Shown: one piece after another, positions 1 to 64,000 of the stretch | Layout of the letters: every line of letters starts with the position of its first letter | Numbering within the stretch: position 1 is the first letter of the stretch | NCBI GenBank assembly: GCA_029224465.1 | Contig: JAQXUQ010000026.1 | Coordinates: 1-64,000 of the forward strand | DNA length: 64,000 nt | From: Bacillota bacterium | GTDB lineage: Bacteria > Bacillota > Clostridia > Lachnospirales > Lachnospiraceae | Direction: 5' to 3' | Position numbers and translations under genes: made by a program | Notes under the pieces: generated by a model | Seen by the model: only the letters and a program-made list of their open reading frames with translations | Databases searched by the model: none | What the model was told of the DNA's origin: nothing

Positions 1-46
1 TTACCAGGTCCAGGATAATGCAGGATTCCTTTAACGACATATTCAT
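1..46 (-). CDS. 5' end of an unidentified ORF leaving the window
   Basis: The minus strand has a purine-rich GGGGGG stretch followed by ATG at 44-46 (second ATG at 38-40), then fifteen open codons (MNMSLKESCIILDLV) up to the window edge. The product is not recognised. If the hairpin region upstream is an insertion-element end, this could be the start of its transposase gene, but fifteen codons are too few to decide. It could also be a chance opening. Confidence 0.25.
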   Translation of the reverse strand, partial: MNMSLKESCIILDLV

Positions 47-176
47 TTACCCCCCTGCATGATTCTCTATTCACTTACGCTGACTATGAATCATTTACCA
101 CGCTCGTGATCACGGCTCTTGCAATCTCTCAAAGCTTGAGGTCGCAATTTGTGACCTCAGGCGACTGCTCCTACAA
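1..176 (-). mobile_element. possible end of an insertion element (unidentified)
   Basis: This first stretch differs from the housekeeping DNA that follows. Read on the minus strand, a possible terminus TGTAGGAGCAGTC (164-176) is followed by a hairpin (137-159, 10-bp stem with one G-T pair, 3-nt loop) and then by a short open frame that leaves the window. A TG-starting end, a subterminal hairpin and an ORF about 130 bp inside the end would fit an IS21-like organisation, but this is inference: no transposase motif is inside the window and the second end and target duplication cannot be seen. Confidence 0.25.
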
Positions 177-337
177 GTCGAACATACCATAGAGCGCCCA
201 GCAGGACAATGAATACTTCTCACTTTGCCTTTTCTCAAAGAGAAGGATCTATCCGCCCTCCTGATAATCCGCATCCGGATCCCGCTGATTCTTCTTTCAG
301 TTCTTCTTACCGACCTTTTTTCCTGCTGTTTACACGC

Positions 338-381
338 AAAAAGGCACCCCCTCTCAGATTGATTCTGAAAAGGAGTGCCTT
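338..381 (-). terminator. rho-independent terminator of greA-lysS
   Basis: On the minus strand, 20 bases after the lysS stop, AAGGCACTCC pairs with GGGGTGCCTT (arms 372-381 and 341-350, G-T pairs allowed) around a 21-nt loop and runs into TTTTT. No gene is visible between this hairpin and the possible mobile-element end near 176. Confidence 0.75.
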
Positions 382-401
382 GAAGGTTTTTGAAATGTAA
401 A

Positions 402-2396
402 TCAATACAGCTTTGCGCCGGCCGGGATGTGGTTGTCCACCATCAGAAGATGGAGCTCTTCCTCATCGCTGTCCTTCTTATTGTTCACGGCAGACAGCAG
501 CATGCCGCAGGAGTCGATGCCCATCATCTTCCTCGGCGGAAGATTCGTAATGGCGATCAGGGTCTTGCCAACCAGCTCTTCCGGCTCGTAATATGCGTGA
601 ATTCCGCTTAAAATCACGCGGTCCGTGCCGGTTCCGTCATCCAGGACGAACTTCAGAAGCTTCTTGGACTTCGGAACTGCAGAGCATTCTTTCACCTTTA
701 CTGCCCGGAAATCGGACTTGCTGAAGGTGTCAAAGTCCACCTGCTCCTCAAAGAGCGGCTCAATCTTCACATTTGAGAAGTCAATGCTGTCGTTCGGTGT
801 GAAGAATCCGCTGTTATCCCCTGCCGTCTCCTTCTCTCCGGAGACAGGCGCATCGGACTTGCTGCCCGACTTGAGTGTCGGGAACAGCAGAACATCCCTG
901 ATCGCAGCACTGTCCGTGAGCAGCATGCATAATCTGTCTATACCATAACCAATACCACCGGTCGGAGGCATGCCGATTTCCATCGCGTGCAGGAAATCTT
1001 CATCCGTATGGTTCGCTTCCTCATCACCAGCCGCCGCCAGCGCGTCCTGCGCGGCAAAACGCTCTCTCTGATCAATCGGATCATTGAGCTCGGAATACGC
1101 GTTGCACATCTCCCAGCCGTTGATGTAAAGCTCGAAACGTTCCACCTTGGAAGGATCGGAGGGCTTCTTCTTGGTCAGAGGAGAAATCTCAACCGGATGA
1201 TCCATAATGAAGGTCGGCTGAATCATCTTGTCCTCACAGTAAGTGTCAAAGAACAGATTGACAATATCCCCCTTCTTATGGCGGTCTTCAAATTCGATGC
1301 CGCGCTCTCTCGCAAGAGCCTTTGCTTCCTCATCCGAAGAAACCTGATCAAAATCGATGCCGGTCTCTTCCTTGATCGCGTCAACCATGGTCAGCCTGCG
1401 GAAAGGCTTTCCGAGATCAATTTGTTTTCCGCCGTAGGTGATCAGCGTCGTACCGCAGACCTTTTGTGCGACATCGCGGAACATGGACTCGGTCAGCTCC
1501 ATCATTCCGTTATAATCGGTATATGCCTGATACAGCTCCATGAGCGTGAACTCAGGGTTATGCTTCGTGTCTGTACCTTCATTGCGGAAAACACGCCCGA
1601 TCTCATACACTCTCTCCAGACCGCCGATAATGAGGCGCTTGAGATACAGTTCCAGAGAAATGCGGAGCTTTCTGTCCTCATTGAGCGCGTTATAATGCGT
1701 GATAAACGGTCTTGCCGCAGCGCCCCCCGCGTTTTCAACGAGCATCGGCGTCTCGACTTCCATGAAATCACGCCCTGAAAGGAACGTACGGATCTCCTGA
1801 ATGATTCTGGATCTCATTTTGAAGGTCTCGCGGACATCTTCATTCATAATGAGATCGACATATCTCTGACGATAGCGGGTATCTGTATCTGTCAGTCCGT
1901 GGAACTTCTCCGGAAGGGGTTCCAGCGATTTGGACAGCAGTGTCAGTTCCTTGACATGCACCGAGATTTCGCCGGTCTTCGTGCGGAACGGAAAACCCTT
2001 TACACCGATGATGTCGCCGATATCCAGCTTCTTGAAGCCGGCATAAGCATCATCGCCCAGATCATTGCGGCTGACATAAATCTGAATCCGTCCGTCGCGG
2101 TCCTGCAGGTTGGCAAACGAAGCTTTTCCCATCACACGCTTGAACATCATGCGGCCGGCGATCGAAACGGTCACAGGCTCCTTCGTATAATTACCCTCGG
2201 CGTCCTGCTCTCCGCAAAGTTCTTCAAACTTGTCTTTGATCTCCTGCGTGTGATACGTCTGGTCGTAAGTTGTAATCTTGAACGGATCTTTTCCCTCAGC
2301 CTGCAGCGCGGCCAGCTTCTCCATTCTGACCTTTTTCAGCTGCCCCGCATCCTGTGAAGACGCGCTCTGATTCCGGTTGTTCTGATTGTCTGCCAT
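402..2396 (-). CDS. lysS: lysyl-tRNA synthetase, class II, with C-terminal tRNA-binding domain
   Basis: Charges tRNA-Lys with lysine. The 664-residue protein has the N-terminal anticodon-binding OB fold (about 60-180) and a class II catalytic core: the motif 1 region FMEVETPML, motif 2 with YEIGRVFRNEG, and motif 3 with GGIGYGIDRL near residue 500. Bacterial LysS is usually about 500 residues. Here a further 110-130 residues follow, starting after an acidic/serine linker, and match the Trbp111/EMAPII-type tRNA-binding fold normally found at the end of MetRS (VILSGIHAYYEPEELVG, LPPRKMMGIDSCGMLLSA). The ATG follows a strong GGGGAGAGGA site. It lies 82 bp after greA, probably in one transcript from the promoter at 3043-3071, with a terminator at 338-381. 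Confidence 0.97.
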   Translation of the reverse strand: MADNQNNRNQSASSQDAGQLKKVRMEKLAALQAEGKDPFKITTYDQTYHTQEIKDKFEELCGEQDAEGNYTKEPVTVSIAGRMMFKRVMGKASFANLQDRDGRIQIYVSRNDLGDDAYAGFKKLDIGDIIGVKGFPFRTKTGEISVHVKELTLLSKSLEPLPEKFHGLTDTDTRYRQRYVDLIMNEDVRETFKMRSRIIQEIRTFLSGRDFMEVETPMLVENAGGAAARPFITHYNALNEDRKLRISLELYLKRLIIGGLERVYEIGRVFRNEGTDTKHNPEFTLMELYQAYTDYNGMMELTESMFRDVAQKVCGTTLITYGGKQIDLGKPFRRLTMVDAIKEETGIDFDQVSSDEEAKALARERGIEFEDRHKKGDIVNLFFDTYCEDKMIQPTFIMDHPVEISPLTKKKPSDPSKVERFELYINGWEMCNAYSELNDPIDQRERFAAQDALAAAGDEEANHTDEDFLHAMEIGMPPTGGIGYGIDRLCMLLTDSAAIRDVLLFPTLKSGSKSDAPVSGEKETAGDNSGFFTPNDSIDFSNVKIEPLFEEQVDFDTFSKSDFRAVKVKECSAVPKSKKLLKFVLDDGTGTDRVILSGIHAYYEPEELVGKTLIAITNLPPRKMMGIDSCGMLLSAVNNKKDSDEEELHLLMVDNHIPAGAKLY

Positions 2397-2478
2397 TTTC
2401 CTCTCCCCTGATGCGGACTGCAGTTATAACGGCCTCTCTGTGGCCAGTCTTTCTTTTAATACGGCCGCTCTGCAGTTA

Positions 2479-2961
2479 TTATCCTCTTTCGATGCCAAGC
2501 ACCTTGTAGCCGAAGGTTCCTGCCGGCGTATCCACATTGACGGTATCGCCGACCTTGGCGCCGATCAGAGCCTTGCCGACCGGAGACTCGTTCGAAATCT
2601 TGCCCTGCAGGCTGTTCGCCTCGCTCGAGCCGACAATCGTATACGCGAGATCTTCGTCGTCAACGATATCATGTACCTTTACCCGGCAGCCTACGCTGAC
2701 CTTGTCAAGGGTAACTTCTCCTTCGTCAACAACTTCGATGTTCTTGAGTCTTTCCTCCAGAAGCGAAATACGTGCCTCGATTTCACGCTGCTCATCCTTG
2801 GCCGCGTCGTACTCGGCGTTCTCGGACAGATCGCCCTGCGCACGCGCGTCCTTGAGCTTTTCAGCCACTTCTCTTCTTCTGTTGACTTTCAGGTCATTCA
2901 GCTCGTCCTCGATTTTCCTGAGGCCTGCTGTGGTAATAACTGTTTTTGCTGCTTCTGCCAT
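2479..2961 (-). CDS. greA: transcription elongation factor GreA
   Basis: Rescues backtracked RNA polymerase by stimulating transcript cleavage in the secondary channel. The 160 residues are the normal GreA length. The N-terminal half is the coiled coil with the acidic tip region (GDLSENAEYDAAKDEQ, about 43-58), and the C-terminal half is the FKBP-like domain (ISNESPVGKALIGAKVGD). The start follows ACAGGAG at good spacing. A near-perfect sigma-A promoter lies about 80 bp upstream. lysS follows on the same strand with no terminator between, so both are probably cotranscribed. Confidence 0.97.
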   Translation of the reverse strand: MAEAAKTVITTAGLRKIEDELNDLKVNRRREVAEKLKDARAQGDLSENAEYDAAKDEQREIEARISLLEERLKNIEVVDEGEVTLDKVSVGCRVKVHDIVDDEDLAYTIVGSSEANSLQGKISNESPVGKALIGAKVGDTVNVDTPAGTFGYKVLGIERG

Positions 2962-3042
2962 GATATAACCGCTCCTGTATTTACAAAAATTTTTATTGAC
3001 GATGCATTAACCGGATGCAATATGCCAAACTCATGGCCTACA

Positions 3043-3071
3043 ATTATATCCATAATCCGCATCCATGTCAA
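3043..3071 (-). promoter_or_regulatory. sigma-A promoter of greA-lysS
   Basis: Minus strand TTGACA (3066-3071), 17-bp spacer, TATAAT (3043-3048): both hexamers match the consensus exactly. The greA start codon is about 82 bp downstream. Confidence 0.8.
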
Positions 3072-3073
3072 TT

Positions 3074-3096
3074 TAAACCGGGCGGCAGACCGCCCG
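3074..3096 (-). terminator. probable terminator of the birA-dusB group
   Basis: Minus strand GGGCGG-TCTG-CCGCCC hairpin (80-95 of kb 3) followed by GGTTTAAATT. The T-run is short, so strength is uncertain. It sits about 70 bp after the dusB stop and directly before the greA promoter, where a terminator would be expected. Confidence 0.45.
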
Positions 3097-3164
3097 TGCA
3101 TTAGCAAAGCGGCCTGCCGGTACCGTCTTCCGCGCTGTGATGATGCGGCAGCACCGCGTTTGTT

Positions 3165-4133
3165 TTACGCGTAAGGAAACTCCTTCGAAAGAAGCTCCTC
3201 CAGCCCGCTGAACGTTGTCACGGTGTTAACTCTTGAACGGATCTTCGAAGCGCCCGGGAATCCCTGCACGTACCATGCGACGTGTTTTCTCATCTCGAGA
3301 ATTCCCTGCTTCTCCCCCTTGTACTGCAGCATCAGCTGCGCGTGACGTTCAATCATCTGGACGATTTCCCGTCTGGACGGGCGGCCAGGCTCTTCTCCGG
3401 TTTCCAGATAATGGTTGATTTCCGCGAATACCCACGGGTTTCCCTGCGCACCGCGCCCGACCATGACGGCCGCGCAGCCGGTCTCGTCCAGCATCCGTTT
3501 TGCGGTCGGTCCGTCCTTGATATCGCCGTTGCCGATGACGGGGACGCGGACAGCCTGTACTACTTCGGCGATGGTCTCGCGGTCCGCCTCGCCGGAATAC
3601 ATCTGTGTGCGTGTTCTTCCATGAACGGCAATCGCGCTGGCTCCGCCGGCTTCCGCGGCTTTTGCGCATTCCACGGCATTGATGTGATTGCAGTCAAAAC
3701 CGCGCCGCATCTTGACCGTCACAGGCCTTGAAGAAGCGCGGACGCAGGCGCGGACAATCTTTTCAATCAGCGCGGGATTTTTCATCAAAGCAGACCCCTC
3801 CTGATTATTCACAATCTTCGGTACAGGGCACCCCATGTTGATGTCCAGAATGTCAAATTCCCAGTCTTCTATTCTTTTTGCAGCCTCTGCCATCACCTCG
3901 GGCTCATGGCCGAAAATCTGCAGTGCCACCGGAGCCTCGGAGGGGAGAGTGCGCGCAAGCTCCGCTGTTTTGCGGTTGCCGAAAGTAACAGCCTTCGCGC
4001 TGATCATTTCCATGACGGAAAGTCCCGCGCCCTGCTCCTTGCAAAGCAGACGGAACGGAAGATCGGACACGCCGGCCATCGGCGCGAGTACAGTCCGGTT
4101 CGGTATCGTTACATTTCCTATCTGCCAGCGCAT
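3165..4133 (-). CDS. dusB: tRNA-dihydrouridine synthase (DusB type)
   Basis: FMN-dependent reductase that converts specific uridines in tRNA to dihydrouridine. The 322 residues start with an FMN-binding TIM barrel (VLAPMAGVSDLPFR, near 15-28). The substrate-site cysteine is in NMGCPVPKIVNNQEG (about residue 100). The phosphate-binding IGNGDI and MVGRGAQGNPW motifs are present. The C-terminal helical domain ends with the usual HVAWYVQGFPGAS. The ATG is 2 bp after the stop of the DUF6145 gene, with GGAGGA inside that gene's end as ribosome site, so the two are translationally coupled. Confidence 0.93.
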   Translation of the reverse strand: MRWQIGNVTIPNRTVLAPMAGVSDLPFRLLCKEQGAGLSVMEMISAKAVTFGNRKTAELARTLPSEAPVALQIFGHEPEVMAEAAKRIEDWEFDILDINMGCPVPKIVNNQEGSALMKNPALIEKIVRACVRASSRPVTVKMRRGFDCNHINAVECAKAAEAGGASAIAVHGRTRTQMYSGEADRETIAEVVQAVRVPVIGNGDIKDGPTAKRMLDETGCAAVMVGRGAQGNPWVFAEINHYLETGEEPGRPSRREIVQMIERHAQLMLQYKGEKQGILEMRKHVAWYVQGFPGASKIRSRVNTVTTFSGLEELLSKEFPYA

Positions 4134-4135
4134 CG

Positions 4136-4654
4136 TTATTCGATCTCCTCCGGAGTGCTTTCCTTGTGGTAATCATCGCCGCGTTCCTCTCTCCGGCCGG
4201 CATCTTCCCGGTCCTCCTCCGGTGCGAGCGCGTCTTCCTCGAGCAGCTCTGACGGGTCCATATGCAGGAAATGCACCTTGAAATAGATCGAAAGAGAATC
4301 AAACAGCTCTTTCTTGCTGTCTCTGACCTGCCGGATTAAAAGGCCGCAGCCGATGTCGTCGTAGAGCAGATCGTCCTCGTCCGCTTCGGATTCCAGAACA
4401 ACTTCTCCGCCCGGTGTAAGATTCACCGTAAAAACACCGCCGACCTCCTCCGTAAACAGACAGCAGATGATGCGCAGCTCCTCCTTGACAGTCTCGGGGA
4501 GGCCGCTGAATTTCGGGTTGATGTAGTATTTCTTGTCATAAGCGTTCGAGCCGCATAAAACAACGCGGTAGTGCCTCTGCGCAGCTGCCGCGTCCGTGTC
4601 ATCGTCGCTGTCAATATTGGTGTAAATCGTAGTTCTCTTTGCGTATTCTGACAT
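4136..4654 (-). CDS. DUF6145-type conserved protein
   Basis: Function unknown. The 172-residue product resembles a small conserved family seen beside birA/dusB in Lachnospiraceae and named DUF6145 from memory. A core with VVLCGSNAYDKKYYINPKF (about 30-48), LFTEEVGGVF and DDLLYDDIGCGLLIRQV is followed by a very acidic tail rich in E/D/R. No signal peptide or membrane segment is visible. The start chosen is the ATG at 4652-4654, because AGAAAGGACAGT precedes it; a longer reading frame upstream would run back into birA and has no ribosome site. It overlaps neither neighbour: birA ends 22 bp before and dusB begins 2 bp after. Confidence 0.8.
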   Translation of the reverse strand: MSEYAKRTTIYTNIDSDDDTDAAAAQRHYRVVLCGSNAYDKKYYINPKFSGLPETVKEELRIICCLFTEEVGGVFTVNLTPGGEVVLESEADEDDLLYDDIGCGLLIRQVRDSKKELFDSLSIYFKVHFLHMDPSELLEEDALAPEEDREDAGRREERGDDYHKESTPEEIE

Positions 4655-4676
4655 ACTGTCCTTTCTGTTTTGCCGT

Positions 4677-5690
4677 TCAAACGTATCCCATGACGCCGCG
4701 GACGGAGATCTCGCCGCTGCTGACGGGGATGATTTTGTCATCATCCGTCCGCACCAGGAGTTCTCCGGTTTCCGAGATGCCAAGGGCTGTGCCCTCATAT
4801 TCACCCTTGGGATCGAGCACACGCACGCGCCTTCCTGCGTTGACCAGTCCCCGCTCGTAGTCTGCCTTCAGCGGTTTCAGAGAGTCGGCGGCGAGGAATT
4901 TCTCATAGTCCTCTTCAAAACAGTTCCAGATATCCGCGACCAGCGCCGCGCGGCAGAGCGGGCGCCCCAGAGCGTCCGAGATGATTGCCGCCGTGTCCCG
5001 CACTTCCGGCGGAACCGCGCTGATATTGATATTGAGTCCCGTGCCGATAGTAATGTCTTTGATCTCCCGGTCTTCGAGGCGCATCTCTGTCAGGATGCCG
5101 ACAATCTTTTTGTATGTTTTGCCGCCGTCAACCGACACAACGCCGTCGTTTGGCCATTTGATGCCAAAGCGCACGCCAGCCGGCGCTTCCTGCTTCTCGA
5201 GCGCCTTGAAAACCGCTAGCGCCATAATCAATGTCATCATCGGCGCCTTGTCCGGGTTGATCGAAGGCTTGAGCAGAATGCTCATATATACATTACCGCC
5301 GGACGGGGAAATCCAGGTGCGGCCGCGGCGGCCTTTGCCTGCGGTTTGTTTTTCCGAAACGCAAAGCGTACCGTTTCCGTATCCCTCGTCGGAGAGCTTT
5401 TGAATGTCGTTATTGGTGGAGCCGGTCTCCTTCGTGCAAAACAGCGGCCGCCCCACCCACTTCGTCCGCAGCCGGCGCTCGATCTCAACGCCGTTGAAGA
5501 CATCAGCGTCTTCTAAAGCGTGCAGGCGGTAGCCCCGGTTTGTCACGGCTTCAATTTCATATCCGTCTGTCCGGAGCGCGCTGATCGCTTTCCAGACAGC
5601 GGTTCTGGACACGCCGAGCGCTTCACACAGCTGCTGTCCGGACACAAAACCATCTGTCTCTTCGAGCATCTGCAGGATTTTTTCCTTCAT
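4677..5690 (-). CDS. birA: biotin--[acetyl-CoA-carboxylase] ligase / biotin operon repressor
   Basis: Activates biotin with ATP and attaches it to the carboxyl carrier protein; the N-terminal domain also makes it a likely DNA-binding repressor of biotin genes. The 337-residue protein has a winged helix-turn-helix (about 5-60, LCEALGVSRTAVWKAISAL), the ligase domain with the biotinyl-AMP loop GKGRRGRTWISPSGGN, KWPNDGVV, and TGLNINIS, and the small C-terminal SH3-like domain. The start at 5688-5690 is chosen because AAAGAGGAAATCAGC precedes it; an upstream in-frame start would add 14 residues without a ribosome site. It lies 83 bp after argF. Confidence 0.93.
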   Translation of the reverse strand: MKEKILQMLEETDGFVSGQQLCEALGVSRTAVWKAISALRTDGYEIEAVTNRGYRLHALEDADVFNGVEIERRLRTKWVGRPLFCTKETGSTNNDIQKLSDEGYGNGTLCVSEKQTAGKGRRGRTWISPSGGNVYMSILLKPSINPDKAPMMTLIMALAVFKALEKQEAPAGVRFGIKWPNDGVVSVDGGKTYKKIVGILTEMRLEDREIKDITIGTGLNINISAVPPEVRDTAAIISDALGRPLCRAALVADIWNCFEEDYEKFLAADSLKPLKADYERGLVNAGRRVRVLDPKGEYEGTALGISETGELLVRTDDDKIIPVSSGEISVRGVMGYV

Positions 5691-5773
5691 GCTGATTTCC
5701 TCTTTACTCTTTGCGGCCTGACGCAGCCGCATCTCCCCTTCACAGACTGATGCAGCGGCAGGCGCCGGAGCAT

Positions 5774-6775
5774 TTACGCTTCGTAGCCCAGTGTGGCCGC
5801 CATAACCGCCTTGATCGTATGCATGCGATTCTCGGCCTCCTGAAAAACAATCGACCTGCCGCTCTCAAAAACCTCGTCCGTCACTTCCATCTCGGTAAGG
5901 CCGTACTTTTCATGAATCTTTTCACCGATGCCGGTATGCAGGTCGTGGAACGCAGGCAGACAGTGCATGAAAACCGCGTCCGCACTGCCAGGCTGCATAA
6001 GCTCTGCTGTAACGCGGTACGGGAGAAGATCGTGAATTCTCTCCTGCCATACCTCGTCGGGCTCTCCCATCGAAACCCAGACATCCGTGTAGAAAACATC
6101 CGCCCCGTTTGCGGCCTCCGAGGGGTCTTCCGTAAGGCGGACAGAGCCGCCGCTTTCCGCGGCAAGCTCTTCACACCGGCGGACCAGTGCAGGGTCCGGG
6201 AAGTACTTTTTGTTCGAGCACAAGGTCACATGCATTCCCATCTTCGCCCCGAGAACCATCAGCGAGTTTCCTGTGTTGTATCTTGCGTCGCCGAAATAGC
6301 TCAGTCTGATCCCCTTGGTACGGCCGAAATGTTCACGAATCGTCAGAAGGTCCGCAAGCATCTGCGTCGGATGGAATTCGTTGGTCAGGCCGTTCCAGAC
6401 AGGAACCCTGGAATACTTCGCGAGCTCTTCGACGATGTCCTGTCCGAAGCCGCGGTATTCGATACCGTCAAACATGGAGGCAAGGACTCTGGCTGTATCC
6501 GCAATTGACTCTTTCTTACCGATCTGGGAGCCCGAAGGATCTAAATAAGTCGTACCCATGCCGAGATCATGCGCGCCGACTTCAAATGCGCATCTGGTGC
6601 GCGTGCTTGTTTTCTCGAAAATCAGGGCGACATTCTTCCCGCGCAGGCGGTCGACAGCAATTCCTTTTTTCTTCTTATCCTTGAAATCCGCCGAAAGATC
6701 TATAAGATACTGTATTTCTTCTGCTGAAAAATCAAGAAGTTTCAGAAAATCTCTGCCTTTCAGGTTAACGCTCAT
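5774..6775 (-). CDS. argF: ornithine carbamoyltransferase
   Basis: Makes citrulline from ornithine and carbamoyl phosphate in arginine biosynthesis or, in the reverse direction, in the arginine deiminase route. The 333 residues are full length. Carbamoyl-phosphate binding residues are in [12 protein letters not shown] (about 54-65), and the ornithine-binding [10 protein letters not shown] is near residue 270. No arcA or arcC is in the window, so pathway direction cannot be decided. The start follows AAAGGAGG at good spacing, and a clear promoter lies about 100 bp upstream. Confidence 0.95.
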
Positions 6776-6872
6776 GTCGTGCCTCCTTTGTGCTGCAGGA
6801 AATTATGCTGTGCCTTTTGAAGTCTTCTGATCGCGTTGCTTCGAAGTCTCATCGCCACTCTTCATTGAGCGT

Positions 6873-6901
6873 ATTTTAAAACAATCGCATACACCTTGCA
6901 A
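6873..6901 (-). promoter_or_regulatory. sigma-A promoter of argF
   Basis: Minus strand TTGCAA (6896-6901), 17-bp spacer, TAAAAT (6873-6878). It is placed between the SleB-like gene's terminator and argF. A roughly 90-nt leader separates it from the argF start; no riboswitch fold was recognised in the leader. Confidence 0.6.
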
Positions 6902-6945
6902 GCAAGCGAAGCCGCTGACGGCCTTAAAGCGGGCGCCGTGAAACT

Positions 6946-6986
6946 TAAAAAGCGGACGCCGCACAGTTTAAAGCCGTGCGGCGTCC
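6946..6986 (-). terminator. terminator of the SleB-like hydrolase gene
   Basis: Perfect 11-bp stem: GGACGCCGCAC (6954-6964) pairs with GTGCGGCGTCC (6976-6986) around an 11-nt loop. On the minus strand the stem is followed by GCTTTTTAAG. Confidence 0.8.
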
Positions 6987-7063
6987 AAAAGGAATCTGTT
7001 GATATTTGAGTATGTCGGCGATGTCCGCCATCAAGACGCAGCGGCCGCAGAGCTTTCCGGCTG

Positions 7064-8260
7064 TTACATCATTCCCCAGAAGCAATGTGCTCCGATGATG
7101 GTTCCGCTCGAATGCAGTTCCCTGCGCATAAAGAAGACGGAACCCCCGACCGGCTTCGATCCCGCGAGCGCTTCGTCAGCCGCGGCATAGCAGTCGGCAG
7201 GAATCGTGCCTCTCCTCAATACACGGTTTAACCATCCGGAACCCGCCGGTGAAAACTGTCCTCTCTGATAAACAACCGAAGAAATCGAATTCGGGAACTT
7301 CGAGCTGTTAACACGGTTCATAACGACATTGCCAACCGCGACTTTTCCGGTATGGCTCTGGTTGCCTGCTTCACAGTAGATGATCGCGGCGAGAAGCTCA
7401 CGGTCGGAAGCAGACGCTGCTGTATTCGTCTGTGCGGCAGCCTGTGCTGCCTGTGCAGCGGCCTGCGCCTGCTGCAGTTGAACCTGCTGCAGTGCCTGCA
7501 GCGCCTGCGCTGCCTGGTAAGAAGCGGCCGGTATCTGCTGCTGGGTTTGTGCCTGCGCAGCGGCTGTTTCCGTCGCTGTGGCGGCTGCTTCAGTGCTCGC
7601 CGCAGGGGCCGCCTCGGTGCCGGCTGAGGTCGTCGCTTCGGTGCTGACTGCGGTCGCCGCGTCCGTGCCGGCTGCAGGGGCTGCCTCGGTGCTGGCTGCG
7701 GTCGCCGCTTCCGTGCCGGCTGCAGCGGCTGCCTCGGTGCTGGCCGCGGAAGCAGCTTCGGTGCCGGCTGTGGCCGCCGTGTCCTGCAGGTCCTTCGCCT
7801 GCGCGGCTGCCTGCGAGAGATAGAGTGCGGCATCGCTCTGGCTTTCCGCCTGTGCCTGCAGGTCAGCGCCGCTCTGCGTGCTTGCTGCGGACGTCTCAGA
7901 GGATTCTGTACTTGCTGCCGCCGCGTCCTGCGCGGTATCTTCTTTCATGACTTCGTCCAGAATTTGTTTTTCCTCCTCTGTAAGTTCATCGGAAACCGTT
8001 CCGTCCGAAATGTCTTCCGCCTTTTTCTGAACAATTGCCTTCTTGGTCTTGATAACCGCGTCCTGCGCGATCTTCATGGCTGTGTCTTCATCATTGCCTG
8101 CTTCAAGTGCCGCACGATAAAACTTCTGCGCCGCTTCTGTTGCCTGATCATTCATGGAAGTCTGATCTGCCGCAAAAACGGCGAGCGGGCTCGACACGGT
8201 GAAGACGGCTGCTGCCATCAGTGCAAAGGTTTTAACTGTAATACTTTTTGTAAGCTTCAT
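7064..8260 (-). CDS. secreted cell-wall hydrolase, SleB-like
   Basis: Predicted exported peptidoglycan hydrolase. A signal peptide (KLTKSITVKTFALMAAAVF..., cleavage after VFA near residue 30) is followed by a helical acidic region (about 31-110), a long linker of about 150 residues made of alternating TEAA/AAGTEAA-type and then Q/A-rich repeats, and a C-terminal Hydrolase_2 (SleB) domain from about residue 290 (LLAAIIYCEAGNQSHTG with the catalytic Glu, VGNVVMNRVNS, FSPAGSG). SleB is a lytic transglycosylase in spore germination, but this low-complexity linker suits a general wall hydrolase. It has its own promoter, a WalR-like box and a terminator, so it is monocistronic. AGGAGAGTGA precedes the ATG. 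Confidence 0.88.
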   Translation of the reverse strand: MKLTKSITVKTFALMAAAVFTVSSPLAVFAADQTSMNDQATEAAQKFYRAALEAGNDEDTAMKIAQDAVIKTKKAIVQKKAEDISDGTVSDELTEEEKQILDEVMKEDTAQDAAAASTESSETSAASTQSGADLQAQAESQSDAALYLSQAAAQAKDLQDTAATAGTEAASAASTEAAAAAGTEAATAASTEAAPAAGTDAATAVSTEATTSAGTEAAPAASTEAAATATETAAAQAQTQQQIPAASYQAAQALQALQQVQLQQAQAAAQAAQAAAQTNTAASASDRELLAAIIYCEAGNQSHTGKVAVGNVVMNRVNSSKFPNSISSVVYQRGQFSPAGSGWLNRVLRRGTIPADCYAAADEALAGSKPVGGSVFFMRRELHSSGTIIGAHCFWGMM

Positions 8261-8342
8261 TCACTCTCCTGCAAATGATAGCGGCTTTCGCAAGCGCTCT
8301 CATTTGTTTTCTGTTCCTGATTATTAAATCGTGATTTCAATT

Positions 8343-8359
8343 TGTTACGTATTTGTTAC
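8343..8359 (+). promoter_or_regulatory. WalR-like direct repeat
   Basis: Plus strand TGTTAC-N5-TGTTAC, an exact match to the WalR (YycF) pattern TGTWAH-N5-TGTWAH known from Bacillus and Staphylococcus. It lies downstream of the -10 box of the hydrolase promoter and in the opposite orientation to the gene. In B. subtilis, boxes placed downstream of the -10 mediate repression. WalR is not encoded in this window. Confidence 0.45.
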
Positions 8360-8373
8360 AACAAATTGGTTGT

Positions 8374-8402
8374 ACTCTATCACTGTGTAATAATTTTGTC
8401 AA
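8374..8402 (-). promoter_or_regulatory. sigma-A promoter of the SleB-like gene
   Basis: Minus strand TTGACA (8397-8402), 17-bp spacer, TAGAGT (8374-8379). The -35 is perfect and the -10 matches 4 of 6. The leader to the ATG is about 105 nt and contains the WalR-like box near its start. Confidence 0.5.
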
Positions 8403-8459
8403 GTTTTGACTTTTGAGGGAGTGAGATAGGCTTTTTGCAGGTTACGAGATAGATGTGGG

Positions 8460-8745
8460 GCGCCGCGCGGCGGCAATGCCCGCGAACAGCAATGTGCGCG
8501 CGGCGATTCCTTCCGCCGCTCTATGCAATATCCGCGCGGCTTGCTCTGCTGCATAGATTTTTCAAGACGGATTTGCGGCGCGGGCGCGTATTGCATAGAT
8601 TTCACTGTTTTTCAGGCAATACGCCCGCGCCGCGCCGTTTCGTCTTGAATTTTCCATGCTGTACGCGCGGCGCGGTGCATATTGCATTAAGCAAGTCGCG
8701 GTGACATGCACCGGCCAGCGGACCGCTCCGCCGCGCGGCGGCGAT
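8460..8745. repeat. palindrome-rich intergenic element without a gene
   Basis: About 290 bases between the hydrolase promoter and the proC terminator hold no convincing gene. They are very G+C-rich and built from nested inverted repeats: a 34/34-base imperfect palindrome (8561-8594 with 8616-8649, 21-nt loop), CTATGCA...TGCATAG (8521-8556), GGTGCAT...ATGCACC (8674-8712), and the self-complementary CCGCCGCGCGGCGG (8728-8741), with a near copy at 8462-8473. The words TATTGCATAGA and GCGCGGCG recur. Short open frames here have no ribosome sites. It may be a member of a dispersed intergenic repeat family. Confidence 0.6.
8561..8649. repeat. 34-bp imperfect inverted repeat
   Basis: The left arm 8561-8594 and the right arm 8616-8649 match as TTCAAGACG at the outer ends and GGCGCGGG...CGTATTGC towards the loop, with one mismatched block in the middle. 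The 21-base loop is A+T-rich. It is not followed by a T-run on either strand, so it is not a typical terminator. Confidence 0.75.
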
Positions 8746-8770
8746 GCACATGTATATTGTGGCAGACGTG

Positions 8771-8807
8771 AACAAAGAAAATGCCGGCAGGCCAAGCCCG
8801 CCGGCAT
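8771..8807 (-). terminator. terminator of the tsaE-proC gene group
   Basis: ATGCCGGC (8781-8788) pairs with GCCGGCAT (8800-8807). On the minus strand the stem is followed by TTTTCTTTGTT, and it lies 15 bp after the proC stop. Confidence 0.75.
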
Positions 8808-8822
8808 CACATTACACATTCA

Positions 8823-9617
8823 TTATAACTTTCTGGTTTTATCAATACAGGCATCAATTGCCTTCATGACGTCTCCGGTGAAACCGTCTGATTTCAGCTC
8901 CTCAACGCCCTCGATCGTAGTTCCGCCCGGTGAGCAGACCATATCTTTGAGCTCCGCAGGATGACGTCCGGTCTCCAGCATCAGCTTCGCGCTTCCCATC
9001 ACGGTCTGCGCAGCGAAACGGTAGGCCTGTTTTCTCTGCATGCCGCCCTTGACCGCCGCGTCCGCGAGTGCCTCGATGAACATAAAAACAAACGCCGGCG
9101 AAGATCCGCTCACCGCGCCGACTACGTCAATCAGGTTTTCATTGACGACTTCCGCCATGCCAAAGCTTCGGATCAGGGACAGTGCGGTGGCAAGTTCCTC
9201 ATCCGAGACATTTTCATTTCTGCAGATCGCGGAACAACCTTCCTGCACAAGCGCCGGAGTATTCGGCATGCAGCGGATGATTTTTACCGGCTTTGAGAAG
9301 TACTGGCTGATCCACTTCGTTGTTTTGCCGGCTGCGATGCTGATAATCAGCTTATTCTCATCAACATCATCCATGATCTCTTCAAGCACTACCGGAAGAA
9401 CAACCGGTTTTACAGCCAGAATAAGAATGTCCGCCTCCCGTGCGACAGCTTTGTTGGAAGACGTTGTCCTGATTCCGAATTCCTTGGCAACAGCATCCAT
9501 GGTTCCCTGTGTGGCGCTCGAACCCAGGATGTCTTCAGGATGCACAATCTGCTGCCCCAGAATTCCGCCGATGATTGCCTTCGCCATATTTCCAAGTCCG
9601 ATAAAGCCGATTACCAT
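8823..9617 (-). CDS. proC: pyrroline-5-carboxylate reductase
   Basis: Last step of proline synthesis: reduces pyrroline-5-carboxylate with NAD(P)H. The 264-residue protein has the N-terminal dinucleotide-binding motif IGFIGLGNMAKAIIGG, RCMPNTPALVQEG (about 120-132) and the C-terminal helical dimer domain with SGSSPAFVFMFIEAL and the terminal CSPGGTTIEGVEEL. A strong AAAGGAG site precedes the ATG. Its start overlaps the end of the upstream rRNA methyltransferase gene by 7 bp, so the two are coupled. A terminator follows. Confidence 0.95.
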   Translation of the reverse strand: MVIGFIGLGNMAKAIIGGILGQQIVHPEDILGSSATQGTMDAVAKEFGIRTTSSNKAVAREADILILAVKPVVLPVVLEEIMDDVDENKLIISIAAGKTTKWISQYFSKPVKIIRCMPNTPALVQEGCSAICRNENVSDEELATALSLIRSFGMAEVVNENLIDVVGAVSGSSPAFVFMFIEALADAAVKGGMQRKQAYRFAAQTVMGSAKLMLETGRHPAELKDMVCSPGGTTIEGVEELKSDGFTGDVMKAIDACIDKTRKL

Positions 9618-10429
9618 CTGGATCTCCTTTCCATGGCTGCCTGATACATCAGAATGCCCGCCGACATCGCGGCGTTGAGCGACTCGATTTGTCCCTGCAT
9701 CGGGATAATGATCTTCTCATCCGCAAGCCGCGCGGTTTCCTCGCGCAGTCCGTTTCCTTCATTTCCAATCAAAAAAGCACAAGCCCCGGTATAATCCGGT
9801 TCCGTATAGATCCGTTTGCCGCCAAGATGCGCGGCATAAACCCGGACGCCCCGTTGCCGGAGAATGCGGATTTCTTCGCACAGATCATCCACATACAGAA
9901 AAGGCATCCGGAAGAGGGAACTCATGGTGGAGCGGATTGTTTTGGGGTTGAAAACATCAACTGTCCCGCGGCTCATGATCACCGCGGAAACGCCGGCTGC
10001 CTCCGCTGTGCGGAAGATGGTTCCGAGGTTTCCCGGGTCCTGGATGTCCTCCGTAAGTAGGTAGAGCGGATCGTGGAAATCAAGAATCTGCTCTTTCGTA
10101 TACGAAGGCTGGGCCGCGACCGCAAAAATACCCTGCGGCGTCTGTGTGTCAGAGATTCGCGCCGCAATTTCTTTTGTAATAATAAAGGTTTTTTCGTTCC
10201 ATTGTCTGATCCGGTCAGAAATCCTGCTGTTGCTCGATGCCTTACCGGAAACCTCCGCAAGAAGCTCTTCCGTGATATAGAACTCCTGCAGAAATTTCTC
10301 CGGCGTATCCTGGCATAGGCGCTGCCCTTCGATAACGAAAACACCTTCCTTACGGCGTTCTCTGGGCTTTTGCTGCAAGGCGCAGAGGCGTTTGATTCTT
10401 GAATTGGCAGCAGACATAATAGTTTCCAT
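9611..10429 (-). CDS. TrmH/SpoU-family RNA 2'-O-methyltransferase (RlmB-like)
   Basis: SAM-dependent ribose methyltransferase of the SPOUT superfamily, probably acting on 23S rRNA; the exact target cannot be read from the sequence. The 272 residues include an N-terminal L30e-like substrate-binding domain (about 8-100) and the three SPOUT motifs: LTEDIQDPGNLGTIFRTAEA (about 125-144), FLIGNEGNGL (about 219-228) and IPMQGQIESLNAAMSAGIL (about 242-260). The open frame extends far upstream but only as an arginine/serine-rich shadow of pfkA. The chosen ATG (10427-10429) has GGAG eight bases before it. pfkA ends 64 bp upstream. Confidence 0.9.
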   Translation of the reverse strand: METIMSAANSRIKRLCALQQKPRERRKEGVFVIEGQRLCQDTPEKFLQEFYITEELLAEVSGKASSNSRISDRIRQWNEKTFIITKEIAARISDTQTPQGIFAVAAQPSYTKEQILDFHDPLYLLTEDIQDPGNLGTIFRTAEAAGVSAVIMSRGTVDVFNPKTIRSTMSSLFRMPFLYVDDLCEEIRILRQRGVRVYAAHLGGKRIYTEPDYTGACAFLIGNEGNGLREETARLADEKIIIPMQGQIESLNAAMSAGILMYQAAMERRSRW

Positions 10430-10493
10430 AATTTCCGCTCCGCAGACCGGCTGCGTCTCCACGCCCCCGCTTCGCATGGGGCGTGAGAGACAT

Positions 10494-11471
10494 TTATCTG
10501 GAGAGGTTCTGACTGATCCTGTAGTGATACTCGGGGATCGTCTTCTGCATCGCGAGAGCCTCCTCGATATCGATGTCAACGACCTCGCCTCCCTTAAAGG
10601 AGATGACTCTGTTACGCTTGCCTTGCGCGACAATGTCCGCCGCGTAAGCACCCATGATCGAGCCGTAGAAACGGTCCTTCGTCGTCGGCGAGCCGCCGCG
10701 CTGCATGTATCCCAGGATTGTGGCTCTTGTCTCGATGCCGGTTGCGGCTTCGATTCTTCTCGCCATAGACGTGGAATGGCCGATGCCTTCCGCGTTGATG
10801 ATGATGTGGTGGCGCTTGCCGTGTTTTCTGTTATTGATGATGTTGTCGACGATCTTCTGTTCGTCGTAGTCATACTTTTCGGGAAGCAGGATATCTTCGG
10901 CGCCGTTGGCAATGCCGCACCACAAAGCGATATATCCCGCGTTTCTGCCCATAACTTCGATGATGCTGCAGCGCTCATGCGAGGACGAAGTATCCCGCAC
11001 CTTATCAATCGCCTGCATCGCCGTATTGATCGCGGTGTCAAAGCCGATCGTATAATCCGTGCAGGCAATGTCCAGATCGATGGTTCCGGGAATGCCGATC
11101 GCGTTGATTCCATGTCTTGAAAGCGCAAGCGCGCCGCGGTAAGATCCGTCGCCGCCGATGACGACAAGGCAGTCAATACCATACTTTTTGCAGATCTCAG
11201 CTGCCTGCGCCTGCCCTTCCTCCGTCTTCATCTCTTCACATCTGGCCGTTCCGAGAATCGTGCCGCCGCGCTGGATGATATCCGAAACACTGTGCTTGTC
11301 CATGTCGGTGATTTCTTCGTTCAGAAGGCCGGTGTAACCTCTCTGGATGCCCTTGACCGACATGCCGTTGATGATCGATTCACGGACTACCGCGCGGATA
11401 GCGGCGTTCATTCCGGGCGCGTCGCCGCCGCTGGTCAGAATTCCTACCGTATGAATTTTATTATCAGCCAT
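10494..11471 (-). CDS. pfkA: 6-phosphofructokinase (ATP type)
   Basis: Phosphorylates fructose-6-phosphate to fructose-1,6-bisphosphate in glycolysis. The 325-residue length, TSGGDAPGMNAAIR (about 13-26) and IGGDGSYRGA (about 105-114, with Gly rather than Asp at the ATP/PPi-deciding position) point to an ATP-dependent enzyme. The catalytic loop reads PGTIDLDIACTDYTIG, keeping both Asp residues, but Leu replaces the usual Asn of TIDND and Cys replaces the usual Gly before TDYT. The start at 11469-11471 follows AAAGGAGACAGCG; an upstream in-frame ATG lacks a site. About 150 bp with a direct repeat separate it from dnaE. Confidence 0.94.
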   Translation of the reverse strand: MADNKIHTVGILTSGGDAPGMNAAIRAVVRESIINGMSVKGIQRGYTGLLNEEITDMDKHSVSDIIQRGGTILGTARCEEMKTEEGQAQAAEICKKYGIDCLVVIGGDGSYRGALALSRHGINAIGIPGTIDLDIACTDYTIGFDTAINTAMQAIDKVRDTSSSHERCSIIEVMGRNAGYIALWCGIANGAEDILLPEKYDYDEQKIVDNIINNRKHGKRHHIIINAEGIGHSTSMARRIEAATGIETRATILGYMQRGGSPTTKDRFYGSIMGAYAADIVAQGKRNRVISFKGGEVVDIDIEEALAMQKTIPEYHYRISQNLSR

Positions 11472-11519
11472 CGCTGTCTCCTTTCGATCGCCGTCTGCCG
11501 CAGGACGCTCCATTGCCAT

Positions 11520-11592
11520 GCGCTGTGCGGAAGACATTTCATCGCCCGTCTTCCGGGAAGCGCCTGTTATCTGCGCGCTGTGCGGAAGACAT
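11520..11592. repeat. 18-bp direct repeat between dnaE and pfkA
   Basis: GCGCTGTGCGGAAGACAT occurs at 11520-11537 and again, identical, at 11575-11592 in the roughly 150-bp gap. The repeats are 55 bp apart start to start. The role is unknown; they could be binding sites upstream of pfkA or a duplication. Confidence 0.7.
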
Positions 11593-11622
11593 ATTTATTC
11601 TATTTTAAAACAAAGCCGTCCC

Positions 11623-14600
11623 CTATGCCAGTGTCACATTTCCGTTACCGAACCGCGCCCGGAGAAGATCCAGCAGCGCCTTGTCCGCGCGTACGCCCTG
11701 TCCGGGCGGCAGGACTTTGCGGCTTCTTGGTTTTTCCACATATATCACAACCTGATCGCGCCCGCCGTACTCATCGATAATCCGCAGCAGTTCCGCGCTC
11801 GCCGAAGTATAGGCCTCCATATCGTGAAACCGGATCCAAAGGCGCCTCGGCACGTCATCAAACGGCGTTATTGTGGAACACAGTACCTCGGCATTCTGCT
11901 CATCGCGCAGCGAAACGCGGCCGCGCACGAAGATCTTGGCATCTTCTTTCAGAACCGGACTGTACTTCTCGTAGCTTTTCGGAAAAACAGTTACGCTCAG
12001 ATCCCCCGTCAGATCCTCCATGGTTACAAATGCCATGACCTGATTGTTTTTCGTGTATTTGATGCGGATATCCGTGATCAGGCCGCCGACGACAACGTCC
12101 TGCCCGTCACGCAGCTGCATGCCCGGCTCCGCATCTCCCGGAGATGCCGAGGGCGCTGTGTCCGGCCGGCCGGTGTCCGGACTTCCCTGCGCGTCATAAT
12201 AAAAGTCCGTCGCCTTGTTGGTGATATGCCCCTTCCAGAGCGCCTCATACTCTTCGAGCGGATGCCCGCTGACATAAATGCCCAGTACTTCCTTCTCGAA
12301 AGAAAGCAGCATTTCTTTGTCATACTCGCCGATCTCGGGATAGGTGATCTCAAACTGATGCTTCTGCTCCTGCGGCACCAGATCGAAAAGGGAGAGCTGA
12401 CCGGCCATGTTGTTTTTCGCGCTTGCCTGCTGCTCATCCACCATCCGGATGTATACGCTCATCATCTGCTTGCGCGTGACCCCGAAAGAGTCGAAAGCAC
12501 CTGCCTTGATAAAGCTTTCAATGACACGCTTGCTGACCTGCAGTCCCTGCGTCCTTGCGATGAAGTCCTGCAGATCGTGGAAACTGCCGTTCATGTTTCT
12601 TTCCTTTACAATCGCGTCAATAACAGGACGCCCGACGCCTTTGACCGCGGTCAGCGCGTAACGAATCGCGCCGTCCGCTACCGAAAACCCGGCTTCGCCT
12701 TCATTGATGTCCGGCGGCAGAATACGGATGCCGAGGCTCCTGCAGGTCAGGATGTAGCCGGCGACCTTGGCCGGAAAATCGATGACCGAAGTCAGGATCG
12801 CAGCCATGAACTCGGTCGGATAATAATACTTGAGCCAGGCGGTCTGATAAGTGACCACCGCGTAGCACGCCGCGTGTGACTTGTTGAAAGCATAGCGCGC
12901 GAAGTCGATCATCGTATCGAAGATATGGTTCGCCGTCTTCTCGTCAATTCCCTTCGCGGCGCAGCCCGGCACATTCTCCGCGGGATTGCCGTACACGAAA
13001 TTCCGGCGCTCCTCCTGCATGACATGCTCTTTCTTCTTGCTCATCGCGCGGCGCACAAGATCCGCGCGGCCCAACGAGTAGCCGCCCAAATTTCGGACAA
13101 TCTGCATAACCTGCTCCTGATAGACGATGCACCCGTAGGTCGGCTGCAGAATCGGCTGCAGAAGCGGCGTATCATAGGTTACATTCCCCCCGCTTTTCTT
13201 GCCGGCGATGTACTTCGGTATGAAGTCCATCGGCCCCGGACGGTACAGCGCGATGCCGGCGATGATATCTTCAAGGCTCCCGGGACGCAGTTCCTTCATG
13301 AAGCTCTGCATGCCTCCGGATTCGAGCTGGAACACGCCGTCTGTATGTCCTGTTCCCAATGAGGCAAAAACACCCGCGTCCTCCATACAGATCCTGTCGA
13401 TATCAATCGGGACAGGGCATGGGTTTTCGGTGATTTTTGTTCTGGCGGGTCCGACGGCCGGCTCATAGGAAGGGTACGCACCGCCGGCTTTCCGAATCGA
13501 TTCGTTCGCCATGCGGACGGCATCCTTGATGACCCCGAGTGTCCGAAGACCCAGAAAGTCCATCTTCAGAAGCCCCAGCTCCTCGACTCTTGTCATCGTG
13601 AACTGCGTTGTGATCGAGCCGTCGGCGGCCCTCTGCAGCGGAATCAGATTTTCCGCGGGTTCCGCGCAGATCACGACGCCGGCTGCGTGGATTGAGGTGT
13701 GTCTTGGCAGACCTTCCAGCTTTTTCGACATATCGATCAGAAGATGCACGCGCTCATCTGAATCGTAGGCTTTCTTCAGCTCCGGATTCTGCGTGAGCGC
13801 GAGCGAAAGCGTCATCTTGAGATCGTTCGGCACCATCTTGGCGATCGAATCGCAGAAGCTGTACGGCAGGTCCATGACGCGGCCTACATCGCGGATGACA
13901 CCTTTGGCCGCCAGCGTGCCGAACGTGACGATCTGTACGACATTGTCCTTGCCGTACTTCTGTGTGACATGGTCAATGACTTCCTGTCTCCGCTCGTATT
14001 CAAAGTCCACATCGATATCAGGCATGGACACACGTTCCGGATTCAGGAAGCGCTCGAACAGAAGGTCATACTTGATGGGATCAAGCTGTGTAATGCCGAT
14101 ACAGTAAGATACGACAGAGCCTGCCGCGGAGCCCCGCCCCGGGCCGACCGCAATGTCATGCTCTCTGGACCAGTTGATATAGTCCCAGACAATCAGGAAG
14201 TAATCGACATACCCCATCCTGCGGATAACCGAAAGCTCGTAGTCAAGGCGTTTCCGGACCGTTCCGTCGTCGTCCGGATAGTTTTTCGCAAAGCCTTCAT
14301 CGCAGAGCCTGTTCAGATACGTCCACGAATCATAACCTGCGGGGACGTCGAATCTGGGGAGTTTTGTTTTGCCGAATTCGATCGTGACATTACAGCGGTC
14401 CGCGATCTTCTGCGTGTTGTCGCAGGCTTCCTGCGCATACGGAAACAGCGCGCGCATCTCCTCCTCGCTCTTGACATAAAACTGCCCGCCGGGATAGCGC
14501 ATGCGTTTTTCGTCGGAAAGCTTTTTGCCGGTCTGGATGCACAACAGAATGTCATGCGCCTCCGCGTCTTCCGCGTAGGTGTAATGGCAGTCATTGGTCG

Positions 14601-15213
14601 CGACAAGCGGAATATCCAGCCGGCGGCTGAGTTCTAAAAGACCTGCGTTGACCGTCTGCTGCTCGGGATAATCGGGGCCATGATCCTGCAGCTCCAGAAA
14701 GAAGTTTCCCTTTCCGAAGATCTTTTCGTAGCGGAGCGCCGCTTTCTCCGCGGAAGCTTTATCTCCGCGCGCGAGGTCCCGCGCGACTTCGCCCGCGAGG
14801 CAGGCGCTGCAGCAGATAATGCCTTCATGGAACTGCTCCAGAAGCTCATAGTCCACGCGGGGCTTGTAATAATATCCTTCCGTAAAGGAACGGCTGACGA
14901 TGTGAGAAAGGTTGGCGTAGCCCTGATTGTTTTCGGCAAGCAGGATCAGGTGATAATAGCGCTCCGAATTTTCTCCGACATTTCTGTCAAAGCGCGACCC
15001 CGGCGCAACATACACTTCGCAGCCGATGACCGGCTTGATGCCTTCGGCTTCACAGGCTTTGTAGAAATCGATGACTCCGTACATAACGCCGTGATCCGTG
15101 ATCGCGGCCGCGTTCATGCCCAGTTCCTTCACATGCCGGACATATTCCGTAATTTTATTGGAGCCATCCAGAAGCGAGTATTCTGTATGGGTATGCAGAT
15201 GAACAAATGACAT
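11623..15213 (-). CDS. dnaE: DNA polymerase III alpha subunit (DnaE)
   Basis: Replicative C-family polymerase; in Firmicutes DnaE works beside PolC, extending primers. The 1196 residues carry an N-terminal PHP domain (VHLHTHTEYSLLDG, AAITDHGVMYG), the palm with GPGRGSAAGSVVSYC (about 360) and the metal-binding PDIDVDFEYERR (about 400), the tandem helix-hairpin-helix region, and a C-terminal OB fold (VVVGGLITDIRIKYTKNNQ near 1010-1030). No proofreading exonuclease insertion is visible, which separates it from PolC. GGGAGAGAAAGC precedes the ATG, and ispD lies 18 bp upstream in the same unit. Confidence 0.97.
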   Translation of the reverse strand: MSFVHLHTHTEYSLLDGSNKITEYVRHVKELGMNAAAITDHGVMYGVIDFYKACEAEGIKPVIGCEVYVAPGSRFDRNVGENSERYYHLILLAENNQGYANLSHIVSRSFTEGYYYKPRVDYELLEQFHEGIICCSACLAGEVARDLARGDKASAEKAALRYEKIFGKGNFFLELQDHGPDYPEQQTVNAGLLELSRRLDIPLVATNDCHYTYAEDAEAHDILLCIQTGKKLSDEKRMRYPGGQFYVKSEEEMRALFPYAQEACDNTQKIADRCNVTIEFGKTKLPRFDVPAGYDSWTYLNRLCDEGFAKNYPDDDGTVRKRLDYELSVIRRMGYVDYFLIVWDYINWSREHDIAVGPGRGSAAGSVVSYCIGITQLDPIKYDLLFERFLNPERVSMPDIDVDFEYERRQEVIDHVTQKYGKDNVVQIVTFGTLAAKGVIRDVGRVMDLPYSFCDSIAKMVPNDLKMTLSLALTQNPELKKAYDSDERVHLLIDMSKKLEGLPRHTSIHAAGVVICAEPAENLIPLQRAADGSITTQFTMTRVEELGLLKMDFLGLRTLGVIKDAVRMANESIRKAGGAYPSYEPAVGPARTKITENPCPVPIDIDRICMEDAGVFASLGTGHTDGVFQLESGGMQSFMKELRPGSLEDIIAGIALYRPGPMDFIPKYIAGKKSGGNVTYDTPLLQPILQPTYGCIVYQEQVMQIVRNLGGYSLGRADLVRRAMSKKKEHVMQEERRNFVYGNPAENVPGCAAKGIDEKTANHIFDTMIDFARYAFNKSHAACYAVVTYQTAWLKYYYPTEFMAAILTSVIDFPAKVAGYILTCRSLGIRILPPDINEGEAGFSVADGAIRYALTAVKGVGRPVIDAIVKERNMNGSFHDLQDFIARTQGLQVSKRVIESFIKAGAFDSFGVTRKQMMSVYIRMVDEQQASAKNNMAGQLSLFDLVPQEQKHQFEITYPEIGEYDKEMLLSFEKEVLGIYVSGHPLEEYEALWKGHITNKATDFYYDAQGSPDTGRPDTAPSASPGDAEPGMQLRDGQDVVVGGLITDIRIKYTKNNQVMAFVTMEDLTGDLSVTVFPKSYEKYSPVLKEDAKIFVRGRVSLRDEQNAEVLCSTITPFDDVPRRLWIRFHDMEAYTSASAELLRIIDEYGGRDQVVIYVEKPRSRKVLPPGQGVRADKALLDLLRARFGNGNVTLA

Positions 15214-15231
15214 GCTTTCTCTCCCGGCCGT

Positions 15232-15960
15232 TTACCCTCTGTCTCTGATAAAAGCCTGCGCGACCAGAAGGTCCTCCGGCGTCGTGACTTTGATGTTCCG
15301 GTATGACGCTTCGACAAGGCGGACCCTGCGGTGCAGCATCTGCTCCACCACCATCGCGTCATCCGTGATCGAAATTCCTTGACTTTTCAGGTCATCAATA
15401 TGAGAAAACAGCTTCTCATAGGCAGTTTTAATTAATGCGTAATCGAAAGTCTGCGGCGTCTGGACCAGCCACACCCTGCGGCGGTCCGGCGTATCCGCGA
15501 CATGTGCCGTATCGTCCGTGATCTTGACCGTGTCCTTGCTGGGCATACCCGCGACCGCGGTTCCTTCCTGTGATACGGTTTCAAAAAGCCGTTCGAGCGT
15601 CTCCTCATCAAGAAACGGGCGCGCGCCGTCGTGAATGTAAACATATCCGCACGGCCACGTAATCGCTTCGATGCCATGATAGACCGAGGCATAGCGCTCG
15701 CTCCCGCCCGGCACATAAGCACGGATTTTCTGTTCGGCGCCGGGGATGAGGGCAGTGATGTTCCGCCGGATATAAGCCTCCTCTCCGTCCGGTATGACCA
15801 TGACGATGTCCTGAATGAGAGGACTATCTGTCAGCGTGCGAAGTGAATACGCAAGAAGCGGCTGCCCGCACAGCATCATATACTGTTTGCGGACACCGCT
15901 TCCCATTCTTGTTCCTTTTCCGGCAGCCAGCAGAATGGCGGTCGAAGGCTTAGAAGTCAT
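15232..15960 (-). CDS. ispD: 2-C-methyl-D-erythritol 4-phosphate cytidylyltransferase
   Basis: Third step of the MEP isoprenoid pathway: couples MEP with CTP. The 242-residue protein starts with the nucleotide-binding AILLAAGKGTRMGSGVRKQYMML, has YVYIHDGARPFL (about 110-121) and ends with ITDDAMVVE and VTTPEDLLVAQ, typical of IspD. AAGGAGAAACT precedes the ATG. It sits 9 bp after tsaD and 18 bp before dnaE. No IspF is adjacent. Confidence 0.94.
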   Translation of the reverse strand: MTSKPSTAILLAAGKGTRMGSGVRKQYMMLCGQPLLAYSLRTLTDSPLIQDIVMVIPDGEEAYIRRNITALIPGAEQKIRAYVPGGSERYASVYHGIEAITWPCGYVYIHDGARPFLDEETLERLFETVSQEGTAVAGMPSKDTVKITDDTAHVADTPDRRRVWLVQTPQTFDYALIKTAYEKLFSHIDDLKSQGISITDDAMVVEQMLHRRVRLVEASYRNIKVTTPEDLLVAQAFIRDRG

Positions 15961-15969
15961 AGTTTCTCC

Positions 15970-16986
15970 TTATTCAAGCGGAAGGTTCGGCATGGCGTTG
16001 AGGTCATATCCTGAGCGCTTTCCCTTCATGAAATCATAATACCCCGCGCACGCGATCATGGCTGCGTTGTCCGTGCACAGAACCGGCGGCGGACAGAAAA
16101 ACCGGACACCTCTCTCCTCGCAGGCTTTCCTCGCGGCAGCCCGCAGCGCGCTGTTCGACGCGACGCCCCCTGCGAGAGCAAAGCTCTTATAATGATACGC
16201 ATCCACCGCTTCCATCGCGTGACTGACCAGTACATCGACAACGGACTGCTGGAACGAGGCCGCGATATCCGGCACGGAGATCTCATGTCCTGCCATCTTC
16301 TCGGTATTCAGATAATTGAGGACCGAGGACTTGAGGCCGCTGAAGCTGAAGTCGTAGCGCGAATCCCGCACCTTGCCGCGCGGGAAGTGCAGCGCATCCG
16401 GATTTCCCTCCTTCGCCGCCTTATCAATCTTCGGTCCGCCCGGGTATCCGAGGCCGACCGCTCTCGCGACCTTGTCGAAAGCTTCGCCGGCAGCGTCGTC
16501 CTCGGTGCGGCCGAGGATCTCATACTCGCCGTAGTCTTTGACAATGACAAGATGTGTATGGCCGCCGGAAACTACAAGGCAGATAAACGGCGGCTCCAGC
16601 TCCGGCGCCGCGATGTAGTTCGCGCTGATGTGACCTTCAATATGATGAACACCAATCAGGGGAAGATCCCGCGCAAAACAAATTGCCTTTGCCTCCGACA
16701 CGCCGGTCAGCAGCGCGCCGACGAGTCCGGGGCCGCAGGTTACCGCGACAGCGTCCAGATCGTCCAGCGTTTTTCCGGCAGTCTCCAGCGCCTTGCGGAT
16801 GACCTGATTGATGCGCTCGATATGTTTTCTCGAAGCGATTTCGGGAACGACGCCGCCGTATAATGTATGTATGTCAATCTGAGAGGAAATCTCATTGGAC
16901 AGTACCGTCCTCCCGTTTACAACTACGGCCGCGGCCGTCTCGTCGCAGCTGGATTCAATTCCCAGAATCGTGATGTCTTTTGCCAT
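15970..16986 (-). CDS. tsaD: tRNA N6-threonylcarbamoyladenosine transferase TsaD
   Basis: Transfers the threonylcarbamoyl group to A37 of ANN-decoding tRNAs, in complex with TsaB and TsaE, whose genes lie upstream in the same unit. The 338 residues have the ASKHA fold: [16 protein letters not shown] at the N-terminus, the metal-binding HHIEGH (about 112-117), and the C-terminal [26 protein letters not shown] precedes the ATG. It is 11 bp after rnz. Confidence 0.97.
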
Positions 16987-16997
16987 AATCTGCTTCC

Positions 16998-17918
16998 TTA
17001 TTCGTCTTTAAAGTTCAGCGTCAGACTCCGCCCGTCTTTGCCGCAGGAAATCGGAGGAAAGATCTTCTGCGCGCCGGAAAGGAACTGCTCGGGCCTTGTC
17101 TCAGAAGGGCTGAAATGCGTCAGCCACATGCGGGCAGGCTGCGCGGCCTTTCCGATTTCCGCGGCTTCGCGGAAGGTCATATGCTTCTTTTCCCTTGCCT
17201 TCGGCAGCTTTTCCTCATCCCCGTACATGCCTTCGCAGATGAACAGATCCGCGCCCTCCGCAGCCTTCACGATGTTCCCGCACGGGCGGCTGTCGGTCGC
17301 GTACGCGACTTTCAGGCCTTCTCTTGCAGGCCCCAGAACCATATCCGGCGTATACACACGGCCGCCGTCTTCAATAGTCTCGCCTTTCTGGAGCCTCGAC
17401 CAGAACGGCAGCGGAATCGAAAGCTCCTTTGCCCTCTGCGCGTCAAAACGTCCCTGCCTGCCAAGCTCGAAGCTGTAGCAGTAGCAGGTCACCCGGTGAT
17501 TCACTTTCCGCGCGGTAATGTGCAGCTCCGGAGCGTCCGGAAGCGGAAAGCTTTCTTCATTCTCCGTCAGTTCCTTATACCGCAGCTCGAACGGCAGTTC
17601 CGGCGCAATGACCCGAAGACTCGAGACGACCTTCTCAAGGCCTCTGGGTCCTGCCAGAAGAACCGGTTCGGTGCGGTCCGCGTTGCCCATCGACAGCAGC
17701 ATGCCCGGAAGCCCCGCGATATGATCCCCGTGATAGTGCGTGAATAAAATCACATCAATCGGGTTCGGACTCCAGCCCGCCTTTTTCAGCGCAATCTGGG
17801 TTCCCTCCCCGCAGTCGAGCAGAATCGTCCTGCCGTTATAGCGAAGCGCGAGCGACGTCAGCCATCTGTAAGGGAGCGGCATCATGCCGCCGGTTCCCAG
17901 TAAACATACATCAATCAT
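16998..17918 (-). CDS. rnz: ribonuclease Z
   Basis: Zinc-dependent endonuclease that trims 3' trailers of tRNA precursors. The 306-residue short form has the metallo-beta-lactamase motif [14 protein letters not shown] (about 60-73), further metal ligands in YATDSR and [12 protein letters not shown], and [12 protein letters not shown] near the end. Its ATG follows the rimI stop with one base between, and the ribosome site AGAGGAAAA lies inside rimI. Confidence 0.94.
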
Positions 17919-17919
17919 T

Positions 17920-18387
17920 TCAAATTTTCCTCTTGGACCGGCGCCACATAATCAGCGCGTCTTCCGTTGGATTCGTGTAATAGTTTCTGCGGCGGCCTTC
18001 AATTTGAAAGCCGAAGCTCTCATACAGGGAAAGCGCAGCCGTATTTCCTTCCCGCACTTCGAGTGTAAAGTCAGAAATGCCAAACTCCTGCGCATTCGAA
18101 AGCGCGAGCCTTAAAAGATCGCCCGCAATTCCGCGGCGGCGCGCCTTGGCAAGGACCGCGACATTCGAAATCTCGCCTTCTCCCGCGATAATCTGCAGTC
18201 CCGCGGTTCCGATCAGCTCATTGCCCCGGAACGCGCCATAGTAATAGCTGTAAGGAAGAAGCAGGGTCGCGTGGTAGACCCGTTCGGACCATGGCACGGA
18301 AAAACAAGCCCTTTCGACATTCGCGGCCGCCTCCGCATCTTCCGGCAGGAGTCTGCGGAGCAGAACCCCCGAACGCGCCGGCGTCAT
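17920..18387 (-). CDS. rimI: ribosomal-protein-alanine N-acetyltransferase RimI-like
   Basis: GNAT-family acetyltransferase; RimI acetylates the N-terminal alanine of ribosomal protein S18, though the substrate is inferred here only from sequence and position. The 155 residues show the acetyl-CoA loop KARRRGIAGDLLRLAL (about 80-95), ISNVAVL before it, and LYESFGFQIEGRRRNYY at the C-terminus. Its ATG overlaps the tsaB stop (ATGA). The tsaE-tsaB-rimI-tsaD order is a common Firmicutes arrangement. Confidence 0.92.
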   Translation of the reverse strand: MTPARSGVLLRRLLPEDAEAAANVERACFSVPWSERVYHATLLLPYSYYYGAFRGNELIGTAGLQIIAGEGEISNVAVLAKARRRGIAGDLLRLALSNAQEFGISDFTLEVREGNTAALSLYESFGFQIEGRRRNYYTNPTEDALIMWRRSKRKI

Positions 18388-19175
18388 CTCGCATCTTCCT
18401 CCATGGTCTCCTTCTTCAAGGCCATTTCTTTTACAAGGCGGCCTGCTGCCAGCGCTTCCATCTCGCCCGCCTTTTCCGCTTCTTCTCTCTGCCGCTCCGC
18501 CTGTGACTTGCGAAGATACAACGGACGGAAATCATCTGCGTTTACATAACAGGCATCGCCCTTTTGTCTATATAGAAGATCCGCAAGAACGGCGGTCGAC
18601 GCGGCTCTCTGGAGCGAGAGATGCGCCGGCGCAAACGAAAACGGAACGCGCAGTCCTTCCCGCAGCTGCTCACGGTAAACCGGGACGCCATCTCCAAGGA
18701 AGATGACTTCTCTGCCGAGACTGTTCAGCCGGCTGATGACCTCCGTCACCGGCCCGGCGCAGGCGGGAAGCAGACATACCGGTTCTGTTTTCTCTTCATA
18801 GATGCCGGTATAAACCTGAGAACGTCTGGCATCCATCAGAGGGCAGACCAGCGCGTCCGTGCCGTACAGATTGAACGCAAGACTGTCTACGGTCGGCACC
18901 GGAATCAGCGGAAGATCCAGCGCGAGTCCGATTCCCTTGGCAGTCGCGGCGCCGATCCGGAGTCCGGTGAATGACCCCGGACCCTCTGTGAGCGCGACCG
19001 CGTCCAGCGTTAGAAGGTCCAGCTCTGTCATGCGGCGCAGCGCATCCAGCATAGGTACCAGCGTCTGCGAATGTGTCTTCTTGAAATTGATGCTGTATTC
19101 TCCGGTCAGAACACCGTCTGTAACAAGCGCGCAACCGGCCACCTGGCCGGACGCTTCGATCGAAAGTATCTTCAT
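18384..19175 (-). CDS. tsaB: tRNA t6A synthesis protein TsaB
   Basis: Non-catalytic ASKHA-fold partner that binds TsaD for t6A formation. The 263-residue protein begins ILSIEASGQVAGCALV and has ALTEGPGSFTGLRIGAATAKGIGLA (about 62-86 in total), the family signature. The C-terminal part is less conserved and charged. ATGA overlaps join it to tsaE before and rimI after, and AAGGAGAACGG is its ribosome site. Confidence 0.94.
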   Translation of the reverse strand: MKILSIEASGQVAGCALVTDGVLTGEYSINFKKTHSQTLVPMLDALRRMTELDLLTLDAVALTEGPGSFTGLRIGAATAKGIGLALDLPLIPVPTVDSLAFNLYGTDALVCPLMDARRSQVYTGIYEEKTEPVCLLPACAGPVTEVISRLNSLGREVIFLGDGVPVYREQLREGLRVPFSFAPAHLSLQRAASTAVLADLLYRQKGDACYVNADDFRPLYLRKSQAERQREEAEKAGEMEALAAGRLVKEMALKKETMEEDAR

Positions 19176-19624
19176 CCGTTCTCCTTCCGTTCCTCCGGCC
19201 CGTCCGTGATCGTAATATCCCGGTAATCGGTCCCCTTCGACAGGTCCTTCCGGATCGTGATCGTCCGCGTCTTCTCCGGCAGAATTTCACGAATCTGATC
19301 CGCCCATTCGATCATGCAGACGCCGTTTCCGTAGACGTAGTCATCGAAGCCCACTTCGTCCATCTCCTCCGGCTCTTCGATTCTGTAAACGTCGAAGTGA
19401 TACAAAGGAAGCCGCCCGTCCTCATAAATCTGCAGAATCGTAAATGTCGGACTGTTCACCAGCCCCCGAATGCCCAGACCTTTGGCAAAGCCCTTGGTAA
19501 AAACCGTCTTGCCGGTGCCAAGGTCTCCGTCCAGTGCGAAAACCTGTCCGGCTTCGGCCTTTTCACCCAGCTCTTTTCCTATATGATAGGTGTCTTCCGC
19601 ACTGTTCGATTCAAAATGTTTCAT
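19172..19624 (-). CDS. tsaE: tRNA t6A synthesis ATPase TsaE
   Basis: P-loop ATPase that drives TsaB-TsaD turnover. The 150-residue protein has Walker A in LDGDLGTGKTVFTKGFA (about 30-46), SPTFTILQIYE and the YHFDVYRIEEPEEMDEVGFDDY block, and VCMIEWADQI. The chosen ATG is at 19622-19624; a TTG four codons upstream is possible. Ribosome sites are ambiguous: GGGTG lies close to the ATG, and GGGAG is 3 bases from the TTG. Only about 30 bases separate the start from the T-run of the ribU terminator. Confidence 0.92.
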   Translation of the reverse strand: MKHFESNSAEDTYHIGKELGEKAEAGQVFALDGDLGTGKTVFTKGFAKGLGIRGLVNSPTFTILQIYEDGRLPLYHFDVYRIEEPEEMDEVGFDDYVYGNGVCMIEWADQIREILPEKTRTITIRKDLSKGTDYRDITITDGPEERKENG

Positions 19625-19648
19625 TCTAACACCCAATGCTCCCTTTCA

Positions 19649-19694
19649 TAAACAAAACCCGTTCGCGGCTGCCATTTCGCTCCGTGAACGGGTT
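19649..19694 (-). terminator. terminator of ribU
   Basis: AACCCGTTCGCGG (19656-19668) pairs with CCGTGAACGGGTT (19682-19694) with one mismatch, 13-nt loop. On the minus strand it is followed by TTTTGTTT. It sits 45 bp after ribU and just before tsaE. Confidence 0.75.
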
Positions 19695-19739
19695 AATCTT
19701 ACTCTGTCTGACCGTAGTTTGTAAAGTTTGCCGCGGGAA

Positions 19740-20366
19740 TTACCTGCCCTTGATCACCACCGAGATCTTCTTGTAAACGAGGACCGTGACGAACACATCC
19801 ATCATGCCCTTTGCGAAGGTAAACGGCACGTTGAACAGAAGAAGGCTCTGTTCAATGCTCTTGACGCCCGGGAAAATCGCCTGATACGCGGCAAGGATAA
19901 CATCTTTCGGCATGAAATTATAGTAGACCGGATATACGATGAAAAGGTTCGACGGGAACGAAACCGCCGCCATCAGGAGCGCGCCGGCCGCCGCCGCGAT
20001 AATCGCGTTCTTTCTTGTCTTGTTCCGCTTATAGATGCTGCCGGCTACGGCCACAAAAACCGCGCCGAGAATGAAATTCGAAAGCTCGCCCACACCGAAG
20101 GAACCTGTTGCCAGCACAGCGTGCAGAATGTTCTTGATCAGCTCGATGATAACGCCGCAGACAGGTCCGAGAGCGAAGGCGCCGATCAGCGCCGGCAGGT
20201 CCGAAAAGTCGAACTTGATAAAGGCCGGCATGATAAACGGGAGCGGTATCTCAATCAGCTGCAGGACGAACGCAGCTGCGGACAAAACACCCGTCACCGC
20301 AATATACCGCACGGTAATCGAAGATTTCTTACGGACCGGATTTCTTGTTTCTGTGATTTCTGTCAT
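19740..20366 (-). CDS. ribU: riboflavin ECF transporter substrate-binding subunit RibU
   Basis: Membrane S-component that binds riboflavin and docks on a shared ECF energy-coupling module (not encoded here). The 208 residues form about five or six hydrophobic helices (YIAVTGVLSAAAFVLQLIEI, LPALIGAFALGPVCGVIIELI, LSNFILGAVFVAVAGSIY, and others). IKFDFSDLPALIGAFALGP and the KNILH region are characteristic of RibU. The FMN riboswitch upstream strongly supports riboflavin as substrate. GGAGAG precedes the ATG. Confidence 0.93.
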   Translation of the reverse strand: MTEITETRNPVRKKSSITVRYIAVTGVLSAAAFVLQLIEIPLPFIMPAFIKFDFSDLPALIGAFALGPVCGVIIELIKNILHAVLATGSFGVGELSNFILGAVFVAVAGSIYKRNKTRKNAIIAAAAGALLMAAVSFPSNLFIVYPVYYNFMPKDVILAAYQAIFPGVKSIEQSLLLFNVPFTFAKGMMDVFVTVLVYKKISVVIKGR

Positions 20367-20485
20367 GGTTTTCTCTCCTTTTTCAATGACTCTCCGAGCG
20401 TTTTCCGGATATAATCACGTAAGGGTGAAACCATGCGCCCCATCTTTGCAGATGGAGTCTTCGGCTGCGGCAGGCGCCGCAACAG

Positions 20486-20520
20486 AAAAACCCCGCACGC
20501 AGAATATACGTACAGGGCAG
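20486..20520 (-). terminator. riboswitch-controlled intrinsic terminator before ribU
   Basis: Minus strand CCCTGTACG (20509-20517) pairs with CGTGCGGGG (20491-20499, using two G-T pairs), 9-nt loop, then TTTTTCTG. The preceding CTGCCCTG (complement of 20513-20520) can pair instead with CAGGGCAG at the 5' end of the aptamer (20668-20675), so the terminator and an antiterminator would exclude each other. Confidence 0.65.
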
Positions 20521-20543
20521 CCACTCATCATAATGGTGATTAT

Positions 20544-20677
20544 TTTTCTTCCATCCAGACTTGGACTGCACTGCAGTCGACACTGTTGGTCCCGGAGTTT
20601 CACCGGGTCGGCACAGACAGCACTGCTGCTGTGGTCGCGGACTTTACCGCCAGTAGGGAATTGCACCCTGCCCTGAA
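20544..20677 (-). promoter_or_regulatory. FMN riboswitch (RFN element)
   Basis: The minus strand follows the RFN consensus closely: CAGGGCAGGGTG, AATTCCCTACTGGCGGTAAA, GTCCGCGA, a variable stem, TGCCGACCCGGTGAAACTCC, GGGACCAACAGT, a second variable stem, and AGTCTGGATGGAAGAA at the 3' end. It precedes ribU by about 180 bases. By analogy with known elements, FMN binding would favour the terminator at 20486-20520 and switch riboflavin uptake off. Confidence 0.95.
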
Positions 20678-20705
20678 AAATACTCGTTATTGAATTACAA
20701 AATTA

Positions 20706-20734
20706 AGTCTATAACGCGAAAGCGGATTTGTAAA
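20706..20734 (-). promoter_or_regulatory. promoter of the FMN riboswitch-ribU transcript
   Basis: Minus strand TTTACA (20729-20734), 17-bp spacer, TAGACT (20706-20711), about 30 bp before the aptamer. Confidence 0.45.
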
Positions 20735-20789
20735 GAGGGATGTCCGCCGCAGGCGGCGGCTTTTCCGGCAATCTTCATCCGGCGATGCC

Positions 20790-22100
20790 TTATCCGACGA
20801 TTTTCATATTGAATCCGTTGATCGCCCGCCGCTCCTCGTCTTTGTTGGAAACCTTCGCGATGCAGGCACCGAGGCTCCGGAGCTTTTCCGGAAAATCTTC
20901 GTATCCCCGCTCTATATAGTGGACATCGTAAATTTCGGAGTAACCGCGCGCAGCCAACGCCGCGGCAACGAGCGCCGCGCCGGCCCTTAAATCCGGTGCC
21001 GTAATTTTCGCTCCGGTGTAATTCTCCACGCCGTCAATGATCGCGGTATTGCCTTCCACACGCACATTGCCGCCCATCTTGGCCAGCTCATCCGTATATT
21101 TGAAACGGTTTTCAAAAATGCTCTCCGTCACAATGCTTGTTCCCTTGGAAAGGCCGAGCAGAACACTGATCTGCGGCTGCATGTCAGTCGGAAACCCCGG
21201 GTACGGCAGTGTTTTGACGTTGGTATGTTCGAGGCGTCTGGAAGCGACGACCCGGACCGAATCATCCGATTCCGTAACTTCACAGCCGATCTCGGTCAGC
21301 TTCGCGGTCAGGCATTCCAGATGCTTGGGAATCACGTTTGTAATCGTGACATCTCCGCGCGTGCAGGCAGCGGCATACATAAAGGTTCCTGCCTCAATCT
21401 GGTCCGGAATAATCGAGTAGTTTGTCCCGTGCAGCTTTTCGATACCGCGGATACGGATCACATCGGTTCCTGCGCCGCGGATCTTCGCGCCCATACTGTT
21501 CAGGAAGTTCGAAAGATCAACGACATGCGGCTCCTTCGCGGCGTTCTCGATGATGGTATTCCCTTTCGCCATAATCGCAGCCATGATGATATTGATGGTC
21601 GCGCCGACGGAAACGACATCCATATAGATATGGCTGCCGACAAGGCAGGACGCTTCCGCGCGCACATGTCCGGGCGGCACAACCGAGACGTTCGCGCCAA
21701 GAGCCCGGAACCCCTTGATATGCTGGTCAATCGGACGCAGGCCGATATTGCAGCCGCCGGGCAGAGCCACTTCCGCCTTGCGGTACTTACCGAGGAGGGC
21801 TCCGATCAGGTAATACGAGCCGCGGATCTTCCGGACTGCCTCGTTGTCGACCGGCTCATCCTTGATGTTCGCCCCGTTAATTACATATGTATGTCTTTCC
21901 GGGTGGGTGACTTCTCCGCCGATGTCGCTGATCGCTCCGACCAGCGCGCGGATATCACTGACATCCGGAACATTTTCTATGGTGACAGGCTCATCTGCCA
22001 TGATTGCAGCCGCCACGATCGCAAGCGCCGCGTTTTTCGCGCCGGCAATTTCGACTTCGCCGGAGAGCGGGCTGCCGCCTTTCACGACATAATATTCCAT
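20790..22100 (-). CDS. murA: UDP-N-acetylglucosamine 1-carboxyvinyltransferase
   Basis: First committed step of peptidoglycan synthesis: transfers enolpyruvate from PEP to UDP-GlcNAc. The 436 residues carry the catalytic cysteine in ALPGGCNIGLRPIDQHIKG (about 113-131), so the fosfomycin-target Cys is kept. The inside-out alpha/beta barrel motifs PYPGFPTDMQPQ and the C-terminal DLRAGAALVAAALAARG are present. AGGAGTTCAGC precedes the ATG and a promoter lies in the short gap after the M23 peptidase gene. Confidence 0.97.
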   Translation of the reverse strand: MEYYVVKGGSPLSGEVEIAGAKNAALAIVAAAIMADEPVTIENVPDVSDIRALVGAISDIGGEVTHPERHTYVINGANIKDEPVDNEAVRKIRGSYYLIGALLGKYRKAEVALPGGCNIGLRPIDQHIKGFRALGANVSVVPPGHVRAEASCLVGSHIYMDVVSVGATINIIMAAIMAKGNTIIENAAKEPHVVDLSNFLNSMGAKIRGAGTDVIRIRGIEKLHGTNYSIIPDQIEAGTFMYAAACTRGDVTITNVIPKHLECLTAKLTEIGCEVTESDDSVRVVASRRLEHTNVKTLPYPGFPTDMQPQISVLLGLSKGTSIVTESIFENRFKYTDELAKMGGNVRVEGNTAIIDGVENYTGAKITAPDLRAGAALVAAALAARGYSEIYDVHYIERGYEDFPEKLRSLGACIAKVSNKDEERRAINGFNMKIVG

Positions 22101-22141
22101 GCTGAACTCCTGAATTTGTTTTTTCCAAAAAAAGCGAATAT

Positions 22142-22170
22142 AGAATACCTTACCATGTATTATCTGTCAA
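22142..22170 (-). promoter_or_regulatory. sigma-A promoter of murA
   Basis: Minus strand TTGACA (22165-22170), 17-bp spacer, TATTCT (22142-22147). The -35 box overlaps the stop codon region of the upstream M23 gene. Confidence 0.55.
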
Positions 22171-23741
22171 CGATTTACATAACCGAGCGGATTGACTGCC
22201 ACGCCGTTCATACGCATCTCAAAGTGCAGATGCGGTCCGGTACTGTTGCCCGTATTGCCCGAAAGAGCGATCTTCTGCCCCTGGGAAACGGACTGCCCGG
22301 TCTTTACGAGAATCCTTGACAGATGCCCGTACCTGGATACAAGTCCGCCCGGATGCTGGATATATACAACATTGCCGTATCCGGACTGCCAGCCCGCGGT
22401 AATGACCGTTCCACCGCTCGTCGCGCTGACCGAAGTACCGATCGGAACACCGATATCAATGCCCGGGTGATTCGTACTCGCCCCGGCCTTGGGCTGTTTT
22501 CTCCTGCCGAAGGAAGATGTGACATACCCTCCGGAAACCGGCCAGATATAGGTCGGCGGGTTCACTGTGCCTCGTTCGATAATCTTCGGCACGGCTTCCA
22601 CTGTGGTCTGCTGCATGACAATCTCAGAGGCGATCTGCGTGCCGTCCTTATAGCGGACAAGCTCAATCGCTTTCCGGTGTCCGGTCGAAGGTTCCTGAAT
22701 AACCACCGATTTCGTCGTATACCAGGAATCGTTATCCTTGTAGATCGTGTCCGCGGTATAGTCCTCTTCCTTATATTCCTGCATCGTGTAGATGACGGAC
22801 AGTTTCGGCTCCGCCACCGTCACGGTCAGTTCGTCGCCGGGCCGGATCGTTGAATTCTCGCTTGACAGAATCGGATTGATCGCGATCAGCTGGTCTGTAG
22901 TAAGGCCGTATTTTTCCGCGATTCCCGAAAGCGTATCGCCCTGCTGCACCTCATGGATCTGATTTCTCGCAACCTCCCCGGTCACATCCTGAACCGCCGC
23001 GTCCAGAGACGCGATCTGGTTCTGCGGCATGTAGGCTTCGCCGATTTCCACGGCTTCGCCGAAGTCAATGGACTGCAGCCCCAGCTTGTAATCATCGAAA
23101 TTCTGGGAAACCGAGGGCTGCACCGAGCTGAACACATCAGACATGAATTCGTCAATGCCGGCTGCCGGAAAGCTTTTTGCTTTCTCTGCGTTTTTCTGCT
23201 GTTCTACCTGCGTCAGAACCTGCGGCGTATAGACATTCACCTGCCGCGTGTCATCCTTCACAAGGTTGACAAGGTAAGTGTTGTCGGCATCATATTTGGA
23301 CAAAACAGTTTTGAGCAGAGAAACAACGTCCTCCGCCGAACGCATATTGACTGTGTATTCACCGATTTTAATGGTATAACACTTCGTCAGGGAAAGCTGC
23401 TCGTGGTCGGAAAGCACCTTTTTCATGTTGCCGATGACCGTGCTGTTGTCATCGAGCGCGCCAAAAAGGACATTCTCTCCCTTGACCTCAAGCTTTGCGT
23501 CGATGAAGATCATATCATCGCTTGTATGCGCGATCTCCCGGCGCGCCTCCCGAAGGCAGGAAAGCGCGTCCTGCCGGCTGCCGAGCGTCCCGACTTCCGT
23601 GCCGTTTAAAATGACCCGGTAGGAATTATTGCCTGCCCGCCCCGGCGGCGTGAACTGCGGCACAAAAAAAAGGCTGCAGGCCAGTACGAACATGGACACA
23701 GCCAGAAAACGTATTGTAATTCTGTGGATCAATCTTTCCAT
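22167..23741 (-). CDS. M23 peptidase with LysM and G5 domains
   Basis: Predicted membrane-anchored or secreted peptidoglycan endopeptidase. The 524-residue protein has an N-terminal hydrophobic helix (about 8-27), a domain of about 200 residues without clear assignment, a LysM repeat (HEVQQGDTLSGIAEKYGL, about 264-307), a G5-like segment (about 318-385) and a C-terminal M23/LytM domain with NHPGIDIG and GPHLHFE as zinc ligands. LysM and G5 both bind wall polymers. The ATG is 12 bp after the coiled-coil gene with only a weak ribosome site, suggesting coupling. A role in wall remodelling next to murA is plausible. Confidence 0.9.
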   Translation of the reverse strand: MERLIHRITIRFLAVSMFVLACSLFFVPQFTPPGRAGNNSYRVILNGTEVGTLGSRQDALSCLREARREIAHTSDDMIFIDAKLEVKGENVLFGALDDNSTVIGNMKKVLSDHEQLSLTKCYTIKIGEYTVNMRSAEDVVSLLKTVLSKYDADNTYLVNLVKDDTRQVNVYTPQVLTQVEQQKNAEKAKSFPAAGIDEFMSDVFSSVQPSVSQNFDDYKLGLQSIDFGEAVEIGEAYMPQNQIASLDAAVQDVTGEVARNQIHEVQQGDTLSGIAEKYGLTTDQLIAINPILSSENSTIRPGDELTVTVAEPKLSVIYTMQEYKEEDYTADTIYKDNDSWYTTKSVVIQEPSTGHRKAIELVRYKDGTQIASEIVMQQTTVEAVPKIIERGTVNPPTYIWPVSGGYVTSSFGRRKQPKAGASTNHPGIDIGVPIGTSVSATSGGTVITAGWQSGYGNVVYIQHPGGLVSRYGHLSRILVKTGQSVSQGQKIALSGNTGNSTGPHLHFEMRMNGVAVNPLGYVNR

Positions 23742-23753
23742 ACGCCGCTGCCG

Positions 23754-24377
23754 TCAGCCGCCGATGATCATCCTGATCAGCATGCTGATGACGCCGAAAG
23801 AATCAAGGACTTCGTAAGCAAGGCACAGGATGACAAGGATCAGCGTAAGAACGGAGACCGCGGAGACTTTCTGCTTCTTCGGTGTCAGCTGCTCCTTCAA
23901 AGTTTCGATCTCGTCTTTGAGTTCCTGCGTCTGCTTCTGCAGGAGCTGATCGGTTGCCGCCTGAATATTGCGGTATACGCGGACATTTTCCTTGTGTGCG
24001 AAATCATCAGACTGCTGCATAAGATCGGCAATTGTCTTTCTGGAATCCTCTACGGATGCTGCGATCTGCTGCTGCATGCCGGCAAGGTCAATATCACGGA
24101 AGGAAGCCGCGCTCTGCGTAATCTGCGCAGAAGCATCCTGCACGCTCTTTAAGGTGCTGCGCGTTGTCTCTTCATTCATCGCGCGAAGCTGCTCGACAAG
24201 AGCGCTGTTCTTCTCATAAAGCTTCTTGAGCTCTTCAATCTCGCTCGAATATTCCGCTGCTGTACTGCGCAGGTGCTCTGCTTCTCTTGCCTCCGCAGCG
24301 CCGTTTGCCCGGATCATATCATCTGCCCGTTCTGTACCGCCCGCGTAATAATCACTGCGAAAATACTCTTCGTTCAT
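23754..24377 (-). CDS. coiled-coil protein with C-terminal membrane anchor
   Basis: Not recognised. The 207 residues begin with an acidic segment, continue as long heptad-rich coiled coil (about 30-170, rich in E/K/Q/L, with AEYSSEIEELKKLYEKNSALVEQL and KQTQELKDEIETLKEQL), and end with one hydrophobic helix (about 174-204, VSAVSVLTLILVILCLAYEV) and a short tail. There is no N-terminal signal, so a tail-anchored inner-face protein is likely. It shares a transcript with the M23 peptidase. It could act as a spatial or regulatory partner of that enzyme. GAAAGGAATCGAAA precedes the ATG. Confidence 0.75.
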   Translation of the reverse strand: MNEEYFRSDYYAGGTERADDMIRANGAAEAREAEHLRSTAAEYSSEIEELKKLYEKNSALVEQLRAMNEETTRSTLKSVQDASAQITQSAASFRDIDLAGMQQQIAASVEDSRKTIADLMQQSDDFAHKENVRVYRNIQAATDQLLQKQTQELKDEIETLKEQLTPKKQKVSAVSVLTLILVILCLAYEVLDSFGVISMLIRMIIGG

Positions 24378-24499
24378 TTTCGATTCCTTTCAGAAATTCC
24401 GTTCCCCGCCTGCATGGAACGCCGGATCATCTTCCATGATAGCATCCGGTTTTCGTTTTTACAACGGAGCTGCACAGCCCCCGGCTCCGATCAATATGT

Positions 24500-24527
24500 A
24501 CAATATATCTAATTTTTCTTTGTGCAA
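24500..24527 (-). promoter_or_regulatory. candidate promoter of the coiled-coil/M23 pair
   Basis: Minus strand TTGCAC (24522-24527), 16-bp spacer, TATTGT (24500-24505). The leader to the start codon is about 115 nt. Confidence 0.35.
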
Positions 24528-24644
24528 AACAACGTTTTTGTAGATAATACTTAATTATTCACGTTGTGTTCACAAAACGTTCATATCTTTCTGCTATATT
24601 ACAATCAAACATAAGACAGGCAGACAGATAATTTTTTCATAATA

Positions 24645-24670
24645 GCCCGGGTGCCGCAAGGTACCCGGGC
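24645..24670 (-). terminator. hairpin after the glmS-relQ unit
   Basis: GCCCGGGT (24645-24652) pairs perfectly with ACCCGGGC (24663-24670). There is no clear T-run on the minus side (TATTATGAAAAAATT), so termination efficiency is doubtful. Confidence 0.4.
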
Positions 24671-24699
24671 ACTCCTCATTTACGGGCTTTCCTGCAGGC

Positions 24700-25359
24700 T
24701 TACGTCTGCCGTCCGCCGCGTTCTCTTTTCTCTTCTACCTTGATTTCCTGAATCTCGTTATTCAGGTACAGCATTTTGTCGTCGAGTGCCGACACCATGT
24801 TGGCGCACTCTAAAAGCTCGTCCGCGATGCCCTGCGGCACATCGGTAAACTTGTACTGAATCTTGTGTTCCAGAGAAGCCCAGAAATCCATCGCGATCGT
24901 ACGGATCTGGATCTCCACCTTCGTATCCACGATGCGGTCAGAAAGATAGACCGGCACCGTGACAATCATATGGTAGCTCTTGTATCCCGACGGCTTCGGA
25001 TGCGCGATGTAGTCCTTGATCGCAAGCACATGAATATCGCTCTGATTGCTGATCATGTCCGCGATCTTGTAGATATCCGATGTGAAGTCACAGATGACCC
25101 GGATCCCCGCGATATCGTTGCAGTATTTGACCATGTTCGCGAGGGTCACCTCATATCCGTGACGCTTCAACTTGGCCGCAATGCTGCCCGGTGTCTTGAC
25201 TCTGGATTTAATATGCTCAATCGGATTGTAATTATGTACATGCTGGAATTCCTGATTCAGGATTTCCAGCTTCGTATTGATCTGCTTGAGGGCGCCGCTG
25301 TAAATCAGCATGACCTCCTCGTAGCTCTCTGCCCCTTCTCCCGTAACTTTCAGTTCCAT
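24700..25359 (-). CDS. small alarmone synthetase (RelQ/YjbM-like GTP pyrophosphokinase)
   Basis: Predicted to make (p)ppGpp from GTP/GDP and ATP. The 219-residue protein has only the RelA/SpoT synthetase domain: RVKTPGSIAAKLKRHG (about 48-63), DIAGIRVICDFTSDIY, PKPSGYKSYH and VEIQIRTIAMDFWASLEHKIQYK. There is no hydrolase, TGS or ACT domain, as in RelQ. The start at 25357-25359 follows AAAGGTGGCAG; an upstream start would add 11 residues. It lies 60 bp after glmS. Confidence 0.92.
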   Translation of the reverse strand: MELKVTGEGAESYEEVMLIYSGALKQINTKLEILNQEFQHVHNYNPIEHIKSRVKTPGSIAAKLKRHGYEVTLANMVKYCNDIAGIRVICDFTSDIYKIADMISNQSDIHVLAIKDYIAHPKPSGYKSYHMIVTVPVYLSDRIVDTKVEIQIRTIAMDFWASLEHKIQYKFTDVPQGIADELLECANMVSALDDKMLYLNNEIQEIKVEEKRERGGRQT

Positions 25360-25419
25360 CCTGCCACCTTTGGTGCCGGAAAGCTCCGGCACATTGCGCA
25401 GATACCGCCGCGCGCCGTA

Positions 25420-27258
25420 TTATTCAACAGTAACGGACTTGGCCAGATTCCTCGGCTTATCGACATCCAGTCCTTTTGCCACACTGACATAGTATGCCAG
25501 CAGCTGCAGCGGGATGATCGCGACGCTGGTCGCGAAAAGCGGATCCGTCTTCGGAATGTAGACCGTAAAATCAGCCGTATCTTCGATATTATAATTTCCG
25601 TATGTTGTCAGTCCCATCAGATAGCCGCCGCGGCTCTTGACTTCAACCATGTTGCTGACGGTCTTTTCAAACAGAGAAGGCTGTGTCAGTACGCCGACAA
25701 CCAGAGTTCCGTTCTCGATCAGGGAAATCGTGCCGTGTTTGAGCTCTCCTGCCGCATACGCTTCGGAATGAATGTACGAAATTTCCTTGAGCTTTAACGA
25801 GCCTTCAAGAGAGATCGCATAGTCCAGTCCGCGTCCGATGAAGAAAATGTCCTGCGCGTTCGAAAACTTTGCTGCAAACCACTGGATTCTCTCTTTATCA
25901 TCCAGTGCGCGGGAAATCTTCTCCGGCAGTGCCATAATTTCCGTGATCAGCTCCGCGTATCTTGTATCATCAATAACACCGCGCGCATACGCCATCCGGA
26001 CCGCGATGGTATATCCCGCGATCAGCTGCGTGCTGTATGCCTTTGTAGTCGCGACCGCGATTTCCGGCCCTGCCAGCGTGTAGAAGACATGATCCGCTTC
26101 CCGCGCGATCGAGGAGCCGACGACATTGACAATCGCGAGCGTCTTCATGCCAAGCTCCTTTGCAAGGCGAAGCGCGGCCAGAGAGTCGGCGGTTTCTCCG
26201 GACTGGCTGATCACGATCGCCATCGTGCCGTCCGGAACAATCGGATTCCTGTAACGGAACTCACTCGCGAGCTCAATACGGACCGGCACACGGGCAAGCG
26301 ATTCGATGACATACTGGGTCGCCACCGCGACATGATATGCCGAGCCGCAGCCGATGATATAGACCGAGCGCAGGCTCTTCAGCTCTTCATCCGTGATGCC
26401 GCAAGCGGAGAGATCGATTTTGCCGTCCTTGACGACGGAATTGATCGTATCCTTTACGGCCTTCGGCTGCTCGTGGATTTCCTTGAGCATGAAGTGCGGA
26501 TACCCGCCCTTCTCTGCCGCCTTGGCATCCATGGTCACTTCGACGGGTTCCTTCTCGATCTCTTCCTGGTCGATATTGTAGAAGGTAACCTTGTCCGCTT
26601 CAAGTACACCGACTTCCTGGTTGCCGATATAGTACACCTTTCTCGTGTATTTCAGGATCGCAGGGACATCGGAAGCGAGGAAAGTCTCTCCCTTTCCGAC
26701 GCCGATGATCATCGGCGCGTCCTTTCTCGCGACAAAGATCTTACCCGGATAATCCTTGAACATGATTGCAAGGGCATACGTGCCGCGCACACGCATCATC
26801 GTATGCGTAATCGCGTGAACCGGTCCCAGATTGTACTTGCGCATGTAGAACTCGATCAGGTTAATCGCAATCTCGGTGTCCGTATCCGAATAAAACTTAT
26901 ATCCGTGCCGGAGAAGCTTCTCCTTGACATCCTGATAATTCTCGATGATTCCGTTATGTACACCGACGACCGAGCCGTCATTGCTGATATGCGGATGCGC
27001 ATTGTTTTCGGAAGGTTCTCCGTGCGTGGCCCATCTTGTATGTCCGATGCCGCAGCAGCCGGACATGGAAAGGCCGCCGTTCGTCTTCTCGCAGAGAACT
27101 TTGAGTCTTCCTTTCGCCTTCACGATTTCAAAATCGCCGCTGCCGTCCCGCACAGCCAGCCCCGCAGAATCATACCCTCTGTACTCGAGCTTTCCCAGAC
27201 CGTCCAGAAGGATGGGTGCCGCCTGTTTCTTACCTATATATCCGACAATTCCGCACAT
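25420..27258 (-). CDS. glmS: glutamine--fructose-6-phosphate aminotransferase
   Basis: Makes glucosamine-6-phosphate for peptidoglycan and surface sugars. The 612 residues contain the N-terminal class II glutaminase with nucleophile Cys2 (CGIVGYIGKKQ), the HTRWATHGEP and HNGIIENYQ motifs, and two SIS isomerase domains (SQSGETADSLAALR; the C-terminal end KPRNLAKSVTVE is the normal GlmS end). The leader is only about 50 nt, so no glmS ribozyme is present. GGAG precedes the ATG. It is probably transcribed with the upstream glycosyltransferase and downstream relQ-like gene. Confidence 0.97.
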   Translation of the reverse strand: MCGIVGYIGKKQAAPILLDGLGKLEYRGYDSAGLAVRDGSGDFEIVKAKGRLKVLCEKTNGGLSMSGCCGIGHTRWATHGEPSENNAHPHISNDGSVVGVHNGIIENYQDVKEKLLRHGYKFYSDTDTEIAINLIEFYMRKYNLGPVHAITHTMMRVRGTYALAIMFKDYPGKIFVARKDAPMIIGVGKGETFLASDVPAILKYTRKVYYIGNQEVGVLEADKVTFYNIDQEEIEKEPVEVTMDAKAAEKGGYPHFMLKEIHEQPKAVKDTINSVVKDGKIDLSACGITDEELKSLRSVYIIGCGSAYHVAVATQYVIESLARVPVRIELASEFRYRNPIVPDGTMAIVISQSGETADSLAALRLAKELGMKTLAIVNVVGSSIAREADHVFYTLAGPEIAVATTKAYSTQLIAGYTIAVRMAYARGVIDDTRYAELITEIMALPEKISRALDDKERIQWFAAKFSNAQDIFFIGRGLDYAISLEGSLKLKEISYIHSEAYAAGELKHGTISLIENGTLVVGVLTQPSLFEKTVSNMVEVKSRGGYLMGLTTYGNYNIEDTADFTVYIPKTDPLFATSVAIIPLQLLAYYVSVAKGLDVDKPRNLAKSVTVE

Positions 27259-27312
27259 AATTTTTCTCCAGTATCCGTATTTACAAACCGGCAGCCTTCA
27301 CTGCCCTTTCAT

Positions 27313-28302
27313 TTATGATTTTCCGTTTCCCGGGCTCACGGTTTTCCCGGATCTCTTCCAGTATTCTTTATTCGCCGTCAGATGGAGCCGCACAAATTCG
27401 GGGAGTCTTTGATACGCCTTCCCCAGCCGGTATCCTGTAAGGCGGAACGCGCACCGGTACAGGAAAACCGGAATTTCACGGCCGGCTCCATTCTTCCGAA
27501 GATACGCGAGTGTTTCCCGGACATATCTTGCGCCTTCGCCTTCGCTCTTTACACCTTGAAAGATTTCCGGATGATCCGCCTGCGATACGCCAAGATCAAA
27601 ATTACGCCGCAGCTGCGTCATCGCCCCGTAATTATGAGAATGCACAACTCCGGCTTCCGCTTCATATCGGATGGCATAGCCGTGCTGCAGCGCCGTTCCC
27701 GCATAAACCATATCTTCATTGAAGATCGCCGGCTCCGAAAAGCCGCCGAGCTCGTCGAAGATCCGCTTTCTGTACATCGCGCAGACATCCGAACAGAAAT
27801 ACGTCTTGATGCCGAGACGTTCGAAATCCTTCTGCGTTTTTACAGAGGACTTCTCCGGATAATTAAAGCTCCTCGAAAAGCGTTCCGCAGCCGAAGCGTT
27901 TTCCGCGGGGAGCTGCCTCGCGTAAGCCACCGCGGTCTTTTCGTCTTGGGAAAGACCTCCCGCAAGTGCGGAAAGAAGCATTTCGTCCGCAGGTACCGCG
28001 TCCTGCGTCATCATGCAGACAAAGTCCGCGCCGGCGCAGCGGCGCATCCCGAGGTTCCTCGTTCCGGCATGATCGAACTCCTGCCTTTTGATATGTATTA
28101 TATCAAGAAACGGGTACTGCCTGCACAGTTTCTGTTCGTCCGTTCCAAGTACCGAAAGCGTCTCGTCAAAAAGACTCTTCTCCGTATTGATCAGATGCAC
28201 CCGGCGCGGCGGCGTCTTCTGCCTGTGAAGCATCCGAAGGATATCCAGCAGCCGTCCGTCCGGCCGGTACGTCACAAGGACGATATCTATTACATTTTCC
28301 AT
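27313..28302 (-). CDS. GT2-family glycosyltransferase
   Basis: Predicted inverting glycosyltransferase, similar in layout to rhamnosyltransferases; donor and acceptor are unknown. The 329-residue protein begins with the GT-A fold (IDIVLVTYRPDG near 5-16), GTRNLGMRRCAGADFVCMMTQDA (about 79-101, with QDA in place of the DxD) and the acceptor-side DVCAMYRKRIFDELGGF. No membrane segments are seen. The ATG comes only nine bases after a perfect TATAAT and has no ribosome site, so the mRNA may be leaderless. It starts the unit leading to glmS and relQ. Confidence 0.85.
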   Translation of the reverse strand: MENVIDIVLVTYRPDGRLLDILRMLHRQKTPPRRVHLINTEKSLFDETLSVLGTDEQKLCRQYPFLDIIHIKRQEFDHAGTRNLGMRRCAGADFVCMMTQDAVPADEMLLSALAGGLSQDEKTAVAYARQLPAENASAAERFSRSFNYPEKSSVKTQKDFERLGIKTYFCSDVCAMYRKRIFDELGGFSEPAIFNEDMVYAGTALQHGYAIRYEAEAGVVHSHNYGAMTQLRRNFDLGVSQADHPEIFQGVKSEGEGARYVRETLAYLRKNGAGREIPVFLYRCAFRLTGYRLGKAYQRLPEFVRLHLTANKEYWKRSGKTVSPGNGKS

Positions 28303-28311
28303 AATTTATTC

Positions 28312-28340
28312 ATTATAGCAAAACAGTCCCGCAGCCGCAA
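28312..28340 (-). promoter_or_regulatory. sigma-A promoter of the GT2-glmS-relQ unit
   Basis: Minus strand TTGCGG (28335-28340), 17-bp spacer, TATAAT (28312-28317). The start codon lies only nine bases beyond the -10 box. Confidence 0.55.
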
Positions 28341-28357
28341 TCTTGCCGCCCCGCGGC

Positions 28358-28384
28358 AAAAAGGGAGAGCCCGCCGGCTCTCCC
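28358..28384 (-). terminator. terminator of the LCP gene
   Basis: GGGAGAGCC (28363-28371) pairs perfectly with GGCTCTCCC (28376-28384), 4-nt loop, followed on the minus strand by TTTTT. Confidence 0.85.
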
Positions 28385-28430
28385 CGTAAGATTTGATATC
28401 GGATGATCTTTGTTTTGTCTGCCGCAGGCG

Positions 28431-29912
28431 TCATACGTGATCGGCATCGGTCATCTGCTCCGCCTGTGCTCCGGAAGTATCCGATTCAATGACCTTGCTG
28501 TACTGATCCACCTTGTCGGAAACATCGTAAGCACTGTCGTCAAACAGGAACTGATGGAGCCACTTTACGTTTTCGGAAAGCGTTTCCGGAATGACGCAGT
28601 CTCCCTTCGCGCCTCCCAGGTTCGCCTGAATCCGCAGGTTTTCCTGCGGGAAGCCGTTCTGCATGGTGTCGATGCTGTCTTCCGCCTCCACCGTGTAATT
28701 TGCGATATTGCTGACATCTTTGACCATGTCCGAAACGTCCATGGAGGTATAGATTTCCTTGAACGCGCTGTTCATGATTTCGGTAAGCTGCGAGACATTG
28801 GCTTGTTTTGCCTTATCAACAGTCGCATAAATGACCGCGCGCTGTCTTGCGGCGCGTTTGTAATCCCAGCCTCTCGTGTAACGGATGCGGCAGTACGCCG
28901 TCGCCTGCAGTCCGTCCAGTGTCTGCAGTCCCGGCTGCGTCACCTCGGTGTACTTCATTCCGAGTTCCTGCGCCATGGTCGACTGGTAGTTGTTCAGGTG
29001 CGAGATTTCGTCTTCCTCGACATTGATCTGAATGCCGCCGAGCGCGTTAATGACATCGGTCAGTCCGCCGAATCCGATCGTGACAAAGTCCGTAATATTC
29101 AGATCGAGATTCTCATTGAGCATGTTGATTGCCTGCTCGGGGCCACCCTGCGCGTAAGCCGCATTGCATTTATTGTAGACATCGTTTCCGATATTCAGAT
29201 ACGTGTCGCGGTATACCGATACCAGCTTGACCTTTCCGGTCTCCTGATTGATCGAGCAGATGATGATCGAGTCGCTTCGTGTATTCTTGTTCAGCTCACC
29301 TTTCGTGGAGTCCACGCCGAAGAACGCGATGTTGCGGTAGCCTTTCATGGCGCCGCTCTCGGCGCTTTCCTTCGCTTCATCACTGACGTTCTGCTCGATT
29401 TTCGCGTCCTGCAGATTGACCTTGCCGACCTTGGAAAGCTGTGTGACCGCGTACAGGATGCCGATTACGAGAACGAGAACCGCGGCTTCAACGATAAAGA
29501 GGATAATCTTCTTTCTGCTGTTCCTGCCGCTTCCTGAGTCTCTCCCGTTCCTTCGCGCCGTGCCGGCCTTTCGGCTCTTTGCACTCGTGCGTCTTTTATA
29601 ATCGTCATCATACCCGTCATCGTACCGGCTCTCGTACCCGTCGTCATACCGGTCATCGTAAGGTTCGTCATACCGCTCGTCATAGCGGCCGCCGTATTCG
29701 TCATCATCTGCGTATCTTCCGCCGGAAGCGCCGTCGTAGCGGTCATCATCATAGCTGTCCTGATATCCGCCGTCCGCGCCGTAGCCGTCGTCGTATCCGG
29801 CATTGCCATAGCCATCGTCATAACGGTCATCATAGCCGTCCGCGCCATAGCCGTCGTCATATGCGTCATAACGATCATAAGGATCGTTATATCTGTTATT
29901 TCGCCTGGACAT
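28431..29912 (-). CDS. LytR-CpsA-Psr (LCP) family wall polymer ligase
   Basis: LCP enzymes move lipid-linked anionic or capsular polymers onto peptidoglycan at the outer membrane face. The 493 residues consist of a disordered cytoplasmic tail (1-110) almost wholly of Y/D/G/R repeats of the form YDDGYG/YDDRYDD, a basic stretch (about 106-134), one membrane helix (about 134-158) and the extracellular LCP domain (about 190-370: FFGVDSTKGE, NTRSDSIIICSIN, VSVYRDTYLNI, VTIGFGGLTDVINALGG, YCRIRYTRGWDYKRAARQR). The C-terminal about 110 residues are a weakly conserved extension. It has its own promoter and terminator and sits beside the polysaccharide export locus, whose product it probably anchors. 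Confidence 0.93.
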   Translation of the reverse strand: MSRRNNRYNDPYDRYDAYDDGYGADGYDDRYDDGYGNAGYDDGYGADGGYQDSYDDDRYDGASGGRYADDDEYGGRYDERYDEPYDDRYDDGYESRYDDGYDDDYKRRTSAKSRKAGTARRNGRDSGSGRNSRKKIILFIVEAAVLVLVIGILYAVTQLSKVGKVNLQDAKIEQNVSDEAKESAESGAMKGYRNIAFFGVDSTKGELNKNTRSDSIIICSINQETGKVKLVSVYRDTYLNIGNDVYNKCNAAYAQGGPEQAINMLNENLDLNITDFVTIGFGGLTDVINALGGIQINVEEDEISHLNNYQSTMAQELGMKYTEVTQPGLQTLDGLQATAYCRIRYTRGWDYKRAARQRAVIYATVDKAKQANVSQLTEIMNSAFKEIYTSMDVSDMVKDVSNIANYTVEAEDSIDTMQNGFPQENLRIQANLGGAKGDCVIPETLSENVKWLHQFLFDDSAYDVSDKVDQYSKVIESDTSGAQAEQMTDADHV

Positions 29913-29955
29913 GTTCCCTCCAAATATAGGTCTTTAAACAAACACACGTCCCATT

Positions 29956-29984
29956 ATTTTATCGCTACTGCAAGAATATGGCAA
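29956..29984 (-). promoter_or_regulatory. sigma-A promoter of the LCP gene
   Basis: Minus strand TTGCCA (29979-29984), 17-bp spacer, TAAAAT (29956-29961), about 45 bp before the LCP start codon and immediately after the terminator of the polysaccharide operon. Confidence 0.6.
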
Positions 29985-30033
29985 CAAAAAGAAAAAACAC
30001 GGCAGCAGCCTTTGTCTGGCGGGCCTGCCGCCG
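29985..30033 (-). terminator. terminator of the polysaccharide operon
   Basis: CGGCAGCAG (30000-30008) pairs with CTGCCGCCG (30025-30033) with one G-T pair, 16-nt loop. On the minus strand it runs into TTTTTTCTTTTTG, 6 bp after the stop of the last gene. Confidence 0.75.
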
Positions 30034-30039
30034 CGCCTC

Positions 30040-31464
30040 TCAGTACGCGTTTTTATTGACGAAACCTTTGAAAATGGTAAGAAACAGGATCTTGAAATCA
30101 AGCCCGAGGCTCCAGTTCTCGATATAGAAGATGTCATACTCAATCCGCTTACGGATTGACGTATCTCCTCTGTAGCCGTTGACCTGTGCCCAGCCGGTGA
30201 TTCCGGGGCGGACCTGATGCTTGACCATGTATCTTGGAATTTCTTCCTTGAACTTTTCGACAAACTGCGGACGCTCCGGCCGCGGTCCGACAAGGCTCAT
30301 CTTCCCCATCAGCACATTGAAAAACTGCGGCATCTCATCGATGCTCGTTCTTCTGAGAAAGCTGCCGAACTTCGTGACGCGGCAGTCTCCGCGCGTCGTC
30401 CAGCCTTTCTTCTCTTCCTCCGGGCTCTGCACGCGCATCGTGCGGAACTTATACATCGTGAACGGCTTGGAGTGGAGACCGATTCTGGTCTGCTTGTAAA
30501 TGACAGGGCCCTTGCTGCTGCATCTTGTACCGATCGCCGCGAAAATCATCACCGGAGAGAACAGCACAATGCAGAAAATCGACCCCAGAATATCAACAAG
30601 GCGCTTTAGCAGCGCGTTCCAGGTATTCGAAAGCGGGACATACCGGATGTTGATGACCGGCAGTCCCATCAGGTCCTCAGTGTACGGTTTGGAAGGGAAG
30701 AGCGAATTATAGTCCGGGATGAACTTGGTATGGACGCCGGATTTCTCGCACTGATCGACGATGCCTTCGAGCTTTTCATAGTCGGTCAGTGAAAGCGTGA
30801 TCGCGATTTCATCGAGTTTGTTTTCCGGGAGAATGTACTGCAGATTGTCGAGCGTGCCGAGAACCTTGACCCCTTTGTAGGTAGTCCCGCGCGGCACATG
30901 GTCATCCAGAATGCCATGCACGACATAGCCCCACTGCGCGTTCGCGCTGATTCTGTCAAGATATGCCTCCGCCGCGCGCGAATATCCGATGAGGAGCATG
31001 TGCTTGAGATTATTGCCTCTTCTTCTGATATAATACAGCGTCTTTCTGACCAGATAGCGGTACAGGATGGTCAGCGTCATATTGATCAGATAAAACAGCG
31101 CAATAAAGGTACGGGAGAAGTTGACAACCCTGCTGTATCTTGTACTGAGCAGGAAGAAAGCCACCATGACAATCGCGATGCCGACGGTATTGGCTTTTAT
31201 GATCCCCCAGATTTCCGTGCGGATTCTGGTGGAGCGCTTGGATGAATAGAGATTATAGATCGAATACAGGACAAGATAGCCGGGGACAATGAAATAGAGC
31301 GCGGAAAAGTACGTCTGCGCGGGCAGCGCCGTCACACCGGGTGTCGTGTCTGCCCACGGGGTCATGAACTTGATGGCCCAGGCAAGCATAAAGCTTGCGG
31401 CGACGACCATCCCGTCCAGCACGACGTGCATTCTGTTGAAAAAGATCTGATTGTCCTTGATCAT
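30040..31464 (-). CDS. polyprenyl-phosphate hexose-1-phosphate transferase (WcaJ/CpsE type)
   Basis: Starts polysaccharide chains by moving a hexose-1-phosphate (usually glucose) from UDP-sugar to undecaprenyl phosphate. The 474-residue protein has four or five N-terminal membrane helices (about 10-130), a CoA-binding-like cytosolic region ([25 protein letters not shown]), another membrane segment near 285 and the catalytic domain ([68 protein letters not shown], and the terminal [13 protein letters not shown]). It is the last gene of the operon before a terminator. Only a weak ribosome site is seen. Sugar identity is inferred. Confidence 0.93.
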
Positions 31465-31526
31465 GCCTTATTGTTCCACTGCCGGCAGCTGCCTGCAGAT
31501 TCCTTCCGGTTTAGAATAAGCGGCGC

Positions 31527-32612
31527 TCAGTCCTTCAGGCGCCTTGCGCAGTTCATCCAGAGCTGTCCCTGAATGCGCAGATAATTCGGCAGGTTCGAAA
31601 ACGCAAACGGCACTTTTCCGCCAATGTACAGCGGAAGGATATGATCCAGCTCTTCACTACCGTCAATTGCCGCTTCTTCGCATATGCTGTCTTTGCGGTA
31701 AGGAAGACCGGCCGAAAGAAAAAGATCCCGTTCCTTCGCCATTTCCTTCAGATATTTCCCGCGGCGCAGCCCCTGCGTGTATGCCTCTCCGAGCCCTTTT
31801 CTCTTGAAATAAGTCTCTTTGATCAGCCTGCCGAGCCCGATGAGAGGCGCATTGAGCACGTATTGGAGCGCGGGCATGTTTTTATACAGAAGATACGCAT
31901 TATTGCCGGACGCCATGGACTCCTTGAACGGATTGTGCACCGAGCCGGAGGAGGCGCTGCCCGCGTGATAGACAATGGCTTTCGGCGCGTACAGATTTCT
32001 GTAACCGTAAATCGCGGCGCGGTAGCCGATGTCCACATCCTCGAGATAACAGTAGTGACGCTCATCGAACAGACCAATGCGGTCAAAAACCGACATGCGG
32101 TAAATCGCGGCACCTGCGCAGGCGGAAAAAATTTCGCCCGCTGTATTATAATGGTCCCTGCTCCTGGCCTTGCCTCTGGCAAATGCCCAGCCGAGCGCGC
32201 AGTACAGATCGCCCGCGTCGTCGATCACTGCAGGGTCCTTCAGAGACAGCATTTTTGCCTGTGCGCTGAATGCCCGCTGATTCTGCACAATCGCGGTATA
32301 CAGCTCTTCGACGAAGCGCGGATCGGCCTTCGTATCATTGTTGAGAAGAATCACATACGGCGTTTTCGTCAGATGCAGCCCGCAGTTCACCGCGTGGCAG
32401 AAGCCGGTATTGGCTTCCAGCCGGTAAAGCAGCACCTGCGGATACTTCTCCCTGACGCTCTCGCAGCTTCCGTCCGTGGAATGATTGTCCACGACAATAA
32501 TCTTCGGCACAAAAGTTCCCGCAAGCAGAGAATCTATGCAGTCTTCAATATACTGCAGCCCGTTGTAATTCGGTATCACAACAGTGATGAGACCCGTTTT
32601 CGATATTCCCAT
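31527..32612 (-). CDS. GT2-family glycosyltransferase (rhamnosyltransferase-like)
   Basis: Single-domain 361-residue GT-A enzyme. VVIPNYNGLQYIEDCIDSLL (about 11-30), VVDNHSTDGS, the nucleotide-metal LLNNDTKADP (about 99-108), and the RIGLFDERHYCYLEDVDIGYRA acceptor-side motif match WbbL-like rhamnosyltransferases. GGTGGAG precedes the ATG, which follows the stop of the upstream glycosyltransferase by 1 bp. It is cytosolic or membrane-peripheral. The linkage made is not predictable. Confidence 0.9.
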   Translation of the reverse strand: MGISKTGLITVVIPNYNGLQYIEDCIDSLLAGTFVPKIIVVDNHSTDGSCESVREKYPQVLLYRLEANTGFCHAVNCGLHLTKTPYVILLNNDTKADPRFVEELYTAIVQNQRAFSAQAKMLSLKDPAVIDDAGDLYCALGWAFARGKARSRDHYNTAGEIFSACAGAAIYRMSVFDRIGLFDERHYCYLEDVDIGYRAAIYGYRNLYAPKAIVYHAGSASSGSVHNPFKESMASGNNAYLLYKNMPALQYVLNAPLIGLGRLIKETYFKRKGLGEAYTQGLRRGKYLKEMAKERDLFLSAGLPYRKDSICEEAAIDGSEELDHILPLYIGGKVPFAFSNLPNYLRIQGQLWMNCARRLKD

Positions 32613-32613
32613 T

Positions 32614-33960
32614 TTACTCCACCTTCCGCGTCATGGAAGGATCAAAGACCACCAGATACCCCATGTTCCTTGCCTGCCGGCAGAATTCCAGCGACTGCAG
32701 GGTCAGGACTCTTCTGTCTCCCTTTTTCATGATATGCGATTCATATTCCGAATTGAAAACGGTCTGGTAGAGCGGTCGCAGCTCCTCCCGGATCTGCATG
32801 CAGCGCACATCCACGGCCGCCGCGTCCTGCACCGAATCCGCGCGGTGGGCGGGTCCGCTCTCCATCACATGCATGCCGGCAAAACAAACCGTGCCGTCCT
32901 CCTGCATCATGCCGCCGATGATCCTGTTTTTCCGGTTTAATACCTTGCCGCCGACGGCGCCCACGTCCGGCCTCGCGGTAAAGATATCCGGATGGTAGGT
33001 CACGCTGTAAAAGCCCCTGTGCCTGCCTTCCGCGACGTCCGCGGTGATGCCGCAGGAGTGCAGATAGCTCTCCAGCGCGCGTTTTCCGGCTTCATAAGCA
33101 TAGTTTTTACTGTCCGGATTTCCGGCTGTCGATCCCCTGTGCATGCGCCAGTGGTAAAGCACCTTCGGCACATGGCAGACACAGGACCAGGGTGCGCGGA
33201 GAATCAGGTCATAATCCTGCGCGCCGTCGTATTCGCTGCGAAGCCGCAGCGCGAGGAACAGCTCCCTCTTCATCACAAACAGATGACAGATATAATTGTT
33301 CGTCAGAAGGTAGTCCGCGTTGAAGTCCGGCTTGATATTCGGTTCGAAGAAATGCCGCGCCGTCTCATCGCATTTGTCTTCATCGGTATAAACGATCTCC
33401 GGCTGCTTCCGCATCAGCACTTTCGTCACTTCGCAGCACGCGTCCGGCGTTAAAAGATCATCGTAGTCAAGCAGCGCGATATAATCTCCGGCAGCGTGCC
33501 CGGCTGCCGCGTTCGTATTGCGCGAAATGCCGCCGTTGCGCGGGAGACGGTAGTAGTGAATGCGTCCGTCTTCAAAAGAGTCTGCAATCTTTTCTGCCAC
33601 AGTCCCGAATCCGGCTTCCCCGGAGGAGCTGCTGTCCGGATCACTTCCATCCGCAAGAATCACCTCGAAGTTGCCGAATGTCTGCCCGAGCACCGAAGAG
33701 AGCATCTCACGCAGAAACGTTTCATTCGGATTATAGAGTGGAACGAGGAAACTGATGAGGGGCAGATGAATGTTCGCGTCTTCCAGCGCCGCACGGTACG
33801 CGGAACGCTGTTTCTCCAAATCGGCAAGAGCCGGCGCCTCATAGGAATATGAAGTGCCGGTTCTTTCCCGCAGCCGTTCTCTGGCCGCGTAAAATGTGTC
33901 CGCGAGGCCGTTGCGCCCCGCGTATCGTATTGTTTTCCGGATATCGTCTAGAAAAGACAT
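32614..33960 (-). CDS. GT2-family glycosyltransferase with remnant second domain
   Basis: The 448 residues start with a conserved N-terminal linker and a full GT-A domain (ISFLVPLYNPNETFLREML, ADGSDPDSS, GGISRNTNAAAG, and the metal-binding DYDD near residue 168). They continue with the WRMHRGSTAGN motif shared with the 675-residue enzyme of this operon. That enzyme has a complete second GT-A domain; here only its later part is seen (VGAVGGKVL, FAGMHV, and EFCRQARNMGYLVVFDP), with the nucleotide-binding half missing. The frame is intact, so this is a shortened protein rather than a frameshift. AAAGGTAACG precedes the ATG. Confidence 0.87.
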   Translation of the reverse strand: MSFLDDIRKTIRYAGRNGLADTFYAARERLRERTGTSYSYEAPALADLEKQRSAYRAALEDANIHLPLISFLVPLYNPNETFLREMLSSVLGQTFGNFEVILADGSDPDSSSSGEAGFGTVAEKIADSFEDGRIHYYRLPRNGGISRNTNAAAGHAAGDYIALLDYDDLLTPDACCEVTKVLMRKQPEIVYTDEDKCDETARHFFEPNIKPDFNADYLLTNNYICHLFVMKRELFLALRLRSEYDGAQDYDLILRAPWSCVCHVPKVLYHWRMHRGSTAGNPDSKNYAYEAGKRALESYLHSCGITADVAEGRHRGFYSVTYHPDIFTARPDVGAVGGKVLNRKNRIIGGMMQEDGTVCFAGMHVMESGPAHRADSVQDAAAVDVRCMQIREELRPLYQTVFNSEYESHIMKKGDRRVLTLQSLEFCRQARNMGYLVVFDPSMTRKVE

Positions 33961-33974
33961 AAGCCGCGTTACCT

Positions 33975-35702
33975 TTAAAGGAGCGCTTTTACCGCATCCG
34001 TAAGCTCTTCGTTTTTCTTCGCCGCGTCTTCAAGGCCGGTTCCCTTTACGCCCATGTAGAACTTGATCTTGGGTTCCGTGCCCGAAGGTCTTGCGCAGCA
34101 CCAGGCGTCCTTGTCCAGCTCGAAGTAAAGGACATTGGACTTGGGCAGTCCCGTCGTTCCTTCCGCGCCCGAAGCAGGGTCCAGTGTCTTTCCGGTCTCA
34201 TAGTCACGGAACTGCACAACCTTCCAGTCCGCGAACTGCTTCGGCGGATTCGCGCGGAGCTTGTCCATAAGAGCCGCGATTTGTTTTGCCCCGTCCATGC
34301 CGGGCATCGTGATCGCAAGCTGCGATTCCTTGTAATAACCGTACTCCTCATAAATGCGGAGCATCTGATCCCAGAGCGTCAGCCCCTGCTTCTTATAGAA
34401 AGCAGCCGCTTCGCACAGCATCATGACGGCTGCCGGTGCGTCCTTGTCGCGCGCATGCGTCCCGGGCAGGCATCCGTAGGACTCCTCCAGACCGAAGACA
34501 TAATTGTACGAATGCTGCTCTTCAAAGAGCCTGATCTGCTCGCCGATATATTTAAAACCGGTCAGAACTTCCACATAGTGCAGGCCGTATTTCTCCGCGA
34601 CCGCCTTTGCGAGGTTCGTCGTTACGATCGTCGTTACAAACGCGGGATTCTCCGGCATCGTTCCGGTCTTTGTTCTCTCGCGCAGAATATACTCTCCGAT
34701 CAGCATGCCGGACATATTGCCGGTGAAGGCCATATACTCGCCGGTCTTCGTATCCTTCGCGTAAATGCCGAGACGGTCCGCGTCCGGATCGGTCGCAAGC
34801 ACGATGTCGGCGTCCTTTTCCTTCGCGAGCGCAAGCGCAAGCTTGAACGCTTTGGGGTCCTCGGGATTCGGATATTCGAGCGTTGTGAAATCCGGGTCAG
34901 GATCTCTCTGCTCCGGCACAACATAGACATGCTTGAAGCCGAGTTCGGAAAGGACTCTGGTTACCGGCACAAGGCCCGCGCCATGGAAAGGCGTGTAAAC
35001 GATCCGGATATCGTCCGCCATCTCACGGATGACATCGGGATGGATAATCTGTTTCTTGAGCGCTTCCATATAGGCGTCATCGACTTCACTCCCGAAATAG
35101 ACAAGAAGTTCCTGCGCCTTCGCGTCCTCTTCCTTCATAGTCCGGACATCATTGTAATCGGTCACCGCGTTGACATCCGCAATAATGCCGGTATCGTGCG
35201 GCGGCGTTACCTGCGCGCCGTCTTCCCAGTAAACCTTGTAGCCGTTATATGCGGGCGGATTGTGAGAAGCCGTAATCTCGACACCTGCCTGGCAGCCAAA
35301 ATAGCGGAGAGCGAATGATTCCTCCGGAACCGGACGCAGTGTATCGGAAAGGTATGCCTTGATGCCGTTTGCCGCAAGGCACAGGGCCGTCTCCTTCGCA
35401 AACTCCGGCGACATTCTTCTCGAGTCATAGGAAATCGCGACGCCCTTTTTCGGATCGCCGTTCTTTAAAATATAGTTTGCAAGTCCCTGCGTCGCCTTGC
35501 GGACCGTATAAATATTCATGCGGTTCGTGCCGGCGCCGATCACGCCGCGAAGGCCGCCCGTGCCGAAAGCGAGGTCCTTGTAGAAACGGTCCTCGATTTC
35601 CTTTTCGTCCCCCTGCACAGACCGCAGTTCCTCTTTGGTCTTCTCGTCAAAATACGGATCCGTGAGCCAGTAATTCAGCTGCTTCTGTACTCTTTCCAGC
35701 AT
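33975..35702 (-). CDS. phosphoglucomutase/phosphomannomutase (PgcA-like)
   Basis: Interconverts hexose-1- and hexose-6-phosphates. Glucose-1-phosphate is the substrate of RfbA and the precursor of UDP-glucose, which explains its place in this operon. The 575-residue length and motifs fit the Firmicutes PgcA group: FGTGGLRGVIGAGTNRMN, the phosphoserine loop EITASHNPPAYNGYKVYW (about 140-157), metal-binding ATDPDADRLG (about 305) and the sugar loop GLEESYGCLPGTHARDKD. The C-terminal phosphate-binding CARPSGTEPKIKFY is intact. GGGAGGTATGACAC precedes the ATG. Confidence 0.93.
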   Translation of the reverse strand: MLERVQKQLNYWLTDPYFDEKTKEELRSVQGDEKEIEDRFYKDLAFGTGGLRGVIGAGTNRMNIYTVRKATQGLANYILKNGDPKKGVAISYDSRRMSPEFAKETALCLAANGIKAYLSDTLRPVPEESFALRYFGCQAGVEITASHNPPAYNGYKVYWEDGAQVTPPHDTGIIADVNAVTDYNDVRTMKEEDAKAQELLVYFGSEVDDAYMEALKKQIIHPDVIREMADDIRIVYTPFHGAGLVPVTRVLSELGFKHVYVVPEQRDPDPDFTTLEYPNPEDPKAFKLALALAKEKDADIVLATDPDADRLGIYAKDTKTGEYMAFTGNMSGMLIGEYILRERTKTGTMPENPAFVTTIVTTNLAKAVAEKYGLHYVEVLTGFKYIGEQIRLFEEQHSYNYVFGLEESYGCLPGTHARDKDAPAAVMMLCEAAAFYKKQGLTLWDQMLRIYEEYGYYKESQLAITMPGMDGAKQIAALMDKLRANPPKQFADWKVVQFRDYETGKTLDPASGAEGTTGLPKSNVLYFELDKDAWCCARPSGTEPKIKFYMGVKGTGLEDAAKKNEELTDAVKALL

Positions 35703-35724
35703 GTGTCATACCTCCCTGATACAT

Positions 35725-37752
35725 TTAATCCTGTACTTTCAGTGAAAAATCACTTCTGTCCAGCGTGAAATTCGGATTGTAGTAAGGATCGCCCTTCTCG
35801 ATTACCTCTTTCCACTTTGCACGGAAGTGCTCCGCTTCCCTGTCATAGCGTTTCGCGTTCGCGCTGTGCGGATCCTCCACATCAGAACCGCGCGAAAGCG
35901 ATTCATAATGGTAGAGCTCCGCGAACGGAGTAAATACATTCAGATAGTTCTTCTGCCGGCAGCGAAGACAAAAGTCAACATCATTGAGAGAAACTTCAAA
36001 TGTCTCGTCCAGGCCGCCCAGCTCGTCATAAATGCGCTTTTTCACCATCAGGCACGCGCCGGTCACCGCGCTCATGTTCTGCGCGTAGCAAAGACGCCCC
36101 ATGTAGCCCAGATTCTCGCGCCGCTGCCGGTAATGCACATGCCCTGCCGTCCTGTGCGCGCCAAGACCGATCACGATTCCCGCGTGCTGGATTGTCTTGT
36201 CCGGATAATAGAGCTTGCCGCCGACGCAGGCAACATCGTCTCTTTGCGCGTACATCAGAAGTTCCTCGATCCAGTTGAGCGAAATCACTTCCGTGTCATT
36301 GTTCAGAAGCAGGATATATTCCCCGCGCGTTTTTGAAACACCGAAGTTGTTAATGCGCGAATAGTTGAAGGTTTCGCCTTCCGCGTATTTATATTCTACT
36401 ACAGATACGCGGTCTTTGTATGGTCCGCCCGTCACTTCTTTGTAGTAACGCTTCGTCTCTTCCTGCGTGCTGCCGTTTTCGACGATAATGATTTCATAGT
36501 TCTCGTAGGTCGATTTTTCAAAGATCGAGGTCAGACAGCGTTTGAGATCCTGCGCGTGATCCCTGTTCGCGATCACAATACTGACCAGCGGATCACCCTG
36601 AATCTCATAGGTGATTTTGAAGATCGTCTCAAACGCGCGCGTCGAGGTAATCTTGAAATTCCGAAAGCCGTGGCGGCGCAGATGATCCGCGACAGCGCCT
36701 TTGGCGGCGTCGATCGCGTATGTTTTGGCGGCAATATTTCCCGCGGTGGAACCCGCGTGACTTCTCCAATAATACAGGAGTTTCGGCACATGCACAATCC
36801 TGCGTGCCTTGTCCGTCAGCCGCAGAATCATGTCGTGGTCCTGCGAGCCGTCAAACTCGCTGCGGTAGAGCTCTTCTCCTTCCAGAAGCTTCCGGTCAAA
36901 ACAGGACAGATGACAGATATAATTGTTCGCCCGGAGATTGTCAATCGCGTAGTCCGGCTTGAAATGAATCGTCACAAAGTGATTCAGGTTCGATTCCCGG
37001 AACGTCGTCTCGTCGCAGTACAGATAATCGGCGCCCTGTTCGTTGATGACCTTCGCGTACTCGTACAAAACAGACGGGTGCAGGTAGTCGTCATGGTCAA
37101 ACGGCGCGATGTAATCTCCCTCCGCAAGCGCGAGACATTGATTTGTATTGTAGGATATACCGCCGTTTTTATCGAGCTTCTTATATGCAATCCTCTTCGA
37201 GAGGTTTTCACTGCGGCTTCTGTATTCGGCGACAACCTTTCCGACATAAGCGTGAGCATCGTCCGAACCGTCCGCGAGGCAGAGCTGCCAGTTGTCATAG
37301 GTCTGGTTTAAAACCGAATCCAGCATGTCCCGCAGGTACTCTTCGGGCGTATTGTACAGCGGCACAAGAATGCTGAACAGGACGCGGTTCTGAAAAGCCG
37401 CCGATTCCTTTTCCTGTCTTTCCCGCTCTTCTTTGTCCGGAAAGCTTGCGGTTCCATATCCCTTAACGGCCTGTTTTTCGCGGATTTTGTACTGCACCTT
37501 TTTGAGGACGCCCTTCGCGTCCCCCTGATTGCGGATGCGGTCCGCCTGCCGCCGCACAAAATGATACACCTCTCTCGCGGGCTTCGACGCCTTCCAGAGT
37601 CCGTTGTTGTGGATACGGTCCAGCTTGAACTGCAGATCATCCACCTGATCCTCGAGCGACGCCACCCGTTCGAGAAGAAACGCAGCCTTCGCCCGTTCCT
37701 TCTCGTAGGCTTCTTTATAATCTTTTATCTCGTCTTTGTTCTGTGTATCCAT
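35725..37752 (-). CDS. bifunctional glycosyltransferase with two GT2 domains
   Basis: The 675 residues carry an N-terminal coiled coil (about 8-50), a first GT-A domain (ILVPLYNTPEEYLRDMLDSV, LADGSDDAHAY, NGGISYNTN, metal-binding DHDD near residue 225), a WRSHAGSTAGN linker and a second GT-A domain (VSIVIANRDHAQDLKRC near 392, VENGS, LLLNNDTEV near 475, and SLNDVDFCLRC). Tandem domains like this are found in enzymes that build repeat units alternately. AGTGAGG is a weak ribosome site, and the ATG is 4 bp after the stop of the preceding gene. Confidence 0.92.
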   Translation of the reverse strand: MDTQNKDEIKDYKEAYEKERAKAAFLLERVASLEDQVDDLQFKLDRIHNNGLWKASKPAREVYHFVRRQADRIRNQGDAKGVLKKVQYKIREKQAVKGYGTASFPDKEERERQEKESAAFQNRVLFSILVPLYNTPEEYLRDMLDSVLNQTYDNWQLCLADGSDDAHAYVGKVVAEYRSRSENLSKRIAYKKLDKNGGISYNTNQCLALAEGDYIAPFDHDDYLHPSVLYEYAKVINEQGADYLYCDETTFRESNLNHFVTIHFKPDYAIDNLRANNYICHLSCFDRKLLEGEELYRSEFDGSQDHDMILRLTDKARRIVHVPKLLYYWRSHAGSTAGNIAAKTYAIDAAKGAVADHLRRHGFRNFKITSTRAFETIFKITYEIQGDPLVSIVIANRDHAQDLKRCLTSIFEKSTYENYEIIIVENGSTQEETKRYYKEVTGGPYKDRVSVVEYKYAEGETFNYSRINNFGVSKTRGEYILLLNNDTEVISLNWIEELLMYAQRDDVACVGGKLYYPDKTIQHAGIVIGLGAHRTAGHVHYRQRRENLGYMGRLCYAQNMSAVTGACLMVKKRIYDELGGLDETFEVSLNDVDFCLRCRQKNYLNVFTPFAELYHYESLSRGSDVEDPHSANAKRYDREAEHFRAKWKEVIEKGDPYYNPNFTLDRSDFSLKVQD

Positions 37753-37756
37753 AGCC

Positions 37757-39844
37757 TCACTTTACTGTCAGCGTAACATCCGACCAGTTCACGATATTGC
37801 GTCTTGATGTGCGGTCGTCCGCCAGCATGCCGACGAGGTAGCTTCCCTTCGGCAGCGCGTCGGAAGTGATCACCGCGCCGAAGCCGGTCAGCCTGTCATT
37901 GATCTGATCCGTCAGATTCGCGGCAATATCCTCGCGGTACATGCTGCGCGCCGGCAGTGAGAATACATCGCCCGACTGCTCGTTCTTTAAAAGAATCTTC
38001 CGCTCATATACGGCATTATCCGCATTGATGACAAACGAATACCCCTTGATATAGTATCCCTGTCCTTCCATGATCGGATGCAGCGCGTACGGGCCGGTCA
38101 GCCACCGGTCCAGACTGTTCGCGAATTCAACGCCGAGGCGCAGCACGGGATCGGTCCACTCGGGCTTTATCTTGCTGGTGACCAGCTGCGGCGTCACATA
38201 CTCCGGATGGCGCAGGCTCGCGTCCTCGGCCGCGACGCGGAATCTTGTGACCGCGGGATCCTGGTCCAGATACGGGTGATAAAACGGGTCCCGTTCAAAG
38301 AGCGCCGGATGCATCTTCAGGAGCGCTTCCTGCTCCCCGGAAAGCCGCAGAGATTTGATCTGGTCCTTCCTGTCGTCTCCTCTGGAGAGCGACTCATGAT
38401 GATAAAGATACATGTTGTTGCGGACAACATTGTAATAACCGAGCTCGAAAATTTTAAGGCACAGGTCAATATCATTGAAGGCAACCGCAAAGTGCTCCTC
38501 GTCGAAGCCGCCCGCCTGCTCAAAGACTTCCGCCCGCACCATCAGGCACGCGCCGGTCACCGCGATCACATTCCGGACGCCTTTATTGAATCCGAAATAA
38601 TGTACTTCCTTATTGCTGCAGTACTGGAGCTTGTGAATCGGGCCGGCATGCACGTTGACAACGCCCGCGTGCTGGATAATATCCGAGTTCGGATATAAAA
38701 GCTTCGTACCGACTGCGCCGACATACGGAAGCTTTGCCTTCTCCGAAAGATAGGAAAGCCAGTTCGGCTTCGCGACCGTAATATCGTCGTTCAGAAAAAG
38801 CAGCAGCTCCCCGTTCGCATGCCGTGCTCCGAGATTGCACATTTTCGAGAAGTTGAACGGCATCGGCTCATAGACATACTCGTAGCCGCCGATGTCTTTT
38901 TCCCCGTGTACCCGGAGCGTCCGTTCGACCCACGCGCGGTTCTCCTCATTACTGCCGTTGTCGACGACAATGATTTCATAAGGCGAGGACTTGGTATTCT
39001 CCTCGATGGACTTGATGCAGTCAAGCAGCACTTTCGGATTATCCTTGCTGGGGATAATAATGCTGACGAGCCGCTGCGAAGCGGATTCGTCGCTGAAGCG
39101 CCCTGTCAGAGACCCGCGGATCAGGTTGCTGTCCCAGGGCGTCAGCTTCCTGGACGCATGAAACAGCACTTCCGGAATATGACCGATCGGGAATCTGCCC
39201 GCGTTTCTTCTGGAAAATCCGCCGTCGGCCTGCGCGATTTTCAGGCACAGGCTCCCGTAGATCCATGAGCGCATACGCTCGTCCAGTTCCGCCGAAGCCG
39301 CTTCCTTTTCTTCCTCGCTGTCCGCGGCGATGCTCGCTCTTGACTCGAACGCGGCCGCGGTCCGCTCGCCCGGATTGATCAGCATCAGCTCGCTTGCCCT
39401 GATCGCAAAGATGCTGCCGAAGTAAAAAGTGGAGAGAAATGTATCCGGCGACCAGTCCGGTTTCAGCCATGGATCGGTCAGATGGCCGTGTTCATCGAGT
39501 CTGTCCTCATCGCCGTAAACCATGTTGATCAGCGGGTTCTCCGCGAAATAATCGCGGATCAGTGTCTCCGCTCCGCGGGCAAGTGTCCCGTCGTCCTCGC
39601 AGGCGATAATAATGTCGCAGTCCACCTTGCCGGAGAGAATATAGCTTCGAAGGTGCGAGTATCTGACAACTTCCACACGGAAGGCTTTGCCCCTCGTATG
39701 GTCCTTTTCGACCAGCTGCCGGTCCAGGTCCTGCAAGTGATATTTATACCAGACAGCGTAAATATCGCTTTTTTCGTGAAGTTCGTTTTCGTACCTTGCG
39801 TCGTATTTGCGCTGAAGATACTGTTTAACTGCCTGCTTGAGCAT
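37757..39844 (-). CDS. multidomain GT2-family glycosyltransferase with C-terminal beta domain
   Basis: The 695-residue protein begins with a degenerate GT-A-like domain (about 65-240; DIIIACEDDGTLARG, VYGDEDRLDEHG, LKPDWSPDTFLSTFYFGS) and has a complete second GT-A domain (VSIIIPSKDNPKVLLDCI near 263, VVDNGSNEENR, LLFLNDDITV near 350, and AFNDIDLCLKI). The last about 130 residues (565-695) look like a beta-sandwich with no catalytic motif, comparable to the tail of the neighbouring methyltransferase-kinase protein. AAAAGGAG precedes the ATG. Confidence 0.9.
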   Translation of the reverse strand: MLKQAVKQYLQRKYDARYENELHEKSDIYAVWYKYHLQDLDRQLVEKDHTRGKAFRVEVVRYSHLRSYILSGKVDCDIIIACEDDGTLARGAETLIRDYFAENPLINMVYGDEDRLDEHGHLTDPWLKPDWSPDTFLSTFYFGSIFAIRASELMLINPGERTAAAFESRASIAADSEEEKEAASAELDERMRSWIYGSLCLKIAQADGGFSRRNAGRFPIGHIPEVLFHASRKLTPWDSNLIRGSLTGRFSDESASQRLVSIIIPSKDNPKVLLDCIKSIEENTKSSPYEIIVVDNGSNEENRAWVERTLRVHGEKDIGGYEYVYEPMPFNFSKMCNLGARHANGELLLFLNDDITVAKPNWLSYLSEKAKLPYVGAVGTKLLYPNSDIIQHAGVVNVHAGPIHKLQYCSNKEVHYFGFNKGVRNVIAVTGACLMVRAEVFEQAGGFDEEHFAVAFNDIDLCLKIFELGYYNVVRNNMYLYHHESLSRGDDRKDQIKSLRLSGEQEALLKMHPALFERDPFYHPYLDQDPAVTRFRVAAEDASLRHPEYVTPQLVTSKIKPEWTDPVLRLGVEFANSLDRWLTGPYALHPIMEGQGYYIKGYSFVINADNAVYERKILLKNEQSGDVFSLPARSMYREDIAANLTDQINDRLTGFGAVITSDALPKGSYLVGMLADDRTSRRNIVNWSDVTLTVK

Positions 39845-39860
39845 TTACACTCCTTTTGCT

Positions 39861-42011
39861 TTACCGCATGGCGGCCGCCATTGTGGACGGCAGTCCGCAC
39901 ATCTGCAGTGTGAAATGAACAAAACGCGTCTTCGCAGAATTCTCTCTCCTGCGCAGCTTTTTTATATCCCACTCCATGTTCGGGTCATCGGTCGCAAAAA
40001 CCAGCGCCGGTTGTTCTGTCACCGCGTTGCTTGTTAAAGATCTCCGGAACGCGCCGGCATCCGCAAGCACCGTTCCGTCTTCCGCCATCATGACCGCGTC
40101 CCGAAGAAGTACGACGCAGGGACACAGGGCGGGATCCACGCGGAGACGCCGCACATTGCCTTGTACCGGGACAGCAAAGCGGATCATCCCTTCTTCCTCA
40201 TAACGCTCGGAGACAAAGTACGCCTCGTCTTCATTATACCCTTTTCCGGTGTCGTAATACACACGGACCGCTGTCAGGGAACCGGCCTGTTCCTGCTTCT
40301 CTCCCGCCGCCCGCTCTTTCTGCTCCTTCGTCTGCAGCTCCGCGGGAATAATGACCTGCGTGCCGGTCTGCGCGCGGAAATCGCCGAGCGCCTGCATGCC
40401 GCCCGTCACTTCCATCTGGAACCGGCGTTCCTCTTCCATAAGGTGCTCCGCTCCGCTCTTTGTCAAGCCGCAGATCCGTTCGGCAAAGTCTTCGCCAAGC
40501 AGCGCGTCCAGATCCTTCGCGCGGCGTTTGTTTTCCAGCCTGTACAAAAGAAGCGCCCGGTACAGTAGCTCATTTGCGGGAATGCAGCGGTCCGTTTCCC
40601 ACTCGTAGTCCACCGCGGTCCAGGAGTCTCCGTCAACCAGAAGATTCGCGAAGGTCATGTCCTGATCTGCCGCGGGAAGGTTTTCCCTGCAGGACAGGCG
40701 CTCCCTGTATTCTTCGATGAGCCGCAGGAACCCGTCCTTGTCCTGCTCTGTAAGGCACGCGTCCAGCAGCGCTTCAAGCGGTTCTCCCTGCACGTAGTCA
40801 AAACATACGCTGCCGTCATCCATCAGCCTGCACGGGGCGACCCGGATGGACCTTGAAGGTTTCTGTCCGCTCTCATCCGCGGCATCACATTCCCGCGCTT
40901 CAAAGCGTGCCCGCAGCTTCTCATACGACTCCGCCATTCTTCTGACATGATCCCGTGCCTCTTTCGTCAGAGGATATTTGAGAATCCGGCGCGGATTTTC
41001 CAGAAGCTCTGTCCGGATCCGGTAGCGCGGCGCGCGGTCATTGGAGAACTTCGCGTAGGAAACCGGAAGCGGATCTCCTACGATAACCTCGAACGAATTG
41101 GCAAAGACCGGATACAGTCCGTCCCGCGTTATTCCCTCATAGGCTTCATGCTCATCGAAAAGAAGAAGCCGGTCCATGTCGAAATTGCGGATGTTGTCGG
41201 TCAGCTCGCTCCCGTCCGGCAGCCGGGTGTCGGAATAAATGCTGCTCATGAACTTGTAGTCCGGATACGGATAATAGAACGAGTATTCGTTCATGCCCGA
41301 GCCGCGCAGGATTTTTTCGAGCGCGGGTCTTGAAAACGTCGTCGCGGGGTGGTCTGCCGGATAGTTCTCGATCCCGTCAAAATAACGCGCGGAATGATCC
41401 TCTTTGCAGCCCGCAAAATACTTCAGTCCCAGCCGGTTCTCGATCGCGATCACAATGCGCCCGGCCGGCGCTTTCCGCAGGTGCGCGGAAATGCGGCGGA
41501 GCTCCTCACGGAACGGGTCCTCCGCCTTGATATAACTGCCTGCGTACTCGAATACGCCGATCAGAAAGATATAGTCATAGTCGCAGGGAAGGTGCGGCTC
41601 GATATCCTCGAAATTGCCGACCACGATCCTGACGTTACCGCAGTCTTTGTGGCGGTACGCATTGATCAGAGAGCGTTTCCTTGAAAGCTCCACGCAGGTC
41701 ACCTGCGCGCACTTCTCCGCGAGAACGCCGGTGATGGCGCCGGGTCCCGCGCCGATCTCGAGAACCTTTTCGTTTCCGGTAAACGGAATCCAGTCCACGA
41801 TATTACCGCGGATCGAAGAAAGGTGATACAGCACCGGCCAGCTCTTCTTCTCCCGGATGATTTCCTCGAAGCGCTCTGCGGGGTTGTTCTTCACGATCTC
41901 CAAAATCTCGTCCTCGACCGCGCCGTCGCAGTAATAATCCTCGCCGGGATAGTAGGTGTAATCGAGCGTCACCTGTCCGATTTTTTCAGTTCTGCTGCCT
42001 GCTTCCTGCAT
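39861..42011 (-). CDS. methyltransferase-kinase fusion, WbdD-like, with extra C-terminal domain
   Basis: The 716-residue protein has three parts. Residues about 60-260 are a class I SAM methyltransferase (motif I VLEIGAGPGAITG at 83-95, CVELS at 106-110). Residues about 300-545 look like a eukaryotic-type/APH kinase: lysine in ILKYPLTKEA (K345), hinge VCFDYVQGEPLEALL, catalytic loop DQDMTFAN with D451 and N456, and D468 in VDYEWE as the DFG aspartate. The rest is a beta-rich domain. A methyltransferase-kinase pair matches WbdD, which phosphorylates and methylates the non-reducing end of the E. coli O9a polymannose to stop growth. It overlaps the exporter ATPase gene by 26 bp. The ATG at 42009-42011 has AAAGGTG ten bases upstream; a TTG two codons earlier is possible. 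Confidence 0.82.
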   Translation of the reverse strand: MQEAGSRTEKIGQVTLDYTYYPGEDYYCDGAVEDEILEIVKNNPAERFEEIIREKKSWPVLYHLSSIRGNIVDWIPFTGNEKVLEIGAGPGAITGVLAEKCAQVTCVELSRKRSLINAYRHKDCGNVRIVVGNFEDIEPHLPCDYDYIFLIGVFEYAGSYIKAEDPFREELRRISAHLRKAPAGRIVIAIENRLGLKYFAGCKEDHSARYFDGIENYPADHPATTFSRPALEKILRGSGMNEYSFYYPYPDYKFMSSIYSDTRLPDGSELTDNIRNFDMDRLLLFDEHEAYEGITRDGLYPVFANSFEVIVGDPLPVSYAKFSNDRAPRYRIRTELLENPRRILKYPLTKEARDHVRRMAESYEKLRARFEARECDAADESGQKPSRSIRVAPCRLMDDGSVCFDYVQGEPLEALLDACLTEQDKDGFLRLIEEYRERLSCRENLPAADQDMTFANLLVDGDSWTAVDYEWETDRCIPANELLYRALLLYRLENKRRAKDLDALLGEDFAERICGLTKSGAEHLMEEERRFQMEVTGGMQALGDFRAQTGTQVIIPAELQTKEQKERAAGEKQEQAGSLTAVRVYYDTGKGYNEDEAYFVSERYEEEGMIRFAVPVQGNVRRLRVDPALCPCVVLLRDAVMMAEDGTVLADAGAFRRSLTSNAVTEQPALVFATDDPNMEWDIKKLRRRENSAKTRFVHFTLQMCGLPSTMAAAMR

Positions 42012-43260
42012 CTTCAATTGTCACCTTTGAATTCATGTCGTAGTATCCGACCGTGTTTTTGCCTGATACCACGGTCATGTTCATGACATCATAGAGCCTG
42101 TGATAAACCGTGAAATCCTCGCCTTCATAGCCGGTCACGCCGAATGATATCAGGTATTCCCCGCCCTGCAGGTCGACTTTCTGCCGGAAGGAAATGATTT
42201 TGACGTCCCCTTTGGAGACCGGCTCCAGAAACGCCTTTTCGAACATGGTGTTGGTGCCGGTGATCTCGACGCCGTACTTGTTTTTGATCGTGAACGCGAA
42301 AATCGGCGCCTTTATATCCTCGTTGAAGCGCACCTTCATCCGGAACGTGCACTCGGCGCCCTTCATGATCGTCGAGTTCGGATTGCCCCGGTCGTCCAGA
42401 ATCGTGTAATCGACAATCGCGGCTTTCAGGGATCCGTACTCGAGCGTTTCCCTGTTGACCGGCACCTTGTTCACACGCTCCGGCACCTTGGCGTTTTCCT
42501 TCTTCGCATCCGGGTCATACTGGCCGACCAGCACCTGCTTGTAGATGTCGATCATTTCCTTCGGATCGCCCTCGCCGAGCTTGTGCCCCTGATTTAAAAG
42601 GACCACGCGGTCGCAGTATTTGCTGATGCTCGAGAGGTCGTGGGAGACGAACAGGACTGTTTTGCCCTGCTCTTTGAATTCTTCAAATTTGTGAAAACAT
42701 TTCGCCTGAAAAAAAACATCCCCGACCGCAAGCGCTTCATCCACGATCAGGATTTCCGGATCGATGTTGATCGCGACCGCGAACGCGAGGCGCATGAACA
42801 TACCGGAGGAATACATCTTGACCGGCTGATAGATATACTCGCCGATGTCCGCGAACGAAAGTATCGAATCCATCCGGGCTTCAATTTCCTGCTCGGTAAA
42901 GCCGATCATCGTGCCGTTGAGATAGATGTTCTCAATACCGTTGTACTCCATGTTGAAGCCGGCACCCAGTTCCAGAAGCGCGGAAATGCGCCCGTTCACC
43001 TTAACTTCTCCGGAAGTCGGCGTCAGAACGCCCGTGATGATCTTCAAGATCGTCGATTTTCCGGAGCCGTTCGTCCCGATAATACCGACAGTCTCGCCTT
43101 TGTAGATCGTCATGTCGACATCGTCGAGCGCCATGTGTTCGGTGTAGCGCGGCTTCCTCGAAAGGCCGAGCGCGTCGATGACGCGGTCTCTGTTATGCGC
43201 GTACAGTTTATATTTCTTTTTCAGATGCGATACCTGTATCGCGATTTTCCGATCCTGCAT
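41986..43260 (-). CDS. polysaccharide ABC exporter ATPase, Wzt type, with C-terminal carbohydrate-binding domain
   Basis: Energises export of a finished lipid-linked polysaccharide through the Wzm-like permease. The 424 residues have an N-terminal ATPase: Walker A GIIGTNGSGKST (about 54-65), ABC signature YSSGMFMRLAFA, Walker B ILIVDEALAVGD and the VLFVSHD switch. After about residue 265 a beta-sandwich of Wzt_C type follows (KAAIVDYTILDDRG, FTIKNKYGVEITGTNT, GGEYLISFGVTGY). In E. coli O9a that domain binds the modified chain end made by WbdD, and a WbdD-like protein is encoded next door. The ribosome site is weak; it starts 4 bp after the permease stop. Confidence 0.92.
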   Translation of the reverse strand: MQDRKIAIQVSHLKKKYKLYAHNRDRVIDALGLSRKPRYTEHMALDDVDMTIYKGETVGIIGTNGSGKSTILKIITGVLTPTSGEVKVNGRISALLELGAGFNMEYNGIENIYLNGTMIGFTEQEIEARMDSILSFADIGEYIYQPVKMYSSGMFMRLAFAVAINIDPEILIVDEALAVGDVFFQAKCFHKFEEFKEQGKTVLFVSHDLSSISKYCDRVVLLNQGHKLGEGDPKEMIDIYKQVLVGQYDPDAKKENAKVPERVNKVPVNRETLEYGSLKAAIVDYTILDDRGNPNSTIMKGAECTFRMKVRFNEDIKAPIFAFTIKNKYGVEITGTNTMFEKAFLEPVSKGDVKIISFRQKVDLQGGEYLISFGVTGYEGEDFTVYHRLYDVMNMTVVSGKNTVGYYDMNSKVTIEDAGSRQQN

Positions 43261-43264
43261 AGAC

Positions 43265-44263
43265 TTACATTACATCCGCGAACTGCGGCTTGAGCTTCTT
43301 GAAGATCAGCGACGAAATGACAAAAAGCAGCGATGTCGCGATCCAGAAATAGGTGCTGGAATAAAAGTGCGTAAAGAACCATTCGTGGCCGTATACCGAC
43401 ATGCGGTAGCCTTCCACGATATAGGTCATCGGATTCAGCTTGATGATCCACTTCACTTTATCGGGAACCATGTTGATGTTCCAGAGAATGGGCGTCGCCC
43501 ACATGCCGACCTGCATGATGATTCCCACAATCTGCTGCAGGTCCCGGAAAAACACCACGATCGAGCACGTCGCATAGGACAGCCCCAGAATCAGGATGTA
43601 CTCGCAGAACGAATAGTACAGCAGCTGCAGCCAGTACACGCTCGGCGGATAACCGTAGAACCAGGCAATCAGAAGCAGCACGGCAGTAAAGCCGACATGC
43701 ACGAACATTGCCGCCGTGATCTTGATGATCGGCAGCACGCTGATTTTGAACAGCACTTTTTTGACGAGGTAATTATATTCGAGAAGGGAGGTCATCCCGC
43801 CCGTTACCGCGTCGGAGAAGAAAAACCACGGCACAAGGCCGGCCGTCAGGAACAGAACATACGGCACCTCAATTCCCGCGGAGGTCCTTTGCGGTCCGGA
43901 ACCGAAAATCCTGTCAAAAACAACCCAGTACATGATGACCGTCACAACCGGCGGCACCATCGCCCAGATCGTGCCGAGATAGGAACCGGCGTAACGTTTC
44001 TTGAAATCGTTGCGCGAAAGCCGCCAGATCAGCCGACGGTTCTGGTACAGCTCCTGCGGCAGCTGTGTGATTTTATCGTACAAAGCCGTAAACAGCACCG
44101 TGCCGAGGCCGAGAAGGAGACTTCCCGAAATTTTCTTGAGGCGCGCCGTATCCGGATCTTCCAGCGGATTGTTGTGGAGAATGAGGATACAGAACAACAC
44201 CGCGGCGGCCAGCCAGACGAGCAGAAGGATGCATTTTTTCCTGTTTCGTAATTTATTATCCAT
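43265..44263 (-). CDS. polysaccharide ABC exporter permease, Wzm type
   Basis: Membrane channel of the exporter. The 332-residue protein has an ABC2-type membrane domain from about residue 70 (RRLIWRLSRNDFKKRYAGSYLGTIWAMVPPVV, six predicted helices, ending with MTYIVEGYRMSVYG and a final helix). Before it are about 60 residues with two extra hydrophobic segments (LLLVWLAAAVLFCILIL and LLLGLGTVLFTALY), absent from classical Wzm proteins. The chosen ATG (44261-44263) is 23 bp after the rfbC stop; a longer frame would begin inside rfbC. No good ribosome site is seen. Confidence 0.88.
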   Translation of the reverse strand: MDNKLRNRKKCILLLVWLAAAVLFCILILHNNPLEDPDTARLKKISGSLLLGLGTVLFTALYDKITQLPQELYQNRRLIWRLSRNDFKKRYAGSYLGTIWAMVPPVVTVIMYWVVFDRIFGSGPQRTSAGIEVPYVLFLTAGLVPWFFFSDAVTGGMTSLLEYNYLVKKVLFKISVLPIIKITAAMFVHVGFTAVLLLIAWFYGYPPSVYWLQLLYYSFCEYILILGLSYATCSIVVFFRDLQQIVGIIMQVGMWATPILWNINMVPDKVKWIIKLNPMTYIVEGYRMSVYGHEWFFTHFYSSTYFWIATSLLFVISSLIFKKLKPQFADVM

Positions 44264-44286
44264 AAGTGCGTCCGCGTCCCGCAGGA

Positions 44287-44904
44287 TCACAGATTTCTTT
44301 CCTTCCTGTACTGCGCAATGCCGGCCCACTTCTGGTCCTTATCGGAAAGCGTAAGCGGCGTTCCGTCGCCAAGCGCGTAGCCTGCGGCGCAGGGAGTTCC
44401 GTCATAGGATCCTGTAACCTGCGGCCATTCGATACCGATGCCAGGATCGTTCCAGGCAATGCCCGCTTCATCATTCGGATGCCAGAAATCATCCACCTTG
44501 TAGCAGAACTCCGCCTCGTCCGATAAAACAAGAAAGCCGTGCGCGAAATTCTTCGGGATAAAGAACTGTTTCTTGTTTTCCGCGCTGAGGACAACGCCGA
44601 ACCACTTGCCGAACGTTTCCGAACCGGGGCGCAGATCTACCGCCACATCGAAGACGGTTCCGTTCACGACTCTCACGAGTTTGGACTGGGCGTACTGAAT
44701 CTGGAAATGCAGGCCGCGGAGCACGCCCTTCTTGGAGGACGACTGGTTATCCTGCACGAACTCGCAGTCGATGCCCGCTTCCTCAAAATCCTTTTTCTGA
44801 TACGTTTCCATAAAATATCCGCGGTCGTCTCCATGGACGGAAGGCGTAATTACCTTGAGTCCCCTGATGCCGCCGCAGTCATTTTCCACACTGATCTGTC
44901 CCAT
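44287..44904 (-). CDS. rfbC: dTDP-4-dehydrorhamnose 3,5-epimerase
   Basis: Epimerises dTDP-4-keto-6-deoxyglucose at C3 and C5. The 205-residue cupin has VITPSVHGDDRGYFMETYQKKDF in its N-terminal half, the catalytic His in VLRGLHFQ (about 60-67), VDLRPGSETFGKW, and FFIPKNFAHGFLVLSDEAEFCYKVDDFW. The C-terminal about 30 residues are slightly longer than usual. AAGGAGTAACAGT precedes the ATG. About 115 G+C-rich bases without a gene separate it from rfbA. Confidence 0.95.
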   Translation of the reverse strand: MGQISVENDCGGIRGLKVITPSVHGDDRGYFMETYQKKDFEEAGIDCEFVQDNQSSSKKGVLRGLHFQIQYAQSKLVRVVNGTVFDVAVDLRPGSETFGKWFGVVLSAENKKQFFIPKNFAHGFLVLSDEAEFCYKVDDFWHPNDEAGIAWNDPGIGIEWPQVTGSYDGTPCAAGYALGDGTPLTLSDKDQKWAGIAQYRKERNL

Positions 44905-45020
44905 AATATACTGTTACTCCTTAAATTTTTCCTGAAGTCCGTTTCGGCGCGGACGTCTGCCCTGCCCGTCGTGTCCGCCGTTCATCGCCGCGAGGTCCGC
45001 GCGGGCGGCGCGCGTCCGCG

Positions 45021-45899
45021 TCAAAGCCCGTTCGCGATGTCGCACAGATACCTGCCGTAATTTGTCTTCATAAGCGGCTGTGCGAGCTTCAGCAGCTGCT
45101 CTCTGTCGATAAAGCCGCGTTTGTACGCGATCTCTTCGATGCAGGAAATATACAGTCCCTGCCGTTTCTGGAAAGCCGCGACAAAGTCGGCCGCATCCAG
45201 CAGCTGGTCGTGCGTGCCGGTATCCAGCCACGCGAAGCCTCTTCCGAGCGTCTCCACCCGCAGTGTTCCGCGTCTTAAATACTCGTTGTTGATGCTCGTG
45301 ATTTCGATTTCGCCGCGGGCCGAAGGCTTGACGTTCTTCGCGATTTCCACGACATCATTGTCATAGAAGTAGAGGCCCGGAACCGCGTAATTGGACTTCG
45401 GATGCTCGGGCTTTTCCTCGATCGAAACCGCCTTTCCGTCCCTGTCGAATTCGACAACGCCATACGCCTTCGGGTCGCGGACATAGTAGCCGAAGATTGT
45501 CGCTCCGCCTTCTCTCGATACGCGCGCATTTGTATTCAGAAGAACTCTCGAGAAGCTCTGGCCGTAGAAAATGTTGTCGCCGAGGACCAGCGCGCACGCG
45601 TCATCTCCGATGAAATCCGCGCCGATGATGAATGCTTCCGCGAGGCCGTTGGGCTTTTCCTGTACTCTGTAGGAAAAGGACATGCCGAGCTGGGAGCCGT
45701 CGCCTAAAAGCTCCTCGAAAACCGGCAGATCTCTCGGCGTCGAAATGACCAGCACTTCACGGATTCCCGCAAGCATCAGCGTGGAGAGCGGATAATAGAT
45801 CATCGGCTTGTCATACACCGGCATGATCTGCTTGGAGATTGCCTTTGTCAGAGGATACAGTCTTGTGCCGGAACCCCCGGCAAGAATTATACCTTTCAT
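45021..45899 (-). CDS. rfbA: glucose-1-phosphate thymidylyltransferase
   Basis: Joins glucose-1-phosphate and dTTP to dTDP-glucose, the first step to dTDP-deoxysugars. The 292 residues are normal for Rml[22 protein letters not shown] at the N-terminus, [32 protein letters not shown] (catalytic Asp near 110), and [19 protein letters not shown]. The rest matches short RmlA forms. It is only 3 bp after rfbB, with a weak ribosome site, and is probably coupled to it. Confidence 0.96.
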
Positions 45900-45902
45900 G
45901 GC

Positions 45903-47000
45903 TTACCCGATCACCTTTCTGTCGCCGTACATCTTTTCATAATACTGCTGATAATTTCCGGACGTTATATGCTCCATCCAGTCCATGTGGTCAAAATACC
46001 ACTTGATCGTCCTCCGGATGCCTTCCCGGAACATGGTCTCGGGAAGCCAGCCCAGCTCTTTATGAATCTTGTCCGGCGCGATCGCGTATCTTCTGTCATG
46101 CCCTTTTCTGTCTTCGACGTATTCGATGAGATCTTCGGAAACATTTGCCTTCCTCGGATCGTCATCCGAAAGCTCCTCGCGCAGCACCTCGATGATGGTT
46201 TTTACGATCTCGATATTCTGCTTCTCGTTGTGGCCGCCGACATTGTAGGTCTCGCCGCTGACGCCTTTCTCCGATACAAGGTCAATGGCCTTGCAGTGGT
46301 CTTCGACGTACAGCCAGTCACGGACGTTTTTGCCGTCGCCGTAAACCGGAAGCTTCCTGCCCGCCAGCGCATTGTTGATCATCAGGGGAATCAGCTTCTC
46401 CGGGAACTGGTAAGGGCCGTAATTGTTCGAGCAGTTCGTGATATTCATCGGGAAGCCGTAGGTATCATGATACGCCTTGACCAGCATGTCCGAGGACGCC
46501 TTGGAAGCGCTGTAAGGACTGTGCGGCTGATAGGGCGTCGTCTCATAGAAATACGCGTCCGGATCCTCGGGAAGAGAGCCGTAAACCTCGTCTGTCGAAA
46601 CGTGGCAGAACTTCTTCCCCTCGCGGAACGAGCCGTCCGGCAGCTCCCAGGCTTCCTTCGCGCAGTTGAGCATGTTCGCGGTACCGAGGACATTCGTCTT
46701 TACAAAAAGCTCCGGCTCCCTGATCGAGCGGTCGACATGGGACTCGGCCGCAAAGTGGATGACCCTGTCGACGTCATAAGCATGAAAAACAGCACGAATC
46801 GCATCCTTGTCACAGATGTCCGCCTTCACGAAATGGTAATTCGGAAGGTCCTCAACATCTTTGAGGTTCTCCAGATTGCCGGCATACGTCAGCTTGTCGA
46901 CATTGATGATTTCAATCGAATCCCCGTATTTGCCGAGCATGTAATGAATAAAGTTGGAGCCGATGAAGCCGGCGCCGCCTGTAACCAGATATGTTTTCAA
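45903..47000 (-). CDS. rfbB: dTDP-glucose 4,6-dehydratase
   Basis: NAD-dependent dehydratase giving dTDP-4-keto-6-deoxyglucose. The extended SDR protein has the Rossmann motif VTGGAGFIGSNF at the N-terminus, HFAAESHVDRSI, STDEVYGSLP and the catalytic YSASKASSDMLV. The predicted start is TTG at 46998-47000, because CAGGAGG lies 8 bases before it; an upstream ATG in frame (at 47034-47036) lacks a site and would add 12 residues. That gives 365 residues. It is the first gene of the polysaccharide operon and follows an extended -10 promoter. Confidence 0.95.
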   Translation of the reverse strand: MKTYLVTGGAGFIGSNFIHYMLGKYGDSIEIINVDKLTYAGNLENLKDVEDLPNYHFVKADICDKDAIRAVFHAYDVDRVIHFAAESHVDRSIREPELFVKTNVLGTANMLNCAKEAWELPDGSFREGKKFCHVSTDEVYGSLPEDPDAYFYETTPYQPHSPYSASKASSDMLVKAYHDTYGFPMNITNCSNNYGPYQFPEKLIPLMINNALAGRKLPVYGDGKNVRDWLYVEDHCKAIDLVSEKGVSGETYNVGGHNEKQNIEIVKTIIEVLREELSDDDPRKANVSEDLIEYVEDRKGHDRRYAIAPDKIHKELGWLPETMFREGIRRTIKWYFDHMDWMEHITSGNYQQYYEKMYGDRKVIG

Positions 47001-47048
47001 ATCAGAATTCCTCCTGTGATTGATCAAAAGCCGCAAAAAGCCGTATAC

Positions 47049-47057
47049 AGTATAGCA
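47049..47057 (-). promoter_or_regulatory. candidate extended -10 promoter of the polysaccharide operon
   Basis: Minus strand TGCTATACT (47049-47057), an extended -10 of TGnTATAAT type, with no good -35 at the right distance. It lies about 50 bp before the rfbB start, between rfbB and the GH25 gene, and there is no terminator after the latter. Confidence 0.35.
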
Positions 47058-47068
47058 TATCCCGCGGT

Positions 47069-50000
47069 TCAGTACGCACGGTAAAACATATTCATGTCGA
47101 CGTTCCCTTTAATGCCGTTTATCCGGCCGCTCGAGCTGTACTGCCAGATATCGTAGCGGCTCGCGGTATAGGTCGGCTTCGCCGCGTACTGCGCGAGCCA
47201 GATATGATAACCTGTCAGCGCGCCGACATTGATATTGTGCGTAAACCACGACTTGTTCGCGTATACGCCGGCTTTGTAACCCGAGTTTTCAACGGTCCTG
47301 CAGAAGGCCGCGATATTCGCGGTTCTCTGCGCCACGCTGACGCGGTCGCCTCTTCCGCCCGATCCTTCGACATCAATGAAAATAGGAAGACTGACATGAT
47401 AGCCGGAAGCCAGCTGCACGGCCATGGAAGCCTCTTCGACGGCTTCCGCTTCATTCGTTGCCTGCGAGAAGATATAGATTCCGACGCGGATACCTGCCGC
47501 GGTGGCGCCGGAAGCATTTCTGGAAAACGCAGAGTCGCGGATCAGCGCGCCGGTCGAAGAGCCCCGGTATCCCGCGCGGATAATCGCGTAGGAGACGCCC
47601 GAGCGCGCGACCTGACTCCAGTCGATCTGTCCGTTCCATGTAGAAACATCAATGCCGAGCCGGCTGTCGCTGCCGTTTAAAACGCCGTCGCCGTTGAACG
47701 AATAGGAAACACCCTGGATAATCTGTGTTCCGGTGACGGGCTTTCCTGTTTTGTCGAAGAAATACGTAAGCCCGTCCAGCGTCTGCCAGCCGGTATAACG
47801 GTATCTCTTCGCCACCTTGCCCTTGCGGTAAAAGATATCGTATTTGCTGTAGTCGGCTGTCGTCGCTTCGCGGTAGGAATCGCCGTCTTTGACGTAGAGC
47901 TGGTTCCCGTCCTTGTCTTTGAGCGGCAGCACCGCTCCTTCCGTGACTTTGACCTGTACATCCACCCGGACATTCGCGTCCGCGCGAAGCTCTGCCGTCA
48001 CGGTCGTCGTGCCTTTCGCCTTTGCGGTGATCACGCCGCTGTCCGAAACAGACGCGATCTTTTCATCCGCGCTCTTGAAACTGACAAGGCCCGCATCTTT
48101 TGAAGTTTTCCCGTCTTCTCCTTTGACCGTAACCGAAAGCTGCTGTGTCTTACCGGCCGCCAGTGTTACGGCGGCAGGAGAAAGCTGAACCGAAGCCTTC
48201 GTTTTCTTCTCTGTGACCGTAACCTTGATGGTGCCGGTCAGCGTTTTCGGATCCGCGTCCGGATCGGCAAGGCCCGCGGTTACCACGATTTCCGAAGTTC
48301 CTGCCTTGACACCTGTGACCGTGATCCGCTTGCCCTTTTCTGAGCTGATCTGTGCGATCGAAGCATCCGGCCTGCTCCAGGCAAACTGCGTCGCGTACGG
48401 TTCGTCTACCGCGGCCGTAATTTCGGTTTTATCACCGGCAGCAATGGTAATTTCCGAGGGAATCGTCAGCTTGTACTCTTTCTTCGGCCTGTCCTTTCCG
48501 TCTCCGGAAGTGTCTTTGGTGGACGCCGCGGAAGACGCTTCGCTGCTGCCTGTCTGTCCTGCCTGCGTACCTGTCGTGCCGCCTGCGGAGGTGCCTTCGC
48601 TGCCGTTTGTCTGGGTTCCCGCGGAACTGCCTGCCGTGCCGCTCCCGGTACTGCCGCCTTCGCTGCTGTCCGCCGTCCCGCCGGATGTATTCCCGGTCGT
48701 GCTGCCCGCCGAAGCGCTTCCTTCACTACCGGATGTACCCGCAGCAGAAGAGCCTTCTCCGTTGTCGCCGCTGCCCGCCACTGCACTCTCACTGCTGCCT
48801 GCCGTGCCGCTTCCGGCATCGCCGCTGCCGGTGCTGCCTGTTCCGGCTTCCTCTGAAGCTCCGGCTGCGGGAAGCTCTTTCGAAAGCCTGCGGAAATTTC
48901 CGCTGATCTTGCCTGTAAAAGCCTTGAGCGAAGGGTCCGGCACATCCTTTTTCTGCACTTCCTGATAGCCGTCCTCCGCTGTGACAACGCCGGTGCCGTC
49001 GTCATCCGTGATTTCGGTCTTTGTCGATTCCACCCATTCGACCGTATCCTGAATCTTACTCTCGACGACCGTATCGTTGCGCGCGGTATCTTCCTTCGCG
49101 ACGTTGACCTGCGACTCTGACTTGACTTCGTCCGCAACATCGACTTTCTTGTAGGCGATCTTGTCCGTGACTGCAATGGTCTGCGGCTCTTCGGGAATCT
49201 TGAACTTTGAATACAGCTTGAAATCTTCCGGCAGCGGATCGGTATCCGCGATGACCTTGTCCGTATCCAGAAGCGGTTCGAGCGTCACCGTATACTTGCC
49301 GTTTTTAATGCCCGTCCTGTAAATGATGCCGTCCTGATCGTCATCTTCATACTCTGTCTTTTTGCCGGCTTCGTTCGCGACACTGATCTTGAACGGAACG
49401 CCGGAGATCAGAGAGCCGTTGTCGTCCCTGCGGATCTTGACCTTGATATCACTCTGAATGGTGGACAGCGTGAAACTGACGGGAATTGTTCCCGCCTTTG
49501 ACAGAAGTTCCTCTCTTTCTTTCTTCTGCTGCGCTTCCATAGCCTTCTGCGCATCCTGCTGCTGTCTGGCCTTCGCCACCTGTTCGAATTTATCGCCGCC
49601 GATCACGCGGATGCCCTCAAGGCTCTGCCCGATCGAGGCATAAGAAGCCGCCGCGGCCGCGATTTTCCGTGTGCCGCTGATCTGGATTCCAAGGTACACA
49701 CTGACGCCGGCAATCGCCACTGCTGTAAGGCCGATGGCCCAGTTCAGCAGGGTTCCGCGGCGTCTGCCTTTTTCTTCTTCCTGTGGCTCTCCGGGCAGCG
49801 GAGCCATCTCCCGCGCCGGAGCATCCTGCCGGAACTGCGTCATACCCGCGTACGCGGCTGGATCTTCTTCATCATCGTCATATTCCCGCAGCGTTTCTGC
49901 TGCCGCGGGAGCGTGGTCCTTCAGGGTGCCATCATTGTCCTCCGGGACTTCATCGTCCAGAAAAGACTCCTCCCCGAAGGAACCGGTTGCTATCACATCT

Positions 50001-50095
50001 GTATCATCCAGAAAGCCGGTGTCCTCCAGAGATGCTGTCTCATCCAGAAAACCGCCGGTTTCATCTGCATCCCGCCTGTTCTGTTCTGTCGCCAT
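47069..50095 (-). CDS. membrane-anchored GH25 muramidase with Ig-like and wall-binding repeats
   Basis: Predicted peptidoglycan muramidase at the cell surface. The 1008 residues comprise an acidic cytoplasmic region (1-115, with repeated FLD(D/E)T-type blocks), a membrane helix (about 116-137), a coiled-coil and beta region (about 140-430), a long S/G/T/A linker (about 430-545), two Big-type Ig-like domains (about 545-710), a choline-binding-like repeat (YTGWQTLDGLTYFFDKTGKP) and a GH25 domain (813-1008; GIDVSTWNG, FIDVEGSG and DIWQYSSSG). The start at 50093-50095 follows ACAGGGGG; a longer frame has no site. It has a good promoter and is divergent from the SGNH-met operon. Confidence 0.9.
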   Translation of the reverse strand: MATEQNRRDADETGGFLDETASLEDTGFLDDTDVIATGSFGEESFLDDEVPEDNDGTLKDHAPAAAETLREYDDDEEDPAAYAGMTQFRQDAPAREMAPLPGEPQEEEKGRRRGTLLNWAIGLTAVAIAGVSVYLGIQISGTRKIAAAAASYASIGQSLEGIRVIGGDKFEQVAKARQQQDAQKAMEAQQKKEREELLSKAGTIPVSFTLSTIQSDIKVKIRRDDNGSLISGVPFKISVANEAGKKTEYEDDDQDGIIYRTGIKNGKYTVTLEPLLDTDKVIADTDPLPEDFKLYSKFKIPEEPQTIAVTDKIAYKKVDVADEVKSESQVNVAKEDTARNDTVVESKIQDTVEWVESTKTEITDDDGTGVVTAEDGYQEVQKKDVPDPSLKAFTGKISGNFRRLSKELPAAGASEEAGTGSTGSGDAGSGTAGSSESAVAGSGDNGEGSSAAGTSGSEGSASAGSTTGNTSGGTADSSEGGSTGSGTAGSSAGTQTNGSEGTSAGGTTGTQAGQTGSSEASSAASTKDTSGDGKDRPKKEYKLTIPSEITIAAGDKTEITAAVDEPYATQFAWSRPDASIAQISSEKGKRITVTGVKAGTSEIVVTAGLADPDADPKTLTGTIKVTVTEKKTKASVQLSPAAVTLAAGKTQQLSVTVKGEDGKTSKDAGLVSFKSADEKIASVSDSGVITAKAKGTTTVTAELRADANVRVDVQVKVTEGAVLPLKDKDGNQLYVKDGDSYREATTADYSKYDIFYRKGKVAKRYRYTGWQTLDGLTYFFDKTGKPVTGTQIIQGVSYSFNGDGVLNGSDSRLGIDVSTWNGQIDWSQVARSGVSYAIIRAGYRGSSTGALIRDSAFSRNASGATAAGIRVGIYIFSQATNEAEAVEEASMAVQLASGYHVSLPIFIDVEGSGGRGDRVSVAQRTANIAAFCRTVENSGYKAGVYANKSWFTHNINVGALTGYHIWLAQYAAKPTYTASRYDIWQYSSSGRINGIKGNVDMNMFYRAY

Positions 50096-50175
50096 GCATC
50101 CCCCTGTAACTTTCCTGTCCTGCAGCGCAAAAGGGCGCAGTATGCCCCTGTGCAAAATGACCATAATATGTAGGA

Positions 50176-50204
50176 ATTATACCCTTGCGGGACATATACG
50201 ACAA
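50176..50204 (-). promoter_or_regulatory. sigma-A promoter of the GH25 gene
   Basis: Minus strand TTGTCG (50199-50204), 17-bp spacer, perfect TATAAT (50176-50181). The leader is about 75 nt. Confidence 0.6.
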
Positions 50205-50216
50205 GTACGGCCGGCG

Positions 50217-50245
50217 TGGATTTTTGCCCTGTTCTATTGTATTAT
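50217..50245 (+). promoter_or_regulatory. candidate promoter of the SGNH-metF-metH operon
   Basis: Plus strand TGGATT (50217-50222), 17-bp spacer, TATTAT (50240-50245). The -35 box is poor. It is divergent from the GH25 promoter with about 12 bp between the two -35 boxes. Confidence 0.3.
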
Positions 50246-50296
50246 ATTGGGAATCACGTATTTAATTCGGAAATTTCTGACACAGAGAGGAAACGA

Positions 50297-51688
50297 ATGG
50301 CGAACAGAAAAAGGCAGGACGGTAATCCTTCCGGACTGGAAATATATTCCATTGAAGACCTTCTTGCAGAGAAACAGGAAACTTCGGGCGCGGATCATAC
50401 CACGCTCGATGAAGATATCAGAGGCGCGGTACAAAAAGCCAGAACCGGGGGCATTTCCCGTGAGGAATTTCCCGTGACGACAGATACGTCCCCTGTTCCC
50501 GTCATTATCGGCACATCGCTGGTAGAAGAGGAAGACAAGGCCGGCAAAACAGACACCGTCGCCGCTCCGGCCGCCGGAGCCGGGGCGCGCCGGTCTCCGG
50601 CAGACCCGGGAGACGAGGAACCGGGCGAAGGCGAACAGGACATGGACGAACCGGGCGCGGATGAAGAGGATACGGAGCCGGGGGGAAGAAAACAGCGCCC
50701 GCGCGTCAATCTGCACGTTCTGCTGGCTCTAGTCATCGTCGCTGTCGCTGCGGCCGCCGGCATCCGCTTCTATGTCTGGAGCCGCGGCGATAACGCTCTC
50801 CTGCCGACGACCTCGCAGAAGGAAAAATATCTTGTCGAAGTCAACGACAACATGGTTCTTCTGCCGGAGGAAAAGCTGAAAGGGCATGAAGACGACGGCG
50901 TAACAACGATTCTCGCGCTTGGCAACGCGCCGTTCTCGGACGACACCGGCAAGTCCGGTCTTGCGGGGCAGATCGCCTCGCTTGGCAACGCGACCGTCAT
51001 CAACGCGGCGTTTCCCGGCTCCGAAGTCACCTGTCAGAACGCAAGCTACAAGACCGATTCGCAGGAAGACATGGATGACATTTTCAATCTGTTTTACGTT
51101 TCCTACGCGATTTCACTGCAGGATTACAGCTCTCTGGAGAACGTCGCAAAGTTCCACACAGACAACCCGCAGTACGCTGCCGCGATTGAAACCCTGAAGA
51201 ACACGGACATGAGCAAAGTCGACATCATCGCCATCATGTATGACGCAAGCGACTACCAGAACAAACGCCCGGTCTACAACGAAGGCAACAAGGACGAGCT
51301 TGTCACTTATGTCGGATCGCTGCGCAGCTCCTTCAAGCTGCTGCAGGAGAAGTATCCGTGGGTGCGGATTGTTTTTATGTCGCCTACGTACATGCTGCAC
51401 GAAGAAGAGAACGGAAAGAGCGAGGACGGCCGCACAACCGACCTCGGCAACGGAACGCTCATCCAGTACTGGCAGTTCGCCTATGACACCTGCGGCGACT
51501 GCAGCGTCTCCTTCCTCGACAATTACTACGGTTCGGTCAACGATAGCAATTACAAAAAGTATCTGAAAGATTCCATCCATCTGAACAAAAAGGGATGCAC
51601 GAAGATCGCGGACCATTTTGTGTATAAGGTCCTGCAGAACAAATACGACGAGTACGACGCCGGAAGCCTGATGGTCAGCGGCAGTTAA
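50297..51688 (+). CDS. membrane-anchored SGNH-hydrolase-like protein
   Basis: Not firmly identified. The 463-residue protein has a disordered, acidic cytoplasmic region (1-138), one membrane helix (about 139-161) and an outside domain (about 175-463) that resembles SGNH/GDSL hydrolases. The block I position reads LALGNAPFSDD (206-216), with Ala where the Ser nucleophile is expected, while block V is intact (DSIH at 425-428). It may therefore be inactive, or use another residue such as Ser214. The start follows GAGAGG. It leads an operon with metF and metH, although its architecture mirrors the divergent GH25 protein more than a methionine gene. Confidence 0.7.
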   Translation: MANRKRQDGNPSGLEIYSIEDLLAEKQETSGADHTTLDEDIRGAVQKARTGGISREEFPVTTDTSPVPVIIGTSLVEEEDKAGKTDTVAAPAAGAGARRSPADPGDEEPGEGEQDMDEPGADEEDTEPGGRKQRPRVNLHVLLALVIVAVAAAAGIRFYVWSRGDNALLPTTSQKEKYLVEVNDNMVLLPEEKLKGHEDDGVTTILALGNAPFSDDTGKSGLAGQIASLGNATVINAAFPGSEVTCQNASYKTDSQEDMDDIFNLFYVSYAISLQDYSSLENVAKFHTDNPQYAAAIETLKNTDMSKVDIIAIMYDASDYQNKRPVYNEGNKDELVTYVGSLRSSFKLLQEKYPWVRIVFMSPTYMLHEEENGKSEDGRTTDLGNGTLIQYWQFAYDTCGDCSVSFLDNYYGSVNDSNYKKYLKDSIHLNKKGCTKIADHFVYKVLQNKYDEYDAGSLMVSGS

Positions 51689-51716
51689 AGTTCCCCGCAG
51701 GGAAAGGATAAGCATT

Positions 51717-52580
51717 ATGAAAGTCATCGACATTCTGAACCGGCACGAAGTTACGATTTCATTTGAAGTCTTTCCGCCCAAAACAGACGACAAATACGCA
51801 CAGGTCGAAGAAGCCGCGCGTAAAATCGCGGCGCTCTCGCCTTCCTTCATGAGCGTGACCTACGGCGCCGGCGGCGGAACGAGCGCAAACACGGCCGCTA
51901 TCGCTGCAGATCTGCAGAATAAATACGGAACCACCGTGCTCGCCCACCTGACCTGCGTTTCTTCCACGCGCGCGCATGTGGCGGAAATGATCCATATCTA
52001 CAGGGAAAAAGGCATCGAAAACATCATGGCTCTGCGCGGGGATATTCCGAAGGAGGGGCGCACGGTTTTCGACTACGATCACGCTTCCCAGCTGATCTAT
52101 GACATCAAGTCGCACGATTCCTCTTTCTGCATCGGCGGCGCCTGCTATCCGGAGGGACACGTCGAGTGTGAAAGCCCGTCCGAAGACATTCAGCATCTCA
52201 AGGAAAAAGTGGATGCGGGCGTCGATTTTCTGACGACGCAGATGTTTTTCGACAACAATACGCTCTACAACTTCCTCTACCGCATCCGCGAGAAGGGCAT
52301 CGAGGTTCCGGTGCTGCCCGGCATCATGCCGATCACGAACAGGCGTCAGGTTGCGCGCAGCGTTTCCCTCTCCGGAGCCACGATTCCGCAGCGTTTCCGG
52401 ATGATGGTTGACCGGTTTGGTGACGATCCCGCCAAAATGAAACAGGCCGGCATCATCTACGCGACCGAACAGATCATCGACCTGATTTCAAACGGTGTGA
52501 CGCACATTCATGTGTATTCCATGAACAAGCCCGAAATCGCGGCAGGCATAATGAACAGCCTATCGGAGATCCTTCGATGA
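51717..52580 (+). CDS. metF: 5,10-methylenetetrahydrofolate reductase
   Basis: Makes 5-methyl-THF, the methyl donor used by MetH encoded downstream. The 287-residue TIM-barrel flavoprotein has ISFEVFPPKTDDK at the N-terminus (about 12-24), SVTYGAGGGTSANTAAIA (about 45-62), HLTCVSSTRAHVAEM, NIMALRGDIPKEG and ITTQ/DFLTTQMFFDNNTLY. AAAGGATAAGCATT precedes the ATG. Its stop overlaps the start of the activation-domain gene (ATGA). Confidence 0.95.
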   Translation: MKVIDILNRHEVTISFEVFPPKTDDKYAQVEEAARKIAALSPSFMSVTYGAGGGTSANTAAIAADLQNKYGTTVLAHLTCVSSTRAHVAEMIHIYREKGIENIMALRGDIPKEGRTVFDYDHASQLIYDIKSHDSSFCIGGACYPEGHVECESPSEDIQHLKEKVDAGVDFLTTQMFFDNNTLYNFLYRIREKGIEVPVLPGIMPITNRRQVARSVSLSGATIPQRFRMMVDRFGDDPAKMKQAGIIYATEQIIDLISNGVTHIHVYSMNKPEIAAGIMNSLSEILR

Positions 52581-53230
52581 CACAGATTCCGAGAAAAGAA
52601 ATCTATCGCTACCTCGGCTACCGGGGCATCGCACCTTCGGCGGAAGTTGCAGAAAGAATCGAGTCATGCGTTTCCAGGCTCCTGTCTGTTTCGTCCCCGC
52701 GGAGCGTTTACCGGTACTTTCCGCTCTCCTATCCCGCGAAAGACGAGATTCTCGCAGGCGATGTCCTTCTGCACTCCGCGAACCTTTACAAAAACGTCCG
52801 GGGCTGCAGCGAGCTCTGCATGATGGCGGTAACAATCGGACAGGGTGTCGATCTTCTAATCAGAAGAAGCGAAATTACTTCGATGCTCGACGCCGCGATT
52901 TATCAGGCGGCCGGCGCGGCTTACGTCGAAGCTGTCTGCGATGAAGTGAACTTCAAAATCAAGGAGGAGGCGGCTGCAAGGGGACTGTTTTGCAGGCCGC
53001 GGTTTTCTCCCGGCTACGGAGACCTCTCCCTGCAATATCAAAAAGACCTCTTCCGGGTTCTGGACATCACAAGGAATATCGCGGTCAGTCTCTCGGACAG
53101 CTGCCTGATGACACCGAGCAAATCCGTGACGGCACTCATCGGGCTTTCCCGCACAGAGAAAAACTGCAGTCTGCAGGGGTGTGAAGCATGCTCCTCCTCT
53201 GCAGACTGTCCGTACCGCAGAGACTCCTGA
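52577..53230 (+). CDS. stand-alone B12-dependent methionine synthase activation domain
   Basis: Corresponds to the C-terminal reactivation domain of MetH, which binds SAM and remethylates inactive cob(II)alamin; here it is a free 217-residue protein. Recognisable parts are the N-terminal IPRKEIYRYLGYRG, ADAAIYQAAGAAYVEAVCDEVN-like helix, the RFSPGYGDLSLQYQKDLF segment (SAM site RxxPGY) and LTPSKSVTALIGL. It ends with a cluster of cysteines (NCSLQGC, C..C and DCPYR). It is coupled to metF by ATGA and precedes metH, which lacks this domain. Confidence 0.9.
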   Translation: MTQIPRKEIYRYLGYRGIAPSAEVAERIESCVSRLLSVSSPRSVYRYFPLSYPAKDEILAGDVLLHSANLYKNVRGCSELCMMAVTIGQGVDLLIRRSEITSMLDAAIYQAAGAAYVEAVCDEVNFKIKEEAAARGLFCRPRFSPGYGDLSLQYQKDLFRVLDITRNIAVSLSDSCLMTPSKSVTALIGLSRTEKNCSLQGCEACSSSADCPYRRDS

Positions 53231-53264
53231 CGATATCTCATGCAAAAGAAAGCAGGTCAATCAC

Positions 53265-55742
53265 ATGCGCGATTTTATGCATCTTCTCGGAAAAGAATTT
53301 CTGTTCTGCGACGGCGGGACCGGGACGGTTCTGCAGTCCAGAGGGCTGCGCGGCGGCGAACTGCCGGAACTGTGGAATCTGACAAGAAAAGAAGACATTC
53401 TGGATCTTTACTGTGGCTATCTGAAGGCCGGCTGTGATATTTTCAATACGAATACGTTCGGCGCGAACGCCCTGAAGTATCCGGACAATCTGCGCGAAAT
53501 CGTCGAAAGCGCCGTGGACCTTGCGAAAGAGGCGCGTCTTCGCACCGGCAGGGAAGACGCCGCGATCGCTCTCGACATCGGCCCCAGCGGGAAGCTTCTG
53601 GAGCCGCTCGGCGATCTTTCCTTCGACCGCGCCGTCAGCCTTTTCGGCGAAGTCGTCCGCATCGGCGCGGCGCGCGGCGCCGATCTTATTCTGATCGAAA
53701 CAATGAATGACACTTACGAGGCGAAGGCCGCTGTTCTTGCCGCGAAGGAAAACTGTGATCTGCCGGTCTTTGTGACAACGACCTACGACGAGAACGGGCA
53801 GCTGCTGACCGGCGCTCCCGTAGAAGCGGTCGTCTCCATGCTCGAAGGACTTCGCGTCGACGCGCTCGGCGTCAACTGCTCTCTCGGGCCAAAACAGATG
53901 CTCCCGATTATCCGGCGTCTTTGCGCCTGCTCGCACCTTCCCGTGATTGTCAATCCGAACGCGGGACTTCCGAGAACGGAAAACGGACAGACGGTCTTCG
54001 ACGTGGGGCCTGCAGAATTCGCTTCCTGCATGGAAGAGATCGCCGATATGGGTGTCAGCGTTCTCGGCGGCTGCTGCGGTACAACGCCGGACCACATCCG
54101 GTGTCTGATTGAGAAAGTGCGCGGAGGGCATGTCCTTCGCCTGCCGGAGTATCAGGAGAATGGGGAAACCTATGTCACTTCCTTCTCCCGCGCGGTCCGG
54201 ATCGGTAAGCGCCCGGTCATCATCGGCGAAAGGATCAATCCGACCGGCAAAAAGAAGTTCAAGCAGGCGCTGCGCGATAACGACATCGGCTATATTCTGA
54301 ATGAGGGACTGACCGAGGAAGAACAGCACGCCGATATTCTCGATGTGAACGTAGGGCTTCCGGGAATCGACGAGCCGGCCATGATGAAGACTGTCGTCAC
54401 AAGGTTGCAGGGCGTCACGGGACTGCCACTCCAGATCGATACAACCGATAAAGACGCGCTTGAACAGGCGCTCCGGTACTATAACGGGAAGCCGATGATC
54501 AACTCAGTGAACGGCAAGAAAGAATCCATCGAGACCGTCATGCCGCTCGTACATAAATACGGCGGCGTTCTCGTCGCTCTGGCGCTCGACGAGCATGGCA
54601 TTCCGGAGACCGCGGACGGCAGAGTCGCGGTTGCGCGAAGAATCTATGAGGCCGTGGATCATTACGGTATTCCGCGCAGAGATATCGTCATCGACGGTCT
54701 TGCCATGACGATTTCCTCCGATCCGGCAGGCGCCCTGGTCACCCTCGAAACGCTCCGGCGCGTGCGGGATGAACTCAGCGGACATACGATTCTCGGCGTT
54801 TCGAACATTTCCTTCGGGCTCCCTGCACGGGAAGTCGTCAATGCGGCGTTTCTGACCATGGCGCTGCAAAACGGCCTTTCGTGCGCGATTATCAATCCCG
54901 GAAACGAACCGGCCATGCGGGCGTTCTATGCGTCCTGCGCGCTTCTTGGTTTGGATGACAACTGCGGCACTTTTATTGAACGGTGCGGCAGCTATGTTCC
55001 GGAGGCAAAACGGTTCTCCGGTGGCACGGGGCAGCCGGCGGCTCCGTCCGGGGCAGCTTCTTCCGGTGCCGCAGCCGGCGCTTCTTCCGGAAATGCGTCT
55101 CCGGCCAACGCCGGCGCTTCCTCGGCGCTTTTTACCGCCATCGAACACGGTGTGAAAGAGAGCGCGGCAAAGGCGACCGCGCAGGCACTGGAAACCAGAA
55201 GGGGATTGGACATCATCAACGAAGAACTGATTCCGGCGCTCGATGTCGTCGGCAAGGGTTTTGAGAAAGGCACGGTCTTCCTGCCCCAACTCCTCATGAG
55301 CGCCGAAGCCGCAAAGGCGGCTTTCGCCGTCATCAAGGAGTCGATGTCCGGCACGCCGCAGAAGAATAAGGCTAAGATCATTCTCGCTACGGTCAAGGGC
55401 GATATTCATGATATCGGTAAAAACATCGTCAAGGTTATGCTCGAGAACTACGGCTATGATGTGATTGATCTCGGAAAAGATGTGCCGCCGGAAAAGATCG
55501 TGGAAACAGCGCTGTCGGAAGATGTAAAGCTGGTCGGGCTTTCCGCTCTTATGACCACGACGGTCGTCAGCATGGAAGAAACGATCCGGCAGCTGCGCGC
55601 GGCAAAGCCGGATTGCAAGGTCATGGTCGGCGGCGCCGTCATGACGCAGGAATATGCCGACAAGATCGGCGCGGATTTCTATGGGAAGGACGCGATGGCG
55701 TCGGTGCGCTATGCGGACAGCCTGTTCGGGGCTGCGGACTGA
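53265..55742 (+). CDS. metH: cobalamin-dependent methionine synthase, core domains
   Basis: Transfers a methyl group from 5-methyl-THF through cobalamin to homocysteine. The 825 residues contain the homocysteine domain (about 5-300; zinc cysteines in VLGGCCGTTPDHI), the pterin-binding barrel (about 320-585; IIGERINPTGKKKFKQAL), a 35-residue A/S/G/P-rich linker (about 590-628), the cobalamin cap, and the B12-binding Rossmann domain with KGDIHDIGKNI supplying the axial His. E. coli MetH is about 1227 residues and has a fourth, activation domain, encoded separately here. The start chosen is the ATG after AGCAGGTC; upstream extension would overlap the previous gene. Confidence 0.94.
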   Translation: MRDFMHLLGKEFLFCDGGTGTVLQSRGLRGGELPELWNLTRKEDILDLYCGYLKAGCDIFNTNTFGANALKYPDNLREIVESAVDLAKEARLRTGREDAAIALDIGPSGKLLEPLGDLSFDRAVSLFGEVVRIGAARGADLILIETMNDTYEAKAAVLAAKENCDLPVFVTTTYDENGQLLTGAPVEAVVSMLEGLRVDALGVNCSLGPKQMLPIIRRLCACSHLPVIVNPNAGLPRTENGQTVFDVGPAEFASCMEEIADMGVSVLGGCCGTTPDHIRCLIEKVRGGHVLRLPEYQENGETYVTSFSRAVRIGKRPVIIGERINPTGKKKFKQALRDNDIGYILNEGLTEEEQHADILDVNVGLPGIDEPAMMKTVVTRLQGVTGLPLQIDTTDKDALEQALRYYNGKPMINSVNGKKESIETVMPLVHKYGGVLVALALDEHGIPETADGRVAVARRIYEAVDHYGIPRRDIVIDGLAMTISSDPAGALVTLETLRRVRDELSGHTILGVSNISFGLPAREVVNAAFLTMALQNGLSCAIINPGNEPAMRAFYASCALLGLDDNCGTFIERCGSYVPEAKRFSGGTGQPAAPSGAASSGAAAGASSGNASPANAGASSALFTAIEHGVKESAAKATAQALETRRGLDIINEELIPALDVVGKGFEKGTVFLPQLLMSAEAAKAAFAVIKESMSGTPQKNKAKIILATVKGDIHDIGKNIVKVMLENYGYDVIDLGKDVPPEKIVETALSEDVKLVGLSALMTTTVVSMEETIRQLRAAKPDCKVMVGGAVMTQEYADKIGADFYGKDAMASVRYADSLFGAAD

Positions 55743-55802
55743 ACATGAAAACCCACTAACCTGTGCTTACAAACTGACTTCCATATCATACTTAGTTCTT
55801 AA

Positions 55803-55836
55803 AAAAGCCGGATGAGATTTCTCCCATCCGGCTTTT
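55803..55836. terminator. bidirectional terminator between metH and the surface protein gene
   Basis: AAAAGCCGGATG (55803-55814) pairs perfectly with CATCCGGCTTTT (55825-55836) around a 10-nt loop, with A-run and T-run on opposite sides. It serves metH on the plus strand and the convergent surface-protein gene on the minus strand. Confidence 0.85.
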
Positions 55837-55866
55837 GCTATGCCATCATGTTATTTTATTGTTTTC

Positions 55867-58800
55867 TCAAACTGATCGTTTGCAATGCCGTCTCCTGAGA
55901 ATGACAACGCCCAGTGCAAGAGCTGAGGCAGTCATCACAGCAAACCATACGGCAAGATGCGAATGATCACCTGTATCCGGCGTAATACCTGTCTGGATGT
56001 CTGCCGGCTGTCTGACGTCCGGAGCACCGAAAATCGGAGCTATCGCTGCAGCAATCGTTTGGATGACAGACGGCTGCTCAGACGTAGATGTCGGTCTGCC
56101 GTTGGAAGACGTACTGTTTGAAGAAGACTGCCCACTTTCACTGCCGGAACCGGAACTCGGATTTTCGCTTGTATTCGGTTTTGTAAGCTCTTTTACCTTC
56201 ACAGTATATTGAATCGTCTTATTATTGATATCGCCATTCAGAATAAAATCCTGTCCATTCGGATCCAAACACTGCACTGCTGTCCACTTAAAATCGTATA
56301 ATTCGGACTTCCCGGAAGGAACACTTGCCTTTCCGGCGAAGGTGCCGGTAACGGTTCCTATAACGGTAAGCCGGGCAGCTGCCGCATTAGAATCCGCAAC
56401 CTTGATTCCCGGAACATCTACATTTAAAACAACAGGAACTGCTTCCACATCATTAAAAAGATCTGTGAATTTACTATACTTCTTCTTCAGGGACATGGTG
56501 ATCTTGATCACATTGTTCCCTCTGATTACATTTGTAATCTCAAACAGATCATTCCTTGTAAGTGTCGCTGTGACTGTTTCCGGAATTATCAGCCCGTCCG
56601 GAATTCTCAGTTCGGTTACAAAAGTACTTTCAATGTCTTTTGTCGAAATATTATCTGTGTTGCCGGTATACCTGGACTTTAACGCTTCGATTTTTTGCTT
56701 AACCGGCTGAACATAGAGTCTTCCCGTATATGTCAGTGTATCTCCCTTGCTAACTTCATGTAAAGCATCGTGCCCGGTATCTTCTCCGATCAGAATATCT
56801 CCGGGAAGCATTTCCTCAAAGCTGATCTGCGTCGGCTTATGTGCTTTTACTGTGAACTGAATACTGTCGGGATCATTGTGGGCATCCTGAATGGCATCTC
56901 TGCCGTCCGGTGTCTGCACTCCTGTCCAGCTGAAGTTATATTTCCGAATGTGATTACCGGAGCTTGTCGTTGCTGTACCCGTAAAGGTTCCGCTTACCTC
57001 ACCTTTTACAGTGTACAGTGCGTCATCCTGTACCGTATCCGCAACTTTGATGCCGGGAACATCAACATTCAGAATATCCGGAACGGCTGTAACATCCGCA
57101 CGCAGATCCTTGAACATTGTATAGTTCTTATTTATCAGTTCCATCGTCACTGCAACAGTATTGCCTGTTTTTGTGACACTCTTAATCTTGAACAGTTTGT
57201 TATCTGTGAGCCTGGCTGTCGGAGTATCCGGAACCATCAACTCATTCGGGAAGGATAGCTTTGCGGTAAATGTGCTCTCGATGTCTTTAGTCTGAATTCC
57301 ATCTGCATTTCCGCCCTGATCCGCAAAGTTATTTGCCATAGAGTCGATTTTTTGCTTGATGGATGCCACATCCAGTCTTCCCGTAAATGTCAAATCGTCG
57401 TCTGCATTCACATCCATTGCAGCATCGTGCTCAGTATTTTCCCCGATCAGAATGTCACCCGCAAGTCTGTCCTGGAATGTAACCAGATCTTCCGGAACAA
57501 CTACTTTGATCGTGTGCTGAATGGTATTGTTATCGTCTGCGGCCTGTGTTGCATCCTTACCGGAAGGAAGCTGTACACCCTTCCAGCTAAAATCATAGTT
57601 TCGTACATCCGCTCCGTTATCTGCCGTTGCCGTACCCGTAAATATTCCCTTAACCTCGCCCTTTACCGTGTACTGGGTACCGTTACCGCCATTTCCGAGC
57701 TGAACACCAGAAATGTTGACATCTAAAGTCTGAGGAAGACTTATGATATCATTGTACAGATCGGTAAATTTCTTGTAGTCCTTCTTTAAAGCCATTGTCA
57801 CGGTGACATTGTTACCAGTCTTCTCCGTACCGGTAATCTCAAACACATTGGTATTTGAGAGAGTCGCCGTCGGATCAGCAGGAACCGTCAGCTCGGTCGG
57901 GAAGGTTAATCTGGCCGTAAAGGTGCTCTTGATATCCTTGGTCGTAATACCATTAACATCTCCGCCCTGCTGCTGGAAGTTCCGTTTCATGGTATTGATC
58001 TGGTCTTGAACCGGCGATACATACAATCTGCCGGTATAGGTCAGCGTCGAAGCGGGAGCGATTTCCATTACGGTGTCATGCTCCGTGTTGCCGTTAGCAA
58101 GGATATCCCCATAAAGTGAAATATCGTGAAGTGTAATATCCTTCACCTGAACTGAAGTCCATTTCGGCACTACGGTAATATCTTCCTTCACCTGCGCCGA
58201 TGTATCAAACGCTGTATTGGTTCCCTCAACATACCAACCAAGGAATTTCTTTGCGCTGTCTGTGTTCGTCGGTGTTCCCGGGAAAGAACTATTTGTGATT
58301 ATGTCATTATCGCTGCGTTGTACTTTCGCTGCCAGTGCAAGCTGATTGCCGCGAACCGTTGCGAATGTCTTATCCGCTGTTGATCCATCGTCAAACTTCT
58401 CTGTATCCGGATTTACCTTGAAGGTAACCGTTGCCGTCGGTGCCCAGATATGCTTCTCTCCGTCAATGGAGGCCTTATTGACAGCATAATTGTAAGTTGA
58501 ACCTTGCTTATTCAGGACAGTCACATTGTTCACAGATTTGTCTGCAAGCGTGACATAGTCAAGCTTTTCATTGCCGTTTGCCGCTCCGTTGGTCGGGATT
58601 GCAGGCCGGTCAGCAGAACTGCCATAATATGTACTCGAATATTTAATCCGATGAGATCCGCCGGTTACCACATAGTTTGTCCCCGTCTGACCGAGACCGT
58701 TATCTGCATTACGGGACGCCGGTGTTTCAACTGTACTGTTATTGGTCAGCGTGATCGTGCCATTGGTCTGCGCACCGAACAGTGCACCACTGTTATCTCC

Positions 58801-60531
58801 ATTGCCCTTGATTGTGGTATTGCTCAATGTGATGTTTCCGTTGTTGACATTAAGTCCGCCTGCTCCGCCGACTCCTGAGCTGCCGCCGCCATTTCGGAAA
58901 TCCAAAGTGCTGTTTTCGAATGTCATCGTTGTATTAGAATTACCCAGGCCGATGGAGATACCTGCGTTGGAGCCGTAATCCGCACGGATGGTAGATCCTT
59001 TGACGGTCGAAGCACCGTTCTGGAAGGTCATACCCGTGCGCCCCCATGGTAAAAACCCATATCTAAGCCCCGGCTCCTTCATATATAGGTAGGAATTAAT
59101 AATAGAAGATCCTCCATCAACGTAGAAGCCCTGCCCAAATCCCGAGAGTGTCATGGCGGCATTCTTCATATTCAGTTTTACAGCGTCTTTCCATGTCCAA
59201 GTCTGCGAAGTGATATCCAGTGTCGCGTTCTCGAAGGTGGCATTACCGGAATAAAAGTTCGTCTCATACTTGTCATCCGCCGTGATCTTTACACTGTCAC
59301 GATTCGTGCTGCCGATTACTCTGCCGTCAATATAGATGCCGCGAGTCGTGGACTGGTTGTCCCTGAATACGTAGGTTCCGTCGTTGATCTCTGCACCTTT
59401 ATTGACAATGAAAGCCGTACTAAAATTGGTCATGGTCAAGGTACTTCCATTGCTGGCATGAATCTTCGTGCCGGAAGTCAGCGTGATTCCATTCGCACTG
59501 CCGTTGCCGGTCATAGTTGTATCACCGGCAACATCCAAGGTAATGTTCTTGGTGATCGTCGCACCGGTTGCCGCGCTGCCATTCTCACCAAATTTGCCTT
59601 TGATGTGAATCGTCGCGTTATTGGATGCTGCCGCTACTGCCTCATTGATCGTTCCATACGTTGTCGTGTCATCATCGTCGATCCAGATCTTACCGTCGGT
59701 ATCTGCCGCTGGTGTACTGACGATCGCATAGATCGAGAATGCATCCGCTTTCAGTTCAACCATGCCGTCTTCCGTATTAATGTCGCTGACAACAACCTTC
59801 TCTGCATTCGCATTCGTATTTTTCAAATGATAAGCGGAAACCGTATCGTCCTCATCCAGAGAAAGATTCCGGAAAGTGACTGTAATTTCCTTCTGCGGCT
59901 CCAGATTGTGCTCATCGCCCTTATAGAAGTCAAAATCGTAGGCAACAATATCGTCTGCCGAAAGATTGGCTGCATCTGCTTCCGCACCCTTGCGGATTGC
60001 ATCCAGAATCTTGCCTGCAGAGACACGTTTGATCTGTACTTGAATGCCCTCGGGGAAAGCGCCCTCCGGCGCTCCAATATTCACTTCTGCATTGCTGTCC
60101 GGATCATCATATATGTATGAAAAAGCCGGGTAAGTCTCTTCCGGATCACTGTGCAGAACAAGTTCCTCCGTAGCCGCCTCTGTCGCTGCAAGAGCTGAAT
60201 CGGCCTCTGTATCTTCTTCTGACTGAAATGTGCCTGCAGTATCCGCAGTATCCTCTTCTTCAGTCGCGCTGGTTGCAGCCTCAGCGGAATCCAACGACTT
60301 GTCCTCTGCAGCAGCCTCTCCGCTGTCTTCCACAGCTTCTTTAATCTCTTTCATGGAAGCGTCTGCGTCAGATTCGCTGACTTCTTCTGCGTTCTCGTCT
60401 CTCTCAGCATTATCCGTCACCATGCTCTCTGCAGGAACAGGTTCCGCATAGACTGGTAAGCTGTTTGCAGGAATTAGACTGAACAACATGAGTATCGCCA
60501 ATATTTTCGCTATAAATCGTTTGTGTAGCAT
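55867..60531 (-). CDS. large sortase-anchored surface protein with beta-helix and tandem modules
   Basis: Function unknown; adhesion is plausible but not shown. The 1554 residues have a signal peptide (cleavage after VYA near 29), an E/D/A/S-rich segment (30-130), a beta-rich region, a right-handed beta-helix-like stretch (about 290-640, with NNATIHIKG, MTNFSTAF, FENATLDI, TNNSTVE ladders), a Listeria-Bacteroides-type repeat (KKFLGWYVEG, near 790), three tandem modules of about 205 residues (A 58140-57500, B 57499-56850, C 56849-56190), an S/G/T linker and a sorting signal TPDTG (1517-1521) with a hydrophobic helix and RRRHCKRSV tail. The gene is visibly richer in A+T than its neighbours. A good promoter and GGGGGG ribosome site precede it. 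Confidence 0.88.
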   Translation of the reverse strand: MLHKRFIAKILAILMLFSLIPANSLPVYAEPVPAESMVTDNAERDENAEEVSESDADASMKEIKEAVEDSGEAAAEDKSLDSAEAATSATEEEDTADTAGTFQSEEDTEADSALAATEAATEELVLHSDPEETYPAFSYIYDDPDSNAEVNIGAPEGAFPEGIQVQIKRVSAGKILDAIRKGAEADAANLSADDIVAYDFDFYKGDEHNLEPQKEITVTFRNLSLDEDDTVSAYHLKNTNANAEKVVVSDINTEDGMVELKADAFSIYAIVSTPAADTDGKIWIDDDDTTTYGTINEAVAAASNNATIHIKGKFGENGSAATGATITKNITLDVAGDTTMTGNGSANGITLTSGTKIHASNGSTLTMTNFSTAFIVNKGAEINDGTYVFRDNQSTTRGIYIDGRVIGSTNRDSVKITADDKYETNFYSGNATFENATLDITSQTWTWKDAVKLNMKNAAMTLSGFGQGFYVDGGSSIINSYLYMKEPGLRYGFLPWGRTGMTFQNGASTVKGSTIRADYGSNAGISIGLGNSNTTMTFENSTLDFRNGGGSSGVGGAGGLNVNNGNITLSNTTIKGNGDNSGALFGAQTNGTITLTNNSTVETPASRNADNGLGQTGTNYVVTGGSHRIKYSSTYYGSSADRPAIPTNGAANGNEKLDYVTLADKSVNNVTVLNKQGSTYNYAVNKASIDGEKHIWAPTATVTFKVNPDTEKFDDGSTADKTFATVRGNQLALAAKVQRSDNDIITNSSFPGTPTNTDSAKKFLGWYVEGTNTAFDTSAQVKEDITVVPKWTSVQVKDITLHDISLYGDILANGNTEHDTVMEIAPASTLTYTGRLYVSPVQDQINTMKRNFQQQGGDVNGITTKDIKSTFTARLTFPTELTVPADPTATLSNTNVFEITGTEKTGNNVTVTMALKKDYKKFTDLYNDIISLPQTLDVNISGVQLGNGGNGTQYTVKGEVKGIFTGTATADNGADVRNYDFSWKGVQLPSGKDATQAADDNNTIQHTIKVVVPEDLVTFQDRLAGDILIGENTEHDAAMDVNADDDLTFTGRLDVASIKQKIDSMANNFADQGGNADGIQTKDIESTFTAKLSFPNELMVPDTPTARLTDNKLFKIKSVTKTGNTVAVTMELINKNYTMFKDLRADVTAVPDILNVDVPGIKVADTVQDDALYTVKGEVSGTFTGTATTSSGNHIRKYNFSWTGVQTPDGRDAIQDAHNDPDSIQFTVKAHKPTQISFEEMLPGDILIGEDTGHDALHEVSKGDTLTYTGRLYVQPVKQKIEALKSRYTGNTDNISTKDIESTFVTELRIPDGLIIPETVTATLTRNDLFEITNVIRGNNVIKITMSLKKKYSKFTDLFNDVEAVPVVLNVDVPGIKVADSNAAAARLTVIGTVTGTFAGKASVPSGKSELYDFKWTAVQCLDPNGQDFILNGDINNKTIQYTVKVKELTKPNTSENPSSGSGSESGQSSSNSTSSNGRPTSTSEQPSVIQTIAAAIAPIFGAPDVRQPADIQTGITPDTGDHSHLAVWFAVMTASALALGVVILRRRHCKRSV
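56190..58140 (-). repeat. three tandem ~205-residue modules in the surface protein
   Basis: Each module starts with a GDIL(A/I)(N/G)(G/E)(N/D)T(E/G)HD signature, followed by (T/D)LT(Y/F)TGRL, ITTKDI(K/E)STF, a proline-rich (V/I)P-D/E-(T/P)-T-A strand, a (K/T)F(T/K)DL segment and a GEVXGTFTG ending with the FSW(K/T)GVQ block. They are divergent copies, presumably Ig-like or stalk repeats. Confidence 0.8.
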
Positions 60532-60587
60532 AAGACCCCCCTTTTGATTACTTCAAGAGTAGAGTGTTGCATTTGTTTAATATACCA

Positions 60588-60616
60588 AATATACAGATAT
60601 AAAGATACTTTGTCAA
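60588..60616 (-). promoter_or_regulatory. sigma-A promoter of the surface protein gene
   Basis: Minus strand TTGACA (60611-60616), 17-bp spacer, TATATT (60588-60593). The -35 is perfect and the -10 has five of six consensus bases. It lies directly after the AAA ATPase gene, about 57 bp before the start codon. Confidence 0.75.
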
Positions 60617-60634
60617 AAATACTATTACCTAGAT

Positions 60635-62155
60635 TCATGCCTGCTCGGAAAGCTGCAGTGCCTCCTGCCGCAGCGCATCCTCCTGATTCCCAAGGAGCAG
60701 CAGCTTATTGTACTTGTAATACGCCTCGTTCCCGTTCTCGCTGACAAACTGCAGACTGTAATAGCCGGCCGAGAGCTCGGAAAGAAAGATCACCATCTCC
60801 TGCCCTTCACCGAAAGTTCTGCTCATGAACGCAAAGCTGTGTGTCAGGCGGTCACCGGTTTTTACGATCTCTTCCTGTCGCCGCTTCTCTCTCCTGTCAA
60901 AGAAAGCTTTGACCAGCCGGAAATCCGCCCGCGGATCTTCTTCTCTTCCCGCTCTGTCCAGCGTAAGCGCGTTCTCCATCTCCTCCAGAGCCGCAATCAT
61001 CCGTTTCATCGTGCGGATCTTCCCGCGCTCCAGCATCTTTGTCCTGCTGCCGCGCTCGATCTCCGCCTTCTCATCCGCGGCAGTCCCCTGCAGAAACGAG
61101 AGCGCGTCCGCACCGCTCTTTAACGCGCCTGCAAGCCCCTGCAGTTTACCGACCAGGAGCTTCTGCACCGCAAGCTCTTCCGCGCAGCGGCGGAAATCCG
61201 TGTTCAGGCTGTCGATCAGAAGACTGATCAGACTGAGCTTCTCGTCAAACGGCGAATTCTTGATCTTCTCTGTGTTTTCCGGATAAGCGCCCTCCAGAAT
61301 ATCCGGAATTCTGTACACGTTCCGGTACTTGTTGTACAGCTCGTAATAGTCCGCAAAATCGCCCGCAATCTCCGGATCCTGCAGATACTGGACAATCAGG
61401 TTTTTGGTAACAGGAAGGCCTGTTTTCTCGTAAACATGAAGTATCCTCGAAAGATCTTCCCAGCCTCTTGCCGTGACAAAATACCGGTCCTCGATATCCG
61501 TGCGGATCCTGTAGAAATTCTCCCGCCGGATATCCAGATACGCAATCACGGAGCCGTGGACGCCCGCCTTGTAAGCATATTCCTTCCACGCGTCGAAGTC
61601 TTCCTCCACATTGATTTTCCGGACTCTGTCGAGCGTCGCAATATCAAAATCGCGCACGGACTTATTGTACTGCGGCGGATTGCCGGCGGTCACAATCAGG
61701 AACCCTTCCGGCAGATGGTGCGTTCCGAACGTCTTGTACTGCAGAAACTGCAGCATCGTCGGCGCGAGCGTCTCCGAGACGCAGTTGATCTCGTCAAGAA
61801 ACAGGATGCCTTCCTGCACACCGCTTTGTTCGATCTGATCATACACGGAGGCGATGATCTCACTCATCGTATATTCGGTCACTTTGTACGGGTGGCCGCC
61901 GTAGCTCTTGTCGGTAATAAACGGCAGACCGATCGCGCTCTGGCGCGTATGGTGCGTGATCGTATAAGCGACCAGATTGATACCGCATTCCTGCGCTACC
62001 TGTTCCATGATTGCTGTTTTGCCGATACCGGGCGGTCCGATCAGAAGAATCGGGCGCTGCCGCTCGGTCGGAATCTCGTATGCTCCCGTTTCGTCCCGCT
62101 GCGTGTAGGCGCGCACGGTGTTGATGATTTCCTGCTTTGCCTCTTTAATATTCAT
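60635..62155 (-). CDS. AAA-family ATPase (MoxR-like)
   Basis: Probable chaperone-type ATPase that works with the VWA-like protein encoded before it, as RavA-ViaA and MoxR-VWA pairs do. The 506 residues have Walker A GPPGIGKTA (40-48), Walker B ILFLDE (117-122), sensor 1 in FLIVTAGNPPQYNKS and an arginine finger candidate in LDRVRKI. The C-terminal about 250 residues are helical and unassigned. GAGGATGACCG precedes the ATG, 9 bp after the VWA stop. The substrate is unknown. Confidence 0.88.
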   Translation of the reverse strand: MNIKEAKQEIINTVRAYTQRDETGAYEIPTERQRPILLIGPPGIGKTAIMEQVAQECGINLVAYTITHHTRQSAIGLPFITDKSYGGHPYKVTEYTMSEIIASVYDQIEQSGVQEGILFLDEINCVSETLAPTMLQFLQYKTFGTHHLPEGFLIVTAGNPPQYNKSVRDFDIATLDRVRKINVEEDFDAWKEYAYKAGVHGSVIAYLDIRRENFYRIRTDIEDRYFVTARGWEDLSRILHVYEKTGLPVTKNLIVQYLQDPEIAGDFADYYELYNKYRNVYRIPDILEGAYPENTEKIKNSPFDEKLSLISLLIDSLNTDFRRCAEELAVQKLLVGKLQGLAGALKSGADALSFLQGTAADEKAEIERGSRTKMLERGKIRTMKRMIAALEEMENALTLDRAGREEDPRADFRLVKAFFDRREKRRQEEIVKTGDRLTHSFAFMSRTFGEGQEMVIFLSELSAGYYSLQFVSENGNEAYYKYNKLLLLGNQEDALRQEALQLSEQA

Positions 62156-62164
62156 CGGTCATCC

Positions 62165-63568
62165 TCATATATACAGCTTCAGTGCCCAGGAAGGCACTTT
62201 TGTGTCATCGAGTTCTTCGTCTTTCCAGAAAACAAACGCGGTGTCATAGTCCGGCTTTTTCTTCGGATAGATACCGAAGCCGTCGGTAAAATATAGCAGT
62301 CCGCGGAGATTCTGCAGCACATGCGTTCTGCGCAGCTGTTCCACATATTGAAACGCGGGACGGAAGTCAGTTCCGAAGCCGCCTTTCACCGTGAAATGCT
62401 TCGCGTACTCCTCCATCCGGCGCGTGTCTGTAATCACGACATCGTTCTGCACCTGATCGTCGCACTCGATGATATGAATGTTCACTTTCCGGAAAAAGGT
62501 CTCCCCGGTGAACAGGATCGACGCCGTTTCGTTTAGAAACTGCTGCACCAGCGTATCCTGACAGGACTGCGAGGTGTCAATCACAATCGCGAGCTCTTCA
62601 ATCTTCCTGCTGATCCGGTACTCGTTTTCCTCGATCAGGGGCATGTTGCCGTAAAGCTGCATGCCGTAATTGTAGAAGCCGTAGTCGAAGGAATCCATAT
62701 CGACCGCCGCTTCCTCACGAAGCACGCGGAAACGCCGGAGAAATTCCCTGTAGTCTGTGCGCTTTCTGTCCTGCAGGGTGAGCGTTCGAAGGAGCGAGCC
62801 GGTTTCCTTCCCTGCCTTCTTTCCGATCAGGAGCTCCGCGCGCAGCTTTTCCGCGTTCTTCATCCACTCTTCTTCCCGGACTCTTTGCAGCGCGCCGCCG
62901 CGGCCGCCACGGTCTTCCGGTTTTTTATCGTTGTTTTCCGGCGCGGTTTGTTTTTCCGCATTGCCGCTGCCTGCGCCCTGCGGCTGCGCATTTCCCTGCG
63001 GCGCGTTCCGGTCATCATCCTGAAGCCTCGCCCAGAAGCTGTGATCGTCGCGGACAAACTCCCGCGCGAGCTGCATTTCATAGACCGGATCGCGGTGCTG
63101 ACTTTGGAAATACTGATAGAGCCTCTGCGCCGTCAGAACGCCGGCTTCCCTTTCGAGCCGGTCGTACACCGACGCGCGGAAATCGGTGATGATGTCATCA
63201 ATCGCGGCATAGTCCATCGCGAACGAGTCGATCACCGATTCGGCCGCAATATCGCAGCACAGATTGTAAAGGTCCTTGTCCGCGTAATCCTTATAAGCGA
63301 ACATGTGCCGGAACAGGCAGTGCATCAGCATGTGCATGTACGCGTGGGAGAGAGCGCGCGGCCGCTCGATATAGATCTCGCGCAGCCAGTTCGGGTTGTA
63401 GCGGATATACGCCGCGTCCGTACCGACCGAAAAAGTGGAGACATCCATGGTATAAGACAGACTTCCGAGCGCCGGCCCCAGAAAGTGCATGGACAGATAG
63501 AGCTGTGTGCGCGTGTTATTCAGAATTTTTTCGCCCAGAACCCGGAGCGCTTCATGTGTCTTATTCAA
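62165..63568 (-). CDS. VWA-like protein with degenerate metallopeptidase domain (DUF2201 type)
   Basis: The 467-residue protein has an N-terminal domain of DUF2201 metallopeptidase-like type, a charged low-complexity middle (about 180-250, QGNAQPQG and NNDKKPEDRG), and a C-terminal VWA-like domain with an intact MIDAS DTSQS (331-335). The expected HExxH is HAYMH (75-79), so the catalytic Glu is missing and proteolysis is unlikely unless other residues serve. It likely binds partner proteins through the MIDAS, with the adjacent ATPase. The predicted start is TTG (63566-63568), overlapping the previous stop (TTGA) with GGGAG nine bases before it. Confidence 0.85.
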   Translation of the reverse strand: MNKTHEALRVLGEKILNNTRTQLYLSMHFLGPALGSLSYTMDVSTFSVGTDAAYIRYNPNWLREIYIERPRALSHAYMHMLMHCLFRHMFAYKDYADKDLYNLCCDIAAESVIDSFAMDYAAIDDIITDFRASVYDRLEREAGVLTAQRLYQYFQSQHRDPVYEMQLAREFVRDDHSFWARLQDDDRNAPQGNAQPQGAGSGNAEKQTAPENNDKKPEDRGGRGGALQRVREEEWMKNAEKLRAELLIGKKAGKETGSLLRTLTLQDRKRTDYREFLRRFRVLREEAAVDMDSFDYGFYNYGMQLYGNMPLIEENEYRISRKIEELAIVIDTSQSCQDTLVQQFLNETASILFTGETFFRKVNIHIIECDDQVQNDVVITDTRRMEEYAKHFTVKGGFGTDFRPAFQYVEQLRRTHVLQNLRGLLYFTDGFGIYPKKKPDYDTAFVFWKDEELDDTKVPSWALKLYI

Positions 63569-64000
63569 AAGTCAAAGTCTCCCAGCGTCAAAACAGTCCC
63601 GCCGCTTCCATATTTCTTCTTCTCTTCCATCAGGACCGCGCAGATTTCACTCTCCCCCAGACGCGATGCGAGCAAAAGAGAAGGCTCCAGCGCCGCTTTC
63701 CCGATCAGTCCTTCTGCCGAAAGGAAGGAGACCGCCTGCACGTCTTCCTGTTCAATCAGAAGTTTTAAAACGCGCGCCGGCCTCTCCCGTAAAAAATCCC
63801 GGTATTGTTTTTCCGCGGGGGCAAGCAGTCCTTCCGGGAACATCAGCCGGTCCAGCGCGATTTCCGCCGCGCTTTCAAAGTCATCGTCGGTCAGCCGCGG
63901 AAGAAGCCGGTCGTATCCCGCAAGGTCGATGTTTTTCTTCGTGACGCACTCCCTGTAGGCAATGCCGCTGCCCCATGTAGAAAAGTGGATCGCTCTTGCC
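63565..64000 (-). CDS. ankyrin-like repeat protein, 5' end outside the window
   Basis: The frame is open from the stop at 63565-63567 to the window edge, so the first part lies beyond base 64000. The visible 144 residues are helical; motifs such as ARVLKLLIEQEDVQAVSFL and PSLLLASRLGESEICAVLME resemble ankyrin repeats, but no full consensus is seen. It is translationally coupled to the VWA-like gene by overlap. In related genomes an ankyrin-like gene often precedes such VWA/AAA pairs (recalled, not checked). The function is unknown. Confidence 0.6.
   Translation of the reverse strand, partial: ARAIHFSTWGSGIAYRECVTKKNIDLAGYDRLLPRLTDDDFESAAEIALDRLMFPEGLLAPAEKQYRDFLRERPARVLKLLIEQEDVQAVSFLSAEGLIGKAALEPSLLLASRLGESEICAVLMEEKKKYGSGGTVLTLGDFDF

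Follow-up and report, generated by a model that had tools for sequence, protein, structure and literature searches.

A putative split-module chain terminator of the Klebsiella O7 ORF6 type beside a Wzt_C-bearing exporter in a Lachnospiraceae glycan cluster

Background

Does a Gram-positive gut bacterium cap the end of a surface glycan before exporting it, and if so, with which type of enzyme? This question arises from the window, the whole stretch of 64,000 nucleotides of a Lachnospiraceae genome that we analyzed, where the gene of a protein combining a methyltransferase with a kinase overlaps that of a Wzt-type ATPase. The first-pass annotation of this DNA had called the enzyme WbdD-like. Two Gram-negative systems offer themselves for comparison. 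In Escherichia coli O9, WbdD shows the same methyltransferase-kinase order beside a Wzt with a Wzt_C domain, differs from the window in its C-terminal coil and its mannose chains, and is described, in the part of the source considered here, with no beta domain (PMC3482155). Klebsiella pneumoniae O7 ORF6 caps terminal rhamnose with methyl phosphate; its kinase domain, whose match was AmiN (also named aminoglycoside kinase), is of a different type from that of WbdD and is followed by an Ig-like domain (PMC11231755). The coil of such enzymes is held to be a chain-length ruler.

Results

Three domains in the putative terminator

All features described here lie on the minus strand. The open reading frame at 39861-42017 encodes 718 residues from a TTG, or 716 from the ATG at 42011, and Pfam, alignments and AlphaFold2 identify the 716-residue product (39861..42011) as a methyltransferase-kinase-beta protein. 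Its gene shares 26 bp (41986-42011) with wzt, so that both the protein length and the overlap given in the first-pass annotation are confirmed by the coordinates. The full-length model has a pLDDT of 89.5, and a match to this terminator was found in 129 of 250 sampled Lachnospiraceae genomes; cultured carriers include Acetatifactor muris DSM 23669 (locus L065) and a Butyrivibrio isolate. Conservation was measured in two alignments, one of 29 rows (the window's protein and 28 of 29 fetched relatives, leaving out L029) and one of 64 rows (the window's protein and 63 of the 80 best relatives; L053 and L076 were left out for broken frames and the rest of the 17 by choice).

The first domain (residues 1-297; 41121..42011) is a class I SAM methyltransferase according to Pfam, the model and the alignments. 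Four Pfam methyltransferase-type families exceed their cut-offs in the terminator, and E85, G87, G89 and G91 of the SAM motif are unchanged in all 64 aligned proteins, which bears out the motif read from the sequence at first pass; P90 is replaced by Cys in 55 of them. Residues Y27, Y62, G87, G89, E108 and Y156 align with Y28, Y66, G91, G93, E112 and Y158 of a Pseudomonas O7-type protein, numbers identical to those printed for the SAM residues of O7; 41 of 64 relatives carry Asp in place of E108. The matches listed by VIA for the full model all fell in the methyltransferase region, and the full sequence found only methyltransferases in the PDB, with no WbdD up to E 1.

The second domain (residues 298-548; 40368..41120) is an APH/Bud32/RIO-like kinase, as judged from alignments, model and structure matches. 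Its landmarks K345, D451, N456 and D468 (the last in D468-Y-E-W471) had been recognized at first pass as a complete set, and none of the four varies in either alignment (29 of 29 and 64 of 64 proteins). Modelled alone, the region reaches a pLDDT of 90.6 and its best structural matches are kinases; the predicted structure thus contains the kinase fold on which the first-pass reading depended. RIO, Bud32/PRPK, APH and WaaP are listed first in the kinase-only structure searches, and APH structures head the VIA list for this domain. Sequence searches gave fainter signals: a weak NCBIfam match to Bud32 (E 0.01, residues 343-471), GCN2 at 0.005 with the kinase profile alone, ranked below a spurious repeat protein, and additional weak protein-kinase matches with the 29-sequence profile (GCN2 1e-4, JAK2 2e-3, among the best 60 of 183). 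Pfam matches in the 64 kinase regions were scattered, none recurring in more than 4 of them (APH in one, E 0.043), and the window's copy had none.

The third domain (residues 578-716; 39864..40280) is beta-rich in the AlphaFold2 model and is possibly a carbohydrate-binding module. Up to E 0.1, Pfam recognizes nothing in the window's copy, and in 40 beta domains, drawn from the 64 aligned rows, each Pfam match occurred in only one. The profile of this domain found nothing in the PDB up to E 5, was unrelated to the window's Wzt_C, and matched its O7-type counterpart weakly (hhalign probability 10, E 0.003). The first-pass annotation rightly saw it as foreign to WbdD. In O7 ORF6-type terminators the kinase is followed by an Ig-like domain (PMC11231755).

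A probable O7 ORF6-type rather than a WbdD-type enzyme

From these sequence comparisons, the protein is predicted to be a split-module variant of the Klebsiella O7 ORF6-type terminators, and not a WbdD. In all of them the 1457-aa Pseudomonas protein stands in for Klebsiella O7 ORF6. The BLASTP alignment to it is co-linear over residues 58-650 (E 4e-40), running through the methyltransferase and the kinase into the beta domain. The kinase profile matches it with an hhalign probability of 94 (E 9e-8), and D451 aligns with its D443, two numbers off the proven D441 of O7. The window resembles O7 in the order of methyltransferase and APH-like kinase, followed by a beta-rich domain that may correspond to the Ig-like one of O7, in a dTDP-rhamnose GT2-GT2 polymerase (O7 motifs DXDD and NXD) and in an ABC-transporter pathway (PMC11231755). 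It differs in that O7 is a single polypeptide with a coil, serving Gram-negative LPS (PMC11231755), whereas the window, which comes from a Gram-positive family and has an LCP gene among those of the cluster, encodes terminator and coil-polymerase separately, with another glycosyltransferase between them.

Could the protein nevertheless belong to the WbdD family proper and have found its way into a Gram-positive? Window and WbdD have in common the methyltransferase-kinase order beside a Wzt_C. Full-length Foldseek places WbdD first, with five WbdD entries in the top ten (best E 7e-10, 583 columns), so the architectural analogy proposed at first pass is real, although the TM scores to WbdD are only 0.19 (query length) and 0.29 (target length). 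Likewise, the whole-protein profile matches O9 WbdD with an hhalign probability of 77 (E 2e-5, columns 77-447, beginning in the methyltransferase). As the kinase profile gives a probability of 0.1 against the same protein, this match rests on the methyltransferase, and it speaks for a remote link between the two methyltransferases. BLASTP detects no homology (E 0.52 for O9, whose control protein, locus L161, was verified as WbdD, and 0.12 for O8). Searched alone, the kinase meets other kinase families first (the 50 matches listed in the kinase-only structure searches do not contain WbdD, which could still rank further down), and the crude coil scan found no C-terminal coil. The family name WbdD-like is therefore not borne out; sequence tests already largely refute this alternative, which we consider hardly credible. 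A transferred WbdD had been our first idea and was dropped after the BLASTP and kinase-profile tests. The DNA of a Citrobacter terminator gene had no match at E 1e-5 in E. coli genomes.

Split and fused forms of the module

The polymerase lies two genes downstream of the terminator (35725..37752). It consists of a coil and a GT2-GT2 unit with DHDD and NND motifs, and is homologous to the C-terminal half of the O7-type fusions. A crude home-made heptad scan located a short coil of 45 residues on this separate protein (residues 6-50; 37603..37737); in the terminator it gave matches only inside folded domains, that is, no coil of its own, and in the positive controls O9 and O8 WbdD it recovered segments within 590-697 and 247-350. 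The absence of the coil from the terminator polypeptide is the reason why we class it as a variant, and not as a strict member, of the O7 ORF6 type. Among the relatives, a single 1364-aa protein (L097) unites terminator, coil and GT2-GT2, and its polymerase half is 60% identical to the window's polymerase. Others have a separate methyltransferase with either a kinase-beta-GT2-GT2 or a kinase-beta protein, and one (L182) joins methyltransferase and beta domain with no kinase detected.

A putative rhamnose glycan cluster with conserved synteny

Upstream of the terminator, wzt (41986..43260) is followed by genes for an ABC-2 type Wzm permease (43265..44329, Pfam), RmlC of the dTDP-rhamnose pathway (44287..44904, domain search), an NTP_transferase that we take to be RmlA (45021..45899), and a GDP_Man_Dehyd/Epimerase protein, presumably the dehydratase RmlB (45903..47036). 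RmlD is encoded elsewhere in the genome, which explains its gap in the cluster. Between terminator and polymerase sits the GT2-containing glycosyltransferase GTA (37757..39844, Pfam). Beyond the polymerase come a phosphoglucomutase/phosphomannomutase (33975..35702, domain search), two GT2 glycosyltransferases (32614..33960 and 31527..32612, Pfam), a WcaJ-type undecaprenyl-phosphate sugar-1-phosphate transferase for chain initiation (30040..31464, TIGR03023 over its cut-off) and a LytR-CpsA-Psr (LCP) protein, which might attach the glycan to peptidoglycan (28431..29912, domain search).

This neighborhood is conserved. For 77 of the 80 best relatives the sequence reaches 1.5 kb or more upstream of the terminator; Wzt_C is found within 1 kb upstream in 74 of these and at 1.2-4.2 kb in the remaining three. 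Relatives also have wzm (65/65), rmlC (64/65) and a downstream polymerase (57/60) as neighbors, and the closest ones mostly share the order rml-wzm-wzt-terminator-polymerase.

A putative cap-signature position of Wzt_C

The 424-aa Wzt, assigned by Pfam and PDB match, aligns with 8dku over residues 8-398; its closest solved relative over the full length is Aquifex aeolicus WzmWzt (E 5e-77; PMC9445017). The Wzt_C-like tail claimed at first pass was recovered by PF14524 at residues 273-409 (42034..42444, E 3.2e-43), and the best PDB match of this predicted cap-reading domain is 2r5o, an O9-type domain (E 3.7e-13). By hand count on the alignment, Asn337 pairs with Aquifex Asn313, and Tyr240 lies at or beside the hinge residue Tyr233. 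Trp362 of the Aquifex methyl-cap pocket corresponds to Arg388 in the motif R388-L-Y390-D391 (42088..42099). This position is Trp in the methyl-cap transporters of Aquifex and O8, and Arg, within the same Arg-x-Tyr-Asp, in O9, whose cap is methyl phosphate; the Arg is thus a pointer to phosphate in the predicted cap.

R388, Y390 and D391 are present in 77 of 77 aligned Wzt, a count from which 6 of the 80 relatives are missing, among them L097, whose Wzt, inspected separately, also has R-x-Y-D. In a survey of 30 loci, reduced by 6 without full-length Wzt and with 3 further Wzt_C matches lacking a locus, R-x-Y-D occurred in 6 of the 7 genomes whose terminator match lay below 1e-15, versus 1 of the 17 without such a match (P-value 0.0003, Fisher test, which ignores relatedness). 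By these numbers the link between motif and terminators is not strict. The signature position is occupied by His in one Wzt (L156) that has a terminator downstream, four Wzt for which no terminator was detected (L139, L140, L155 and L165) have the Arg but lack Tyr-Asp, and G493 carries its terminator and its Wzt on separate contigs. In G409, the exception in the survey, a methyltransferase adjoins Wzt, and an ORF has an APH match of 0.0049, under Pfam's cut-off. Of 12 plasmid controls, chosen by hand among the 60 records listed out of a total of 210, 11 were readable, and none of these had R-x-Y-D or a match to the terminator profiles.

Discussion

The locus probably makes up that half of an ABC-transporter-dependent pathway which ends the chains of a rhamnose-containing surface glycan, in a split-module variant of the O7 ORF6 type. 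As a methyltransferase and a kinase are joined in one protein with a Wzt_C exporter next door, an end-capping that triggers export is probable; this part of the first-pass proposal of a glycan controlled by its capped end stands, and the capping and export roles are well supported as a prediction from sequence. The kinase domain would phosphorylate the sugar at the non-reducing end of the undecaprenyl-linked chain, probably a rhamnose, after which the methyltransferase would methylate the terminal phosphate. The cap would halt the GT2-GT2 polymerase and be read by Wzt_C, with Arg388 in place of the methyl-stacking Trp. Wzm/Wzt would export the capped chain, and the LCP enzyme would probably link it to the wall.

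The enzyme might instead attach (methyl)phosphate inside the chain or on side chains as a decoration, with neither chain termination nor an export licence. Chain-length control is indeed a predicted property, and the crude scan gave the terminator no coil ruler of its own. We consider decoration unlikely, as the terminator is found fused to and linked with the polymerase, Wzt_C adjoins it in nearly all relatives, and the O7 enzyme caps terminal rhamnose (PMC11231755). A cap made of methyl only, the kinase domain being inactive or structural, has a Gram-positive precedent in Geobacillus stearothermophilus, where WsaE and Wzt, in the part of the source considered here, were already proposed to export an S-layer glycan in a methyl-cap-dependent manner (PMC2943079). 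Compared by that description, Geobacillus shares with the window a rhamnose glycan and a terminator gene overlapping wzt; it differs in its methyl cap, its S-layer protein glycan and the layout of WsaE, a methyltransferase with two glycosyltransferase modules and no kinase named (PMC2943079). The window has a kinase and carries its glycosyltransferases on separate genes. The relative with methyltransferase and beta domain only would fit a methyl-only cap, as would two Gram-negative relatives in which the ATP-site K345 is His or Arg (and D468 Glu in one). Given the four kinase residues invariant across the 64 proteins, and a Wzt bearing the O9-type Arg and not the methyl-type Trp, such a cap seems very unlikely.

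We therefore favor the phosphate-containing, O7-type cap. The capping-export principle itself is known, and the Geobacillus precedent, as far as the source considered here describes it (PMC2943079), makes capping in a Gram-positive less new than the first-pass annotation implied. What appears to be new, from the sequence, is the O7 ORF6-type module in split form in a Gram-positive. A broader reading is plausible, although in its entirety we lean slightly against it. A large gut Gram-positive family would make peptidoglycan-anchored, methyl-phosphate-capped rhamnose glycans with a modular O7-type terminator that splits and fuses freely. Wzt_C would follow a cap code, Arg-x-Tyr-Asp for phosphate and Trp for methyl, and the Wzt_C cassette would have been swapped onto ATPases at four places in the ATPase tree (whose tips contain the window twice, also as L131), each time accompanied by genes for a methyltransferase and for a kinase or kinase-like protein.

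These results would carry capping, a mechanism demonstrated for Gram-negative O antigens, over to a Gram-positive family, with about half of the sampled genomes matching. They predict a specific chemical end group for the glycan and propose functions for the kinase and beta stretches, both without a Pfam match in the window's protein. The Wzt_C position may serve as a sequence-only predictor of cap chemistry, applicable to many clusters. If the proposed mechanism is true, a cap would determine how long the chains of a wall or surface glycan grow in a Gram-positive.

Terminator protein and its Gram-negative homologues

The first-pass annotation had proposed a SAM-dependent methyltransferase and a kinase in a single chain terminator, encoded by a gene overlapping wzt by 26 bp. 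The overlap is borne out by the open reading frames of the terminator (39861-42017, -) and Wzt (41986-43260, -), which yield proteins of 716 residues, counted from the ATG at 42011, and 424 residues, respectively. Pfam methyltransferase families match within residues 72-241 of the terminator, four of them above cut-off, in agreement with the first claim, and Pfam finds nothing in the rest of the protein up to E 0.1. The predicted kinase landmarks K345, D451, N456 and D468 are invariant in 64 out of 64 aligned proteins (the window protein and 63 of the 80 best relatives), as are Y469-E470-W471 right after D468. AlphaFold2 models the whole terminator with a pLDDT of 89.5. The Wzt_C domain assigned to the window Wzt was also recovered by Pfam (PF14524, E 3.2e-43).

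A tblastn search against plasmids returned two Gram-negative homologues, and no other records matched. In Pseudomonas asturiensis, wzm and wzt accompany a 1457-aa protein with methyltransferase and two GT2 domains (Pfam), and in Citrobacter braakii rmlBACD, wzm, wzt and a 649-aa homologue are followed by glycosyltransferases (GTs). By BLASTP, the terminator is co-linear with the Pseudomonas protein over residues 58-650 (E 4e-40) and with the Citrobacter homologue over residues 16-261 (E 2e-38); a kinase profile also matches the Pseudomonas protein (probability 94, E 9e-8), which is organised like Klebsiella pneumoniae O7 ORF6. ORF6 is described as joining a methyltransferase to a 223-aa kinase that lacks annotation and resembles AmiN, and as also containing an Ig-like domain, a coiled coil and a pair of GT2 modules that depend on dTDP-Rha; its kinase targets O3 of the terminal rhamnose, the phosphate is then methylated, incompletely in vitro, and D441A abolishes activity (PMC11231755). 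Orthologues are reported there from alpha- and gammaproteobacteria and cyanobacteria, the discussion adds homologues in Methanoculleus, and the word 'Gram-positive' is absent from the main text.

We took the Pseudomonas protein as a proxy for O7 ORF6, which was itself compared through its printed residue numbers only. All six SAM-binding residues printed for O7 occur at identical numbers in the Pseudomonas protein (Y28, Y66, G91, G93, E112 and Y158) and align with Y27, Y62, G87, G89, E108 and Y156 of the window; among the 64 aligned proteins, 41 have Asp in place of E108. Window D451 aligns with Pseudomonas D443. At position 345 the window has Lys, Pseudomonas His and Citrobacter Arg.

Split and fused forms of the machine

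In L097, a Lachnospiraceae protein of 1364 aa, a single chain comprises methyltransferase, kinase, beta domain, coil and GT2-GT2. The window polymerase (35725-37752, -) is 60% identical to the C-terminal half of L097 over 689 columns and 38% identical to the corresponding half of the Pseudomonas protein over 553 columns, and its GT modules bear DHDD and NND, resembling the DXDD and NXD of O7 (PMC11231755). These matches and motifs indicate that in the window the same machinery is divided over two genes, separated by an extra GT gene. The GT2 protein encoded there (37757-39844, -), which occupies the same place in many relatives, has a long C-terminal extension past its GT2 domain. Other loci are divided differently: a lone methyltransferase precedes a 1057-aa kinase-beta-GT2-GT2 protein in L180 and a kinase-beta protein in L178 and L179. 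In a crude, home-made heptad scan, indicative only and with O9 and O8 WbdD as positive controls, a coil is placed in the window polymerase (residues 6-50) and in L097 (683-742); the Pseudomonas protein scores at 721-748 only, and matches in the terminator are confined to folded domains. At L182 (G271:C1, 4725-6164), a possible methyl-only relative, methyltransferase and the same beta domain occur with no kinase detected, beside a Wzt with Tyr at 388.

Gene cluster and distribution

The genes run on the same strand in the order rmlB-rmlA-rmlC-wzm-wzt-terminator-GT-polymerase-phosphoglucomutase-GT-GT-WcaJ-LCP, and RmlD is encoded elsewhere in the genome. The position of the LytR-CpsA-Psr (LCP) gene (28431-29912, -) immediately after WcaJ suggests that the glycan is attached to the wall. 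The gene just upstream of rmlB (47069-50164, -) encodes a protein of 1031 aa that combines Big_2 and GH25 (lysozyme-type) domains. Elsewhere in this genome (L181, G000:C6:118000-130000), a second Wzm/Wzt with Wzt_C, perhaps serving a second exported glycan, is followed by a DUF4422 and GT8 protein; no methyltransferase-kinase was detected after it.

Scanning genome contigs for terminator relatives, we confirmed at least 586 of at least 595 candidate stretches and used the best 80, whose record titles, isolates included, are Lachnospiraceae, Acetatifactor or Butyrivibrio, except for L032, L043 and L085. Of the 77 loci with sufficient sequence, 74 have Wzt_C less than 1 kb upstream of the terminator and three have it at 1.2-4.2 kb; wzm is present in 65/65, rmlC in 64/65 and the polymerase downstream in 57/60; since the best 80 are the closest relatives, these counts do not apply to the whole family. 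Several loci, L041, L048, L054, L061 and L100 among them, have some 1.5 kb more between wzm and wzt. The L043 terminator, from a record titled Candidatus Gastranaerophilales, is 46% identical to that of the window in the same gene order, reflecting either transfer or a mis-binned contig. In even samples, a terminator match at E 1e-5 was found in 129 of the 250 genomes taken from the same family (own genome included), a count that takes in some weak or single-domain matches, and in 29 of 398 genomes of the phylum, 12 of them at E < 1e-15.

A possible Wzt_C signature of the cap

Trp362 of Aquifex Wzt stacks on the cap methyl (PMC9445017). By hand count on alignments, with chain numbers shifted by one, its column corresponds to Arg388 in the window Wzt. 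In E. coli O8 Wzt this position is Trp, and in O9 Wzt it is Arg within DRRYD; chains end in methyl in O8 and in methyl phosphate in O9/O9a (PMC3482155, PMC11231755). Arg388, Tyr390 and Asp391 (R-x-Y-D) are kept in all 77 aligned Wzt (the window, 74 of the 80 best relatives, Pseudomonas and Citrobacter). At the level of sequence, Arg388 may thus be a second pointer to phosphate in the cap.

A Bacillota survey found Wzt_C in 29 of 299 genomes. Of 30 survey loci, 24 were readable, one per genome, and 7 of these have R-x-Y-D; by handle number, all 24 genomes were also covered by the 398-genome terminator search. R-x-Y-D occurs in six of the seven genomes with a terminator match below 1e-15, the seventh having His-x-Tyr-Asp, and in 1 of the remaining 17 (Fisher p 0.0003, relatedness ignored). 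In that single genome, G409, a methyltransferase lies next to Wzt together with an ORF that matches APH weakly; in another genome, G493, terminator and Wzt are on separate contigs. Among 11 further readable plasmid Wzt, none has R-x-Y-D and six have Trp. In L176 (G299:C12), the Wzt has His-x-Tyr-Asp, and an additional methyltransferase-GT protein is encoded between wzt and a 1260-aa terminator homologue.

R-x-Y-D requires four changes on the tree of the ATPase part (shuffled: mean 10.7, minimum 6) and two on the Wzt_C tree, where R-x-Y-D domains cluster with one other (L166) inside (support 0.83). O9 and O8 Wzt are sisters on the former (support 0.91) and apart on the latter. This conflict suggests that the cap-reading domain was swapped along with the capping chemistry.

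Proposed mechanism

Geobacillus WsaE/Wzt, in which the cap is a 2-O-methyl group, is an earlier proposed case of cap-dependent export in a Gram-positive (PMC2943079). Among the papers listed by searches of an open-licence library, we found none on a Gram-positive methyltransferase-kinase terminator. Ruminococcus gnavus, also of the Lachnospiraceae, has a glucorhamnan that is apparently anchored to peptidoglycan (PMC12413058).

From the observed parts list, homology and Wzt signature we infer each reaction of the following scheme. Most likely, WcaJ would start the chain, the GTs would build an adaptor, and the GT2-GT2 protein would, with its partner, polymerise a rhamnose-rich glycan. The terminator would then phosphorylate and subsequently methylate the chain end, Wzt_C would bind this cap, Wzm/Wzt would export the chain and LCP would join it to the wall.
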